A model generated the notes under the pieces. The model saw nothing but the letters and a program-made list of their open reading frames with translations. It had not been told where the DNA came from and did not search any database. Below are positions 1 through 64,000 of a DNA stretch of 64,000 nt, piece after piece (within the stretch, counting starts at the first letter, position 1; each line of letters starts with the position of its first letter). The position numbers and the translations under genes were made by a program. This stretch comes from Thuidium tamariscinum (lineage: Eukaryota > Streptophyta > Bryopsida > Hypnales > Thuidiaceae): the NCBI GenBank assembly GCA_947034885.2, contig OX344758.2, positions 15,651,067 to 15,715,066 on the forward strand, in the 5' to 3' direction.

Positions 1-144
1 ACCCATGTGGGATATATAAATTTCAACTTGTTGGAACTAAAATTTGAATTTTGAATTTCTAAATTTTTTTCATTCAAAAATGAAAAAATTTGAAAATTCA
101 AATTTTAGTTCCAACAAGTTGAAATTTATATATCCCACATGGGT
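1..144. repeat. Near-perfect palindrome / fold-back at window edge
   Basis: Arms 1-52 and 93-144 are perfect reverse complements beginning ACCCATGTGGGATATATAAA. The central part (about 61-90) is itself partly self-complementary, so the whole segment could form one long hairpin. It starts at base 1, so the element may continue to the left of the window. No ORF of note lies in it. A fold-back MITE or a hairpin-RNA locus are both possible; the sequence alone does not decide. Confidence 0.85.
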
Positions 145-2520
145 TGGAGCACCTCCCTCCACCCCATGGGGATATAAGGAGCCTTGCTCCATTGCATACT
201 CACTTCTTCCTCCATACACTTCATAGTGAATGTAGGGAGGCATGAGTTTCCAATAGAGGTGGAAATCCCTACATCCTCTTGGGGAGGAGGGAGGAGTTCC
301 AATCCATGTGGGATAAAAGAAGCTATGAACTCATTTTTTTTTGAGATAAGAATTCTCTCATTTTTGTTAATGAAATTGCTTGTAAGCATTTCATTTTTGA
401 AAAAAAATTTGAAATTGGAAGGTCAGCAGGGTCTGTACCTCGATTTCGGGGTCTAAAGTGCAGTCAAACTCCCTTCCGGCCCCTGGGTAAAACGCAGTAT
501 TTTCCCGTCTGCCCAGTAAATTTGGCAGCGCCGGGCCATATTTTGAGTCTTATTTTGCGTGGGGTGGGGTACAGATAGTTGGCTGACCCGGCCAAATACC
601 CAGTTTGAGCCAAATTCTGAGCTGCAGTGGGGATGGTCTAAACGTCTTGATCCATTGTGAAATGGTCAAACATCATGTCTGAACTAAATTTGGCCTTCTA
701 AATTGTGTTCAAACAACAATATTATATTTTTATTACTTGAAACTAAGAATTGTATATCACTATGAGAAATTTCAATTTGTTTTGTGAAAAATTATAATTG
801 TTATCATTTTTGTTGCAAAAATTGAACATAAATAAGTAAAAACAGCAAAAACAATCCAAATTATTTGAATTTTTCATAAGTGGTACAAGTAGAAATGGAG
901 ATTAGTGTGAAAAATTTTCAATTGGTTATTTTATTTTTTACATCCAAAACAACCACAACAAAGACCTTGAAGTCAAATTCAACTATCAAACCAAATTTAT
1001 CCTTTTATTTGATTGATGTATAAAATTTTGATATTTTTCACTAGTGGAAAAGTGCATTTTCTTTTTACACTGTTTTTTTCAATAATTTTGAAGGAAAATA
1101 AAATTATTGTGAATTTTTTAAGCTAAAGGTGGAAATAAAATTATATCAATTAGAAAATATATTAGAAAATTTTGTAATTTTTACTATAAATCAAGGATAG
1201 AATGAAAAATATAATTTTATAGTTTAAATTCAAATTATATTTAAAAAAATAAAATATGAATTAAAAACACACTATATTGTGTTATTTGGATTCTAACACA
1301 TGGAGCTTTCAGTTGCAATAATTCTTTCAATTTTTGACATTTTTCAAAATTTCAAAATGGAATAGAAAGAAAACTTGTCAAGCTTCATTTTCATAGTTTA
1401 AAATATATATCAATAATGGATATTTTGAAAGTTACAATCAAGGTTGACCAAGGCGCATCCACTTTTTGGATGCGCGGACCTCAAAGGATTAAGTGGTTCA
1501 GTAATCGACCATCTAAGGGCTGGAACTGAATTGCGGGGGAGGTGAACCATCTTGAAATATTTTTCAGTGAATTTTCCTTGAAAGATAGATAGAATAGGCA
1601 TCTAACCCAAGTTGTTTCATATTTTTTGGAGCTTTGTGGAATTAGTTATGAATTTCTGAAGTCAATATGGCATAGGGCTCCTAAACTCCCCCCCCCCCCC
1701 TTCCTCAAATGTACACTATTTGTACATCACTGTAAAGATCAAAAAGTAGCATGTACCAACAATGTACATTTGGGAAGGTGAGTGGTTTGGGGGCTTGAGC
1801 GGTTCTCCAGCCTCCTACCTTAAGTGGTTCAATAATCAACCACCTAAGATTCATCTGAGGTTCACCTAAACATTTGAGATTTTTTTTGGTAGACGAAAGA
1901 GAAAAACGCAGGTATGGCAAAAAAATTTGGTACATTTTTGACCCCAACATAATAAGATACAATTTTTAGAAGGCAAAGGTAAGTAGGGTGCTATTCACAT
2001 GTATAGGAAGTAGTAATGATCACCCGGATTGTCTCTATTATTAGAACAAGAGAGTCCAAAAATCAATTTGGAAGATGTTGTAAATATTCAACAAAGTCAA
2101 CTTTTGCACTAACCATGTGTTAAAAAACCAAGCAAGTTCTTTTTGCAATGACATTCCATTTCATTTGTTTAACAAAACAACAATCAAGACACATATATAC
2201 TGCTCATTTGGCCAAAACGTGACAAGTAAGCACATTTTAATGTTGCTTTTATTGTCATTAGAATTTATATTTAAGTTATTCAATCACATAGTTTAAGCCA
2301 TACACTACTCATAATAGTTGTCCCCATTGACTATTGACTATCTTGAAATCACTCACTTTTAATGACATTTTTTAGGTTCAATAAAACTATTCCATTTTGC
2401 AGAGCATGTGCATTGTTTCAAGGCCCTTTGTAGGAGCTGTTCAAAAAGACCACTCAATTTAAAAGCTTGTTCTTATAGTAGAAAGAAAGATTATGGTAGA
2501 TATAGCGGCACAATGCAACC
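145..2520. other. Intergenic, AT-rich; no gene seen
   Basis: Only short ORFs without recognisable domains. Local features: a GC-richer patch at about 430-660; an 8-bp hairpin (GCGCATCC, 1453-1460, with GGATGCGC, 1468-1475); a run of 13 C at 1688-1700; and a segment at 1500-1660 that is a diverged copy of sequence found twice near 55.9 and 56.3 kb. No splice-able coding sequence was recognised. Confidence 0.6.
1500..1660. repeat. Dispersed repeat segment shared with 55.9 and 56.3 kb
   Basis: This stretch reads in the same order as 55,875-56,000 and 56,235-56,385: ACCATCTAAG, then a GGTGAA motif, then CTTGAAATATTTTTCAGT, then GGCATCTAA and CAAGTTGTTT. The three share recognisable blocks with many substitutions. 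It therefore belongs to a dispersed repeat family; its class is unknown. Confidence 0.6.
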
Positions 2521-2529
2521 ACCTTATCC

Positions 2530-2745
2530 TTTTTGTCATCACAAGGGATTTGAGGACAAGAATAACCCATTTTAGAACTGTTGCTCTACATGTTCCCTAC
2601 GTTGTCTAGAATTTGTAAATTAGCCCTATTGGCTGAAATTTTTGAATTTTTGAAGGAAAAAAAATTAATTTTTTCAAAAATTCTAAAAAGTGTAAAGAAA
2701 CGTAAAATTGATTAAAATTTTCCTATAATAATTTGAATTAAGGTT
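2530..2745. repeat. Dispersed AT-rich repeat (copy also at 35.6 kb)
   Basis: Aligns by eye with 35,615-35,815: GGGATTTGAGG, then an ACTGTT block, TTCCCT, CTCTAGAA-like, CCCTATT(G/A)GCTGAAATTTTTG, then an AT-rich run. Later parts of the 35.6-kb copy resemble 16,860-17,080 and 52,125-52,350, both marked by AATGTGGCAGT-type sequence. Diverged family of unknown class, non-coding. Confidence 0.5.
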
Positions 2746-3369
2746 GAAGCACTAGTAATCAACCATGCCCCCCCAAATGTAGGGTGAGTTGTTTCTAACT
2801 TTAGCATAGAAATGAAGCTTGGAATGTTTTTTTGTTTTTTTATTTTTTATTTATTTTTCAAGTTTGAGACTAATAAAGAAAAGAGACATATCCAAAAGAA
2901 GTTAGTGAGATAGTAGTTCTAGATTGATAGGAATTGAAAGACTCTAAAGATTGAAAATAAGTGCAATGCACTTTTAGGCTCCCAAAATTCATTGTAATTT
3001 TGATTTTAACGGTAAAATTTTGAAAAATCCTCTATCCTCATACTTTGGTCAAGGTGAATTGGCCCTTTTGCTCGGCCACTCCAAATCATTCCATAAGTGT
3101 AGTAATATTAAAAGCCCCCTATTTTGTGCTTGATTAATTTATTAAGTACATCCTTTCTAGATGATTTGGGGCCTTTGATTGCAAATATCTATTCAAAATT
3201 TTCAAATTTGATTATGTGTAGAAAATTAAAAAAATTTGAGCATTTTACTAAGTAACCAAGTAAGGGGGTCAATTCATACTGGCCTATATTTCCTATCTTC
3301 CTACATGGAAAACAGACTTGTTTTTACAGAAATCATCCTTTTTGAAACAATGTGAATCATCTACTTTAA

Positions 3370-3725
3370 CCCCTAAAGGACCAATATAGCAATTTTGGAC
3401 AACTCACTATGGATGGATTTTTTCTTTTTTGAAATTTTCACACAACATGTGCCCAAGGAGTAGCTTTAAGGCCCAACAATTTTCATAACTTTTGACTACA
3501 TGGTTCAAAAGTTATTTTATGACATGTAGTTTTCATTGCTTAGTGGGCAACCCGGGTAGCTAAAAAGACTTCTACAAAAAAAAAATTTAAGAAAAAAAAT
3601 TTTTGAAATTAGTTTTTAGATTTATATATAAGTGGAATAGTTTTATATCATTTCATTTTGATTAATGAAATAAAAGTTATGGAAGTTTTAGTTTATAGGT
3701 AGTTTGTAGGAAGTTATGGATTGTC
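3370..3725. mobile_element. Partial TTAA-type element, one end preserved
   Basis: TTAA (3366-3369) is followed by CCCCTAAAGGACCAA. The reverse complement of 63,600-63,976 matches this segment through CAACAATTTTCATAACTTTTGACTACA and on to the (A/T)-rich block with GAAATAAAAGTTATGGAAG. It is thus one end of the element seen complete at 63,026-63,972, in opposite orientation; the other end is lost. Confidence 0.6.
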
Positions 3726-5553
3726 TCAGGGGGGACATTTCCCGCGTTTTAGGAACCTACATGCACTAGAACGTAGGGTGGATTTAATTCATTTTGAGTC
3801 ATATTTATAAATATTTATTAAAAAAATTACATATAAAGTGGGGGACATGAAAAGTGGCAAGTCTATTATAAAAAATGTAGGTAGCCAAAAAATATGGTCC
3901 ATTAATTTGTAGGTACATGTAATTTAAGGGCAAGAGAGTTGGATCCAAGGTATTGTATTTAGTGGAGTATGTTTGTACTACATCTGAATTATAGTATAGT
4001 AGAGTTGCAGAATAGTACTCACACGTCAAAGTTACAGTATAGTACTTGCACATCAGAGTTACATTAGAGGATGAAAATGTGAAGTATTACAATGTTATCT
4101 CCAAATCATTGGATGAAGGTGTAATTTCAAATCTTTAGACTTTAAGGTTAGGTCGATTCGTCAACAATTCACATACTATAGTAAAAAAAATCTTCATTTA
4201 TCCCTTGTTTGTGGATTTCATCTATTACTATATGGCTCACACTAGAAATGATTGGATCTTTGAGTTGTATGTATTATGTAAGCTTTTTAATGTTTGTATG
4301 CAATTTTCATTTGAATGTTACTTTCAATTAATTGAAAATAATCCTTTTGATTATAAAAGTAGTTTTGGTAATATTTTCTTAAGAAGAAAAAATTATTGTG
4401 ATTAAAATGAATCAAATTGCAAGGATATACTAAAGAAATATATTTATGCACATATTATAGATATATATTACAAACATTCTTACAAGATGTTGAAGCAATA
4501 CATTAATAGTACAATACAACAATTTGGTTTGATGAGACATTTTTGTCTCTAAATGAAGTTGATATCCAATGGTCAATTCAAGAGGTTCACATATTTCAAT
4601 AGCAATATGGATGGCCATTGAAATAGCAAAGATATGATAAGGTTATATACAAACAATATTACAATTATTGGTGGTTTTATTTTCAATGGCCTCATTTAAT
4701 ATGAATTGAGGGAATTGAGTTGTCTTCCTTGATCGTGTGTCTCCAGAAACCACAACCTACGCTACATATTTGAAAGTAACCAATATAATTCTGATCAATT
4801 TTGGAATTTAACTAGTATACAAGAACTTCAATAAATACTTGAAAGTATGTCTTACACATTATGATACATAGCAATTCACATACTAAATTAGATAGTTGCA
4901 ACAATATTCCAAAACACCTAATTATTAGCAATTGACTTCAAAAATTCCTTTTACAATTTATATATTGGCAGACCTTTCAATTTTAATGTTTTGTGTTTGA
5001 TTCATTCATGCTAATTTGTGTTGAAGTGTACTTATTGTGTACATTCACATGTCAATGCATCTGAACGTATGTATGTTCAAAGTACTCTTTCAAAAAAATT
5101 GCATTTCCTAAACCTTGAACATAGCATTGTTTGAGATTGCATAAGATTTTGAGCTAGAAACTGAATCTTTTTTTCTATGAACTTTTTCCTTGTCACTTTT
5201 AGTTTTTCATTAGTTTTTTATTTAGTTTTTTTACTTACAAAAATATAGGCTAAAATTTTTGCATTGACCTATATATTATAAGTAATGATATTTTGTACGT
5301 ATTGTACGTATTGTACATATTGATATTTTGAAGATGGAAAGAGAGTGAAGATGACGGTTTCAAAAGGGTGTGATTTTGGATGTATCCACCTACCTTAACC
5401 TTATATTGTTGTGGCTAACACTAGGTGTCTAATAGACGATAGACAATCCTTTTGTATGAGACAGATGTGCAATTGTTCATCCTTGGATTTTTGAGCAAAA
5501 AAAGGGAGGTCTTGCACAATACTCTGACCTCCAATGAATACTTCTATATTTCT
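3726..5553. other. Intergenic; nothing recognised
   Basis: Very AT-rich. Short ORFs show no known domain. A small direct repeat (GTACGTATT, about three units) lies near 5295-5320. No gene or structured element could be supported. Confidence 0.6.
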
Positions 5554-5557
5554 TTAA

Positions 5558-6120
5558 TTCCTAAAGGTTTTTTACTATGTTTTCACCCAAATCGCTCTAA
5601 AATTGTCATTTCTATGACAATAACCAAATTTTAGAATATTTTCTTTTAATAATTCAACTACAAGATCTTTTAGTATACTAGTTTGAAAAGATGTAGAAAA
5701 AGTTTCAAAAATTTCCACTCTATAGATTGCAAAATGTTAGTGTTTGAAGTTACAAATTTTTTTTTACCACTACAAAAATCCAGGCAACTACACTTCAGAA
5801 GGCTACATTTGTATGAAAAAATGTACAAAATGGTTGTAACTCTTTGGATTCATTTTTCAATTCAAATTGGCTACATGCTTGAAATTTTTTAAATCATTTT
5901 ATTTTGTACAACATGTAAAAAAAAATAGTAAGTGAAAAGAAGTAGAAAACGATTTAAAATACTAAATTATTAACAATTCATTTATTGAATTGAAAAATGA
6001 CCATCCCAATGGTTGTAATGTTGTAGTAGACAATCTACATCCAATGTTTGTTTTTTCAAAATTTATAAAAAATTGAATTAAATAAAAGACTTCAAAGTTT
6101 ATTTTAGAATACACAATTCA
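5558..6120. mobile_element. Partial TTAA-type element, opposite end
   Basis: TTAA at 5554-5557 is followed by a CCTAAAGG-type terminus, then ACTATGTTTTCACCC, the order seen at 63,022-63,060. Similarity runs on through GTTTGAAGTTACAAA, CCACTACAAAAATCCAGGCA and the TGGATTCAT block to about 6,120. It represents the other half of the family seen complete at 63,026-63,972. No right terminus could be found here. Confidence 0.55.
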
Positions 6121-6749
6121 CTTGGGGGGTCACTCTCACTACATTTGGGGGACCCATGTGTAGTAGAGGGATATTTTTTGGGGGCCTATTTACCTCCTAG
6201 GCAACATTAAGAGGACCTCTATTATAACCTAATGCAGAAAAATCTCCCATATAATCATCTATATGTTGAAAAAATGATTCCAAAACATGTACACCAAAAA
6301 ACTGTTTGACCTTTCATACCTCTTGCATATTTAGTGCGTTGGAACCTCTTTTCCAATAATAAAATCAATGAAAATTTGATTACTCTAATAAGATAAAGAA
6401 GGCACGATAGTAAAAAGTCATGGTTTGAGGGTGTCCCGTTGGTACAAGGTCTTTTTCTTGTGTGGGGCTTCAAAAATGTGGTTGAGGCCATCAATTTCAC
6501 ATGTGAATTTGGCAAAATGTTTGGCCTATATAGATAGCTACAGAAATTTTAACAATTTTACAATAAAATTTTCATCAAAACCGCGGTAATAATTGGTTAC
6601 ATACTCACATTTCTTCTTTGATATTACAATAGGCTTATATCTAGACCAAAGTATTTGTAGGAATTTGACAACATTTTGTAACCTCCAAACAAACAAGCAA
6701 CCCATGGTAGGCCCCCTAGGACAACATTACATCTAGTCTTTGTCAACTT
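6121..6749. other. Intergenic; remnant of a TIR-element interior
   Basis: No gene. About 6,260-6,400 shares blocks (TTTGACC, CTTTTGCA-like, GTGCGTTGGAAC) with 8,222-8,370 and 60,615-60,740, which lies inside the 277-bp TIR element at 60,521. It is probably a decayed relative of that family. Confidence 0.4.
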
Positions 6750-7057
6750 CTTAGGGTGTAAAGCCCAGCTTCCATGTGAGCCGGGCCGGTAGCAAAAGAG
6801 CTAGGAGACAAGAAGCTCCCACTGAATGTGTTGTCCGACTTGGTAAGCAGAGAAGGAAGGTTTGAAGTTTCACCGATATCGGTAGACAAGCCCATTGGTG
6901 AAGCTTGATCGAACTTCAAGGGAATCATTACGTGTGCTTTTCTTACTCAACATCTCTCCACCCACCGGGTCCACATAGAAGTGTCATCACCCACTTCTCA
7001 TTGTAGCTCTCCCTGGCAAGTTCTACTAGCCTAGTTCACATGGAAGCTAACCCTAAG
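6750..7057. mobile_element. TIR element, ~310 bp, non-coding
   Basis: AGCTTCCATGTGA (6767-6779) is perfectly repeated in inverted orientation at 7036-7048. TTAGGGT just outside on the left and ACCCTAA on the right extend the inverted repeat, with a small insertion in the left arm. The interior is less AT-rich than its surroundings and has no transposase. A MITE of unknown superfamily; target duplication not identified. Confidence 0.55.
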
Positions 7058-9585
7058 ACCCAAATTTTTCAGTGAAATGAATAAATGTATAATTTTCCAT
7101 CTATTTGAAAAAAAGATAATTTGATATTTCTCAACATCTTTAGGGTAGTTTGGAATGGATTCCCATTATGAGTTCAAATTCTCCAAATTTGATCATCCCC
7201 GGAAAAAATGGAGCACAGGGTGGGTTCACAAGTGGACGGATTTCTGATCTAAGGTAGCCCTGACCCACCTCTTGGCCCAATTTGTATCTCTCCTGAATGT
7301 GGATTGGCTGGAAACAGGGGATTGTCTACAATCCCAGGAAGTCAGGAAAACAACGATCAAATAATAAATAAATAAAACAATATTCAGTTCAAATAATATA
7401 CTTCGTATTTTTGCGGCCGGGTTGAACCGACCCGGTTTTGTCTAAAGTAGTGCGACGAGCCAATTGTGGAGCCCTAGGCAAGGGTGAAAGTAAAAAAAAA
7501 AGCCCCCTAGTTTGAGTTGTGTTAATGCGGATGATAACACCTCCCGAAACTAATTTGGGGTCTCTAATTGTAAATAAGAACTTAGAATTTGCAAAATTTT
7601 ATGTTGCGCAGTAAATAAAATGTTTGAGTGTTTTTTCCATGATAAAGAAAGAGGGGCAAAACAGCCTCTGCAATCGGCTCATCGCACTACTATGGATGCG
7701 ATCAACCGACCCCTCACTTGTTCCCAAGAGAAAAGGCACTAAATTTTTTTATTTGTTGTGCATGATAAAATTTGCAAATTTTGGATTTGTATTTGCAATC
7801 AAAGGCCCTAAAATAGATAGGGGAATTATTTATACATATGCATCTCCAAATTACTTTTGGAGATGGGCAAAGAGGTTGGTTTACTCTGACCTTTCTATGT
7901 GCGGTAAGGAGACTACTATCCTAGAAAATATTAATTGATTAATTTTAAATTAATTTTAAAAGTTTTTAAAGTTTTTATAAAGTTTATTCTAATTCAAATA
8001 TTATGACTAGCAATGGCTAGTTCATAGTATAGAAAACAATAAAGGGAACAACCTTGAAATGGCCCTCCCTTGCTCTCAATTCTCGTCTGTTGATTTTAAT
8101 TCAACAAAAATACAACAACATGCCGACAAGTAGAGCTAAGGTGGATGCCCTTTAAAGCACCCCTACTAAAAACTGACATCATCACTTTCTAAGCATCTCC
8201 AAAGTCAATATGTACCTTTGTTGAAGAAATGATTTTAGAACCTCTACAAGAAAAAAACTTTGACCTTTTGTAACTTTTGCACATGTAGTATCTAACTATC
8301 ACATTATTTTGTGCATTGGAACCTCCTTTCATTTATCAATTAGAAAATATAAAATTTTGATCAATCCGATAATAATGATTTATAGGACAAATTTGTGGGC
8401 CTACTTTGATGCTTAGTGCTCCTATTCTTCAACAATTCAAAAAAACATAATTAGGGAAGCCATATCTAATTGAAGACAAATTATGAATAGAGTAAAGTTG
8501 CCAATCACTATACAAACACAATTCAAAACTTCCTCCATATAAATATGAAAACTTGCATGTTTTGAAATTTTCCATGATTATTAAATGCCATCTACAAATT
8601 CACCTTTGAAAAATTCACATTTTAGTAATACCAAATTCAACCATTAGATAGGACAAGAACTTCATAAAGTGTCTCTACTAATTAGGATGACTTTTATCCA
8701 AGCAATTTTGAAAAATAAATAAGAATTTAAATATATTACTTGTCTAAAAATTAGACTTTGGAGCACTTGACAGTTAAAGATATCAAGAAGTTAATAATGA
8801 CAACAAATTATTTCATGAAAGGAAATAAAATATTAGAATTTGTCTACAACCATGCTAGAATACAATTCAACTTGGAATTGCAATAGGACACTTTAAAAAG
8901 TAATCCAAATATCTTGATTTTTTTCCTACATGCACATTATCAATATTAGTTGTAGATTCATAATTCTCAAGATACAACTAAAGCTTTAGTATCCTATACC
9001 ACATCACAATCTCTCAGTTAAAACAAAATGTCATTTCCAACAAATCAAATTGCCTCTAGTCCTTAAAGTAAGAATTTAAGACCTAACTCTTAACGTTATT
9101 AGTTCCTAACTAACTAGTTATACAACTAAATGCATTAACAACTTGAGGACTATAATGGAACTACATCAGCTTGAATACCTTGATACAAAAGACATCTACA
9201 ATAGAAGTGATGTACATAAATATTACACTATGTTCCATTCTCTACAATTTGACCACCACATTAATGCACACATATTAGCGAAATTACACATACTTGAAAA
9301 AATATTCACAATCACAATTCTCAACACATTCTATCTTGATAATTCATGAGAAGATATGGGGTAAATTTACTTACAACTTATTGCAACTACAGAATTGAAA
9401 TTGTAGCCATCTTTACCAAACCGCACAAAATTCAAAAATACTCGTATGCCCTTTTCTGTGTAGCATAACATTCAGTAGCCCATGGAAGACTGCCTTCCCC
9501 TTGGTGAAGTCCCCATCACCTAATTTCAGCTGACATTTCTTGGAGTTGCAACTTTAGTTACTGATTGGAGTGGAATACCATTGGT
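7058..9585. other. Intergenic, with a loose inverted repeat at 7.55-7.81 kb
   Basis: No gene recognised. Arms 7553-7610 and 7755-7813 are imperfect inverted repeats (TTTGCAAAATTTTATG against CATGATAAAATTTGCAAA), flanked by GCCCCCTA-type sequence also present at 3,113. A possible decayed TIR element. TAAGGTGGATGCCC at 8,136 resembles the ends of elements at 60.4-60.8 kb. The 7,624-7,938 ORF has no known domain. Confidence 0.4.
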
Positions 9586-9667
9586 GCTGGATGGAATGGT
9601 GTGGAATATCCCACACCATTTCATCTGCTGGATGGAATGGTGTGGGATATTCCACACCATTTCATCC
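9586..9667. repeat. Two 41-bp tandem units, each a palindrome
   Basis: Units 9586-9626 and 9627-9667 are nearly identical. Within each, GGAATGGTGTGG faces a reverse-complement CCACACCATTTC, so each unit can fold separately or the two can pair with each other. No coding role is evident. Confidence 0.8.
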
Positions 9668-9867
9668 GCTGGGAGGTAGTGTGACAGTCTGCTACTGAAT
9701 GTAATGAGGGGAGATGTTTTGTACTTGAGAGAAACGATCCATTTTTGTGACAAGTGAGACGATTCCCACTTGCAGCGCTCCATTGCTCTTTTTGCTGTTG
9801 CTCAGTCCCTCGTCAACCCCTCGCAAAAGTCCTTGATCCATCCATCGCCACGGATCCTCTGTCCACC

Positions 9868-10710
9868 ATGTAGGAACCCTACTCAGACAAATTTGTAAGC
9901 CACACTCATGATCAGGATCAATTGCATGATCAATCACTTCTTCAATCGCTTGGACAATCATTTGCTGTTAGTCTACTATACTGCTTACAATTCTAGCTTG
10001 ATTTCAGCTGAATGAGCTTCTGAATGTTGCAGTTGGTGTGAGACTCAGTAACAATTTTGTTACTGTTCTTTTGTTTTCTTTCATTCGGGTGTTGGTAATT
10101 TGGGTTGCATCTTAGGTCTGATTGTGCGGAGGTTGCTGAATTTCATTTCCTTGCATTCAGTCGTTAGTAGGAATTGATGTGTTTAATTGCATCCGCTTTA
10201 ATCGTCTCTAGAATACCATGTAACTATTCGTCCACGAAATAGCGACCCTATTCGTACAGATTTGTAAGAGACACAAGATCATGTTGAATTGCATGAACAA
10301 TCGCTTGTTCATTCATCTGTTGTCAATCTAGAGTGTTGCTTCCAATTCAAGCTTGATATCTGAGTGAGGTTGTTGATGGTGCAATTGGGGTGAGATTTAG
10401 TAGCGATTTTGTTGCAGTATCTTCTATTTTCTCTCATTCGGGTGATGAGAATTTTGGTTACATTGAAGCTATTTCTTAGGTCTCATAATGCGAAGCTTAC
10501 TGAATTTCGTCTCTTTGAGCTCGGTTGTAGAAATTTATGTGCTTAATTGCATCCACGTCAATTGTCTCTAGAATACTATGTAGCAATCCTATTCATACAA
10601 ACTTATCAGAGATATAGGATCATGTTCAAATGCAAGATCAATTGGTTTTCTGATGGTAGTCCAGTGTATTGCTTCCGATTCCAGCTTGATATGTGAGTTA
10701 GAACGCTTCC
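9868..10710. repeat. Imperfect tandem repeat, ~350-bp period, about 2.3 units
   Basis: Three successive blocks start near 9868, 10,236 and 10,585 with CCTA(C/T)TC, (T/A)GTAAGAGACA-like and ATCATGTTGAATTGCATGA-like sequence, ending in AGCTTGATNTNTGAG. Units 1 and 2 continue with TTTTGTT...TCATTCGGGTG and CTCTAGAATACCATGTA; unit 3 is cut short near the hairpin at 10,757. The ACCATGT junctions faintly recall a retrotransposon primer-binding site, but no LTR pair was seen. Confidence 0.6.
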
Positions 10711-10756
10711 AAAGCTCCTGGCACACACTCGCCAACTGACAGAACGAAGGAGCATG

Positions 10757-10891
10757 GGGAGATTTTTTGGGTTTACTAAGTGCTAAACTCACTACCATTA
10801 CCACTTTGGAAGTGGTAATAGTACTGATTTTACCACTTAGAATGTGGTAATGGTAGTGAGTTCACTACGTAGTAAACCCAAAAAATCTCCC
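10757..10891. mobile_element. 135-bp hairpin MITE
   Basis: Ends GGGAGATTTTTTGGGTTTAC and its exact reverse complement (22 bp perfect including the next bases). Complementarity continues inward through ACTCACTACCATTACCAC, leaving a short loop. Size and near-complete fold-back fit a stem-loop MITE. Flanking duplication unclear. Confidence 0.75.
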
Positions 10892-10974
10892 TGTGGAGGC
10901 AACCAGTCCTAAACAATCGACCACAGAAATCGACGATTACGCTACAATGCTCCTCTCTCCTTGGAACTGAATCA

Positions 10975-11158
10975 TTGTCGCGCGGTCATCACCGAAACAA
11001 ACATCCACCCACGCCTGCTGCCAATATGAACATCGCCCCCGCTCGCTCTGCCTCCAACAGCACTCTCGTTCCACGACCATGCACGCTACAACGTCCCCCC
11101 AAGTTCCAAGTTCCCGAAGTTCCCCTCATTGGGAGCGTAAGCGTCTACCAAGGGGCCC
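10975..11158 (+). other. GC-rich coding-like fragment ending at the duplication breakpoint
   Basis: An ORF from 10,975 (66 codons, Pro/Ser/Arg-rich, with PEVPLIGSVSVYQG near its end) lies in an unusually GC-rich patch that stops at the left border of the tandem duplication (11,159). It may be a first exon or a truncated gene remnant. No domain is recognised and no donor site is convincing. Confidence 0.3.
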
Positions 11159-11523
11159 ATAAAAATGGAATATAAATTCTTTTTTGACTTCTCAAAAAAT
11201 TTAACAAAACATAAGGCCATTTTATAGTAGGTACCAATTCTCAATTGCTTATCAAGTCATATTTAGGTGTAGTTACCTTCATAGAAAATTGGTATTTTGA
11301 AGTAAAAAGAAAATACTTAGATCTAGAGTTAGACAATCATTACAAAAAATTTGGGGTCTCTAGAGGGCCACTTCACAATGACATGTTTCTAGCTATAATT
11401 CTCTATTTCATTGGTGTTAGAAATAGTGACACGTATCTAGCAACCACATCATTTGACTTCTATAATTGCTCTTGAAGTAGCGAACTACACTTTGCTCTCA
11501 TACAAGTTTTGTTATTTTGTTAG

Positions 11524-13517
11524 GCAAAGATAGGAAAACAAAACATTGCATAGGACAATTTAAATTGGTGGACAAGGTCTCTTTCAAGCTTGTTTTAGTA
11601 GGCCTCTAGAAACTTGAAATTGTTTGTAATGCACTCACTTCCAAAGTTCATCTTTGAAGAGCTCAAATTCTTAACCATAGGGGCAATGACATATCCATAA
11701 TTAGGCACATGTACTTGTTGCAAAAATTCAATGAGTATTCCTAAAGGTAGGATCACATAATGGCACTTATTCCATGGATTTTTTCCAATGACTTATTTTA
11801 TTGGGTTGATTGCAAGAAACAATTGTTGATTTGGTTGCATTTTTTATAATACACATACTTTGCATTTTTGAAATATTTTAAAATTAGAAAAATAATTATT
11901 AGTTTAAATTCTTTTTACTAAGGTGTACACCTAAATCTTTAAATGATGTAGGGGTCACCTAGGAAATCATCTTTTCCAAAACCATAGAAATCATTGGTAT
12001 TAAAAAATCCAAAAGTGCACATTTGAAGTCAAAGAACTATAGAAGATCTTCCTTTTCCATCCCTAATTCCGAGGATGAATGCTTGTAGTTTGGTCCTGCA
12101 TTGCAAAACAATCTTGTTCATCAACCAAAAAATAGGTCAAGCATCGTTTATGGGTTAAAGAAGATTGTATCCTAGGAAGATAGAATATATGAAAAGTATT
12201 TAGGTAGGAGAATTGAAACACTACAAAATCTCAAGACTTAGATAGGTAGTTTGATGTTTTAATTTGTATAAAAACTGGAAAAGAAACTAAGAAATTTAAA
12301 TTTTTTGTTAGTTTGTAGTAATCCACAGAGATGGTCATCCGCACCAAAGAACCACCAAAATAATATTTAACATGGTTTGGAATGCAAACAAAAAGAACCT
12401 CACTTTGTAGAATTCTATACAAGCAATTAACTAAATGATTAGAATTGGTTTAGACAATAGTTGCAAGGCTACTAGTTATTTACTCATTTGGAACCAAAAT
12501 GCAAAAGTTATGGCCAAAAGAACAAATTAGTATATGTGTTTCTTGTAATCATCCATTGACAGTTTATCATAAATATAGATCCTTCCTTTCGCTTTTATAC
12601 CATCATTTTAGACAATGTTGATAATTGATGCCTATATTTTAGTGATTCTACACAGTAAACCTGTCACATATGAAGTGTCAAACAATATTCAAGAATTATC
12701 TAATTTTTTAGAGAAATTTATGAATATGAATATTCACAACATTCAGTGAGGTTTTTTTGGCAGTAAGCCTATAACTTTTGCGGAGTATGTCTAATGTACG
12801 TGAAATTTGAAATGAAGGTACATGTAATACAACATATTATAGACTAATAGTTGTAGACAGTGAATAATTTTTAGCATACTTTGAAAATTATTTTAATATT
12901 TTGAAGAGCCTCCAATTAGATGTCTATTTTATTTACCATTTGGAAGTTTTGAATCCTATTTTCAACCTAAACATCAAAATTGAGAGTTGAAAATTGCAAA
13001 AGTAGTTGTTCTACCATGGTTGCCAGTATGTGAGCATAGAAAGTGTGAGCCTATGAGCCTACAATTCTTTACACCTATAATACATGTGTCTATATCATTA
13101 ACACATTCAATGAGTGTAGGATAACCAAATAAAGTTTGGATATATACTAATCAAAAAATACAACAATAATTAGGCTATTTTGACTCTCTGAATGAAAATT
13201 TCCTTTACAAAAAAAACCAATGTCCTTTGAGTTGGTGAAAAATTAGGCTTAAAAATAACATTGTTGAATTCATTGAACCAAAATGGCTTGAAAGACAAAA
13301 AGAAAAAAGAAAGAGGAAGAAGTATAAAGAAAGACATGCTTGTATCTTATCTACATCTTTAGATGGGGAATATCATGGGCATCAAACTAGGCATTGGATT
13401 ATTTAAGTTGAAATATGGGAATTTTTAATTCAACATTTTGAAACTCATTGTTGCATTTAATCTAAAAATATCACAACAAAGTGTTTTTTCAATGTTTTAT
13501 AGATTGTGTTGCATCTC
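11524..13517. other. Nearly identical tract shared with 24,225-26,218
   Basis: By eye I find a single difference (C at 13,374, T in unit 2) across about 2 kb. The 50 bases to the left show about eight differences and the 20 bases to the right about three. The abrupt boundaries suggest that one unit overwrote the other after they had begun to diverge. The tract is non-coding and contains the family-A MITE at 11,804. Confidence 0.75.
11804..12554. mobile_element. Family-A MITE, old copy in unit 1 (751 bp)
   Basis: Ends GGTTGATTGCAAGAAACA and GTTTCTTGTAATCATCC with ATTG on both sides (11,800-11,803 and 12,555-12,558). The interior matches other family-A copies (CAAAAGTTATGGCCAAAA near the right end) but is diverged. 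The same insertion is at 24,505-25,255, so it predates the duplication. No transposase ORF. Confidence 0.85.
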
Positions 13518-13531
13518 TATCTCCATACACA

Positions 13532-13540
13532 TACTGTACT
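13532..13540. other. Probable MITE excision footprint (TACT-G-TACT)
   Basis: At the position of the 732-bp MITE in unit 2 (26,237-26,968, flanked by TACT and TATT), unit 1 has TACT, a single G, then TACT, followed by the same GTACACATACC. Both target duplications and one base matching the element's terminal G remain. This is what excision, rather than absence of insertion, would leave. Confidence 0.65.
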
Positions 13541-13983
13541 GTACACATACCATTGACTGATCACACATGACTTAGCACTCAGTGTCTTTAACTTGTGGAT
13601 ACTAGAGAATTTTAAGTATTTTGGAAATGTTGAATACTAATGAAATTGGTTCCTAGGTACAATTAAAAAATTAAGGATTTATGGAAAAAATTGTGACCTT
13701 TTTCAAATTGAGCTTACAAAGGTTTGTAGCTACTAGGGTAGGCAAACCTAATTCTAGTTGGTCTCCAATGTTGCATCCTATAACAGGACTCTTCACCCTG
13801 CAATGCAAAATTCTAAATCATTTATACTAAATAGTAAAATTGGATGTCTATACAATTAGGTTGTCCTACTCCAAGAAAATTACTCTATAAGCCATCAAAG
13901 TTGACAAAAACTTCAACAAATACTTCCATTTGTACACATGGAGGTTCATGAATTCCAACTACACCAATAACTAAATCAAAAGT

Positions 13984-16900
13984 AGAGCATTCTTATACAG
14001 TAACAATAAATATTTATATAATTTAGAGTGTCAAGAAATTAGTCATGGGCAACCTAATTTCACTATATAGTTTAGTTATTGTTGTACATTCAGTAGGTAA
14101 TGTGTTAGACACCTTTGAGATTAGCTAGATGCTAATTTGAAGGTGGTAGTTAAATTAAATAATGTCTTTATGCATTGTGAGGTGTGTGTGTGTGTGCAAA
14201 CAAAATAAATTGGCGATGGTAATTGTTCACAAATCCATAGATCAATGAATGCTTCTGACATTGTAGAATATTAATTTCAAAGTGATGGGAGCATCAATAT
14301 CAACAATTGGTAGGGGTTGAAATAGGGTCCAATAAAGGTAGGTGTTACATTGAATAATGGTGAGGCTCATGCTAAGGTAAGAGTGATGAAACTGCCTATT
14401 TTTGTAAACAACATTACGCACCTATAGAGTGGCCTACAAGCAATTATAGGCACCTATGACCCCTACCTTTGAACCTTCATAAATCATTTAGCATGCTTTT
14501 TTCCTAAATTCTTTTGTGTCCTTGACCATGCAATCAAAAGGCTAATCCAATGATTGGTTTCTTCAATATCTTGGATTCTTCTAAGTATATAATTTGCTTA
14601 AACAAGTAGGTAACAGTTTACCTACCTTTTGTGAGAACCCCATTGACCTTCACTGAATAATTCAATGAGACTCTTATTTTTTTATAATCTTAACCAAACA
14701 TTTTCTCTTATTCAACATACAATTCAATATGCTTGGTTAACTACTCGTTTATTGCAAGTGTCCGTTCATTGGCACATGTTTGATACATGGGAGTCAAACT
14801 AAAGTAGAATCACCTATAACCAATCATTTAAGGTATTCTAGACATCATCTAGTGTAGTGGAAGGTAAAGCAAATATTTTGAGAAGTGCAATGATAGAAAT
14901 GATGGGGATTGCAAAAATATTGGGAATTTTATCTTATTAATTGATATTACTATAAATTTTAAAAGGCAAAAGGTGCACTGGACCCATTGCCAACTTGTGG
15001 ACTCTTCTAATTCCAATCACATTAAAAAACACTTTTTTATTCACTTTTTTCTACTTTCTCGCACACTACATTGGGACATGTGCCATGAACTTTGAGTCCC
15101 AACTTTGAAAAGTAGAAAAAAACCCATTCTAGCCTTGGTTGGAAATGTATCCATTGATAGGTTGGTTATGGGGGACCGATTGCTTATGGGTGCTTCTACC
15201 TTCACAATTATTTAATGTTAGCGTCACATGGTGAAGGCTCATGAACATAATGCAATGTAGGCAAGCTTAGCATATAAGGGTAAGGTTGTTAGAATCTCAA
15301 ACTCTAAACCCTTGAAACAGGCTGTAATGGGATGTAAGATCCCTAAACCCTAAACCCCACAACTCTTGCCTGTTTTCTTGCTCTGTGGTGTCAGATCAGC
15401 AACTCTTGTGTGTAGTTTCTGCATTGTAAGGTCATATAGACTTGCTGGGTTCCTGCGCTCGGGTTCAATAGCTTTACAATGGTAAAGCCATTTAAAAGAG
15501 TTTCTTATTTTACAATTGACAAAATTTGGAATTTGGCAAGATTGCATTTTAGTGATAGTGAGCTTTACCATGTAGACCTTCATTTTACAACACTGGGATA
15601 TAATGCTAAGTGGACATTTGATCAAAGCCTTACAATTAAATGCCAAGTACCGTACATGAAGGTCTGGTTTGCTGAAATTGAGTTCCACGTTAGATTCTCA
15701 AGGGCCCACATCACTTTCGACCAATCACAAAATGACATGTGTCACTTTTTCCCTTAAAAAATGACTTACTTTTTGCCCAATTTGACCTTTGAGTATGGTA
15801 GTGCAATTTCCTCATTCGTTATGCAGGATAAGCAACTTCATTACAAGATTGAAACGTGGGCCTAACATAAACGTCCTTTACTCTCAATGCAATTGCTTGC
15901 TCCACTGAATAATACAGTGAGCTTTGGACTAAGGTAGCAACACCAATAACCCTCACCCTCACTGTACCCATAATCATCTCGTCTAAAATCTTGGAAAATC
16001 TTGGGAAGTGAATAGATGTGATTACAAGGATGTACTACACTTGAAGTTGAGATCCTAGTGTTGGTATGTGGTGCATTCATTGTTGGCTCTTCAAAAATTC
16101 ACAACTTACACTTAGTGTCCAAATAATACATTTGAAAGTGCATTGAAATTATTTTTCTCTTGCTTGTAGGGTCCAATAATTTGTAGAATGTCTATAGATA
16201 GAAATCATGTTCAAAATCGTTAAATTGATGGTTATGGGTGTTGCTACCTTAAAGCAAGTAAAAATAGTTCCAAGAGACAAACACACCAAAGTATGAGTCT
16301 CTTTAACACATTTATCCTTTAAGGACGGATTGGTAACTATAGAAGTCATCCATTTTGATATTGTAGGAATCATTACTTCAAAAAAAAATCCAAGAGCTCT
16401 TGTTGGAAGTCAAACTATTGTACAAGATTTTCCCTCTTTATACAAATTTTTGAGGATGAATAAGGGAAAAACACCCAATATCGCACTTGTACCATGCATT
16501 GGATCCTAGACTCATCCAAAACCATCCCTAGATTGCAGTTAATGTGTTTTCTAAATGCTTGACTCTAATTTGCTAACACATATTAAGGACACATACCAAA
16601 ATCTAATTGGCTCACTACTAATTTTAGTAGTGTTTAGGTTTGGGGGCATCTATTGAATTGTTTCAGTGGTCTAGAGAGCTAACACTTTAGAAAATTATAG
16701 AAATTACACACGACATCTAAAAATCTATTTTTTTTAATATTTATGATTTTCACTTGCTTATCAAAAAAGAAATATTATTTTTAGAAAAAAGTGCCTCCAA
16801 CTATGTTGGATTTCTTATTTGGACGATTTTGGGTGTTTCCATTGTAGTCATTAGATGTTTTTTGAGGGATTAGAAGACTATTTTAGACCCATTCCTAATG

Positions 16901-17730
16901 TTGTGAACAATCAAAATTGAAAATAAATTTTAAAATTAAAAAATCTTTTAAAAAAATTTAAAATTTAAATAAAATATTATTACTTGATGTGGTAGTCTCT
17001 GTGCCACATTAGATCGCATATGTGGTAGAGTTCCCCAATGTTCCCACATTTGGGAACTCATAGCCTTCTAACCCGCAGAAAACAAAATCTGATGAGTGTA
17101 CTTTTGTCTCACATAAAAAGATTCTTTGTCATTCATCATACCGTAGTAGAAATCCAACTTGGATTGATACAGGTTTTAGACACACAATCTAAACCATCTA
17201 AGACACATATAGATTTTACACCACAAGGTCTGAACTGTGAAAGTGCCTGAGTTGCAGAATAACTGCCATTTTAACAGCATTCCCATTCAGTCTCAAAGTT
17301 TTTTGAAAGTAGGGTAGTTTCTCCTTTCATGACAGGCAAATTGCTCTCTCTCTGACGTCATTTCATGTTACCAGATGCTGATGCAATCAACTCAATCAAG
17401 GTCGGACATCTTCGTGGTAAGTAAGTTGCAGTTCTCATCTTTGGAAAGATTTCATGAAATTGGCACCGCTTGAAGTGTAGCACGTGAAACTGGAGGAATT
17501 TGGGTCAATCAAGGAAATCTAGAGCAAATTTTATTTGAATTCTCCAACTAAAACCTCAAACCGGATGGCTGAACCATAAATCTATAAAAGATTTTGAGGT
17601 TTGAAAATAACAAATACATCCATCCTAAAAAGATTTTTGAATGGATTTTTTGAGCTTGAACAATTGGCATTACAACAAATACATCCATCCTAAAAAGAAA
17701 TTTTGGACCCCATTCAAAACTTTTGGCACT
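13984..17730. other. Unit-1-only segment; no gene recognised
   Basis: 3.7 kb missing from unit 2, where a 350-bp TIR element plus about 200 bp lie instead. Contents: (GT)7 near 14,182; CCCTAAACCCTAAACCCC at 15,340 (two telomere-type repeats); the hairpin GCTTTAC-AATG-GTAAAGC at about 15,470-15,487; and a dispersed-repeat segment at 16,860-17,080. The ORFs of 92-112 codons at 15,350-15,757 overlap on opposite strands and show no domain. Confidence 0.6.
16860..17080. repeat. Dispersed AT-rich repeat, AATGTGG-type
   Basis: GATGTGGTAGTCTCTGTGCC, then ACATTAGATCG, then TGTGG near 17,000 correspond to AATGTGGCAGTGCC...ACATTAGAC...ATGTGGCG at 35,840 and AATGTGGCAGTCTCT at 52,270. The segments before these are poly-A/T-rich in all three. 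Family of unknown class. Confidence 0.5.
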
Positions 17731-17955
17731 TTGGAATGTGCCAATTTGACAAATAGGAGATTTTTTAAGGTGGTTACACCTAATTGCATCAAAATGCACA
17801 ACTATTCTTTAATTTAGAATTTAAATCTATGATAGTCATACTTGTCTTGTGAGATTTGTGTTCACAAAGATGAAGTATACATTGTGATGCAACTAGGTAG
17901 GGGTTTGCAAGTAGATGAGCTTACCTCATATGTTGAATGAAATAGCTTAGTCATT

Positions 17956-18215
17956 TGAGTTATTTGTAAAGTCCCCCCACTTTGGGCATGACTTTTTTTG
18001 AACTTGAGAAGGTAACTATAGTTGAAGCATCAAATTTTTTTGCAAGATACTTATGTCACACGACTTCAAAAGTAGGGACCAAAATTTTTTAGGCACCATT
18101 TTGAAGGAAAAATAACTTTCATACCCACTTTTATTTCGACTTTTTTAACTCAACCAACTTTTTCACAAAACTCATGGGTTTAAACCCCGGTTTATTGTAC
18201 TTTACAAATAACTCA
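17956..18215. mobile_element. 260-bp MITE with 17-bp perfect TIRs, only in unit 1
   Basis: TGAGTTATTTGTAAAGT and its exact reverse complement form the ends. ATT flanks both sides (17,953-17,955 and 18,216-18,218), and unit 2 (about 28,189) has one uninterrupted ATT between the same flanks (CTTAGTC-ATT-GTCATGG). So the insertion came after the duplication, with a 3-bp target duplication. No ORF. The 3-bp duplication fits Harbinger- or CACTA-like groups, but the ends match neither consensus clearly. Confidence 0.9.
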
Positions 18216-18670
18216 ATTGTCATGGTGAATTTTGTTAAAATGACAATCATTCCACAATCTTGGCACTTTTACAATTGAGACTTTGCTGTCTGAAATCTAT
18301 ACCTATCCTAGATGGTTTAGACTGCATGGTCTGAAAATGGCGTATGGAATATCTCCATTTTACCGAAAGTTGCCATTGCCACTCACCGCGAGCTGTTGCT
18401 GGACATGGTTTGTGGCAATTTACCAGTAAAATATTTCATGTTAGTGATTTGGATTCAAGCTCAGATACTCGCATTCCTCGAGAATGGCGTGCTTCAGAGT
18501 GCCAAAATGGTGCTGGTTAGAATACCCTGGTTACATATGAAGTGAATGTTCAAACCAAATCGGCAGAATCCTATCTAAGCAATGAATTCCAATTCAATTC
18601 CACGCTGAACTCCAGTTCAGCTTCAGCTGCTGGTGGTGGAATTAGCCAGCTGCCGCAACTACGCTAACAC

Positions 18671-19360
18671 TCAAGGGTGACCGGGGTACGAGGCCTTGAG
18701 GAGCTTGGCCGTGGCCGCGTCGACGCCGAACGACTTCTCGATCACGGCGCTCGTGATGTTGGGCTCGAAGATTTGGTTGGCGGTCAGCAGCAGCCCCGGT
18801 TTCTGCGACGTCAGCGAGTTGAAGGTGATGGCGGTCTCGTTGCCCACGTTCAGCTGGAAGTGCAGCAACGCGCGTGGAAACAAGATCACGTCGCCCACCT
18901 CCAGCGTGGCCGCGTACAGCACATTGTCGTCGCTGATGAAGCCCGTGTAGATACGGCCCTTCAACACGAGTAGCGTCTCGGCGGCGCGCGGGTGCGTGTG
19001 CAGCGGCACCACGCCGCCCAAGTCGAAGTCCAGGCGTGCGTGCGTGATGCCCTGCGTGTTGAGTCCCGGGAACTGCACGGGCGTGGCCAGCGCCGCGATG
19101 GCCCCCGTGGGCGACTTCTTGACGTCGGAGCTTGGCGCTCGGAAGCCTGTGTACACGAAGTCTTTCGCGGAGACGCTGCTTCGCGGTCTGCATGCGAAGC
19201 CGTTCATGAGAGTCGCCGAGGGCGACAGATCCGCCACGCAGAAGTCTTGCAACGGGTCGGGGTCGGCGTTCGCAGTGCCCACGACCAGCATTACTATTGC
19301 ACAGCCCATGACCAGGATCATGGCGCTTCCTCTTCCCGAGCGGACCATTGCTACAGTCAT
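18671..19360 (-). CDS. Germin-like protein, copy 1
   Basis: Secreted bicupin-fold germin-like protein of 229 residues, single exon. Residues 1-32 form a signal peptide (hydrophobic MILVMGCAIVMLVVG, cleavage likely after ANA). Cys41 and Cys57 match the paired N-terminal cysteines of germins. Box 1 (PLHTHPRAAE, His121, His123, Glu128) and box 2 (GDVILFPRALLHFQLN, His167) give the complete metal-binding set. N-glycosylation sites at NET (174) and NIT (201). Germins are apoplastic Mn proteins, some with oxalate oxidase or superoxide dismutase activity; which applies here is unknown. I chose ATG 19,360 because the longer frame's ATG (19,513) overlaps the TATA box. The gene is GC-rich against AT-rich DNA. 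Differs from copy 2 at residue 77 (Ser here, Gly there). Confidence 0.93.
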   Translation of the reverse strand: MTVAMVRSGRGSAMILVMGCAIVMLVVGTANADPDPLQDFCVADLSPSATLMNGFACRPRSSVSAKDFVYTGFRAPSSDVKKSPTGAIAALATPVQFPGLNTQGITHARLDFDLGGVVPLHTHPRAAETLLVLKGRIYTGFISDDNVLYAATLEVGDVILFPRALLHFQLNVGNETAITFNSLTSQKPGLLLTANQIFEPNITSAVIEKSFGVDAATAKLLKASYPGHP

Positions 19361-19511
19361 CCTTCCCAGCTTATATATCAAGCGATGAATTGAAGACTGC
19401 CAACTGAATTGGCGAAGAGCAGCTAGCAAGGCTAAAAACCGCTTGTGGCTGTGAAGAAAAATGGATGTTGACGATGTTGGAGTGTGAGATTGAATCCCAC
19501 TTTGACGAGCC

Positions 19512-19518
19512 ATTTATA
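19512..19518 (-). promoter_or_regulatory. TATA box of germin-like copy 1
   Basis: On the minus strand TATAAAT lies about 150 bases before the chosen ATG (19,360), directly after a (CA/GT) microsatellite. Transcription would start near 19,485, leaving a 5' UTR of about 125 nt. The microsatellite is one dinucleotide longer than in copy 2. A second TATATAA at about 19,371-19,379 is too close to the ATG. Confidence 0.6.
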
Positions 19519-20022
19519 CACACACACACACTCCGTGGCCCGCGAAATACCTCGCATGTTCGGTCTGATTCTTCACGAGTTCTCGCAGAGTCTGACCCAG
19601 ATCCACCAGTATTGGCATGGAGCCTTCGAGGGAGCCTTCCAGGATAGTGTAACTTGGCGATCCCGACGTCCGTCTAGCTGCACCGAAAGAGCAGGCAAGT
19701 GCTGGCAACTCGTTCGGACGCAGAAAGCAGATTCAATTCATGGGTTCTGCTGGAATTGGTGACTCAATTCACACATGATCGCGTCGGACATGGAAAGGAA
19801 ATCCTTGTGGCGGGCGAGTTGATATTTCATGCACGCGGATAGGATTGAGAGTGAAAATTGTACTTTCAGGGGGAAAAGTCTCCGGGAAGGGGTTATGGAG
19901 ATGCGTTTCGAAGGTGGAGGTGACATTTGTTTCTTCGTGGTAGTGAGAGCGAGCAGCATAGCATGTCAACCCAAGATACAAGTAATTAGATATCCCATGA
20001 GCCGCAGTAGCGCCGAAGGGGT

Positions 20023-20814
20023 CAACCAACAGTTTTTGCAATGGTTTTGTAATACCCCCAATTTTGGTTGAAATAGCCTTGTCATGGTTTTTATTGAGTG
20101 TTGCATTAAATTTGCAATGGTTTGTACTTTTGTAAGGTCTCCAATAGTAGTTTAAATAACTTTGCAATGGTTTTGTTTTCACTATATTGTTCTACATTTG
20201 CAATAGTTTTGTAATGCATGCAATATCGCATAAGCATTGTCCTTCGGAGGCTCCCAGGAAGTATAAAGTGCTTGCCTCTCAATTGCAAGAAATTAACATG
20301 TTCTTCAAGTCTAGAAGAAGTGCAAGTTATGAATATGATACATATATTATACTATATAGTATATTGTATACATGATCGTATATAGTACACAAACGGTATA
20401 TAGTTATGTGTACAATATTGTACAATTAAATATTGAATTGTATTATTACTACTCCGGAGTTCTACATTACAAAATACAGTGGACATGATAACTAAATTTA
20501 ACAAATTTGCTATGATTTTGCAATGACCTTGCAAGAATTTTGCAATGATTTTTCCAATAAACAATTATGTTTTTTACACAATTCTGCATATGAAACTTTA
20601 TGGATTTGTAAATTTAAAAAAATGCAATACAGTGGATTCTATGTCCAATACTTTTGTATTGAATCAATGACAACTTTGCAATGGTTTTTCAATGAATTAT
20701 TTCTCTTCTAAAATCCAAACTCAATTGCGTTACACATCATTCCAGTACAAAACCATTGCAAATGAATTGCTCTGGTGTTGTAATCATTGGATTCTGTTGT
20801 AGTGGGTTATCTAT
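20023..20814. mobile_element. CACTA-like non-autonomous element, only in unit 1 (792 bp)
   Basis: The right end reads CTGTTGTAGTG (reverse complement CACTACAACAG, a CACTA terminus); the left end is CAACCAACAG, a degraded form. GGT flanks both sides (20,020-20,022 and 20,815-20,817). Unit 2 at 31,201-31,212 has GAAGGGGTTATC with one GGT. Copies of TTTGCAATGGTTTT recur in both orientations near both ends, the subterminal-repeat pattern typical of CACTA elements. No transposase. Confidence 0.85.
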
Positions 20815-21265
20815 GTAAGGTTGTCACAATACTTGCGAGGCTGGGGTATTTTCCTAAGAATATCTACATGTCTGGTCGTCACTGGTTGTTCGCGGTAGCC
20901 GTATCAGGAATCCCTCAAAAAGTCTGAGTGCCGTTTCTCCTCTGAGTGCCGTTTTTCCTCCTCTGCGGGTGAAGAAACGGCACTTCTGAAAAAAATTCTC
21001 GCTGAATTTCTCAAAGTGCTTGGCCTAGCGCAAGTGGCGGAGCTCCCACCCAGCTCCGCATGTCAGAAATTCCTTATGAGAATCACTCCAAATGGCATAA
21101 TGGTGTGTCACACCTCCTCCATCTAGATATTCTGGATCGGCTCATGATTGGTTCCACTTTTCTCACTGATTTCTTCAACTTCAAAGAAATTTAGTTCTTG
21201 TAGGAGCTCTGACTACTCCTAATACATAGATTATTGTTTGGCAACAACTTCCTCTCAAAGCAAAG

Positions 21266-22713
21266 GGGTGATTGCAAGAAACACTTGTACTAATTTTTGT
21301 CACATGTTGCATTCTAATTTGTTTTTTGGCCATAACTTTTGCGTTTTGACTCTAAATGACTCAAGATTTATAGAGAAGGTATTCATGACTATTATACACC
21401 TTTCCCTAATTTTTTCATAATTTTTAAAAATAATATGTCATCGAAAAATAGACCCCAATTGAATGTCACAATTGCCAATTTGAAGTTTTTTAGTAATATT
21501 TAGTAACCAAGAAAACAAATTTTGAGGTGAAATTTGGATGAGGTGGTCTTCTAATAGACTTGTAGGTAGTGGTTGAAAGAATTTTAAAAATAATTAATTT
21601 TGTGTGGTATAGAAGTCTACAAATTGAGCCTCTTTGGATCATTGCAAGAAACACCTGTCCTATTTGTTGCGTTTTGCAACAGTACTCATGAATTTTTCAG
21701 GAGTACTATAAAATTAGAAAACTAATTTTAAAAAAATTTAAAAAATAGGAAAAATTTATATACCTCTAAAATGAAGGTTTTCTCCAAAGGAAATTGATAG
21801 AAAAATTCTCTAAGTAGGAGAACTTGAAAAGTGCCAAATCTCAAGAAAATAGGTACTTTGATTCAAAAATTAGGGAAAAATAGTAAAAATAAGTATTTTC
21901 AAAAAATAAAAAGTGACCATTTGCAACAACTTTATGGAGATGGTCATTCACAAAAAAACCCACCAAAATAATATTTTATATGTTTCAAAATACAAGCAGA
22001 AGGGAGATCACTTTGTAGATCTCTACACCTCACAAAATTAACTTTTCTTAAAAATCCTTCCTTGGAGAGCTAGAAATCTACTAGAAGACCATCTCATCCA
22101 AATTTCATCTCAAAATAATTAAAAAAAGGTATAGCTTAGGTACTAAAAACCCCTAAACTGCCAAGTGTGACATCCAATTTGGGTCTATTTTTGGATAGTA
22201 AACTATTTTTGAAAATTATGAAAAAATCAAGGAAGGTGTACAATAGTTATGAGTACCTTCTCTATAAATCTTGAGTCATTTGGAGTTAAAACACAAAAGT
22301 TATGGCCAAAAAACTGATCAGCATGCAACATGTGACACAAAATAGTACAGGTGTTTCTTGCAATGACCCCTTTCTACTTGTATTTTGAAACATATAAATT
22401 TTTTTTACTAATATATATGTTGTTACAAATGGTTAGTTTTTATTCTTTGTATTCATTTATTTTTACTATTTATAATTAATTTAAACATCAAAGTACCTAT
22501 TCTCTTGAGGTTTGGCACTCCTCAAGTTCTCATACTTGGAGAATTTCTCTATGCATTTCCTTCCCCAGGTACCTTCATCTTATAGGTGTTTACATAAGTC
22601 ATATTTTTAATATATTTTTTAAATTATTTTTCTAATTTTAAAGTACTCCAGAAAAAGTCATGAGTATTGTTGTAAAATACAACAAATAATACAAGTGTTT
22701 CTTACAACCACCC
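21266..22713. mobile_element. Family-A MITE interrupted by a second copy (unit 1)
   Basis: Ends GGGTGATTGCAAGAAACAC and GTTTCTTACAACCACCC, with AAAG at 21,262-21,265 and 22,714-22,717. Without the inner element (21,636-22,369) and its CTTT duplication the outer copy is 710 bp. The orthologous, uninterrupted copy is 31,965-32,683. Non-coding. Confidence 0.92.
21636..22369. mobile_element. Nested family-A MITE (734 bp)
   Basis: Ends GGATCATTGCAAGAAACACC and GGTGTTTCTTGCAATGACCC. CTTT occurs on each side (21,632-21,635; 22,370-22,373), and the unit-2 copy has a single CTTT (32,332-32,335) in the same context (GAGCTT-CTTT-CTACTTG). This proves insertion with a 4-bp target duplication after the tandem duplication. 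It lies in opposite orientation to the outer element. Confidence 0.95.
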
Positions 22714-22717
22714 AAAG

Positions 22718-23859
22718 ACCCTCGATGATAGGAACATATCATTGTCATTGTCACTCCAAGTGCATCTCTTATAGTGTATGAAAAAATAGAAGTGAATAGA
22801 TTGGAATGAAGGAAAAAACTAATTGCAATTAACCCCTATATTTTGAAGGCATTTTTTGAGTTTTTAGAAATTTTCTCTAAATTGAAAAAAAGTCAACAAT
22901 TTGATACGCTTGATCAAATTTTTTGGCAAGTAATTGCACAAATTCAATCTAGACATGTAAGAGATCACTTAGAAAAAGAAAACTCAACAATTTCACTTAT
23001 AGATTGAAAGATTATAATGTTTGATCATGAGGGTGTTAAAAGTGCAAAAGTGAGTTGAAGTCTTTTGATCCTCTTTTTCCATGTCAAATCTATAAAGTTG
23101 GTCACCAAAGAAATATGAAGTGAAAAGGTCTAATATGCATAACTCTAGTTTATTTATGGCTTCTCAAAACCTACTCTACAAGTTTGTTAAATAAATTTCT
23201 AATGTAGTTTTTTCTCCAAGATCTAATTTATATTTGAGGCTCATTTCTAAGAGCCCTCAATGCTATAGAAGGCCAAGACATCCTTATACAAAATCTTAAA
23301 TAGAAAAATCATAATCAATCATTTCATAATCAAATTTTTAATGCTAAAACTAGACTTCAAAAAGAAGTTTTTAAAAATCTTAAATATTGATTAAAGTAAC
23401 TTCATTATGTTTTATTTAAATTCAAGGTTTTACAACATTAAATTTTGGTGCCTTAGGTATTTAGGGGTTAGAGCCTTAGAGGAACTTGCACTTGGTTTGG
23501 ACTCCTTCTTAAAATGGACCTGTATAGTTACTTGCCTTAACCCATAAATGATGCGAGGGCCATTTTCTAGTTGATGAATGAGAGAGTATCTTGCTATGTA
23601 GGATAGAAGTGCAACTATTCATCCTTGGATCAGGGATGAAAAGGGAAGATTTCCTATTATAGTTTGACTTCCTTTTGAATATTACTAAGCCAATGATTTA
23701 CATAGTATCAAAATTGGTGATTTCTATAGCCAGCAATGCATTGTTTATAAATTAAATGTATTGTATGTGTTCAAGATTGCATGTGTATAATTACATTTAT
23801 TTTTAGCAATTTGAAAATTTAAATTCTTAGTTTATATGTATAGAATCCTTTTCAAAGGT
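22718..23859. other. Non-coding tail of unit 1
   Basis: Aligns with 32,688-33,827 at roughly 95-97% by eye, with small indels. No ORF above background and no recognisable gene. Confidence 0.7.
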
Positions 23860-24504
23860 ATAAAAATGGAATCTAAATTCTTTTCTGATTTCTCAAAAAA
23901 TTTAACAAAACATTAGGCCATTTTATAGTAGGTACCAGTTCTCAATTGCTTATCAAGTCATATTTAGGTGTAGTTACCTTCATAGAAAATTGGTATTTTG
24001 AAGTAAAAGGAAAATACTTAGCTCTAGAGTTGGACAATTATTACAAAAAATGTGGACTCTCTAGAGGGCCACTTCACAATGACATGTTTCTAGCTATAAT
24101 TCTCTATTTCATTGGTATTAGAAATAGTGACAAGTATCTAGCAACCACATCATTTGACTTCTATAATTGCTCTAGAGGTAGCCAACTTTACTTTGCTCTT
24201 ATACAAATTTTGTTAGTTTGTTAAGCAAAGATAGGAAAACAAAACATTGCATAGGACAATTTAAATTGGTGGACAAGGTCTCTTTCAAGCTTGTTTTAGT
24301 AGGCCTCTAGAAACTTGAAATTGTTTGTAATGCACTCACTTCCAAAGTTCATCTTTGAAGAGCTCAAATTCTTAACCATAGGGGCAATGACATATCCATA
24401 ATTAGGCACATGTACTTGTTGCAAAAATTCAATGAGTATTCCTAAAGGTAGGATCACATAATGGCACTTATTCCATGGATTTTTTCCAATGACTTATTTT
24501 ATTG

Positions 24505-25255
24505 GGTTGATTGCAAGAAACAATTGTTGATTTGGTTGCATTTTTTATAATACACATACTTTGCATTTTTGAAATATTTTAAAATTAGAAAAATAATTAT
24601 TAGTTTAAATTCTTTTTACTAAGGTGTACACCTAAATCTTTAAATGATGTAGGGGTCACCTAGGAAATCATCTTTTCCAAAACCATAGAAATCATTGGTA
24701 TTAAAAAATCCAAAAGTGCACATTTGAAGTCAAAGAACTATAGAAGATCTTCCTTTTCCATCCCTAATTCCGAGGATGAATGCTTGTAGTTTGGTCCTGC
24801 ATTGCAAAACAATCTTGTTCATCAACCAAAAAATAGGTCAAGCATCGTTTATGGGTTAAAGAAGATTGTATCCTAGGAAGATAGAATATATGAAAAGTAT
24901 TTAGGTAGGAGAATTGAAACACTACAAAATCTCAAGACTTAGATAGGTAGTTTGATGTTTTAATTTGTATAAAAACTGGAAAAGAAACTAAGAAATTTAA
25001 ATTTTTTGTTAGTTTGTAGTAATCCACAGAGATGGTCATCCGCACCAAAGAACCACCAAAATAATATTTAACATGGTTTGGAATGCAAACAAAAAGAACC
25101 TCACTTTGTAGAATTCTATACAAGCAATTAACTAAATGATTAGAATTGGTTTAGACAATAGTTGCAAGGCTACTAGTTATTTACTCATTTGGAACCAAAA
25201 TGCAAAAGTTATGGCCAAAAGAACAAATTAGTATATGTGTTTCTTGTAATCATCC
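24505..25255. mobile_element. Family-A MITE, unit-2 copy of the 11,804 element
   Basis: Same 751-bp element at the same site (ATTG at 24,501-24,504 and 25,256-25,259). Identical by eye to 11,804-12,554 because it lies in the near-identical tract. Confidence 0.85.
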
Positions 25256-26236
25256 ATTGACAGTTTATCATAAATATAGATCCTTCCTTTCGCTTTTATA
25301 CCATCATTTTAGACAATGTTGATAATTGATGCCTATATTTTAGTGATTCTACACAGTAAACCTGTCACATATGAAGTGTCAAACAATATTCAAGAATTAT
25401 CTAATTTTTTAGAGAAATTTATGAATATGAATATTCACAACATTCAGTGAGGTTTTTTTGGCAGTAAGCCTATAACTTTTGCGGAGTATGTCTAATGTAC
25501 GTGAAATTTGAAATGAAGGTACATGTAATACAACATATTATAGACTAATAGTTGTAGACAGTGAATAATTTTTAGCATACTTTGAAAATTATTTTAATAT
25601 TTTGAAGAGCCTCCAATTAGATGTCTATTTTATTTACCATTTGGAAGTTTTGAATCCTATTTTCAACCTAAACATCAAAATTGAGAGTTGAAAATTGCAA
25701 AAGTAGTTGTTCTACCATGGTTGCCAGTATGTGAGCATAGAAAGTGTGAGCCTATGAGCCTACAATTCTTTACACCTATAATACATGTGTCTATATCATT
25801 AACACATTCAATGAGTGTAGGATAACCAAATAAAGTTTGGATATATACTAATCAAAAAATACAACAATAATTAGGCTATTTTGACTCTCTGAATGAAAAT
25901 TTCCTTTACAAAAAAAACCAATGTCCTTTGAGTTGGTGAAAAATTAGGCTTAAAAATAACATTGTTGAATTCATTGAACCAAAATGGCTTGAAAGACAAA
26001 AAGAAAAAAGAAAGAGGAAGAAGTATAAAGAAAGACATGCTTGTATCTTATCTACATCTTTAGATGGGGAATATTATGGGCATCAAACTAGGCATTGGAT
26101 TATTTAAGTTGAAATATGGGAATTTTTAATTCAACATTTTGAAACTCATTGTTGCATTTAATCTAAAAATATCACAACAAAGTGTTTTTTCAATGTTTTA
26201 TAGATTGTGTTGCATCTCTGCCTCTATACACATACT

Positions 26237-26968
26237 GGGTCATTGCAAGAAACACCTGTCATATTTTGTGTGACACGTCGCATTCTAATTTGTTTTTTTG
26301 CCATAACTTTTGTGTTTTAGCTCCAATGGACTCAAGATTTGTAGAAAAGGTACTCATAATTATCATGAACCTTCCATAATTTTTTCATAATTTTCAAAAA
26401 TATTTTACTATCCAAAAATAGGCCCCAATTGGATGTCACACTTGGTAGTTTAGGGGTTTTCAATACCTGAGCTATACCTTTTTTTAATGATTTTAACATG
26501 AAATTTGGATGAGATGGTCTTCTAATAGACTTCTAGCTTACCAGGAAAGGATTTTAAGAAAAAGTTAATTTTGTGAGGTGTGGAGGTTTACAAAGTGAGC
26601 TCCCTTCTGTTTGTATTTTGAAACATATAAAATATTATTTTGGTGGTTTTTTTTGTGAATGACCATATCTATAAAGTTTTTGCAAATGGACACTTTTTAT
26701 TTTTTGAAAATATCTATTTTTACTATTTTTCCATAATTAAAACATGAAGGTATGTATTTTCTAGAGGTTTGGCACTTTTCAAGTTCTCCTACTTAGAAAA
26801 TTTTTCTATCCATTTCCTTCGGTGAAAACCTTCATCTTAGAGGTATATATACTATTTATATTTTTGAAGTTTTTTTAAAATTAATTTTCTAATTTTAAAG
26901 TACTCCCGAAAAAATCAGCCAAATGCAACAAATAGGACAAATAGGACAGGTGTTTCTTGCAATCACCC
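26237..26968. mobile_element. Family-A MITE, unit 2 (732 bp), absent from unit 1
   Basis: Ends GGGTCATTGCAAGAAACACC and GGTGTTTCTTGCAATCACCC, flanked by TACT (26,233-26,236) and TATT (26,969-26,972). The interior contains the family motif GCCATAACTTTTGTGTTTT. The corresponding unit-1 site keeps two TACT copies separated by G (13,532-13,540). No transposase ORF; non-autonomous. Confidence 0.93.
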
Positions 26969-27418
26969 TATTGTACACATACCATTGACTGATCACACAT
27001 GACTTAGCACTCAGTTTCTTTAACTTGTGGATACAAGAGAATTTTAAGTATTTTGGAAATGTTGAATACTAATGAAATTGGTTCCTAGGTACAATTAAAA
27101 AATTAAGAATTTATGGAAAAAATTGTAACCTTTTTCAAATTGAGCTTACAAAGGTTTGTAGCTACTAGGGTAGGCAAACCTAATTCTAGTTGGTCTCCAA
27201 TGTTGCATCCTATAACAAGACTCTTTACCCTGCAATGCAAAATTCAAAATCATGTACAATAAATTGTAAAATTGGATGCCTATACAATTAGGTTGTCCTA
27301 CTCCAAGAAAATTACTCTATAAGCCATCAAAGTTAACAAAAACTTCAACAAATACTTCCATTTTTACACATGGAGGTTCATGAATTTCAACTACACCAAT
27401 AACTAATTCAAAAGTAGA

Positions 27419-27768
27419 GGGTGTTTGCATGAAAAACTTGATAGTGTGGTTGCGTTTTGCTTTTGGAGCGCTATAACTATTGATGTATGAATCCAATGCA
27501 AAACAAAAAAATATATTTCTAAAAATCTTGACAAAAATTGTATTCTTTACTTTTCAAAATTTTTTAAAAATCATTTTATATTTAAAAGTTAATTTTGTTA
27601 ATTTATCACACTTTGACATAGTGGGGTTTTTAGTACTATTGAGCGGTTAAAATTAATTTTTTTAGCTGAAATTTCTATGTTATATTCTCTTAGTAGGTAT
27701 ACATGTTTCTACCAAAGGAAATCTAAAAATACATTATTTTATATCCTCCACATTCGTGCAAACAGGCC
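27419..27768. mobile_element. 350-bp TIR element, unit 2
   Basis: Left end GGGTGTTTGCATGAA; right end, read inverted, GGCCTGTTTGCACGAA, about 13 of 15 positions matching. It starts where similarity to unit 1 stops (after AAAGTAGAG, 13,983). The interior is AT-rich without a transposase. Target duplication not clear, perhaps because the right flank was deleted. Confidence 0.65.
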
Positions 27769-28483
27769 TTCTTTGCACGTGCAATTCCAAACATTAGAAA
27801 TGGTTTTGACCTCATCTTTTTAATCAAATAGCATCACAAAAAAGTCTTCCCAAATTGCTGGTTTTTACTTTTGTTGAAAATTGTTTTTCCTATTTTCTAC
27901 AAATTAAAACGTTAAAGCATGTATTTTCTAGGACATTTTTTGGACAAGGAGTTTTGTTCTACAAAAGAAATTTTGGAATGTCCCAATTTGACAAATAGGA
28001 GATTTGTTAAAGTGGTTACACCTAATTGCATCAAAATGCACAATTATTCTTTAATTTAGAATTTAAATCTATGATTGTCATACTTGTCTTGTGAGATTTG
28101 TGTTCACGGTATACATTGTGATGCAACTAGGTAGGGGTTTGCAAGTAGGTGAGCTTACCTCATATGTTGAATGAAATAGCTTAGTCATTGTCATGGTGAA
28201 TTTTGTTAAAATGACAATCATTCCACAATTTTGGCACTTTTACAATTGAGACTTTGATGTCTGAAATCTATACCTATCCTAGATGGTTTAGACTGCATGG
28301 TCTGAAAATGGCGTATGGAATATCTCCATTTTAAGGAAATTTGCCATTGCCACTCTCACTGCGAGCTGTTGCTGGACATGGTTTGTGGCAATTTACCAGT
28401 AAAATATTTCATGTCTGTGATTTGGATTCAAGCTCAGATAGTCGCATTTCTCGAGAATGGCGTGCTTCAGAGCGCCAAAATGG

Positions 28484-29696
28484 TGCACCAAACAAGGACT
28501 GGCACAGATCTGAGGTTCGGAAGACAGGAACTTCAATTTCGCTAACTTGGCGAAAATTCAAGACTTCGGCAGTTTTAAAGGGCGAAACTCTGCTATGGTT
28601 CGTTTGTTCATCTGTCTGGGTTTTGAACAATCCAATTTTTTTTTCCAGCTCTATTTCTGAAAGTGTCAGCATTCATTTGTGAAACTATGCCAATGAATTC
28701 AAAATACTTAAATTTGTAGGACATTACAACTTCCGAATACGACCCACCATGAAGGATTAATACGGAGGACGAAGAATTTCTCAAGTCCAGTAGATCTAAA
28801 CGTCGAAATCCATACGTACATTATCATAGCCCATGCTCATATAATTTGTTGGGTCCAGGTTGTCAGGATGATTAACCTTGTCCGCAGTATTCCACTTCTA
28901 TTTTCTTCTGTTTTCTCCAGATCTTTAAAGAAAAGGCTCCAATCTGACATGAATGGGTGTGCGTGGAGGAAAACATCGATTTCCATGAGCTTACAAGCAG
29001 GAGGAAATAATTCTCATCAGGTCATATGTGATGTACTAATAAACTTTCCGCTAGTCATGACTGTCACGATTCTCGCAATTTTATCATTCAAGCACATTCG
29101 GCGAATGATTCAAGTTCGAAGCTCATAAACTGGCAGGCACCTGCCTAGCTAGTGATTATTCCAAGCTCCCAAATGGGTAATCAAAGTTGCTAATGGACGT
29201 CAATTTCGTGAAATGAATAGAATCGGCGGATTTCCACGACTCTGACAAATTTCCGGGGGCATGGACTGGAAACGTCAACCTATAGGCCGGAGTCCAAATT
29301 GAAGAGCTCTGTGCGGCTGAATGTCACCATTTTGGCGCCCCGAATCGTCCCAATTTGGTGTAATTGACGATTCTATTGCAAACTGAGGAGGAAGTAATTT
29401 CTACGGAGACGAAATCTGCTTGAATGATCAGTGTGATTGCAATGTATGTCACCAATACTGAACTCTGATCCCGAATTGATGCAGCATTTTGTATGCACTA
29501 AAAAAAACTAGAGGGCCTCAATATTCCTTTGGGAAATTACAATAATCTCGGACATCGGAGCTCATCAGCTCACTTGACTGAACAAGTAACGCACCACTTA
29601 TTTGTGGAGCACACACCCAGTTCAGTGGAACGATTTCAGGCAACACCAAACTGCTGGTGGATGTCACTGCCTTTGAATGGAATAGATTACTAACTT
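28484..29696. other. Unit-2-only 1.2-kb segment
   Basis: Lies 3' of germin-like copy 2 and is missing from unit 1, where AAAATGGTGC is followed directly by TGGT and TAGAATACC. ORFs of 60-113 codons (28,315-29,128) are present but show no known domain. Base composition is less AT-rich than the surroundings. It may be ancestral sequence deleted from unit 1. Confidence 0.6.
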
Positions 29697-29850
29697 ATAG
29701 AATACCTTGGTTACATATGAAGTGAATGTTCAAACCAAATCGGCAGAATCCTATCTAAGCAATGAATTCCAATTCAATTCCACGCTGAACTCCAGTTCAG
29801 CTTCAGCTGCTGGTGGTGGAATTAGCCAGCTGCCGCAACTACGCTAACAC

Positions 29851-30540
29851 TCAAGGGTGACCGGGGTACGAGGCCTTGAGGAGCTTGGCCGTGGCCGCGT
29901 CGACGCCGAACGACTTCTCGATCACGGCGCTCGTGATGTTGGGCTCGAAGATTTGGTTGGCGGTCAGCAGCAGCCCTGGTTTCTGCGACGTCAGCGAGTT
30001 GAAGGTGATGGCGGTCTCGTTGCCCACGTTCAGCTGGAAGTGCAGCAGCGCGCGTGGAAACAAGATCACGTCGCCCACCTCCAGCGTGGCCGCGTACAGC
30101 ACGTTGTCGTCGCTGATGAAGCCCGTGTAGATACGGCCCTTCAACACGAGCAGCGTCTCGGCGGCGCGCGGGTGCGTGTGCAGCGGCACCACGCCGCCCA
30201 AGTCGAAGTCCAGGCGTGCGTGCGTGATGCCCTGCGTGTTGAGTCCCGGGAACTGCACGGGCGTGGCCAGCGCCGCGATGGCCCCCGTGGGCGACTTCTT
30301 GACGTCGGAGCCTGGCGCTCGGAAGCCTGTGTACACGAAGTCTTTCGCGGAGACGCTGCTTCGCGGTCTGCATGCGAAGCCGTTCATGAGAGTCGCCGAG
30401 GGCGACAGATCCGCCACGCAGAAGTCTTGCAACGGGTCGGGGTCGGCGTTCGCAGTGCCCACGACCAGCATTACTATTGCACAGCCCATGACCAGGATCA
30501 TGGCGCTTCCTCTTCCCGAGCGGACCATTGCTACAGTCAT
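29851..30540 (-). CDS. Germin-like protein, copy 2
   Basis: Tandem paralogue of 18,671-19,360: 229 residues, one exon, and the same signal peptide, cysteine pair, His/His/Glu/His metal ligands and glycosylation sites. It differs in the protein only at residue 77 (Gly instead of Ser). The other coding differences I see (for example at 18,797/29,977 and 18,867/30,047) are synonymous. The reading frame and the cupin core are intact in both copies, so both look functional. The upstream region with the TATA box is preserved. The 3' flank differs because unit 1 lacks 28,484-29,696, so expression of the two copies may have diverged. Antisense frames in this GC-rich gene are also open but are shadows. 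Confidence 0.93.
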   Translation of the reverse strand: MTVAMVRSGRGSAMILVMGCAIVMLVVGTANADPDPLQDFCVADLSPSATLMNGFACRPRSSVSAKDFVYTGFRAPGSDVKKSPTGAIAALATPVQFPGLNTQGITHARLDFDLGGVVPLHTHPRAAETLLVLKGRIYTGFISDDNVLYAATLEVGDVILFPRALLHFQLNVGNETAITFNSLTSQKPGLLLTANQIFEPNITSAVIEKSFGVDAATAKLLKASYPGHP

Positions 30541-30691
30541 CCTTCCCAGCTTATATATCAAGCGATGAATTGAAGACTGCCAACTGAATTGGCGAAGAGC
30601 AGCTAGCAAGGCTAGAAACCGCTTGTGGCTGTGAAGAAAAATGGATGTTGACGATGTTGGAGTGTGAGATTGAATCCCACTTTGACGAGCC

Positions 30692-30698
30692 ATTTATA
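30692..30698 (-). promoter_or_regulatory. TATA box of germin-like copy 2
   Basis: TATAAAT on the minus strand, in the same place relative to the ATG as in copy 1, next to a (CA/GT) tract two bases shorter. Confidence 0.6.
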
Positions 30699-31555
30699 CA
30701 CACACACACTCCGTGGCCCGCGAAATACCTCGCATGTTCGGTCTGATTCTTCACGAGTTCTCGCAGAGTCTGACCCAGATCCACCAGTATTGGCATGGAG
30801 CCTTCGGGGGAGCCTTCCAGGATAGTGTAACTTGGCGATCCCGACGTCCGTCTAGCTGCACCGAAAGAGCAGGCAAGTGCTGGCAACTCGTTCGGACGCA
30901 GAAAGCAGATTCAATTCATGGGTTCGGCTGGAATTGGTGACTCGATCAATTCACACATGATCGCGTCGGACATGGAAAGGATCGAAATCCTTGTGGCGGG
31001 CGAGTTGATATTTCATGCACGCGGATAGGATTGAGAGTGAAAATTGTACTTTCAAGGGGAAAAGTCTCCGGGAAGAGGTTGTGGAGATGCGTTTCGAAGG
31101 TGGAGGTGACATTCGTTTCTTCGTGGTAGTGAGAGCGAGCAGCATAGCATGTCAACCCAAGATACAAGTAATTAGATATCCCATGAGCCGCAGTAGCGCC
31201 GAAGGGGTTATCTATGTGGGGTTGTCACAGCACTCGCGAGGGTGGGATATTTCCCTGAGAATATCTACATGTCTGGTCGTCACTGGTTGTTCGCGGCAGC
31301 CGTACCAAGAATCCCTCGAGAAGTCTGAGTGCCGTTTCTTCTCCTCCGCGGGTGAAGAAATGGCACTGAAAAAAATTCTCGCTGAATTTCTCAAAGTGCT
31401 TGGCGTAGCGCAAGTGGCGGAGCTCCCACCCAGCTCCGCATGTCAGAAATTCCTCTGTCACACCTCCTTCATCTAGAATTCTGGATCGGCTCATGATTGG
31501 CTCCACTTTTGTCACTGATTTCTTCAACTTCAAAGAAATTTAGTTCTTCATGAGA

Positions 31556-31901
31556 GAAAATGTGGACTCTCCAGAGGGCCGTCTAACTTTGACAAGCCGA
31601 TCTATATAAAGATTTATGTGTAAGTCTGATTTCTTTATAAAGTACTCGATTTCTAACAGAAGATGTGGTTAAGCTTGTGTGAATATCTTCACTACCACGC
31701 AGAATATGTCAGTTTTTACAGCTTTCGTCTAATCAAATTGAAGAGCTTGTATTTCGAAGCTCTAATGTTTGGCTGCATTGTTGAGCACATGACACTTGTA
31801 CATTACAGCTATAGGGGAAATATTCTGCGTCATGTTAAATAAATGTAATGAGGGGTCCCTTCGGCCACTTCTTAGCGGCCCTCTGAAGAATCCAGATTTT
31901 C
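31556..31901. mobile_element. 346-bp TIR element, unit 2 only
   Basis: Left end GAAAATGTGGACTCTCCAGA, then GGGCCG. Right end, read inverted, GAAAATCTGGATTCTTCAGA, then GGGCCG; 23 of 26 positions match. The corresponding part of unit 1 (21,200-21,216) is short. A related left-end motif (GTGGACTCTCTAGAGGGCCA) is found at 24,053. Non-coding. Confidence 0.65.
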
Positions 31902-31964
31902 TTTAATCTATGTACTCCTAATACATAGATTATTGTTTGGCAACAAATTCCTCTCAAAGCAAAA

Positions 31965-32683
31965 GGATGATTGCAAGAAACACTTGTACTAATTTTTGTC
32001 ACATGTTGCATTTTAATTTGTTTTTTGGCCATAACTTTTGCATTTTGGCTCTAAATGACTCAAGATTTACAAAGAAGGTATTCATGACTATCATACACCC
32101 TTCCCTAATTTTTTTCGTAGTTTTTAAAAATAATATATTATCCAAAAATAGACCCCAATTGAATGTCGCAATTGCCAATTTGGACGATTTTAGTAATATT
32201 TAGTAACCAAAAAAATAAATTTTGGGGTGAAATTTGGACAAGGTTGTCTTCTAATAGACTTGTAGGTAGTGGTCGAAGGAATTTTTAAAATAATTAATTT
32301 TGTGTGGTATAGAAGTCTACAAATTGAGCTTCTTTCTACTTGTGTTTTGAAACATATAAATTTTTTTTGCTAATATATATGTTGTTACAAATGGTTAGTT
32401 TTTATTCTTTGTATTCATTTATTTTTATTATTTATAATTAATTTAAACATCAAAGTACCTATTTTCTTGAGGTTTGGCTCTTTTCAAGTTCTCATACTTA
32501 GAGAATTTTTCTATTCATTTCCTTCCCTAATCCCTAGGTACCTTCATCTTAAAGGTGTTTATGTAAGTCATATTTTTAAATATATTTTTTAAATTATTTT
32601 TCTAATTTTAAAGTACCCTAGAAAAAATCATGAGTATTGTTGTAAAATGCAACAAATAGTACAAGTGTTTCTTACAATCACCC
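31965..32683. mobile_element. Family-A MITE, uninterrupted (719 bp), unit 2
   Basis: Unit-2 counterpart of 21,266-22,713 without the nested copy. Ends GGATGATTGCAAGAAACAC and GTTTCTTACAATCACCC, flanked by AAAA. The intact CTTT at 32,332-32,335 is the empty site for the nested insertion. Confidence 0.9.
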
Positions 32684-33827
32684 AAAAACCCTTGATGATA
32701 GGAACATATCATTGTCATCGTCACTCCATGTGCATCTCTTATAGTGTATGAAAAAATAGAAGTGAATAGATTGGAATGAAGGCTAAAACTAATTGCAATT
32801 AACCCCTATATTTTGAAGGCGTTTTTTGAGCTTTTAGAAATTTTCTCTAAATTGAAAAAAAGTCAACAATTTGATACGCTTGATCAAATTTTTTGGCAAG
32901 TAATTGCACAAATTCAATCTAGACATGTAAGAGATCACTTAGAAAAAGAAAACTCAAAAATTTCACTTATAGATTGAAAGATTATAATGTTTGATCATAA
33001 GGGTGTTAGAAGTGCAAAAGTGAGTTGAAGTCTTTTGATCCTCATTTTTCATGTCAAATCTAAAAAGTTGGTCACCAAAGAAATATGAAGTGAAAAGGTC
33101 TAAGTAACATGCATAACTCTAGATTATTTATGGCTTCTCAAAACCTACTCTACAAGTTTGTTAAATAAATTTCTAATGTAGTTTTTTCTCCAAGATCTAA
33201 TATATTTGAGGCTCATTTCTAAGAGCCTTCAATGCTATAGAAGGCCAAGACACCCTTACACAAAATCTTAAATAGAAAAATCATAATCAATCATTTCATA
33301 ATCGAATTTTTAATGTTGAAACTAGACTTCAAAAAGAAGTTTTTTTAAATCTTAAATATTGATTAGAGTAACTTAATTATGTTTTATTTAAATTCAAAGT
33401 TTTGCAAACATTAAATTTTGGTGCCTTAGGTATTTAGGGGTTAGAGCCTTAGAGGAACTTGCACTTGGTTTGGATCCTTTTCTAAAATGGACCTATATAG
33501 TTACTTGCCTTAACCCATAAATGATGCCAGGGCCATTTTCTAGTTGATGAATGAGAGAGTATCTTGCTATGTAGGATAGAAGTGCAACTATTCATCCTTG
33601 GATCAAGGGTGAAAAATGAAGATTTCCTATTGTAGTTTGACTTTCTTTTGAATTTTACTGAGCCAATGATTCACATAGTATCAAAATTGGTGATTTGTAT
33701 AGCCACCAATCCATTGTTTATAAATTAAATGTATGTGTTCAAGATTGCATGTGTATAATTACACCTATTTTTAGCAATTTGAAAATTTAAATTCTTAGTT
33801 TATTTGTATAGAATCCTTTTCAAAGGC

Positions 33828-34237
33828 ATAACAAGACGTGTGGGCCCCAAAGAGTCACCTACAAAATCATGTATTGAAAAAACTTGGAACTACAATAAAA
33901 AATAATTTTTTACAATAATTAGTTTCTTACTATAACATTGAAAATAACTATACATGTGCAACAATGTAGACTATTGTTAGACTATTTATAATGAATACTT
34001 AATGTCTAAATTTTTTTTGGGCATGGCCAATCTTTGCAACATCTTTTAGTAAATAGCTAGAGGTTGAACTTGTTGTTATTCTAGCATAAGTTTCATTGTA
34101 GAATCCTTTATTTGTTGAATTGAAATTTGTGAAAACTCAAAGGGTAGATCCTTCCAATCATCATTATATAAGTTGAATATCACTTTGAATTGATAAGCTT
34201 GAAATGATGATAGTTTACTAGAAAGCATTAGGTCAAT
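33828..34237. other. Intergenic; nothing recognised
   Basis: Begins immediately outside the duplication border. AT-rich, no gene, no structured repeat seen. Confidence 0.6.
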
Positions 34238-34599
34238 GGGTGATTGCAAGAATGGCCTCCCATTTTTTGTCTCATTTTGAAATAGTACTCATTTTTTTCA
34301 AGAGTACTTTAAAAATAGAAAAGCAATTAAAAAAAAATGAAAAATATGTTCAATGTATATTTCTTGAAGAAGAAGGTACTCTATGAAGGAAAAGTGAAGT
34401 AAAATTTTCTAAGTAGGTGAACTAGACAAGTGCAAAATATCATGAAAATGAGCACTTTTACATTTTTATTTGTAAAAAATAGGAAAAGACATTTTTGAAA
34501 AAAGTAAAAATTTTCAATTTGGGAAGGATTAATGGTGATGAGATTTCTCCAAAAGAATAATTTTGAATCCATTTTCAATGCCCTTTCTTGCAATTACCC
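34238..34599. mobile_element. Short family-A derivative (362 bp)
   Basis: Ends GGGTGATTGCAAGAATGG and CCTTTCTTGCAATTACCC, flanked by CAAT and CAAC. About half the usual length, so internally deleted. No ORF. Confidence 0.75.
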
Positions 34600-36707
34600 C
34601 AACATCTTATGTGCATGTGGTTTGGTCAACATGCTTTCTATTGCATTATAGTCAATTTCATAGATATTGATGGACATCTTGAGTTTAATTTTAGTCAATA
34701 CAATCATTTAGTAACCACAAGCCAATTTTATCTAAATCCTATGATTTTAAAAGAGCCGGTGAGTTCCAAAATATAATTCTTGCAATATAAGTTGTAGAAG
34801 GTTTAAGAGCTAAATTAAGGAACAAAAGCATCCTCTAAATGCCATTGAATGTCATAGAATAAATTGCAAAAGGATAGAGCCTATAACCACATATCCAAAC
34901 TTGCATGAATGATTAATCAAACAAAAATAATGAATATTACCAATAGAAGAAAACATATGTGAAAAATGAATTTTTTGTAAAAATTAGTAGGGACACAATA
35001 GTTTTAGGGCAAATTTTTTTACATCCATTACTATATATGCTAAGAAACCAAAACATTTTACCAAAGGTGTATGTTATCATTAATCTCTCAACTTCCAAGG
35101 TCTTCTCCAAATCTAACAAATTGAAAAAAATCATCATAAAGCACTATTTGGAAGAATATTTTGGAATTGACATGCCTAGAAAGTTGTAGAATTTGAATTT
35201 TAGATTCCATATATACAATTAAATTCACCCATACTATCGCCAATATTTTTCTATAAATTTTGAAAGGAAACTTCTAATTTCATTCTAAATTCAATTACAA
35301 ACAAAATATGATCATTTTTTTAAGTAAAACTTGTTGGAATGGACATGGAATAAGGTTATCTTAATACGATGATTTCTAAGAAATTTCTAGTCTTCAAATT
35401 TATGACTTCATCTTTGCAAATTCAATTTTGAACTAAAGTCATTGTGATTTTGGTCTCATCAACCATTTGACATACTTTCACATTTATAATTTTGGAAAAA
35501 TATTATAAATTCACATTCCTTGCATCCCTTTACTTTACATTGTGCCACTCATTTGGCAGTGATATGAAGTTTTGTTCCCATCACAATTGAATTGATATTT
35601 GAATTCTACAATCATTAGAAGGGATTTGAGGGCAAGAGAATCATGTTTCAAGACTGTTCCCTTGCATATTCCCTGTGCTCTCTAGAAACTACAAACCAAC
35701 CCTATTAGCTGAAATTTTTGGAATTTTGAAGAAAAAAATTAATTTTTTTTCCAAAAGTTCAAAAAAGTGTTAAGAAACTTAAAATTTTTATTTTCTTAAA
35801 TTAAAAATAATAATATTTTCCAATGTGGCAGTGCCTTGATCACATTAGACTATTGATGTGGCGCATTCCGACAATTCAGGAACTCAAAAAACTTGTGGGC
35901 TTCTAATGCCCTCAAATCTTCCCTAATGTAGTGTTCTCTAATTAAAAAAGTTTATTGTGCATTTTTGGATTTGTGTTAGAAATGGTCCGTTTACTCTAGT
36001 GTTTCTTTAAGCTTGCTAAAACTTGATGTGTCTTGGAAGCTCAGTAACAAACCTTCAATGAATTTATGGAATAAATGTGAAGAAATCAATCCCCACGTTC
36101 TTCATACAAACTTTCTTCAAATTAATAGAACATATTCGAGGAGGCCTTTACACTAGTAACACCTTCTAATGAGACTTCAAATGAGCAAACCAAGGTATAA
36201 CTTTGAGAAGTTATAGTCTACTTTGTTACCATCTATAGTTGTAATCTTTGGATTAAAGTTCCTAAAAGGATGTCAAATTTTTTCAAGATCTCCTTATCCC
36301 TAAGTCTTCCTTCAATTTTTGAAAGAGTATTTTGTTTTTCTTGAAAGTGCACTTTTGAAGATCCAAATTAGATCCCTTCAAAGACTTGTGATCATGACCA
36401 ATGATTCTTTCTCTAATTTCTCTAATGATATCTATAGTAATTTTCATTTAGTTTCATACTTCAAAGCAATAATTTATGTATCTTTTGGCTTACTTGTTAG
36501 TAACTAATTAGTACAAATTTCTATTAACATATAGTTTTTAGAAGAAAGTTGTGATGATTTTATCAATCAAATCTTCAATTATTAAATTTGTACACTTTTT
36601 TTTTGCTAATCTTTAAAGAATTCACATTCTATAAATATGATTTTTTTTAGTGAAATGTCAATGTATATTGCTTTGAAATTGATTTAAAAAATACACATAC
36701 ATATATT
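34600..36707. other. Intergenic with dispersed repeat at 35,615-35,905
   Basis: No gene. 35,615-35,905 aligns with 2,530-2,745 on its left and with the AATGTGGCAG segments at 16,990 and 52,270 on its right, so it is the most complete copy of that repeat family in the window. Confidence 0.5.
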
Positions 36708-37437
36708 GGATGATTGCAAGAAACACCTGTTGATTTTGTTGTGTTTTCATGATTTTTTAGGGAATACTTTAAAATTAGAAATATAATTTTTTAAAATTTA
36801 AAAATACGTGTGCACCATTAAGACAAAGGTAATCATCAAAGGAAATGTATAGAAAATTTCTCTAAGTAGGAGAACTAGAAAAGTGCCAAATTTCAAGAAA
36901 ATACATACTTTGATGTTTAAATTAGGGGAAAATAGTAATTTTTAAGAAAAAATTCTATTTGCAATAACTTTATGGAAATGGTCATTCACCAAAAAATTAA
37001 CCAAAATAATTTTTCACATGTTCCAAAATGCAAGCAAGAAAGAGGCTCACTTTATAGACTTCTACATCACATAAAAATAATTATCTTAAAAATCCCTTTA
37101 GCTAATAGCTACAAGTCTACTAGAACATCTTCTCCAAATTTCAGCTCAAAATTTGTTTTTTTGGGTGCTAAATAGTACTAAAACCTCCAAATTGGCAAAT
37201 GTAACATTACATCGGGTTCTATTTTTGGATAGTTAAATATTTTCTTAAATTAAAAAAAATTTAACAAAGTGTATAATAGTGATGAATACCTTTCCAATGA
37301 ATCTTGAGTCATTTTTTCTTTTGTGTTTTGGCTCTAAGTGACTCAAGATTCATTGGAACACAAAAAAAATGGCCAAATAAACATATCAGGATACATTATA
37401 TGACACAAAATAGTACAAGTGTTTCTTACAATCACCT
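36708..37437. mobile_element. Family-A MITE (730 bp) with an internal inverted duplication
   Basis: Ends GGATGATTGCAAGAAACACC and GTGTTTCTTACAATCACC; flanks TATT and TGTT. The motif CCAATGAATCTTGAGTCA (37,294-37,311) is repeated inverted at 37,339-37,356, whereas other copies carry it once. No ORF. Confidence 0.85.
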
Positions 37438-38200
37438 TGTTTCCAAATTTGATTATACAAATAATTTTTGTTTATGATGCATAATGTAACCACTTCTAAT
37501 GAAAACTTCACTAAAGTAATAAAAGACATATTTCAAAATATATGTTTAGATTTTGTTTAAGCACCTATTTTGGTAATACCTAAAGAATTTCAAAGACCAA
37601 AATCAATATTTGTATTTTGAAATAGACTAGTAATTTTGGATTTTGGTTCACTTTTTAATATTCTAGTACAGCTACTAAGTACATCATCTTCTTCATGTCA
37701 AACTTTATTTATAAAATTAGAATGAATATTGCAAAAGTTGTAGTTTTATGTTTTTTAATTAAACTTGGACAATTCAAACAACTAAAATTTCTTTTCTCCT
37801 TTAAAAAAATATAATATAAACTGATTTTGTAATTTTATATGTAGATCATTTTGTTTTGATTGATGAAATGAAATTTATGATAAGTTTTATTTTATAAGAA
37901 ATCTTGATATCTTTCATAATAATAATATTTGAAGTAGTTTCTAAAATTCAATCCTTGAAAGGTATATTTGGTGAAAAAAACGTGTGTAGTGTAAATAGCC
38001 TTCAATAACATTTTCACCTCAAGACTAGAAGTTTTCAAAAATTCTTTCTTGACTTGTATAGCAAGTTAATATTTATTATTATTGCAAGTAGCATTTCACT
38101 TTAAAAAAAGGTTTAAGACTAATTATGAAGTATCTATTGGTCATTTTTCTTTAATGTATCTTCAACTTATTTCTTCAAGATGAGATTCTCAAATTGAAGG
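37438..38200. other. Intergenic; nothing recognised
   Basis: AT-rich, no gene. A short stretch near 37,840-37,900 (TTTGATTGATGAAAT) faintly resembles the TTAA-element interior at 3,650. Confidence 0.5.
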
Positions 38201-38328
38201 TCATACAATTTTTTTTTTTTTTTTTTTTCTTTTGGCACAAATGAAACGGAATTTCATTGCAAAAAAATAGAATACAAGCCCCAACCCTAGCCCCAGCCCC
38301 AAGTGGCCTGGGGGACATCATACAAATT
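38201..38328 (-). mobile_element. Tiny retroposed fragment with poly-A and target duplication
   Basis: Read on the minus strand, about 90 bp ending in AATGAAATTCCGTTTCATTT, then TGTGCC and a poly-A tract (20 T on plus, 38,209-38,228). TCATACAATT (38,201-38,210) and TCATACAAATT (38,318-38,328) flank it. This is the pattern of a 5'-truncated LINE or a SINE inserted by target-primed reverse transcription. The tail resembles 55,641-55,690, suggesting related elements. Confidence 0.65.
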
Positions 38329-39899
38329 CTTTGAATACAAAATTGATTGGGGTTGATCAATTAATGTCCAACCTACTAACATTAATGAATGGAAAGGGAT
38401 ATATTTAGATATTAGTATTAGTGCTAATGTATTACAAACGTCCTATAGTTTATAACTTCAATTTACAATGGACTCCAAATGCAAATACAAAATATACTTA
38501 ATAGAAAAATTGTTTTTCAAAAGTTCAAACCACCCAACAATAGAGAGAGATCAATCTCCCAAGAGATGTATCTTCACCCCAAAGCTTTTTTATAATGAAG
38601 GCTATTAATAAAGACTAGCTATCAATCTTTAAGATAAACTAGGACTACTTTTCTATATTTATCTTTCTATCTTTGGTTCTATCTAAAACCATCCACTAAA
38701 GTTATCTTCTCCAATTTCATCCTATCAATTCATATCTTATCCAAATCTTCATCTTAAACTGGGAGTTATCTAACTCCAAGTTTGAACACAATTGTGTTTA
38801 TCTAATGTACTAGTCATCTAGGTGGAGTTGTTTAATTCTAGTGCATTAATCCATCATTTGCAAATATCCATTCCAATGCCCTTGTCATCCAATTGGAGTT
38901 GTCTAATTCTAGTGCATAAATCCACCATCTAGAGATATCTATCTAGAGACAATCTTTGCTTATCTACTAGTGCATATTCCATCATGAATTAATTCATGAT
39001 CATCCATCAATGCATTCATCTATCAAAGGTCATGACAAAAATCATGACACAATCATCAATCCTTTCATCTATGCATTTAATATAATGTATGAAAGTTGAA
39101 TGAATGTAGATGAAAATCGAAGAACAATACTATTTTAAAGATTTTGTAAATCATATTTTGTCAATTTTATGTACAATATAGCAAACTTCTATGTAAAGGT
39201 GCCTTATAAATTCACAGTTCCAAATTAGTTTAAAGTAAAGTAATGCTATTTCTAATGTGAACATTAGTTGAATTGGTTAAAGTGTCAAACACAAGGCTAT
39301 AGCATTAGAGCTCAATCCACCAAGACCTATATAAGACTTTGATATCAAGCTTTAATACTATAGTTTGGTTACTAAAACCTTAAGCAATAAAAAAATGGTT
39401 AGCTTGTGGCTTTAGAAATAGAGTTGTATTGAAGAACCTAACCTTATTGATAAGTAGAAAAAAAATTAAGACAAGAACTTAAAGGATCGAATTTTAACAT
39501 TGAAAGATTAGAATGTGTATTTGCTTATAAATATGCAATACATGTCTAGTGGAAGAACATGGAGTTGAAAGTTGTTTAGAAAAGATTATCCAATAGGTTT
39601 GTTGTCTATTTATTAAGAAGATCAATCATACATTCTATAGTCTTGTATACATCAAACTATACTATACTATATGCTCTAGATTTCTTTAGCATGTGAAGTT
39701 TCTATGTAACATTCTTACCAAGCATTCACTTGCATATGCTCTCTATTAAAACTTTATGCATATACTAAGATGATCAAATATGCATTTTTTAAGCTTAGAT
39801 ACATCAAATTGTACAATACCTAGCAACTTTCAATTGTCCACCACATTTTGGCATTGAAAATAATTTTTCTTAATGTATATTATGATTGCCATTTTTTTC
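38329..39899. other. Intergenic; small tandem repeat and a palindrome
   Basis: A ~71-bp unit (GGAGTTGT(T/C)TAATTCTAGTGC core) occurs twice at about 38,811-38,950. A perfect 20-bp palindrome is centred at 38,990/38,991 (ATCATGAATT with AATTCATGAT). No gene. Confidence 0.6.
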
Positions 39900-40610
39900 T
39901 TAGACAGTCAACATTCAATTCTTATGCAATTTCAATCAAGTATACCAAACTTGGGGTTAAAAAAAGTAAAATTCTATTTTTGGTGGTTAATTTCATTTTA
40001 AAAAACATAGTTTTATACGGTAATTCATAAAATTGTTGATGAATTTTTAAAATTTGATTATGGCAATATATAGGAAACATCTTCATACACATCTTTCTTC
40101 AACAAACATCTCCAAAAAGTTTTTGAATTTCCTCACAAAGGTTTCAAAAATTAGGATGACAATGTTCAACTTTTGGAAAATTGATACTACATATTTCTTT
40201 ATTGTAATATTAGATTTTGGCAAAGCAACTGTACCATCAAGATCAAATGTCCAAAATTAGTGACAATGTGAAGGTAAAACAACAATTTTTAATTACAATG
40301 AAGAAATATCTATTTTTAAAAATTTGAACATTGTCATCCCATCTTTTGAAGCCTTTGTCAAGAAATTAAAAAAACTTTTTGGAAATGCTTATTGAAGGAA
40401 ACATGTACATGAAGATGTTTCCAACATATTTCTGCAATTGAATTTACAATTTCATCATCAATACTTTTCAACAAATTACCATGTAAAATCCTTAAAAATT
40501 TGATAAAACAATTCACCAAAAATGGAGTTTTGGTTTTTCGAAATACAAATTTCGTATGCTTCATTGTAATTGCTTAGAAATTGAATGTTAATTATGCAAG
40601 ACAAAAAATG
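39900..40610. repeat. Long imperfect inverted repeat, arms ~330 bp
   Basis: 39,900-40,250 and the reverse complement of 40,270-40,610 align along their length: ACATTCAATT, then TATTTTTGGTG, then GGAAACATCTTCAT, CCAAAAAGTTTTT, GACAAAGG-type, GGATGACAATGTTCAA and ATTTCTTNATTGTAAT. Each arm has an ORF of 68 codons; the minus-strand one is richer in ordinary residues (LVNCFIKFLRILHGN), so the arms may derive from a gene fragment. A transcript would fold into a long hairpin. Alternatively a fold-back transposon. Confidence 0.7.
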
Positions 40611-41325
40611 TTTATCATATGATGCATTTTGCAATTTTCTTGTGAATGGCAGACTGGGGTGGATGATTGAGAGTTACCAAGTACTGTACTACACTACATA
40701 CTCCAGATTTCTTTAGCTAGTGAAGTTCACATGAAACATTTTCTGTTTCTTTCTATTCCTCTACGTAATATAGCTGTGAATTTGTTCAAATCACCAAACC
40801 GAGCAAGGATCACACCCAACTTCAGAAACAAAAACTGTTCCTCCTTCAGAATGCTACAGTAGGTAAAATGAGTCGAATATTAATAACAATGAATTTTTGA
40901 GAGTTCCATGAGGTCTAGATCAGTGAGCATGCTCAAAAGGTGCTAATTACCAGTAAGTGCAAGATTTCACTTCCTAACAAGAAGTAATATGAGTTCTATT
41001 TTCTAAGAACAGGTTCACTAACACTCTCGTGTGGAACCTGGTCACCTACGAACTTGCACTTGAGCATAACGTAAATTCTAAATGTAAATAGAAAATAGAT
41101 GGTCTTGCAATGATGCTGGAAGCGGGCCAGCATGAATGAGAGATCAATTTTGCAACAAATCAATGAGATGAATAAATAGAAAAATGAATCCTCTGTAACT
41201 CCAACCGGGAGGACTGGATCACACCTTTTTCTGCCGTTCATACCCATGTATCACCCACGTTCACTTGTCGCTCCTGCTGTTCTCAAATCTGTCAATCATA
41301 TGACTGCATTTTGATGCCATGATTT
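40611..41325. other. 3' flank of the PGK-like gene
   Basis: No separate gene. 40,683-40,745 (CCAGATTTCTTTAGC...GTGAAGTT) is a diverged copy of 39,660-39,720. The 3' UTR of the minus-strand PGK-like gene probably lies just below 41,326; no clear AATAAA was identified. Confidence 0.5.
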
Positions 41326-44300
41326 TCACTGTTTTGCAGAGTCAGCACGCCATTTCTGATATCCATATGCCTCTCCATTTGCAATGAGAGCTTTCACAGT
41401 GGGCAACCCAAGGGGATCAGCCTCTTCCAACACCTTCAACACTGTACCTCCTCCTGTGAACATGTAGTACTTTGGACTGTCTAGCGCAGCATGATACAAT
41501 CCTGGGTGCAAACTGTTACAATCACCCATGTAGGGAAAAGTCAGAACGAAACACCTCCAGCTCTCCGATAGAAAAGGCATTTCTGAAAGGGAAAACTCTA
41601 TCCTGAATGGCAATGGTTGTTGTGCCACAGCTACATGGATACCACAGGATTGTACCGTGAAAAAGGACGTGGATGACAGCAACCACAGGAGAGAAGATGA
41701 TGTAAATAGAACTAAAAGAAGCAACAACTGATGATGACTGTTATATTGCACATGCTGTGGATCGAGAGCAACACAACATATGCTTATGAGATCATATTGA
41801 AGCATTCAATCAAAACAATCAGGTAACTCATCACATCTCACACACAATGTGCACAAGGTCTTGAGGTCTTGTTTTCAGGCAAAAAAATGCGAGGATTGAG
41901 AATATTTGAGTAGAGAAAGTGACCTTTTGAACTCCTGGAGCGTATCACCTCCTCCAAAGAATTTTTGAGCAGTGCGGTTACGGTCAATGGTTTCATCCAT
42001 CTTGCTAGTTCCATGCCAGAAGGATGGCATGAGGCCCATGACGGCATTCACAAATATCGTTTTAGCAGAGTCGAGCCCCTCGTGTACTTTTGGAGTCTCG
42101 AAAGAAGCAGGGTCCACGTCCACAATAAACTGATACTCCTGCCCTGGCTTGAAGTCCTACACAAACGAGAAACATGGAGTTGTTAAGCAGCCAGTCTACA
42201 TAGAAAGTATTCAAGGACTTTGACAAGGTTAAACTATGTATGAGAAAAAATACCTTGATGTCGACTGTTCGAAACTTTCCTTCAATGCGGCCTTCCAATG
42301 TATCAGACTCCACTAGGTAAGGCAGTTCCAGAACTTTCCCCTGAATTTTGTCCTGTTCCACAAGCTCCTTGGCTAACGCAATGTCGGAGTCCTGCAGAGG
42401 ACCAAACAGAAAATTATAACTAAATATCCCAAAATGATCCTTTGAAAAACGCAACCCAAACTAAACACTTAGGATCACATTCACACCTGATCTAAGGACT
42501 TCAATTCAAACTCCTCAAGGATAGATTGGATTTCAACGCACCTCCACACCCTTGATCTTCACACCGTATTTAGCACACAGGAATGTGTTGTAGATAAGCC
42601 CACCGAGGATGAGATGATCCACTCTCTTGTAGATTGCAGTCAGGGGCCCAATTTTGGTGTCATACTTTGCACCCGCGACTATTGCTAAGAATGGCCTCTT
42701 GGGTTCTAACACTGCCCTCACGTTGGATAGCTCGTCCTGCAAAGCGAAATACTGAATGAGCAAAAGGATCTACTCCCAGATCTACCAAGTCAGTCTGCTA
42801 AATGAAACTTGTGAATGAGCTTAATTCAATACTGAAAAGTGAAGCATGGTAATATTCCCGCAGGCCCCAAAGTGGACGCATTGGAATCTACAGGTTAGCA
42901 TGCTTCAAGGAAGGTAACGAAAAGTACCGATAGAAAGAAGAATACATTCCCTACAATCTTGGACAATAAAAATACGATTTGAAAGCTACTAAGACTTACT
43001 TCTATTAGCTTTCAAAGAGAACTTTCTATAAGGACCCAAGTGAAGAAACCCTTGAATATAATGCAATGGTGTGATCAATAGACTGAAGGCCGAATAGTGA
43101 ATTACAGAGCTTACAGGCAAGCTTGTAGAGAAGCCATCTGCATGAAAATTACCTGCATACAAAGGCCAGCGAAGGAAGGCAGATACTTGGTAACGTGGTA
43201 GGTGGAGGTATGTGGTTGCCATGAGCCGAAGGCATCGTTCACATATACATCAGCAAGCCCAGCTAGTTGCACAGCAAAGCGCTCCATTTTCTCACCCTTG
43301 TCTTCTTCTCCCTGTACATTGTCCAGGTAAAATTCATTGGTTACCGTTCCCCCACATGTTGAAGCAAAGCGAGAAACATGAAGTGCCTGAGTGGTCATAT
43401 ACCAAAAACACGCATGTGCAGTTTCAAAGAAATTTATACCTCATAAACACAGCCTCCATGAGATTGACAAAAAATTTAACGTTCGGTTAACAGGTATTCG
43501 ATTCATATAATCTTGTTGAATTCATGTTGAGTTCGTGTTAAGTGTACCGCAAATGGTGAAAGCTTCACTTCACTGGGATTTGTAGCCTCAGGGGAGGAAA
43601 CAAAATATACCAATAGAAAGAAGAAATCATGACCTACATTCATTTAACAATAGAAACTACTTTTGGAAGTTACTGTTTGGCTAGGAGTTTCAAAATTAAC
43701 CTTTCTATTTTCAGTTCAGAAAGTAAGATTTAGTTTATCATAAAAGTGCTTTAATGTTCATCGATTTAATCAGAATGCACTTACAGCAAACCAACGAGTA
43801 TTGGGCAAGTAGATGCCACCAATTTTGCGAGCGCGCAAGTCATGGATTAGCCAGTTGACGGAGGTATCCACATCTTCAATCCCCTCCTTCTGGAAAACAT
43901 GGAACTTGGGAATTGCGAACTTGATACGCAACTTTCGTTGCAAGTAACTCACGACAGCATCCACCGCATCATCTTGCTTGACAGTCAAAGTTTTTGTTTT
44001 CTTGTCATATGGGCGTCCAACGTGACTCATTATAATCAGCCTGTCAAGAAAATAACATTCGTCAGAAACTGGAAAATGCAGTATGGCTAAGTTAATACCA
44101 ATGTACGCGTTTTTTGGAGAGCGTCATTAATTATGTCTCATTTTCACACACATCTTCATTATTGTAAGAAAGCCAAATTGTAAGCCAAAATCACCTACAT
44201 AGCTATATCCTAAACCTCGTCAAAAATGTTGGCTCAAGAACCTCACCTGCCACCACGTTCAATGATATTGTACATAGTTGCCAATGTGACGTCGATACGA

Positions 44301-45524
44301 TACTGATCCAATATTTTCCCTGTCAAACCCTCATCAAGTGAGCATACAATGTTACTCTTTAAACCGGCACGCCAGGGGTAAAAATAACATAATCAATATC
44401 TACACTCAAAAGCTCAAACTGAGATTTGAGGCTCAATCCTCAATTCAACGATATGAGAGAATTCTTGTTGAAAAGCTACTGAAAATGCATCCTAATGAGC
44501 TGAAGTGAAATATATATCCTAACTTAACATATTAAGATAATCAAAGATGTACGGAAACTCCAGAGAGAGCCAATAAGCAGTTCAATTTTTTTTGAGATTT
44601 CGTGCTCATTTCTGGATCAAACCATGCGAGTGATAGCTTGTTAGAAACCTACGTATATGGTGGTTCTAACAAGCCATTACCTGTGTTCTAATGCCCATTG
44701 AGGTTTGCTGGCTAGCGTTTCAAAAATGACGACTAGCAAGGCTTTCATAACCGACTTTCCAGTTAAAAAAACAGGCTCTTCAACCATTTAACAATCAATA
44801 ATAATGTTTTTCTGCAGGTCTGGTGCTCCTTCAACTCATGTAAATGGATTCTACTTCTACGGTAATTACACCTAAAACCATCCGAATAAGCATCTGGGCT
44901 TTCAGCATGCATTCTTTGGAAACCCTAAAAACTAACCATGAATTTTCAAAGTGTTGAAAATAAGCGTACGCAAAATCGACCTCATCGACCCAACGCTCTT
45001 AGGCTCTCATGAATTGAAACTATACGTTTTAGCTTCGATCGGTTTTGCAAAGAGGTAGCAAGTTGCAATTAGGTGTAGTTACGTTACGAATTCCAGGAGT
45101 TGTGCACTTTCTAACGACAAAAGCGAAGTTTCTAGAATCTCCTTCGCAAATCGTCAGGCTGGATCATTTTTCCAGAAGCTACACTGATTCGTCCAATAGT
45201 GCGTGTGACACTAATGTAACAAAGTAACACTGTTTTGAATTAGTGCTGAATATTCCGGAGTACTATTTAGTGCCAATTTCCACAGAAACTAAACAATTTG
45301 GAGTGATTGGCAAAGACCATGGCGGACATAGAATTCTGACCTTTCTTTACGACATTGTGGTCGACACGAAGCAGAACAACTTTGTCCTCAAGATCGGCAT
45401 GTTGGAGGAGCGGCAGTCGAGCGTCCAGAGGCTCCTTAATATCATCGTGCTCGTGGTCATCCACCACGTATCCCACTTGCAAGCCGTTGCCATTGCCATC
45501 CTTTGGCTTCAAATAGGGAGTCAT
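41326..45524 (-). CDS. Divergent phosphoglycerate kinase family protein
   Basis: Eight coding exons read from minus: 45,524-45,341; 44,319-44,247; 44,040-43,785; 43,311-43,153; 42,736-42,542; 42,391-42,254; 42,156-41,934 extended to 41,924; 41,512-41,326. All introns are GT-AG and phases fit, giving 474 residues against about 400-420 for ordinary PGK. PGK transfers phosphate between 1,3-bisphosphoglycerate and ADP in glycolysis and the Calvin cycle. Conserved: RVDHN (Asp55, Asn57), Arg69, SHVGRP (His92, Arg95), Arg168, AGAKYDTKI (Lys248, Lys252), GGGD (Asp406), TGGGT (432-436). Changed: the HRAH segment is QPH (Arg170 equivalent lost), and the NGPMGVFE motif is NAVMGLMP (Glu343 equivalent lost). 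The N-terminus is acidic. A targeting exon may lie upstream (ATG 46,443). Divergent from the C1D gene. Could be an altered or regulatory PGK; activity is uncertain. Confidence 0.88.
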
Positions 45525-45610
45525 CGGAGCAATCAACTTGCTCCTGCCACTTTGTTTCTATCAGTAAGCACACAACACGGAAATTAGTCACAATGGTTGA
45601 AATTCATCTT

Positions 45611-46135
45611 TCTAGACCAGTCGTGCATTAGATTGACCTACAACTCTAGGGCTCTGCAATAGATCATAGAAAACTTGAAAGCATACTCTGAAAGTTAAAA
45701 TGGTACACAACCAGCATCAATTTCCTCAGTTCAAAATAACACAAACCATTTTTGAGCTCAAATCCGAATTGGGAAATTAATCTAATCTGACTAACTCGCG
45801 AGAACTACTTGCATTAGATTGACCTCCAACTCTGGGGTTCAGCAAGTGATTGACCCTAAACTTGAAGAGTACTCGATGGAATTCGCAAAAGTAGAGACCC
45901 AACGTCTATTTCATCAGTTAAGAAACACAGGACATGTTTGCAGCGAAAGTAAAATTATGAACAGCTAATCTACGCATACTAGATCAGTCATGCATTAGAT
46001 TAACCTCCAATTCTAGAGTTCTGCAAGTCTAGGTCACCTAAACTTGAAAGCACACCGTGAAACGCGCCATAGAACAAAAACCAACACAACAGCTCAATTT
46101 CCTCAGTTCGAAAAACACAGGAAATAATGTTTGCA
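45611..46135. repeat. Three-unit tandem repeat upstream of the PGK-like coding start
   Basis: GCATTAGATT(G/A)ACCT begins units near 45,625, 45,811 and 45,992 (periods about 186 and 181). Each continues with AACTCT(A/G)G, CTGCAA, AAACTTGAA and ends in TTTCCTCAGTT. It lies between the first mapped coding exon and the presumed promoter, so probably in a first intron or 5' UTR. Confidence 0.8.
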
Positions 46136-46442
46136 CTAAAAGAAAAATCAAAAAACAATTCTAGGCAATCGCGAAAACTGTACAATCTGACTAGAAACGC
46201 AATTGCGAAGACGTACGTACCGCAGGAAATGTTCGTTACCACAGCTCTCCCCACAGTAACACTCCTCACCAACGATCTGAATCTATCTCAGCAAATGATC
46301 AATCGACAATGAAAAATTCGAACCGGAAAAAAGAAATAGTATTGCACACCAAGAAGACTCTTCGACTGCGAAGCTCTTATGAACCTTGAGGATCGTCTTC
46401 CCCAAGCAACTGCGCTGTTACGCCCCCCGCAAGTCCGCAGCA

Positions 46443-46761
46443 TCGGATCGCCACACCGCGCGGTCTCGGTTACGCGCGCTGTTTGTCAACACAATCCCTG
46501 GTTTTTTTTGGCCTGCGCGCGGTTCCACCCTCAGTTGGATTGCCAGTTTTCTTTGATGATTAGGCAGAGTTAGGTGTATTCGTGGTCTGTGCTCCGCGTT
46601 TTCGATTTTTTTACCTTGCGGAGTCACGAAAAGGCCAGAGATTTTGTTCTGCTTTGCATGCGGTGAACTGCCTGGAACTGAGGAGCGCAAGTTTCGACAT
46701 TGGGTTGCAGGGGTTTAGGGTTCAGTGGGGTTCAGTCTTTTTTTCCCCGGAGTGGCTGGTC
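46443..46761. promoter_or_regulatory. Shared divergent promoter, PGK-like / C1D
   Basis: The C1D start codon (46,762, plus) and the nearest upstream PGK-side ATG (46,443, minus) are 319 bases apart, with a GC-rich stretch between. From 46,443 the minus strand reads MLRTCGGRNSAVAWGRRSSR, basic and without acids, like an organelle transit peptide. A splice from an AG-GT at about 46,386 to an acceptor before AGCAAGTTG (about 45,545) would keep the frame. That intron is not proven. Confidence 0.45.
46714..46722 (+). promoter_or_regulatory. Telo-box upstream of C1D
   Basis: TTTAGGGTT (AACCCTAAA on the other strand) about 40 bases before the C1D ATG; a second TTAGGGTTTAGG is in intron 1 (47,112-47,123). 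Telo-boxes are common in plant promoters of ribosomal-protein and ribosome-biogenesis genes, which fits an rRNA-processing factor. Confidence 0.5.
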
Positions 46762-49268
46762 ATGGCGGACTCTGCGATCCCTGCCGCTGTGCAGCGGAGC
46801 GTCTCCCAGCTTGAGGTTGCCGTGTTGGATTTGCAGAAGCAGATTCGATTGCTGGTTTCGCCGGAATCGCAGGAAGCGGTTGCGTTGCTGTCTGCCGCGG
46901 ACCGTGCTTTGTATTTCTTGGCTATCTCCAAAGCGACCAACGCGCTCTTTTGTCGTAAGTGCTCGCATATTTTGTCACTGGTCGGATGTAAGAGGTCGCT
47001 CTTGTCGTGCTGTAGTTCGAGCATTTTGCTGTTGTGGTCTGGACTTTGCTGTCGGCACTGCTTTCTGAAACTGTGAGTGGTTTAGTCGAAAAATTGAACT
47101 GGAATTTGCTGTTAGGGTTTAGGAATCGGATGCAGAATAGATTTGTCGGAAGGATATGATTCTTCTCGTTGATTGTCCTCTTGAATTTTCACATTGATAC
47201 TTTTCATTGGAGCATAGGAGTGATTGTTCTACCGTTACCGTTTTGTCAAGGTTACATTTCTGCCAAGAATTTGTCTCTTCTTGCAAAGGTTGACGCGGTA
47301 GTGGTTGTTAAATTTTTGTAGTAGACTTGTTGTCTCCAGGTTAAAACTAATATAGCTTCTACAGAGTACCCAATTAGGAGCCAGTATCAATTTGTGGATT
47401 GATGGCCCTTTCTTGTGAATCTCACGAATGTTCTTGAAATCGAAGTTGAAAATCTATTGGACAAATATTTAACCCTCGGATTCTGTTGGAACTTGCTTAG
47501 GAGTAGGGTTTCAAGGGGCAGTCAAGATTATTTGCAACCTCCAATCACAATCCCTGCTTTTTCCTACTCCATCAAAGTGTAGGAAGACAGAATCCTAAGA
47601 CATATTCATTTTCTGATAAACCCTAATAATATGTGTACATCAGAATCAACCTGTGGATTTTCTAATTTAGCTGGTGTCGAGAAGTGTGTCTTGTCCTTTT
47701 CAATTTCGTGGAGTCTTGCATAATTATCATGATATTTGTGTCTATGGCATCGACAACTTCTTCATGGTAATTCGTGACGCTGGGTGTCGTTATGGTGTGG
47801 GTATGCAGTGCACTTGAGGACTACAGGTCAGACTCCAGAGAAGCACGGTGTCAAATCTGAATTGGTATGATACTTGTGCCGTTATATTACTCTAATTTAA
47901 TGAATTCTCGTCACTTGGGTATTTTGCGTTTTATTTTCTGAGGTGGCCATCTGACCTGCAATGTGGTAACATGACTGCAGGAAAGGGTGAGCGTCTATCA
48001 TGATAAAGTTGCGCACGCCATAGACAGAAGTACAGGTAAATTGCACATTGATTCTTGCAGTGGGGTATTTCTCTTGTTTGTATTTTTACTGTTACTGTCT
48101 GAGTGCTTTGTAATTTATCGAGATGTTCTTGGTTGCGGGTTTATTCGAGGACATTGTAATTGGATTGTTTGCTGCATACAGCTATACACTCCATATTACT
48201 TACTATCCCTTTGTGTTTTACAGCCCCATCTAGACCAACATCTTCCGTTAACGTGCCAGCAGCAAATAGGTTCATCGAACATGCAATACCAGATTTGTCT
48301 GAAGGTATTCACATCACTTTCAGAGCTCTACTTTAGCGTTACTTATTTATCGTGATTTCTGACTTGCAAATATACTTCACATTGAGTGTTGGCGACCGGA
48401 TTCTTGAAACCTCTCAAAGTTCTCTTTAACCTATTTTACTTGTTTTGAAGAATAGTTGTTTATCTTGATGTAACGTAGAAAACTCATATCCAATTCCTTA
48501 AGATTTTCATGATAGTTCAGAGATGTGAAGTAAATGGTGACAGTTAGATATTGAGAATCTATTGAAAAAGGCAATATACAACTGTTGAAGAGTCAAAGCT
48601 TATTTTCGGAATTCTCATTCTATGAACAAAACTTGAAAATTCGTAAGTGACATGGTAACTAAATAGCTTGTGATGTAGAGTGTTGGAATCCTTTCAAAAG
48701 TTTGGACAAGACCCACAAATTTGTTTCTATTGTAATAATAGAATGCATTTCAAAACAGTTGAAAGTCACAGTAATGGGTTCCCTACCTTAGAATTCATTA
48801 AGTTGAAATTTCTGTAGAGTCCAAACTTCTGTCTAAATTATTGATTGTCACCTCCTCTTGTCTCAACTTTACCATTTACCACTAAGTTCTCTATGTTAGG
48901 TCAAATTCATTATGTTTGACTGTGAAGTTGAGATGAGTTGGAATATCTTCGATCACCTTTGACTGATTCGGAGATTTAATATGGAAGCCTTTCACAACTG
49001 GTTTCATATCTGTATAATGTGGAAAACGAAATCACTTAGTGGTACGTAAGCATGTGACTATGTTATCTCGTATGTTGCAGAACAAAAACATCAAGTCCGT
49101 GAGGTTAGCAGAAGGGGAAACAAACGGAGCATGACATGGGTTCGAAACCCTAATGAAAGCTCAACTCAAGCGAATAAAAGGCAATCGGTGATGGATGCAG
49201 CAGCTGCGTTTCTTGCAGAGGCTGCGAAAGATCTGGTTCCCATATCTGGTACCTCATCTGACGGTTAG
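46762..49268 (+). CDS. C1D: C1D/LRP1 family nuclear exosome cofactor
   Basis: Five exons: 46,762-46,954; 47,809-47,864; 47,981-48,035; 48,224-48,304; 49,081-49,268. All introns are GT-AG and phases agree, giving 190 residues. The Sas10/C1D domain spans about residues 8-105: helices around VQRSVSQLEVAVLDLQKQI, LSAADRALYFLAISKATNAL, then LHLRTTGQTPEKHGVKSELE and RVSVYHDKVAHAI. NVPAANRFIEHAIPDLS (about 109-127) matches the conserved region after the domain. The C-terminal tail has a basic RRGNKRS stretch and an alanine-rich helix. C1D/Rrp47 proteins bind RNA and the exosome nuclease Rrp6 in the nucleus, acting in rRNA and snoRNA 3' processing. Start chosen as the ATG opening the domain; it is preceded by a telo-box and diverges from the PGK-like gene. 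Confidence 0.92.
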
Positions 49269-50029
49269 CGTTTTTCCGAAATTCCAACTCTGCTATTTCC
49301 CACCTTGAAATCATTCTTCTAATGTGAATCCTTATTAGAGCCAAAGCACTTGGGGTTGTCTGGCTTTTTGGGTCTCAACCACATTATATGAAGCTGTCAA
49401 TTGGTGCAGGGAATTCAGAAATATTTTGATTATAGCTTAGTGAAGAGTGTCTTAGCACGACAAGCCAATTCCTTTTTGTGTTTTAGACCTACCACATGTA
49501 CCATAGCATTTGAAGGAACAATTCATTGATACTCCATCCCTCTACACTCTACAGAGTTCTATCGTGGTGTTCAATTGCATGTTTCCTCGATGACACGAAC
49601 TCCTACTAGCGAATACTCCGTATAATTTGGGGGCTCAGGATGGCACAGAGACGACTGAAATCTGCGAAGAACTGTTGCACTGAACTTAACCGGAAATTTG
49701 ACAGTCTGAAAGATGTTGGATACCTTATTAGTACAGGCTCATGAGGGCCTTGTCAAACCACCTCACTTTCGGCTCTTCACTTTCCCTGCAGATGTAACTT
49801 AAGTTACTAGCCTTTTTCAATGCAAGACTGCCTCACCTTCGGTGGTCCAGAGCCAATAATTCCTGGGTGCCAGACTTCAAGATTCCATACTAACTGCTTC
49901 TATTCTTCTGTGCTGTATCCGAAAATTACTGCTTATTTTCATTGGTAATGTTGAGACTTGGTGGAGATTTGTTTCATCTGGTCATTTTGTTTAAATAAAC
50001 TTTGGGCTTCGCTTTTCAACATCGATTCG
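49269..50029. other. C1D 3' region and tRNA upstream flank
   Basis: No further gene seen. Contains the 3' UTR of C1D and the region before tRNA-Asp; no clear poly-A signal was identified. Two CCTCAC(T/C)TTCGG blocks (about 49,760 and 49,831) are a small direct repeat. Confidence 0.5.
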
Positions 50030-50101
50030 GTCGTTGTAGTATAGTGGTAAGTATTCCCGCCTGTCACGCGGGTGACCCGGGTTCGATCCCCGGCAGCGGC
50101 G
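50030..50101 (+). tRNA. tRNA-Asp (GUC)
   Basis: A 72-base cloverleaf: acceptor GTCGTTG with CAGCGGC (two G-U pairs), D arm with TAGTGGTA, anticodon GTC at 50,063-50,065 (positions 34-36), extra arm, and T arm CCCGG-GTTCGAT-CCCGG. A and B boxes are intact (TAGTATAGTGG; GGTTCGATCC). No intron and no encoded CCA, as expected of a nuclear gene. Confidence 0.97.
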
Positions 50102-50134
50102 CATGTCCGAAAAGCTCACATGAGGAGAGCTTAC

Positions 50135-50151
50135 TTTTGATTGTTTTTTTT
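50135..50151 (+). terminator. RNA polymerase III terminator
   Basis: TTTT at 50,135-50,138 and a run of eight T at 50,144-50,151, about 35 bases after the tRNA. Confidence 0.7.
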
Positions 50152-51235
50152 CAAATTTTTTTGTTTGAGTACTTCAGTGCTTGATTCAATTGAAGATTTT
50201 AGTTTGAAAGGTTTAACCCTGAAACGTCTCAATCCTTTTTTGAGTTTTTGCACATTTTCACTTAAAGCTTTGTACAAATATATCATTTACTAGACTAGAA
50301 GGCCTCCGTTCATCATCTAGAATATGGATGTCAGAGTGCTTCAGGGTTAATTGGTCTACAAGGATAAGACTCCCTCTTTCGAATTATCAATGGCTATAAT
50401 TATGTAACAATGCAGTAAAAGTATACCTATGAATCCACACTATGAATTGCCATATCAATTGATTTTATCTTTTAATCTGTAAAGTACCAACTTTTATTTG
50501 CCCAAACACATTCAAAAGTGAAATGTGTGAAATTAATTTTAGAAATTTTTATAATACAAATTGCAAGATATCTACATTTGAAGTGAAGAAAACAAGTTTT
50601 TTTGCACATTAGGGGGGGGAGATTATTTGACCTTGAAACCTCATAGCTTAAATTTTTTGCACTACAAAGTTTTGAGGTTTATGATGGGAAATTGTATTGA
50701 AAGTTTGTGGAAAAAATTTTAAATACCTAATTTTCATTCTTAAGAAAATTGTTAAATAAAAATAGGTACAAGTTAGCAGGAAAATCTAAATTATTGATAT
50801 CTTTAAGATGGAATTAAATCAAACTAATTCCAATGGTGAGATTGCTTTAGTAAGAAAAATAAACCGTGCAAATCGTTTCTAAAAAATTGTATAAAAAAAC
50901 ACATTCAAAAATGAATTTCACAAGTTATTCTTCCAAATAGATGCTTAGACTACCCAAAAAATAAGATTGTCCAAAAATTTTACATTACTTATTCAAATAA
51001 AATAAATCAAAGCTTTCCATGTAGATAAAAAAAAATATAATCTATGAGTTGTTTTTTAAATTCAAAATTTTTTAATTTTTTTTACTTGATCTCCCATATT
51101 TTAAGCTTATTTGGGCATAACTTTTATTTTCGGCACTAATAGGGGAAAAAATCATATCCCAATAATGATTATAATTAAAAAAATTATCTTCAAAAAAAGT
51201 TTCAAAAAATTATGACAAAAATCAAGACCATAGAT
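50152..51235. other. Intergenic; nothing recognised
   Basis: AT-rich with long A and T runs; a run of seven G near 50,613. No gene or clear repeat. Confidence 0.6.
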
Positions 51236-51954
51236 GGGTGATTGCAAGAAACACTTGCCAATTTTGTTGCGTTTGGCTGATTTTTTCGGGAGTACTTTAA
51301 AATTAGAAAATTAATTTTTTTTAAATTTTAAAAATATGAATAGTCTATATACCTCTAAGATGAAGGTTTTCACCGAAGGAAATGGATAGAAAAATTCTCT
51401 AAGTAGGAGAACTTGAAAAGTGCCAAACCTCCAGAAAATACATACCTTCATGTTTTAATTAGGGAAAAATAGTCAAATAGATATTTTCAAAAAATAAAAA
51501 GTGGCCATTTGCAACAACTTTATGGAGATGGTCATTCACAAAAAAAAAAATAATAATAATATTTTATATGTTTCAAAATACAAGCAGAAGGGAGCTCACT
51601 TTGTAGACCTCCACACCACATAAAATTAACTATTTTTAAAAATCCTTCCCTGGAGAGCTAGAAGTCTATTAGAAGACCATCTCATCCAAATTTCATCTTA
51701 AAATCATTAAAAAAGGTACTCCATAGTACTAAAAACCCTAAACTACAAAGTGTGACATCCAATTGGGGTCTATTTTTGGATAGTAAATCATTTTTGAAAA
51801 TTATGAAAAAATTATGGAAGGTTTATGATAGTTATGAGTACCTTCCCTACAAATCTTGAGTCAATCAGAGCCAAAACACAAAAGTTATGGCCAAAAAACA
51901 GATCAGTACACGTAGCGTGACACAAAATAGGACAAGTGTTTCTTGCAATCACCC
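51236..51954. mobile_element. Family-A MITE (719 bp) with perfect 4-bp target duplication
   Basis: Ends GGGTGATTGCAAGAAACAC and GTGTTTCTTGCAATCACCC are perfect inverted repeats, flanked by AGAT on both sides (51,232-51,235; 51,955-51,958). The cleanest copy in the window. No ORF. Confidence 0.95.
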
Positions 51955-51958
51955 AGAT

Positions 51959-53569
51959 GCAATTTGTCAATTTGAAGGAACAATAGTCTTTTAGAGTGAG
52001 GATAAACCTCTAGTAGAATACTAAGTGGTGTTGCCGGAATCTAAATAAAAGTCAAGGTAATTATCTATAATTTAAGATCCAAAAGTAATTCAAAAATCCA
52101 TAATTTTCACCATAAGAGGTTTTTTCAGGGTACTAAGAGATTGTTTTAGTCTCGTTCTCCAATTTGTGAACCAATCATTGCTAGTCAGATTAAAAAAAAA
52201 TTAAAAACAATTTTAAATTTTTTTTTTAAAAATTAAAAAATTAAAAAAAAATTAATAATATATGATTACCTAATGTGGCAGTCTCTCTACCATAAATCGC
52301 TTGTAGAATAGATTTCAGCAAATTTCTATAGTCCGAAAACTCGTAATTTTCAATACAGTCAAAAAAAGTCTTGTGATTAAAGATTTAAATGTGACAAAAT
52401 AAAACCCATACACCCTTCCATGTAGATAACTTTCTAGCAATACCAAGAATATGAATGGGGGACACAATGTGAAAAATTAAGGACCTTATTAAAAAAAATG
52501 TTGAAGAATTTGAAATCATTCTTTACAAACTTGAACAATATTTAATTCCAATTGTTGAATGCCTAAATAAGTATTTCAACATGAAGGGCGTTCAATTTGA
52601 CTTGCATGTATGGTGTTTTTTTAAGATAGGATGTCTCATCTATAATTAAAGTAATCACAATCTCATTGTAACTTGTTAGTAATACATTTAGATTCTTGGC
52701 TAAAATGTGAGTCCTTTGAATATGAAAATTTGAGGTCAATTTTGAATACACCTATTATCAACACTTTGAAAATGCATATTTTTTTCATAAACTTCTAAAA
52801 AAATACATGCCAAGAGTTTATATAATCCCTTTTTTACCCCCAATAACCTTTACTAATAATTCAAACAATCTACTAATGAAAAACAAGCTCAAATGCAATC
52901 AAATTCTCATGTAGTTACCTTACCCCTTAAAGGTTTGTAGAGAATTGATTTTACCACATCATATGTGACTCTTAGAATATGAATTATGTACTAAAATATA
53001 GCAAGACAAATACCATTGCCTTGTTGATTCAATAATTAGTATCTTTAATTGAATGTCACTTTAACATCTTCACCTAATTAATATGTTGAAATAAATGAGC
53101 ATTTGTAGCTTCTACGATGTGTAGAAAGTGCAATGATGATTCAAATTAGAACTGTCATGTGCCATTTGAAGCAATTCAAGATGAATACAAAAAATCCACC
53201 ACTACAATATACCACACAATTGATGCACCTTTAATATCAAATACCAACATTGATGCACAACGTTGGTCAAATAACACCATGTTAGTAATGTCCGAAATTC
53301 CACTACCCATACCTTTCAAAATTCACTGCCATTTTACTCCCAAATCTCCAATTAGCTCACATTTTTCTTCACAAACCCTACTCAGGATAAAACTTTAAGA
53401 GCCTCCACTACAAACTTCGTACATAGCCTCAGAACCTTCAGCTCGGAATCCCAATCTTAAACCCTACGACTTGAGGTCTTCGGGTCGGCCAGATCATTGC
53501 ATTCCAGTCCACCTACAAGCACAGCGATGGAGGGACGGCAATCGTGGGTTTCAGTTTGAGTCGCCACTT
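51959..53569. other. Intergenic; dispersed repeat at 52,125-52,350
   Basis: No gene. 52,125-52,350 (poly-A/T region then AATGTGGCAGTCTCT) is another diverged copy of the repeat at 16,860 and 35,700. The 79-codon ORF at 53,159 has no known domain. Confidence 0.5.
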
Positions 53570-53689
53570 CCATCGTTGCAGATTCTCATCGTTTCGTAGG
53601 ATGTGTGCATACGCATTCTTCAACTACAACCATCGTTGCACATTCTCATCGTTTCATAGAATGTGTGCGCTCGCATGCTGCAACAACAA
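53570..53689. repeat. Two 60-bp tandem units
   Basis: CCATCGTTGCAGATTCTCAT and onward (53,570-53,629) is repeated at exactly 60 bases (53,630-53,689) with about 80% identity. It lies within the open frame that follows the F-box ORF on the minus strand. Confidence 0.75.
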
Positions 53690-53891
53690 CGACAACTAAA
53701 TTGAGAGAAGATGGAGCTTCCAAATGGTTTGCTACCCCTTTTGATTCCAACGACGGAAGGGAATCGATCCATCCACATTCGAAATCTCCAACCCCAAGCT
53801 CTCCTCTGAAACCCACTCTTGATGGATTCGAGCTGTAGCCCAAGAGTGTTTCGCAGGCAATCTCTCGGATACGCTCTCCTTGATTGGTCAA

Positions 53892-54146
53892 TCACCGCTT
53901 GGGGATTCGGAACTGCAAGATGAAGGTGACGAAGCTGTGGGAGTCGACGATGGCCTGCCAATGCCGGCACACGCAACTGGCGCGCACCGCCGCTCTGATC
54001 GGCATGCGGGCGAAGATGTGCACCAGAATCTCCTCGCTCAAGCTCCCCCAATCCACAGCGGAGAGGGAGAGGGACTCCTCCGACGGCTGGGACTTGGAGG
54101 AGTGAAGGTCGCGCGGGACTCCCAACTGAAAAATGCATTCGTACAT
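53892..54146 (-). pseudogene. F-box domain ORF, probably truncated
   Basis: 84 codons starting at ATG 54,146. Residues about 34-73 form an F-box: LSEEILVHIFARMPIRAAVR followed by ASCVCRHWQAIVDSHSF, with the usual Leu/Pro and CRxW positions. F-box proteins link substrates to SKP1 in SCF ubiquitin ligases and are normally several hundred residues long, with a C-terminal substrate domain. Here a TGA (53,892-53,894) ends the protein soon after the F-box. The same frame then stays open for 81 more codons (to 53,646) without a recognised domain. Either a nonsense mutation or a donor near AAGCG-GTGATT joining a distant exon could explain this. No such exon was found. Confidence 0.55.
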
Positions 54147-54759
54147 TTTGGAGAAGTCGAGGACGAAGCCGCAAGTGAAGAAAGCAATAGCGGAAATCGA
54201 GCGATCAGTTGAGGGTAACTAAGTTAAAAACTCTGCATTGGCGTTGGCTGGGGGGGAGCGGGGGGGAACGAATCAATCCCGGTATGTGCAGTCAGTGATC
54301 TCAACACTGCTCAAGAGAATCTCCCTGGAATTTACCGAAACCCGAAACTACGGCCACCAAAACCAGCACCATAATCACACGCTGTCGAAGTTTGAAAATC
54401 AAAAACACATAAAGATTGTGCACGACGTCTTCTGGCGATCACTACGCTCCAAATCGTCCAGGAACTCGTTACTAAAGTAGTCATAAAACATTGATGTGAA
54501 CGCGATCACTGCTAAGGGGTTACAGGTGAGACGCGTTCTCCAATCCGCAATTCCACAATAATGCTGCACCCGTAGAAACCTCTGGAGATCGATCGATCAA
54601 CCGAAGCAGAGGCGAGTGTACGAGGTTAAGAACTCTGCATTCACCCTGGCTATGGCGAGAGACGAAACCAGTCCCCAAACCACAACAACGCTCAAGAAAA
54701 CCTGCCCAATGCAAGAAAAATTGAACAAAAACCCATCAACACTACACCACCCCAATCGC
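54147..54759. other. Upstream of the F-box ORF; nothing firm
   Basis: Moderately GC-rich, with a G-run at about 54,249-54,267. TCCAAATCGT...ACTCGTTAC(T/C)AAAGTAGTCA (54,448-54,484) resembles blocks in the array at 54,760. Overlapping ORFs have no domain. Confidence 0.45.
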
Positions 54760-55110
54760 AAGCTGCCAACTAATGCTTGAGAATCGGAACCCAAGCAAAT
54801 TCTGCAAGGCTCCCGCAACCACTGAGCTCCAAATCGTTTCAGCAAATTGTTACCAAAGTAGTCACGAACCCTTGTTGCAAATTGATCAATCGATCAAACT
54901 CTTGAGCACCTACATCACAAGCGGCCAAAGCTCGAGAATCGGCGCCCCAAGAGATTCTACAAGGCTTTCCAACACACACTGAGTTCTAAACCCTTTTCAA
55001 AAACTCGTTACCAAAGAAGAGTAACGACTCCTTTTCGTGAATCTACCAATCAATCAACCACTTGAGCAACCAAATCACAAGCTGCTTGAGAATCGGAACC
55101 CAATTACTTC
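54760..55110. repeat. Imperfect tandem repeat, ~155-bp period
   Basis: Units open with CAAGC(T/G)GC...GAGAATCGG(A/C) at about 54,761, 54,916 and 55,074, and include TTGTTACCAAAGTAGTCACG-like and GATCAATCGATCAA-like blocks. About two and a half units, diverged. Confidence 0.6.
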
Positions 55111-55640
55111 TCAGTACTCCTTAATCGTTCCAGACACACGATCACTACTTAGAGCATGGCAATCACGAAACCCAAAGCACGCCAAATTCCCAGATTCTCA
55201 AACCTACCCCCCCTAAATTACTCCAACTCAACCACAAGCGACAGCCTACAAATTCGGCGACAACTCTAATTTCTGCGTGAAGTTGTGCGCATTGTGGTCA
55301 AATGCTCGGGAGTTATAGCCACGATCCCACGGGGAAGAAGCCCCTGTCGAAGCAGCTCGTGGCCCTTTCCAACTTACAAGGACGATGTCCCTCATGAGGG
55401 AGACGAACAAGTTTGGACTTTGGACCTGGGACCTTCAGTTGGACCGTGTGGGACCTTGGATGATTCGGAAGCTATAAATAGCAAGTGGCTGAAAAGTCCC
55501 TGAAAAGTACCCCACTGGACTGGCCTTGTGGGTGGGATCATAAACTCTGGAAACACAACATGTATCTCTGGGTGACGCCGAGTCCGTATCCCTCCGACCC
55601 ACTTGCGCCGCTGTCTGACTGCAATCTGATTTTTCTTTTT
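55111..55640. other. No gene; isolated TATA-like motif
   Basis: GC content is near 50% around 55,270-55,600. CTATAAATAG (about 55,472-55,481) resembles a TATA box, but no coding sequence follows. The 100-codon minus ORF (55,392-55,694) has no known domain. Confidence 0.4.
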
Positions 55641-56354
55641 CCTTTCCTTTTTTGACACAAATGAAATGGAATCTGCAATCTGATTTTCATTCATATAAAT
55701 ATGCCCTCAAGTTGCCATACCTACTCAGGTTGGTGGTGTTGTTTTTCAATTATTTCTTACTTTGGGAGTGGTGAAGCTATTTACATCCATGGAAATGGAG
55801 GAAACCTTACTGCAACGGGTGTGGATGAAAGTTTATTTATTCATCCAAAAGAATGTAAGGTAGAAGGTCCTCAAATGGACCATCTAAGCACTGAATCTGA
55901 ATTTCGGGCAGGTGAAACTTCTTGAAATATTTTTCAGTAAATTTTTATTGAAATACAAGAGGAATTGGCATCTAATTCAAGTTGTTTTACATTTTTTCCT
56001 TTCCTTTTTTGACACAAATGAAATGGGATCTGCAATCTGATTTTCATTCATATAAATATGCCCTCAAGTTGCCATACCTACTACTCAGGTTGTTGGTGGT
56101 GTTTTTCAAATATTTTTTACTTTGGGAGTGGTGAAGCTATTTACATCCATGGAAATGGAGGAAACCACACTACAACGTGTGTGTGGATGAAAGTTTATTT
56201 ATTCATCCAAAAGAATGTAAGGTAGAAGGTCCTGAAATGGACCATCTAAGCACTGAATCTGAATTTCGGGCAGGTGAAACTTCTTGAAATATTTTTCAGT
56301 AAATTTTTATTGAAAGACGAGGAATTGGCATCTAACCCAAGTTGTTTTACATTT
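55641..56354. repeat. Two direct 357-bp units
   Basis: 55,641-55,997 and 55,998-56,354 are about 95% identical, each starting CCTTTCCTTTTTTGACACAA. The start of each unit, read on minus, resembles the tail of the retroposed fragment at 38.2 kb. The end of each matches the dispersed repeat at 1,500-1,660. They differ by small indels (for example CTACTACTC against CTACTC). Confidence 0.9.
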
Positions 56355-59300
56355 TTTTGGATATTTTTGAATTAGTTATGAATTTTCAAACGAGACGTGT
56401 TGTAGGTCCCTATTTATGATCCTAGGTCCTTCTCAAAGTGTTCATTGTAGCTTCCTGAGAAAAATGGGAAAAACAAGGGAAATGATTGGCTCTTAGAATA
56501 ATGAATAATATTTTTCTTGATTCATTCAATGACTATGGAGCAGGGGTTTTATTTTGGTTTTTAGGCAAATGGTAATGTGGCCTTCCTTTCAAGAAGGTAT
56601 TAAGTTGATTGGCTCCTTAATTTAGGGGGCTTGAATTCAAGGAGGTCAATTTTAAGTTTATAATTTTGAATATGTAATTTTTGTATGCAATTTTGGCTTT
56701 GCATGACAGATGAAATGGCATTTTAGAAGCATGTTGGCAATGATATAGAGGGTTATTATTTCTATCTGGCATTTTTTGTCACATTTATCCTCATTTTTCT
56801 ATAGGCTTGAAGCTGCCCAATTTGCTTTTGAGGAAATTAGGCATTTAAATGCCTAAAAAAACCTTGCTATAGAAGTCAATTTAGTAACCACATCTAGTCC
56901 ATGCAACCACCATTTATAGGGTCCATTCTTAATGCCCGCTCCATTTCAGGAGATACCATTTTTTGAAGCTTTTCTGTAAGATAGAAAAACTTGTTAGATT
57001 TTTAGGAATATCATTTTATTTCAATTGATGCCTAGAAGCAAAAGTTATACTATAATAATCCCAAATTTCAACTTAGCAAGCAACAAAATAATTCCACAAA
57101 ACTTGAAATATTTTTTCTAGAAATATGTTTTTTATAGATTGTTATTTTATCTACATCAAAATTTTTAATTCATTCCATTTGGATTTGTCATGTGAAAGTT
57201 ATGGAGCATCTTTTTAAGAAAATAATATGTAGGAATTGTTTTTCAACTCTAGTTTCACATTTTTTTAATAGCAAAAAGTTCCACAAGGTTAATCTTGATT
57301 GGTAGAACAATATCACTACTAAGATTAGTGTGATTTAATTTCATCTTAGAGCTATTAATTTGAATTAGCATTTCTTTCTATCTTGCATTTGCTTCTTTTT
57401 AATAATTCTTGGTGAAATGAAAGTCACCTTCTTTTTTTCTTTTTTTTTAGACCTTAAATTCAATTTTTCATAATATAATTTTTTAATCCAAAAGAGTTCA
57501 AAATCTCATAAATTATTTTGCCAAAGTACCAAAATCAATGTTTTCTTCACTTTGAACACATTTATTTGGCAACATATGTAGTCAAAGTTTCTTAAATTTC
57601 TTCCACACATTCTCATACCAGTCCATTGCAAGATACTATAATTAGATATGCAAAAAATGACATATTTAATTTTTTGCCTTTGCACTAGAAATGGCAATTT
57701 TAAACAGTTTGTCATGAGAAAAGGCCTTACAACTTTAGAGGTTAATAAATGGGATAGTTGTCATTTATAAGAACTAGTAGACCTAAGGAATTCAAGGGTA
57801 CCCATAAACTTGTAATTATCTAAAATCCTTACTTTTATTTTCTTGACTATTGTAGATTGCACCTTCCACCAAAAAAATTTAAGTGACTGGAATGTTGAAC
57901 ACTTTTCAAACTTCTTATTATCCATTGTAAGCCAAAACACCAATTTTTTTTCATATTCTTACTAAGATGCACTTTTTCAAAGTGTATTGCCCATTTCTTT
58001 TATTTACCCCAAAAAAACTCTAATTTAAAACTAGATTATGTATTTGAATACAAGTTAGAAATTTATAGTGAATCTAGATTTCTAAGAAAATGAATATTGT
58101 TTGAAGTGCATCCTATACAAGGAGTAGATTTGGAATAAATTAAATCCTTTTTTGTTAAAAAATGCCACATGTCATCTTGTGATTGGTGTGAAATGACATG
58201 ACCCCTCGGAAATTTGACATAGAAATTTAATTTCAATACATCTTTGCAAATATCAAATCCTTACAAATTGTCTACTTGCCCACTTAATATATTGCTTAAA
58301 ATAATGTAATAAAAATTCCTATACTTAACCCCATAATAATGTGGGAGCATAAATTTTTTCAATAGATGTCAAAGAATCCTTTGATGTAGGACATAATTTA
58401 AAGGCAAAAACACTCATAAGTCATAACCATCCTTGTACCCATCTTTGTACCCATCTACCCATCTTTATATCCAAAACTTCTACTAAATGTGTTCCTAGAC
58501 ATCCAATAATATATCCTTCTAAAGCATCATTGAACTATCTCATTACTTAACAATGATTTATTGACTAAAGATTTTGTTAGTTTTTAGTTTTAGATACATC
58601 TATATGACAATTTCAGTGGTCTAGGTAGTTGCTACTTTGAAAATTCATAGAACATATATGCCATGTTTGAAAATTGATTCTTTTAAAACAAATTTAAATT
58701 CATGATTTTCAATTGCTAATAAGTACTACAAAAATATTATTTCATGAAAAGGTGTCTTGAACTATGTTGAATCACTTATGTTGAAATTTTGGATGTTTCT
58801 ATTTAAAGTGTGTGATAAAAAAAAATCCTATATTGGATAAAAGTGAAGATTTCATTCTCAAAATTTTGTGTGAAAAGGAAGTTCACTCTAACACAATAAA
58901 GTAGATAAGCCAATTACCACCATCATTTACAATTTAAATATCTTGTGGCCAACTCCAAGAAGGATACATTTTTTTTCTCAATAATGGACATATTTCACAA
59001 ATCAAACCCAAATAGAATTATAATTTTACAATTAAAATTACTATCTCTATGAATTTTTGAAGCGGTCTATCTAGAATTAAAAAATTGCCTATACAAGAGA
59101 ATCAAAAGTATCCTTCAAACAACCTATAATGGACATTCCATATACCTATCAGCACTTGAATATCAACTAGCCAATGACAACATGACCCAAATTTGAATTG
59201 ATGCACTAAAATTGTCACAAAAGTAAATGGATTTGGATGAGTTCTTTCATAGGAGTGGGGCCAAAAATAGGATGGCAGAAATAGGAAGCTAGTGGAAATG

Positions 59301-59939
59301 GTTGGTCTACCTTACTTTGACCTCCAATGACTACTCTTTTTTTAAAGCAAATAATTGACACTTTACTATAACATTTTTAGGGGAGCATTTAAATGCCTAA
59401 TTTCTTCAAAAAAAAATTTCAGCTTCAAGCCTATAGAAAAAAAGAAGGAAAATGTGTTGAAAATATGCCAAGCAACAATAATGCCATGCACACCATTGCC
59501 ACAATGTTTCAAAAATCACATTTCATGTGTTGTGCAAAGCCAACACATACCAAAACTACATACAAAAATTACGTATTCAAAATTGCATACTCAAATAAGG
59601 CCACCTTCAATTAAAGTCCCCAAAATGAAGTCCAAGAAACTTAGAACCTTCTTGAAAGAAAGACCACATAACCATTGGTCCAAAAAAAAAACACCAAAAA
59701 ACAACTATGCTTTACAATACCCCAAAGGATGATTTCCATGTTGACTAGCCCCATACAACATTCTATCCAGGATGATTAATATTTACAATCAAGGCTTTTT
59801 TTTTCTTTGTTTCTTTTTATGAAATGCCAAAGTGGCTACATAAAATGTTAGAGTGGTACTCGAAATTTCAACATTCATCCACATATTGGATATAAAATAT
59901 CACATTCCTACTCACTCATTAGGAAAGTAACCCCTCATT
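56355..59939. other. Intergenic, AT-rich; no gene
   Basis: 3.6 kb with only short ORFs; the two overlapping ORFs near 59,355-59,732 are lysine-rich and show no domain. No clear repeats or RNA genes were seen. Confidence 0.6.
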
Positions 59940-60141
59940 GAAACAATATTGTTTTAGTGGTTACACAGTATAATATTGAAATTATACAGTTGCCAGCAAT
60001 ACAAAAGCAATACTACAACAATGTTGTTTCAACAAAAACATTGTGTACCTATTAGAGTAGATTTGTTGCAATACTACTTTTGTCTTGCAATTGTATAATT
60101 TCAATACTATATTGTGTAAACATTGAAGCAATACTGCAATA
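59940..60141. repeat. Long hairpin, arms ~80 bp
   Basis: 59,940-60,021 and 60,063-60,141 are imperfect reverse complements: ATATTGAAATTATACA faces TGTATAATTTCAATACTAT, and CAATACTACAACAA faces TTGTTGCAATACTAC. The spacer is about 41 bases. Possibly a fold-back MITE. Confidence 0.7.
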
Positions 60142-60520
60142 GGACTGAGGAAGTGGGGGTTATTTCTAGAGTACATATTTATCACATGTCCATAATTTTG
60201 TTTTCATTCACAATCTGACGATTTCATCCAAGATTTTTTTTGGTAATTCAAAGTTTCATGACCAAAAACTTCACAATTGGTTGCCAATTTTCAACCAAAT
60301 AATTGTTTATTATTGGATGCAATCCAATACCAGAAACTGAAGCCCAAAATTTAAAAAACCTGGTTATTTAACAATTAGAATAAGGTAGGGGTCTGTAATT
60401 GCAACCCTATCTCTAAAAGCGATCTGGTAGATTTTGACTCTAACATGTACCAAAAGTGTAGATTTCAGGAGGGGGTCGCTTTTAGAAACCACCGTGTTGT
60501 CAACTTCAAAAATTCATAAC

Positions 60521-60797
60521 TAAGGTAGGTACACCCAAAATGGCACCTGACCTTAATGCGCCACCTACAATGTGCATTCATTTTCAAAATCAATCATGTA
60601 CCCAGACTGTAGATGGCGCTTTCAGAAACTAACTTTGACCATTAATAACTTTTGCATATGGTATCCAAATCCTCTGTTCTTTGGTGCGTTGGAACATGCT
60701 TTCACTAGCCAACAAGATTGCATGAAAATCTGAACAACATGATAACAGGAACTAGGCACAGTAAGAATAAGTGGCACTTTTAGGTGTACCCACCTTA
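60521..60797. mobile_element. 277-bp TIR element, nested
   Basis: Ends TAAGGTAGGTACACCCAAAA and, inverted, TAAGGTGGGTACACCTAAAA, then TGGCAC / GTGCCAC. Its TAAGGTRGG terminus matches that of the surrounding element, so the two belong to one group. Related interiors are at 6,260 and 8,222. Confidence 0.7.
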
Positions 60798-60887
60798 ATT
60801 CCATGAAGGTCCAAAAAAATGAAACGACTTGGGTGAGATGCCAATTCCATTTTTCTTACCACGAAAATTTACTAAAAATTGTTTTAA

Positions 60888-61283
60888 CCCCTAAACGACG
60901 GGCGGGTCACTGTGGACATCAGCGGGCTGTGAACAGTGTGTTCTTCAGCGCAGACTGCGTGAAAAAGTATGCGCTATGAATAGTGCGAGAGAATATGAAA
61001 AGGATGTTGAATGCAACCATAGTTTGCCCGCATTTCAAATTTTGAGTTGGGCACTGTGAGCTACATCTTGTGTTGAGAGAACCTCAACCTCCCTAAAAAT
61101 ATAAGTTTAGTAATGCAGTTTAATTTTTAGATTGCATCACAGTGCAGGATCATGAGCCTGCTACCCTAAACCCACTATCTTAAGTACCCAAAAATAATTT
61201 GATGAAAAATGACTTCTCTCCATTCTGCAGAGCGCCCAGAAGCCATTCATCGACCAGAAAACGGCGCCCGCGTCATTTAAGGG
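60888..61283. mobile_element. TTAA-flanked MITE (396 bp), piggyBac-like
   Basis: CCCCTAAACGACGGGCG at the left and, inverted, CCCTTAAATGACGCGGGCG at the right, directly flanked by TTAA (60,884-60,887 and 61,284-61,287). TTAA target duplication with CCC-starting ends is typical of piggyBac (Kolobok also uses TTAA). The interior is GC-richer than the flanks and has no transposase. Confidence 0.75.
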
Positions 61284-61352
61284 TTAAGGAGTTTAGCTTC
61301 CCCAAAATGCAAATCAGCTGGTAAAGGGTCGCTTTTACAGCCCCCTACCTTA

Positions 61353-61710
61353 ATAATAAGCGGAGCCGTGTTCCTCTCTTTCTGCCTTGGGATCTCCGTC
61401 CACGGAGTGGGGGAGCACTGGAGTAGTGGAGTCTGTCTGTGGCTTGGCTCTGATCCTGCCTGTGATCCGATTCCCCACCCCCACCGCCGCCCCCACTTGG
61501 CTCACGATGCCGTTTCTTTGGGAGAACTCATGTGCGTGCGCATGTGAGAGCTGCTCTGCACTGCGTCGGTCGGTCGGCCCTTCGCCCTTTCTTCAATCAT
61601 CACACGCAAGTGGAGAGACCCTTGCCGGCAAGGCGGACACGTGGACACTTTGCATAGACCAAGGAAATGACTACAAGAAAAGAAGGACTACCATGAAAAG
61701 TTAGTCCTTT
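61353..61710. other. GC-rich patch, function unknown
   Basis: Contains a 105-codon plus ORF (61,387-61,704) with PTPTAAPTW and cysteine pairs but no recognised domain. It may be a gene fragment or a GC-rich regulatory remnant. Confidence 0.3.
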
Positions 61711-63021
61711 TTGGCTGTTGGGTTGTGGGTCTTTGGTTTTGTATGTTAAGTCATCATTTCCTCGGTCTTTGAGAACATGAAAGGTCTTTCTTGGAAGGCT
61801 CTATGGTAGGTTAGTTTACGGACTAGTCAAACTTGTCCTTTTCAATCCAACCAAACCCTTACCATATTTGTGCAGTGCGATATGATGTGGTCGTGGATGG
61901 GATTTGGGATTGGAGACTTTGCAACCAACAACAATGTTAGGGGTCGTGTCCCTTGGATACAACCAATAATTACAGTGAAATTGCATGTGATGATTGTAGT
62001 GTAGAGCATTTGTTGGTACCATGGTTTTGGGGTTTTATGGGAGAGGAAATTGCCTCAAAAAATAAGACTCACTTGAGAAAGAAATGTTCAATAATGGTGA
62101 CTTGATCCCTACTTGGACTTATGCAAAATTTGAAGTCAACCTTGACTATTCAATGATTTTGTTTATGAAGAGGCAAAGATCCTATGCTTTGTGGACGCAC
62201 CACACAAAAGATGGGGGGTAAGGCAATTGTGAGGTTGCTCCAACAAAATTTTATTGGTGTATGTGTGGTAGAAGATACTTATCATTCTAGACTTGTTGTT
62301 CTACAATAGAAGGGCATGCATGATTTTGAGCCACAATGTGGTGCTCAACTATTTGGATTGTCTTGATTTTTAATGATCACTTTAAATTATATTTTTACTA
62401 GTATTGGAAATTATTGTTGCATCATAAATTCATTGATTTTATTTTTAGATGTTTTTTTATTTATTAAAAAAATATTGTACAATACAATATTTACACCTAA
62501 AATTGACATTCAAAATTTTTAGATAATATGTGTATAATTATATATGTATTCCTTAGTGGTGAGGATGTACACCATCTAATTTGAAATAATTTACTACGAA
62601 AACTTTGAACACACCTAACTTTTGTGCTTTCAAGTATAATTATGACCACATTATTCTTTGAAAATATTGTTTATAAACAAAAAGTTCTATATGTAATTTA
62701 TGAATCTTTAATTTATTTTTTTAATTATTTGGAAAAATAAAGACAATCAGTAATTACTAATGCTAAGAATCCAAAATTATATTAATCATCAAAAGCCTCC
62801 AAAATATTTAAATGTTTTAGAATGGATGGAAGCTACATTATATATTTTACATATAAATTAATGGTTTCAATGTAGAGATTCAAAATATAAATTTGTTCAG
62901 TAGTATTGTAGGGCCATGAGTCATTGGCCATGGAACCAAAAAAAATACAATTAAATGTAAAATGTAAAATGCTAGGTTTAAAACTAAACTAAAAACCAAA
63001 CTTGATGACTCTTGCATTGAT
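61711..63021. other. Intergenic; no gene
   Basis: AT-rich, only short ORFs. GGTTGTGGG to ATGGTTTTGG (61,720-62,030) is somewhat richer in G but shows no coding signal. Confidence 0.6.
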
Positions 63022-63025
63022 TTAA

Positions 63026-63645
63026 CCCCTAAAGTTCTTTGACTATGTTTTCACCCAAAACCTCCAAAACTGCCATTTCTAACACAAGTACCAAATATTT
63101 GAAAAATATTGTTTTTGGACACATATAACCATAGGATATTGTAGTATTCAGGTTTGAAAAGACGAGGAAAAAATTTCAGAATTTTTTACCTTGTGGACTA
63201 CAAGATATTAATGTTTGAAGTTACAAAAATCCATTTTTTATCACTGCGAAAATCCGGGCAGCTGCACTTTACAAGCTCACATTTGCATGAAAAAGAGTCC
63301 AAAATGGTAGTGCTCCTTTGGATTCATTCTCCAAGGCAAGTGGGCTACATGCTCAAAAAATTTCAAATCATTTGGAATTGGACAACATATAGAAAAAAAT
63401 AGTTAGTGAAAAGAAGTAGAGAATGAATTTATTTGTGAAATTGAAACTTGCCAATCCCAAAGGTTCAAATGTTTTGATAAACAACCTACACCCAATGTTT
63501 TTATTTTTTTCCAAAAATATTGAAAATTAAGTAAAATAAAGGACTTCAAAGTTTATTTTAGAGTAGGGAATCTATAACTACCTGCAAACTAAAACTCTTC
63601 ATAACTTTTGACTCATTAGTCCAAATGGAATGATTCAAAGCTTTC

Positions 63646-63708
<63 letters not shown>

Positions 63709-63972
63709 CTATTAAACCAATTTCAAATTTTCATTTTCTAAAAAAGTGATTTTTTATGATCTGCCCAAACTGCCCGAGTAGAGAAATAAACAACATATCA
63801 TGCAATAACTTTTTTATCGTGTAGTCAAAAGTCATGAAAATTGTTGAACTTTAAAGATGTTCCTTGTTCACACCTTCTATTAAAATTTGGTCCCAAAATA
63901 TGGAAACCTTTAGTCACACGTACTTGTCCAAAATAGTTATGTTGCCAAAAAAGGCATGTTGGTCCTTTAGGG
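63026..63972. mobile_element. TTAA-flanked element, complete copy (947 bp)
   Basis: TTAA-CCCCTAAAGTTCTTTGAC at the left (63,022 on) and GTTGGTCCTTTAGGG-TTAA at the right (to 63,976). Short terminal inverted repeats CCC(C)TAAAG. Partial copies of its two halves lie at 5,558-6,120 and 3,370-3,725. It has no transposase; the 82-codon ORF at 63,154 is not one. Confidence 0.7.
63649..63705. repeat. (AT)n microsatellite, about 28 units
   Basis: Uninterrupted AT dinucleotides inside the TTAA element; the partial copy at 3,620 has only TATATATA at this place, so the tract expanded here. Confidence 0.97.
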
Positions 63973-64000
63973 TTAAAAGCCCCAAAAAATCATTTGAAAG

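Follow-up and report, generated by a model that had tools for sequence, protein, structure and literature searches.

We report that the first of two tandem germin-like units in the analysed DNA (the window, 64,000 nucleotides, C10:15651067-15715066) reads TACT-G-TACT exactly where the second unit holds a 732-bp MITE, here called A. We propose that unit 1 carries the footprint of an excised element; leaving the order of events aside, we give this reading a probability of about 0.58. The value, like the lower one behind our wording for slippage, is a judgement with the four-unit tree taken in and not a computed one. The observation itself is correctly described, excision is the probable mechanism for the unit-1 scar, and excision of a MITE with a footprint is an ordinary, well-known kind of event. 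About 150 kb off lies another array of these germin-like units, in inverted orientation (C10:15486000-15527999); its units are called 1', 2' and 3'. The features at issue are the following.

11159..23859, plus strand: tandem unit 1, with a germin-like gene at 18671-19513 on the minus strand
23860..33831, plus strand: tandem unit 2, with a germin-like gene at 29851-30693 on the minus strand
13532..13540, plus strand: TACT-G-TACT of unit 1, a putative excision footprint, five bases longer than the single-TACT site of unit 2'
26233..26236, plus strand: left 4-bp target duplicate of A, TACT
26237..26968, plus strand: MITE A of unit 2, 732 bp, non-coding, longest stop-free frame 66 aa, 30-bp TIRs 93% alike
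26969..26972, plus strand: right 4-bp target duplicate of A, TATT (one change)

Reading the window sequence confirms the doubled target that the original prediction had described: 13532-13540 of unit 1 is TACTGTACT, two copies of TACT, at 13532-13535 and 13537-13540, separated by G at 13536, in the context CATACACATACTGTACTGTACACATACC. Unit 2 does hold the 732-bp MITE at the matching point, as TACT / element / TATT, and by alignment unit 1 is indeed one base longer than the joined unit-2 flanks. The right duplicate of A has one C>T change, absent from that prediction, which makes it TATT. Both target duplicates are kept in unit 1 at a site now without an element, and the doubled target coincides to the base with the position of A in unit 2. 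This site is also the only length difference between units 1 and 2 in 2829 aligned bases (11159-13987). As a bare string, TACTGTACT is not rare in the window: it occurs twice (0.25 expected; at least two in 4 of 100 shuffles), any 4-mer followed by one base and the same 4-mer is found at 529 of the 64,000 positions, and there are eight period-5 runs of at least 13 bp. The distinctive feature of TACT-G-TACT is its location exactly on the insertion point of A, not the string itself.

A is a member of a MITE family, abundant in the genome, that duplicates 4 bp at its target and shows no fixed target sequence. The family's ends read GG(G/A)T(G/C)ATTGCAAGAAACAC..., with TIRs of 30 bp. The other members in the window are listed here without strand.

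21636..22369: family member B, unit 1 only, TSD CTTT/CTTT; CTTT occurs once at the vacant sites of units 2, 1' and 2'
21266..22713: older family member holding B, TSD AAAG/AAAG; the same insertion as C, both ends also in units 1' and 2'
31965..32683: family member C, unit 2, TSD AAAA/AAAA; the same insertion as 21266-22713, used as clock control
51236..51954: family member D, TSD AGAT/AGAT
36708..37437: family member E, flanks TATT/TGTT
34238..34599: short relative F, flanks CAAT/CAAC
11804..12554: older relative G, TSD ATTG/ATTG; further occurrences at 24505-25255, in unit 2' and in truncated unit 3'

Seven distinct insertions with family ends are thus present in the window; the flanking 4-bp repeats are perfect in four (B, D, G and the older element around B, known as C in unit 2) and have one mismatch in three (A, E and F). 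The ten genome copies fetched with their flanks all have perfect 4-bp repeats (TTGG, AACT, AGGT, CATA, TGCT, GTGT, ACAC, CTAA, CCCT and TGCA). One copy with TSD TGCA, at C2:5876625-5877368, has flanks resembling another element's end and is perhaps a nested insertion. When the genome (363 Mb, 19 contigs) was searched with A, 40 places, A included, were scored among 6565 first-look candidates, and the other 39 measure 718-725 bp and share 92-94% identity with A; with B, 40 places, B included, were scored among 6167 candidates, the best relative being 97% identical. Stop-free frames in the seven window copies tested span 47-78 aa (66 in A), and 500 shuffles of A gave a longest frame of 62 aa on average and 127 at most. 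The family is accordingly MITE-like in every respect considered: short, non-coding, with TIRs and a TSD, and with many similar copies, the relatives being about 723 bp. As expected for a plant, the TIR pattern had no matches in the viral contigs and genome contigs collections, nor did the right-flank pattern in the viral contigs collection. A literature search met no report of A's family, which may nevertheless have been published.

The second array contains unit 1', in which everything left of 13120 is deleted or rearranged, unit 2' and a truncated unit 3'; unit 1' begins at the counterpart of 13120, and unit 3' stops at 13112, short of the A site. The tandem junction is common to both arrays, which places the tandem duplication before the copying of the array. 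Judged by structure and diagnostic substitutions, unit 2' is the sister of unit 2. Parts of 13988-17729, a unit-1-only segment, are present in unit 1', and the unit-2-own segments 27420-27971 and 28487-29697 are matched in unit 2'. The large segments 13988-17729 and 28487-29697 separate unit-1-type from unit-2-type copies. Four substitutions in 13603-13987, the block on the right of the site, pair 1 with 1' and 2 with 2', and none support other groupings. Over four non-element blocks (1870 columns), 13 sites favour 1+1'/2+2' and nine favour 1+2, all nine of which fall in the last block, where the count is 5 against 9. Units 1 and 2 are grouped by 22 sites against 1 in the germin-like gene; in the block on the left of the site, seven sites, of which 13517 is the last, group them and none oppose it. 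We read both as exchange within arrays. Since units of one array exchanged sequence in blocks X0, X1 and X5, these were excluded from the clock; the Bout/C blocks were counted separately from non-element sequence, and BLAST hits were dropped below 80 bp, at or below 150 bp, below 150 bp or below 200 bp, depending on the comparison.

The germin-like genes of units 1 and 2 have a Cupin_1 domain, and the nearest solved chains to the unit-1 protein are oxalate oxidase; such genes make a land plant the most likely source of the DNA. Upstream of the gene there are two 4-bp GATC/TCGA differences (19764 and 19798 in unit 1; 30944 and 30980 in unit 2); this pair is in unit 2 and absent from unit 1, the first being also in 1' and 2' and the second also in 1'. 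Elsewhere in the window, Rfam at the gathering threshold gave a tRNA as the only match.

50030-50102: tRNA-Asp (GTC) gene

Further evidence comes from the vacant sites. The ancestral empty site had been predicted as CATACTGTACACATACC, and exactly this sequence is present in unit 2' (C10:15500898-15500914, minus strand), a comparison made among paralogous units of the same genome. There the site reads CATACACATACTGTACACATACC, with a single TACT, in a paralog where precise excision would look identical. A never-inserted site was also expected to have one target copy, which is borne out by unit 2' at the A site and by element B, whose site has one CTTT in each of units 2, 1' and 2'. Because unit 2' has a single-TACT site, the five extra bases of unit 1 are derived. 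An element of another family supplies two further controls: a 260-bp TIR element with TGAGTTATTTGTAAAG ends and TSD ATT lies at 17956-18215 and is shared by units 1 and 1', and its vacant site has one ATT in both units 2 and 2' (2/2). In total, 5/5 vacant control sites have a single target copy, and a vacant site with two copies is therefore the exception here. A itself is present in unit 2 only. Unit 2' is clean, and unit 1' is deleted across the site: it has no counterpart of 13529-13602, the deletion starting 8 bp left of the junction and having ATAC at both ends, a 4-bp microhomology.

We propose the following for unit 1. A non-coding element of the 4-bp-TSD TIR family would formerly have stood at TACT in the unit-1 lineage; a transposase supplied in trans would have cut it out; and end joining would have kept both 4-bp target copies together with one G, probably the element's own terminal base. 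Two routes may lead to this state. First, the element's insertion may predate the tandem duplication, in which case units 1' and 2' would have lost the element too. Second, the element may have been shared later between units 1 and 2, through interlocus exchange or haplotype recombination, and then excised from unit 1. The borders of A, the 4-bp duplication rule, the single TACT in unit 2' and the five extra bases exactly at the junction are read directly. From them we infer the former presence of an element in unit 1, its cutting, the joining and the transposase.

Of the original prediction's mechanism, excision from unit 1 is likely, with five extra bases at the insertion point of A, and stays unproven in that a tandem duplication of TACTG gives the same letters. 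A transposase acting in trans is reasonable, because the seven window copies have frames of 47-78 aa only and B was inserted after the split of units 1 and 1'; Pfam gave no transposase for the 8 of 17 window ORFs of at least 120 aa that were submitted. The kind of scar has precedent in rice DNA transposons: among 94 excisions, 8 left just two target copies, 58 had added bases (1 to 123) and 43 had a flanking deletion, according to the counts given in that report (PMC4423477). Against excision stand the seven differences between units 1 and 2 in the 177 bp right of a near-identical tract described below (13518-13694). This is ordinary divergence, thus a recent transfer of A with its flank into unit 1 is not visible. 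Given the tree, the excision reading costs either additional losses or a transfer of A by exchange between units 1 and 2. When excision and slippage were first compared, before the four-unit tree, the probability of excision came out at 0.16-0.98 depending on assumptions, which included a chance of 0.01-0.1 of exactly TSD+G+TSD per excision and a five-fold boost for slippage.

The strongest competitor is slippage, which we hold possible but less likely than not. Here A entered unit 2 only, after both duplications, and unit 1 gained an extra TACTG with no element involved, so that one insertion and one small indel suffice on the tree. The ancestral TACTGTAC contains TAC twice, five bases apart, which invites slipping, and the unit-1 letters form a perfect 13-bp period-5 run, one of the eight in 64 kb. 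A 7-bp near-tandem gain in unit 2, at the place matching 22562, also speaks for it. However, slippage must land by chance exactly on A's target, which we put at about 0.0004-0.006, assuming that units 1 and 2 differ by 1-3 tandem-like indels of 4-7 bp in every 5078 unconverted bases, and the four-unit data make tandem gains rarer still. Units 1 and 2 have 16 length differences in 7073 aligned bases, and the only exact 5-bp tandem in this set, at 23757, reflects a loss in unit 2, TGTAT being found twice in 1, 1' and 2' and once in 2. Across the 38 length differences of the four-unit alignments, no exact tandem duplication of at least 3 bp was flagged; two near-tandems among the 38 went unflagged, namely the 7-bp gain of unit 2 and a TAAG that unit 1 alone lacks.

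The original prediction had further placed A before the tandem duplication, with later excision from unit 1; with A kept in unit 2, this order also calls for precise excision from unit 2' and for loss together with flanking bases from unit 1'. This exact order is a version of the excision reading, and its share, counted within the probability given above, makes it a rather unlikely account. In its favour, this single position is altered in three of the four units, the deletion of 13529-13602 in unit 1' has parallels in the rice set, where flanking deletions often accompany excision (43/94, PMC4423477), and A is more diverged than any of the 30 relatives chosen for closeness to it. Nevertheless, the empty and clean site belongs to unit 2', sister to unit 2, and the simplest history has A entering unit 2 alone once both duplications had taken place. 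Were A older than the duplications, three separate losses would be needed, by footprint in unit 1, by deletion in unit 1' and precisely in unit 2', where two other insertions of the family show none. The older element holding B keeps both ends in units 1, 2, 1' and 2', and G keeps both in units 1, 2, 2' and 3' (unit 1' is truncated there), in each case all four units in which the site was found. On these paralog comparisons, the predicted order is not required and is somewhat disfavoured.

Dating bears on the same question. Set against the majority of 30 relatives, A shows 33 substitutions, of which 14 are strictly private; these relatives were chosen for closeness to A, and two of them are identical copies. 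All 30 are less diverged from the majority and have shorter terminal branches than A, whose ML terminal branch is 0.047, or 0.045 with three B relatives added. In a three-copy comparison of 719 columns, private substitutions number 29 for A, 53 for B and 41 for D. As a clock, C has 28 unit-2-private changes in 710 bp since the split of units 2 and 2', with 11 more on the internal branch, and unit 1 has 6 private changes of 710 since its split from 1'. By this substitution clock A looks about as old as the duplications, its divergence straddling their age. B was dated by the same method with the 3 nearest of its 39 scored relatives and gave 0.0225, against about 0.008. B must be younger than the split of units 1 and 1' and yet is over-dated; thus the dating of A does not decide. 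If anything, it leans toward a late insertion of A once B serves as the check, which is a further point against the predicted order.

Two weaker alternatives remain. If the ancestral site had already read TACTGTACTGTAC, with the element inserted into an existing duplication (named beforehand as what would refute the prediction), nothing except unit 1 itself would speak for it; the one TACT of unit 2' contradicts it, and the unit-2 flanks are one base shorter than unit 1, where a 4-bp duplication would lengthen them, so we regard it as very improbable. Random deletion of the element from unit 1 without a transposase has no supporting point and is next to negligible, since it must remove 731 of the 732 element bases and no target base, and repeat-mediated loss would leave one TACT.

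Excision from unit 1 remains our preferred reading, and a feature immediately to the left of the site needs to be considered alongside it.

11524..13518 against 24225-26219: near-identical tract of units 1 and 2, 1 difference in 1995 bp, flanks 4-6% divergent

When 44 differences were scattered at random over 2829 sites in 20000 trials, the longest such run was 930, and unit 2' differs at 87 positions across the tract. The tract is probably a recent exchange between units 1 and 2, as its near-identity suggests. Its right end lies between 13517 and 13519, 18 bp left of the insertion point of A, and these 18 bp contain three differences. An excision break would be expected to convert the bases nearest to it. 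The bases nearest the site are unconverted, so the tract gives weak support for a break, and its end is explained simply by a conversion tract stopping at a large heterology. Naming the donor of the tract from distances was dropped because the tract contains a fast-evolving element. A fuller scenario, in which a high-copy 4-bp-TSD MITE family outside the five usual plant superfamilies excises itself from germin units, the break leaving the scar and starting the 2-kb exchange, is improbable.

One more private insertion is probably present in the second array. In unit 2', at about C10:15494853-15495933, two inverted family-like ends about 1.08 kb apart have TAGG on both sides, and unit 1 reads a single GTAGGAGC at about 21200.

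The locus is a worked example of the limits of a footprint argument: the case looked settled from the local sequence, the predicted ancestral site was found, and yet the sister paralog makes the inferred order of events unnecessary. If excision is true, it would document cut-and-paste activity in a plant MITE family that is abundant and duplicates 4 bp of its target.

The TSD is 3 bp in PIF/Harbinger, 2-3 bp in CACTA and 8 bp in hAT. With 4 bp without fixed sequence, A's family departs from the TSD rules of the usual plant MITE superfamilies, including Stowaway, whose target duplicate is TA. A 4-bp TSD belongs to the Sola superfamily, which is reported from Physcomitrella, a moss (PMC10741241). 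A's family is likened to Sola by its 4-bp target duplications and TIRs only, as these are described there (PMC10741241); no transposase is linked to the family, and the label Sola was not adopted. The closest parallels for the scar are the excision footprints of plant MITEs and transposons, namely Stowaway at the Triticeae beta-amylase locus (PMC1925063) and the rice elements (PMC4423477). There, former presence is judged from many orthologs or from two species, whereas here it is judged from paralogous units of one genome, one of which, the sister unit, is clean. As in those systems, presence and absence are compared at homologous sites, and target duplicates are likewise kept around a few terminal bases or a short filler, much like the TACT-G-TACT of unit 1.
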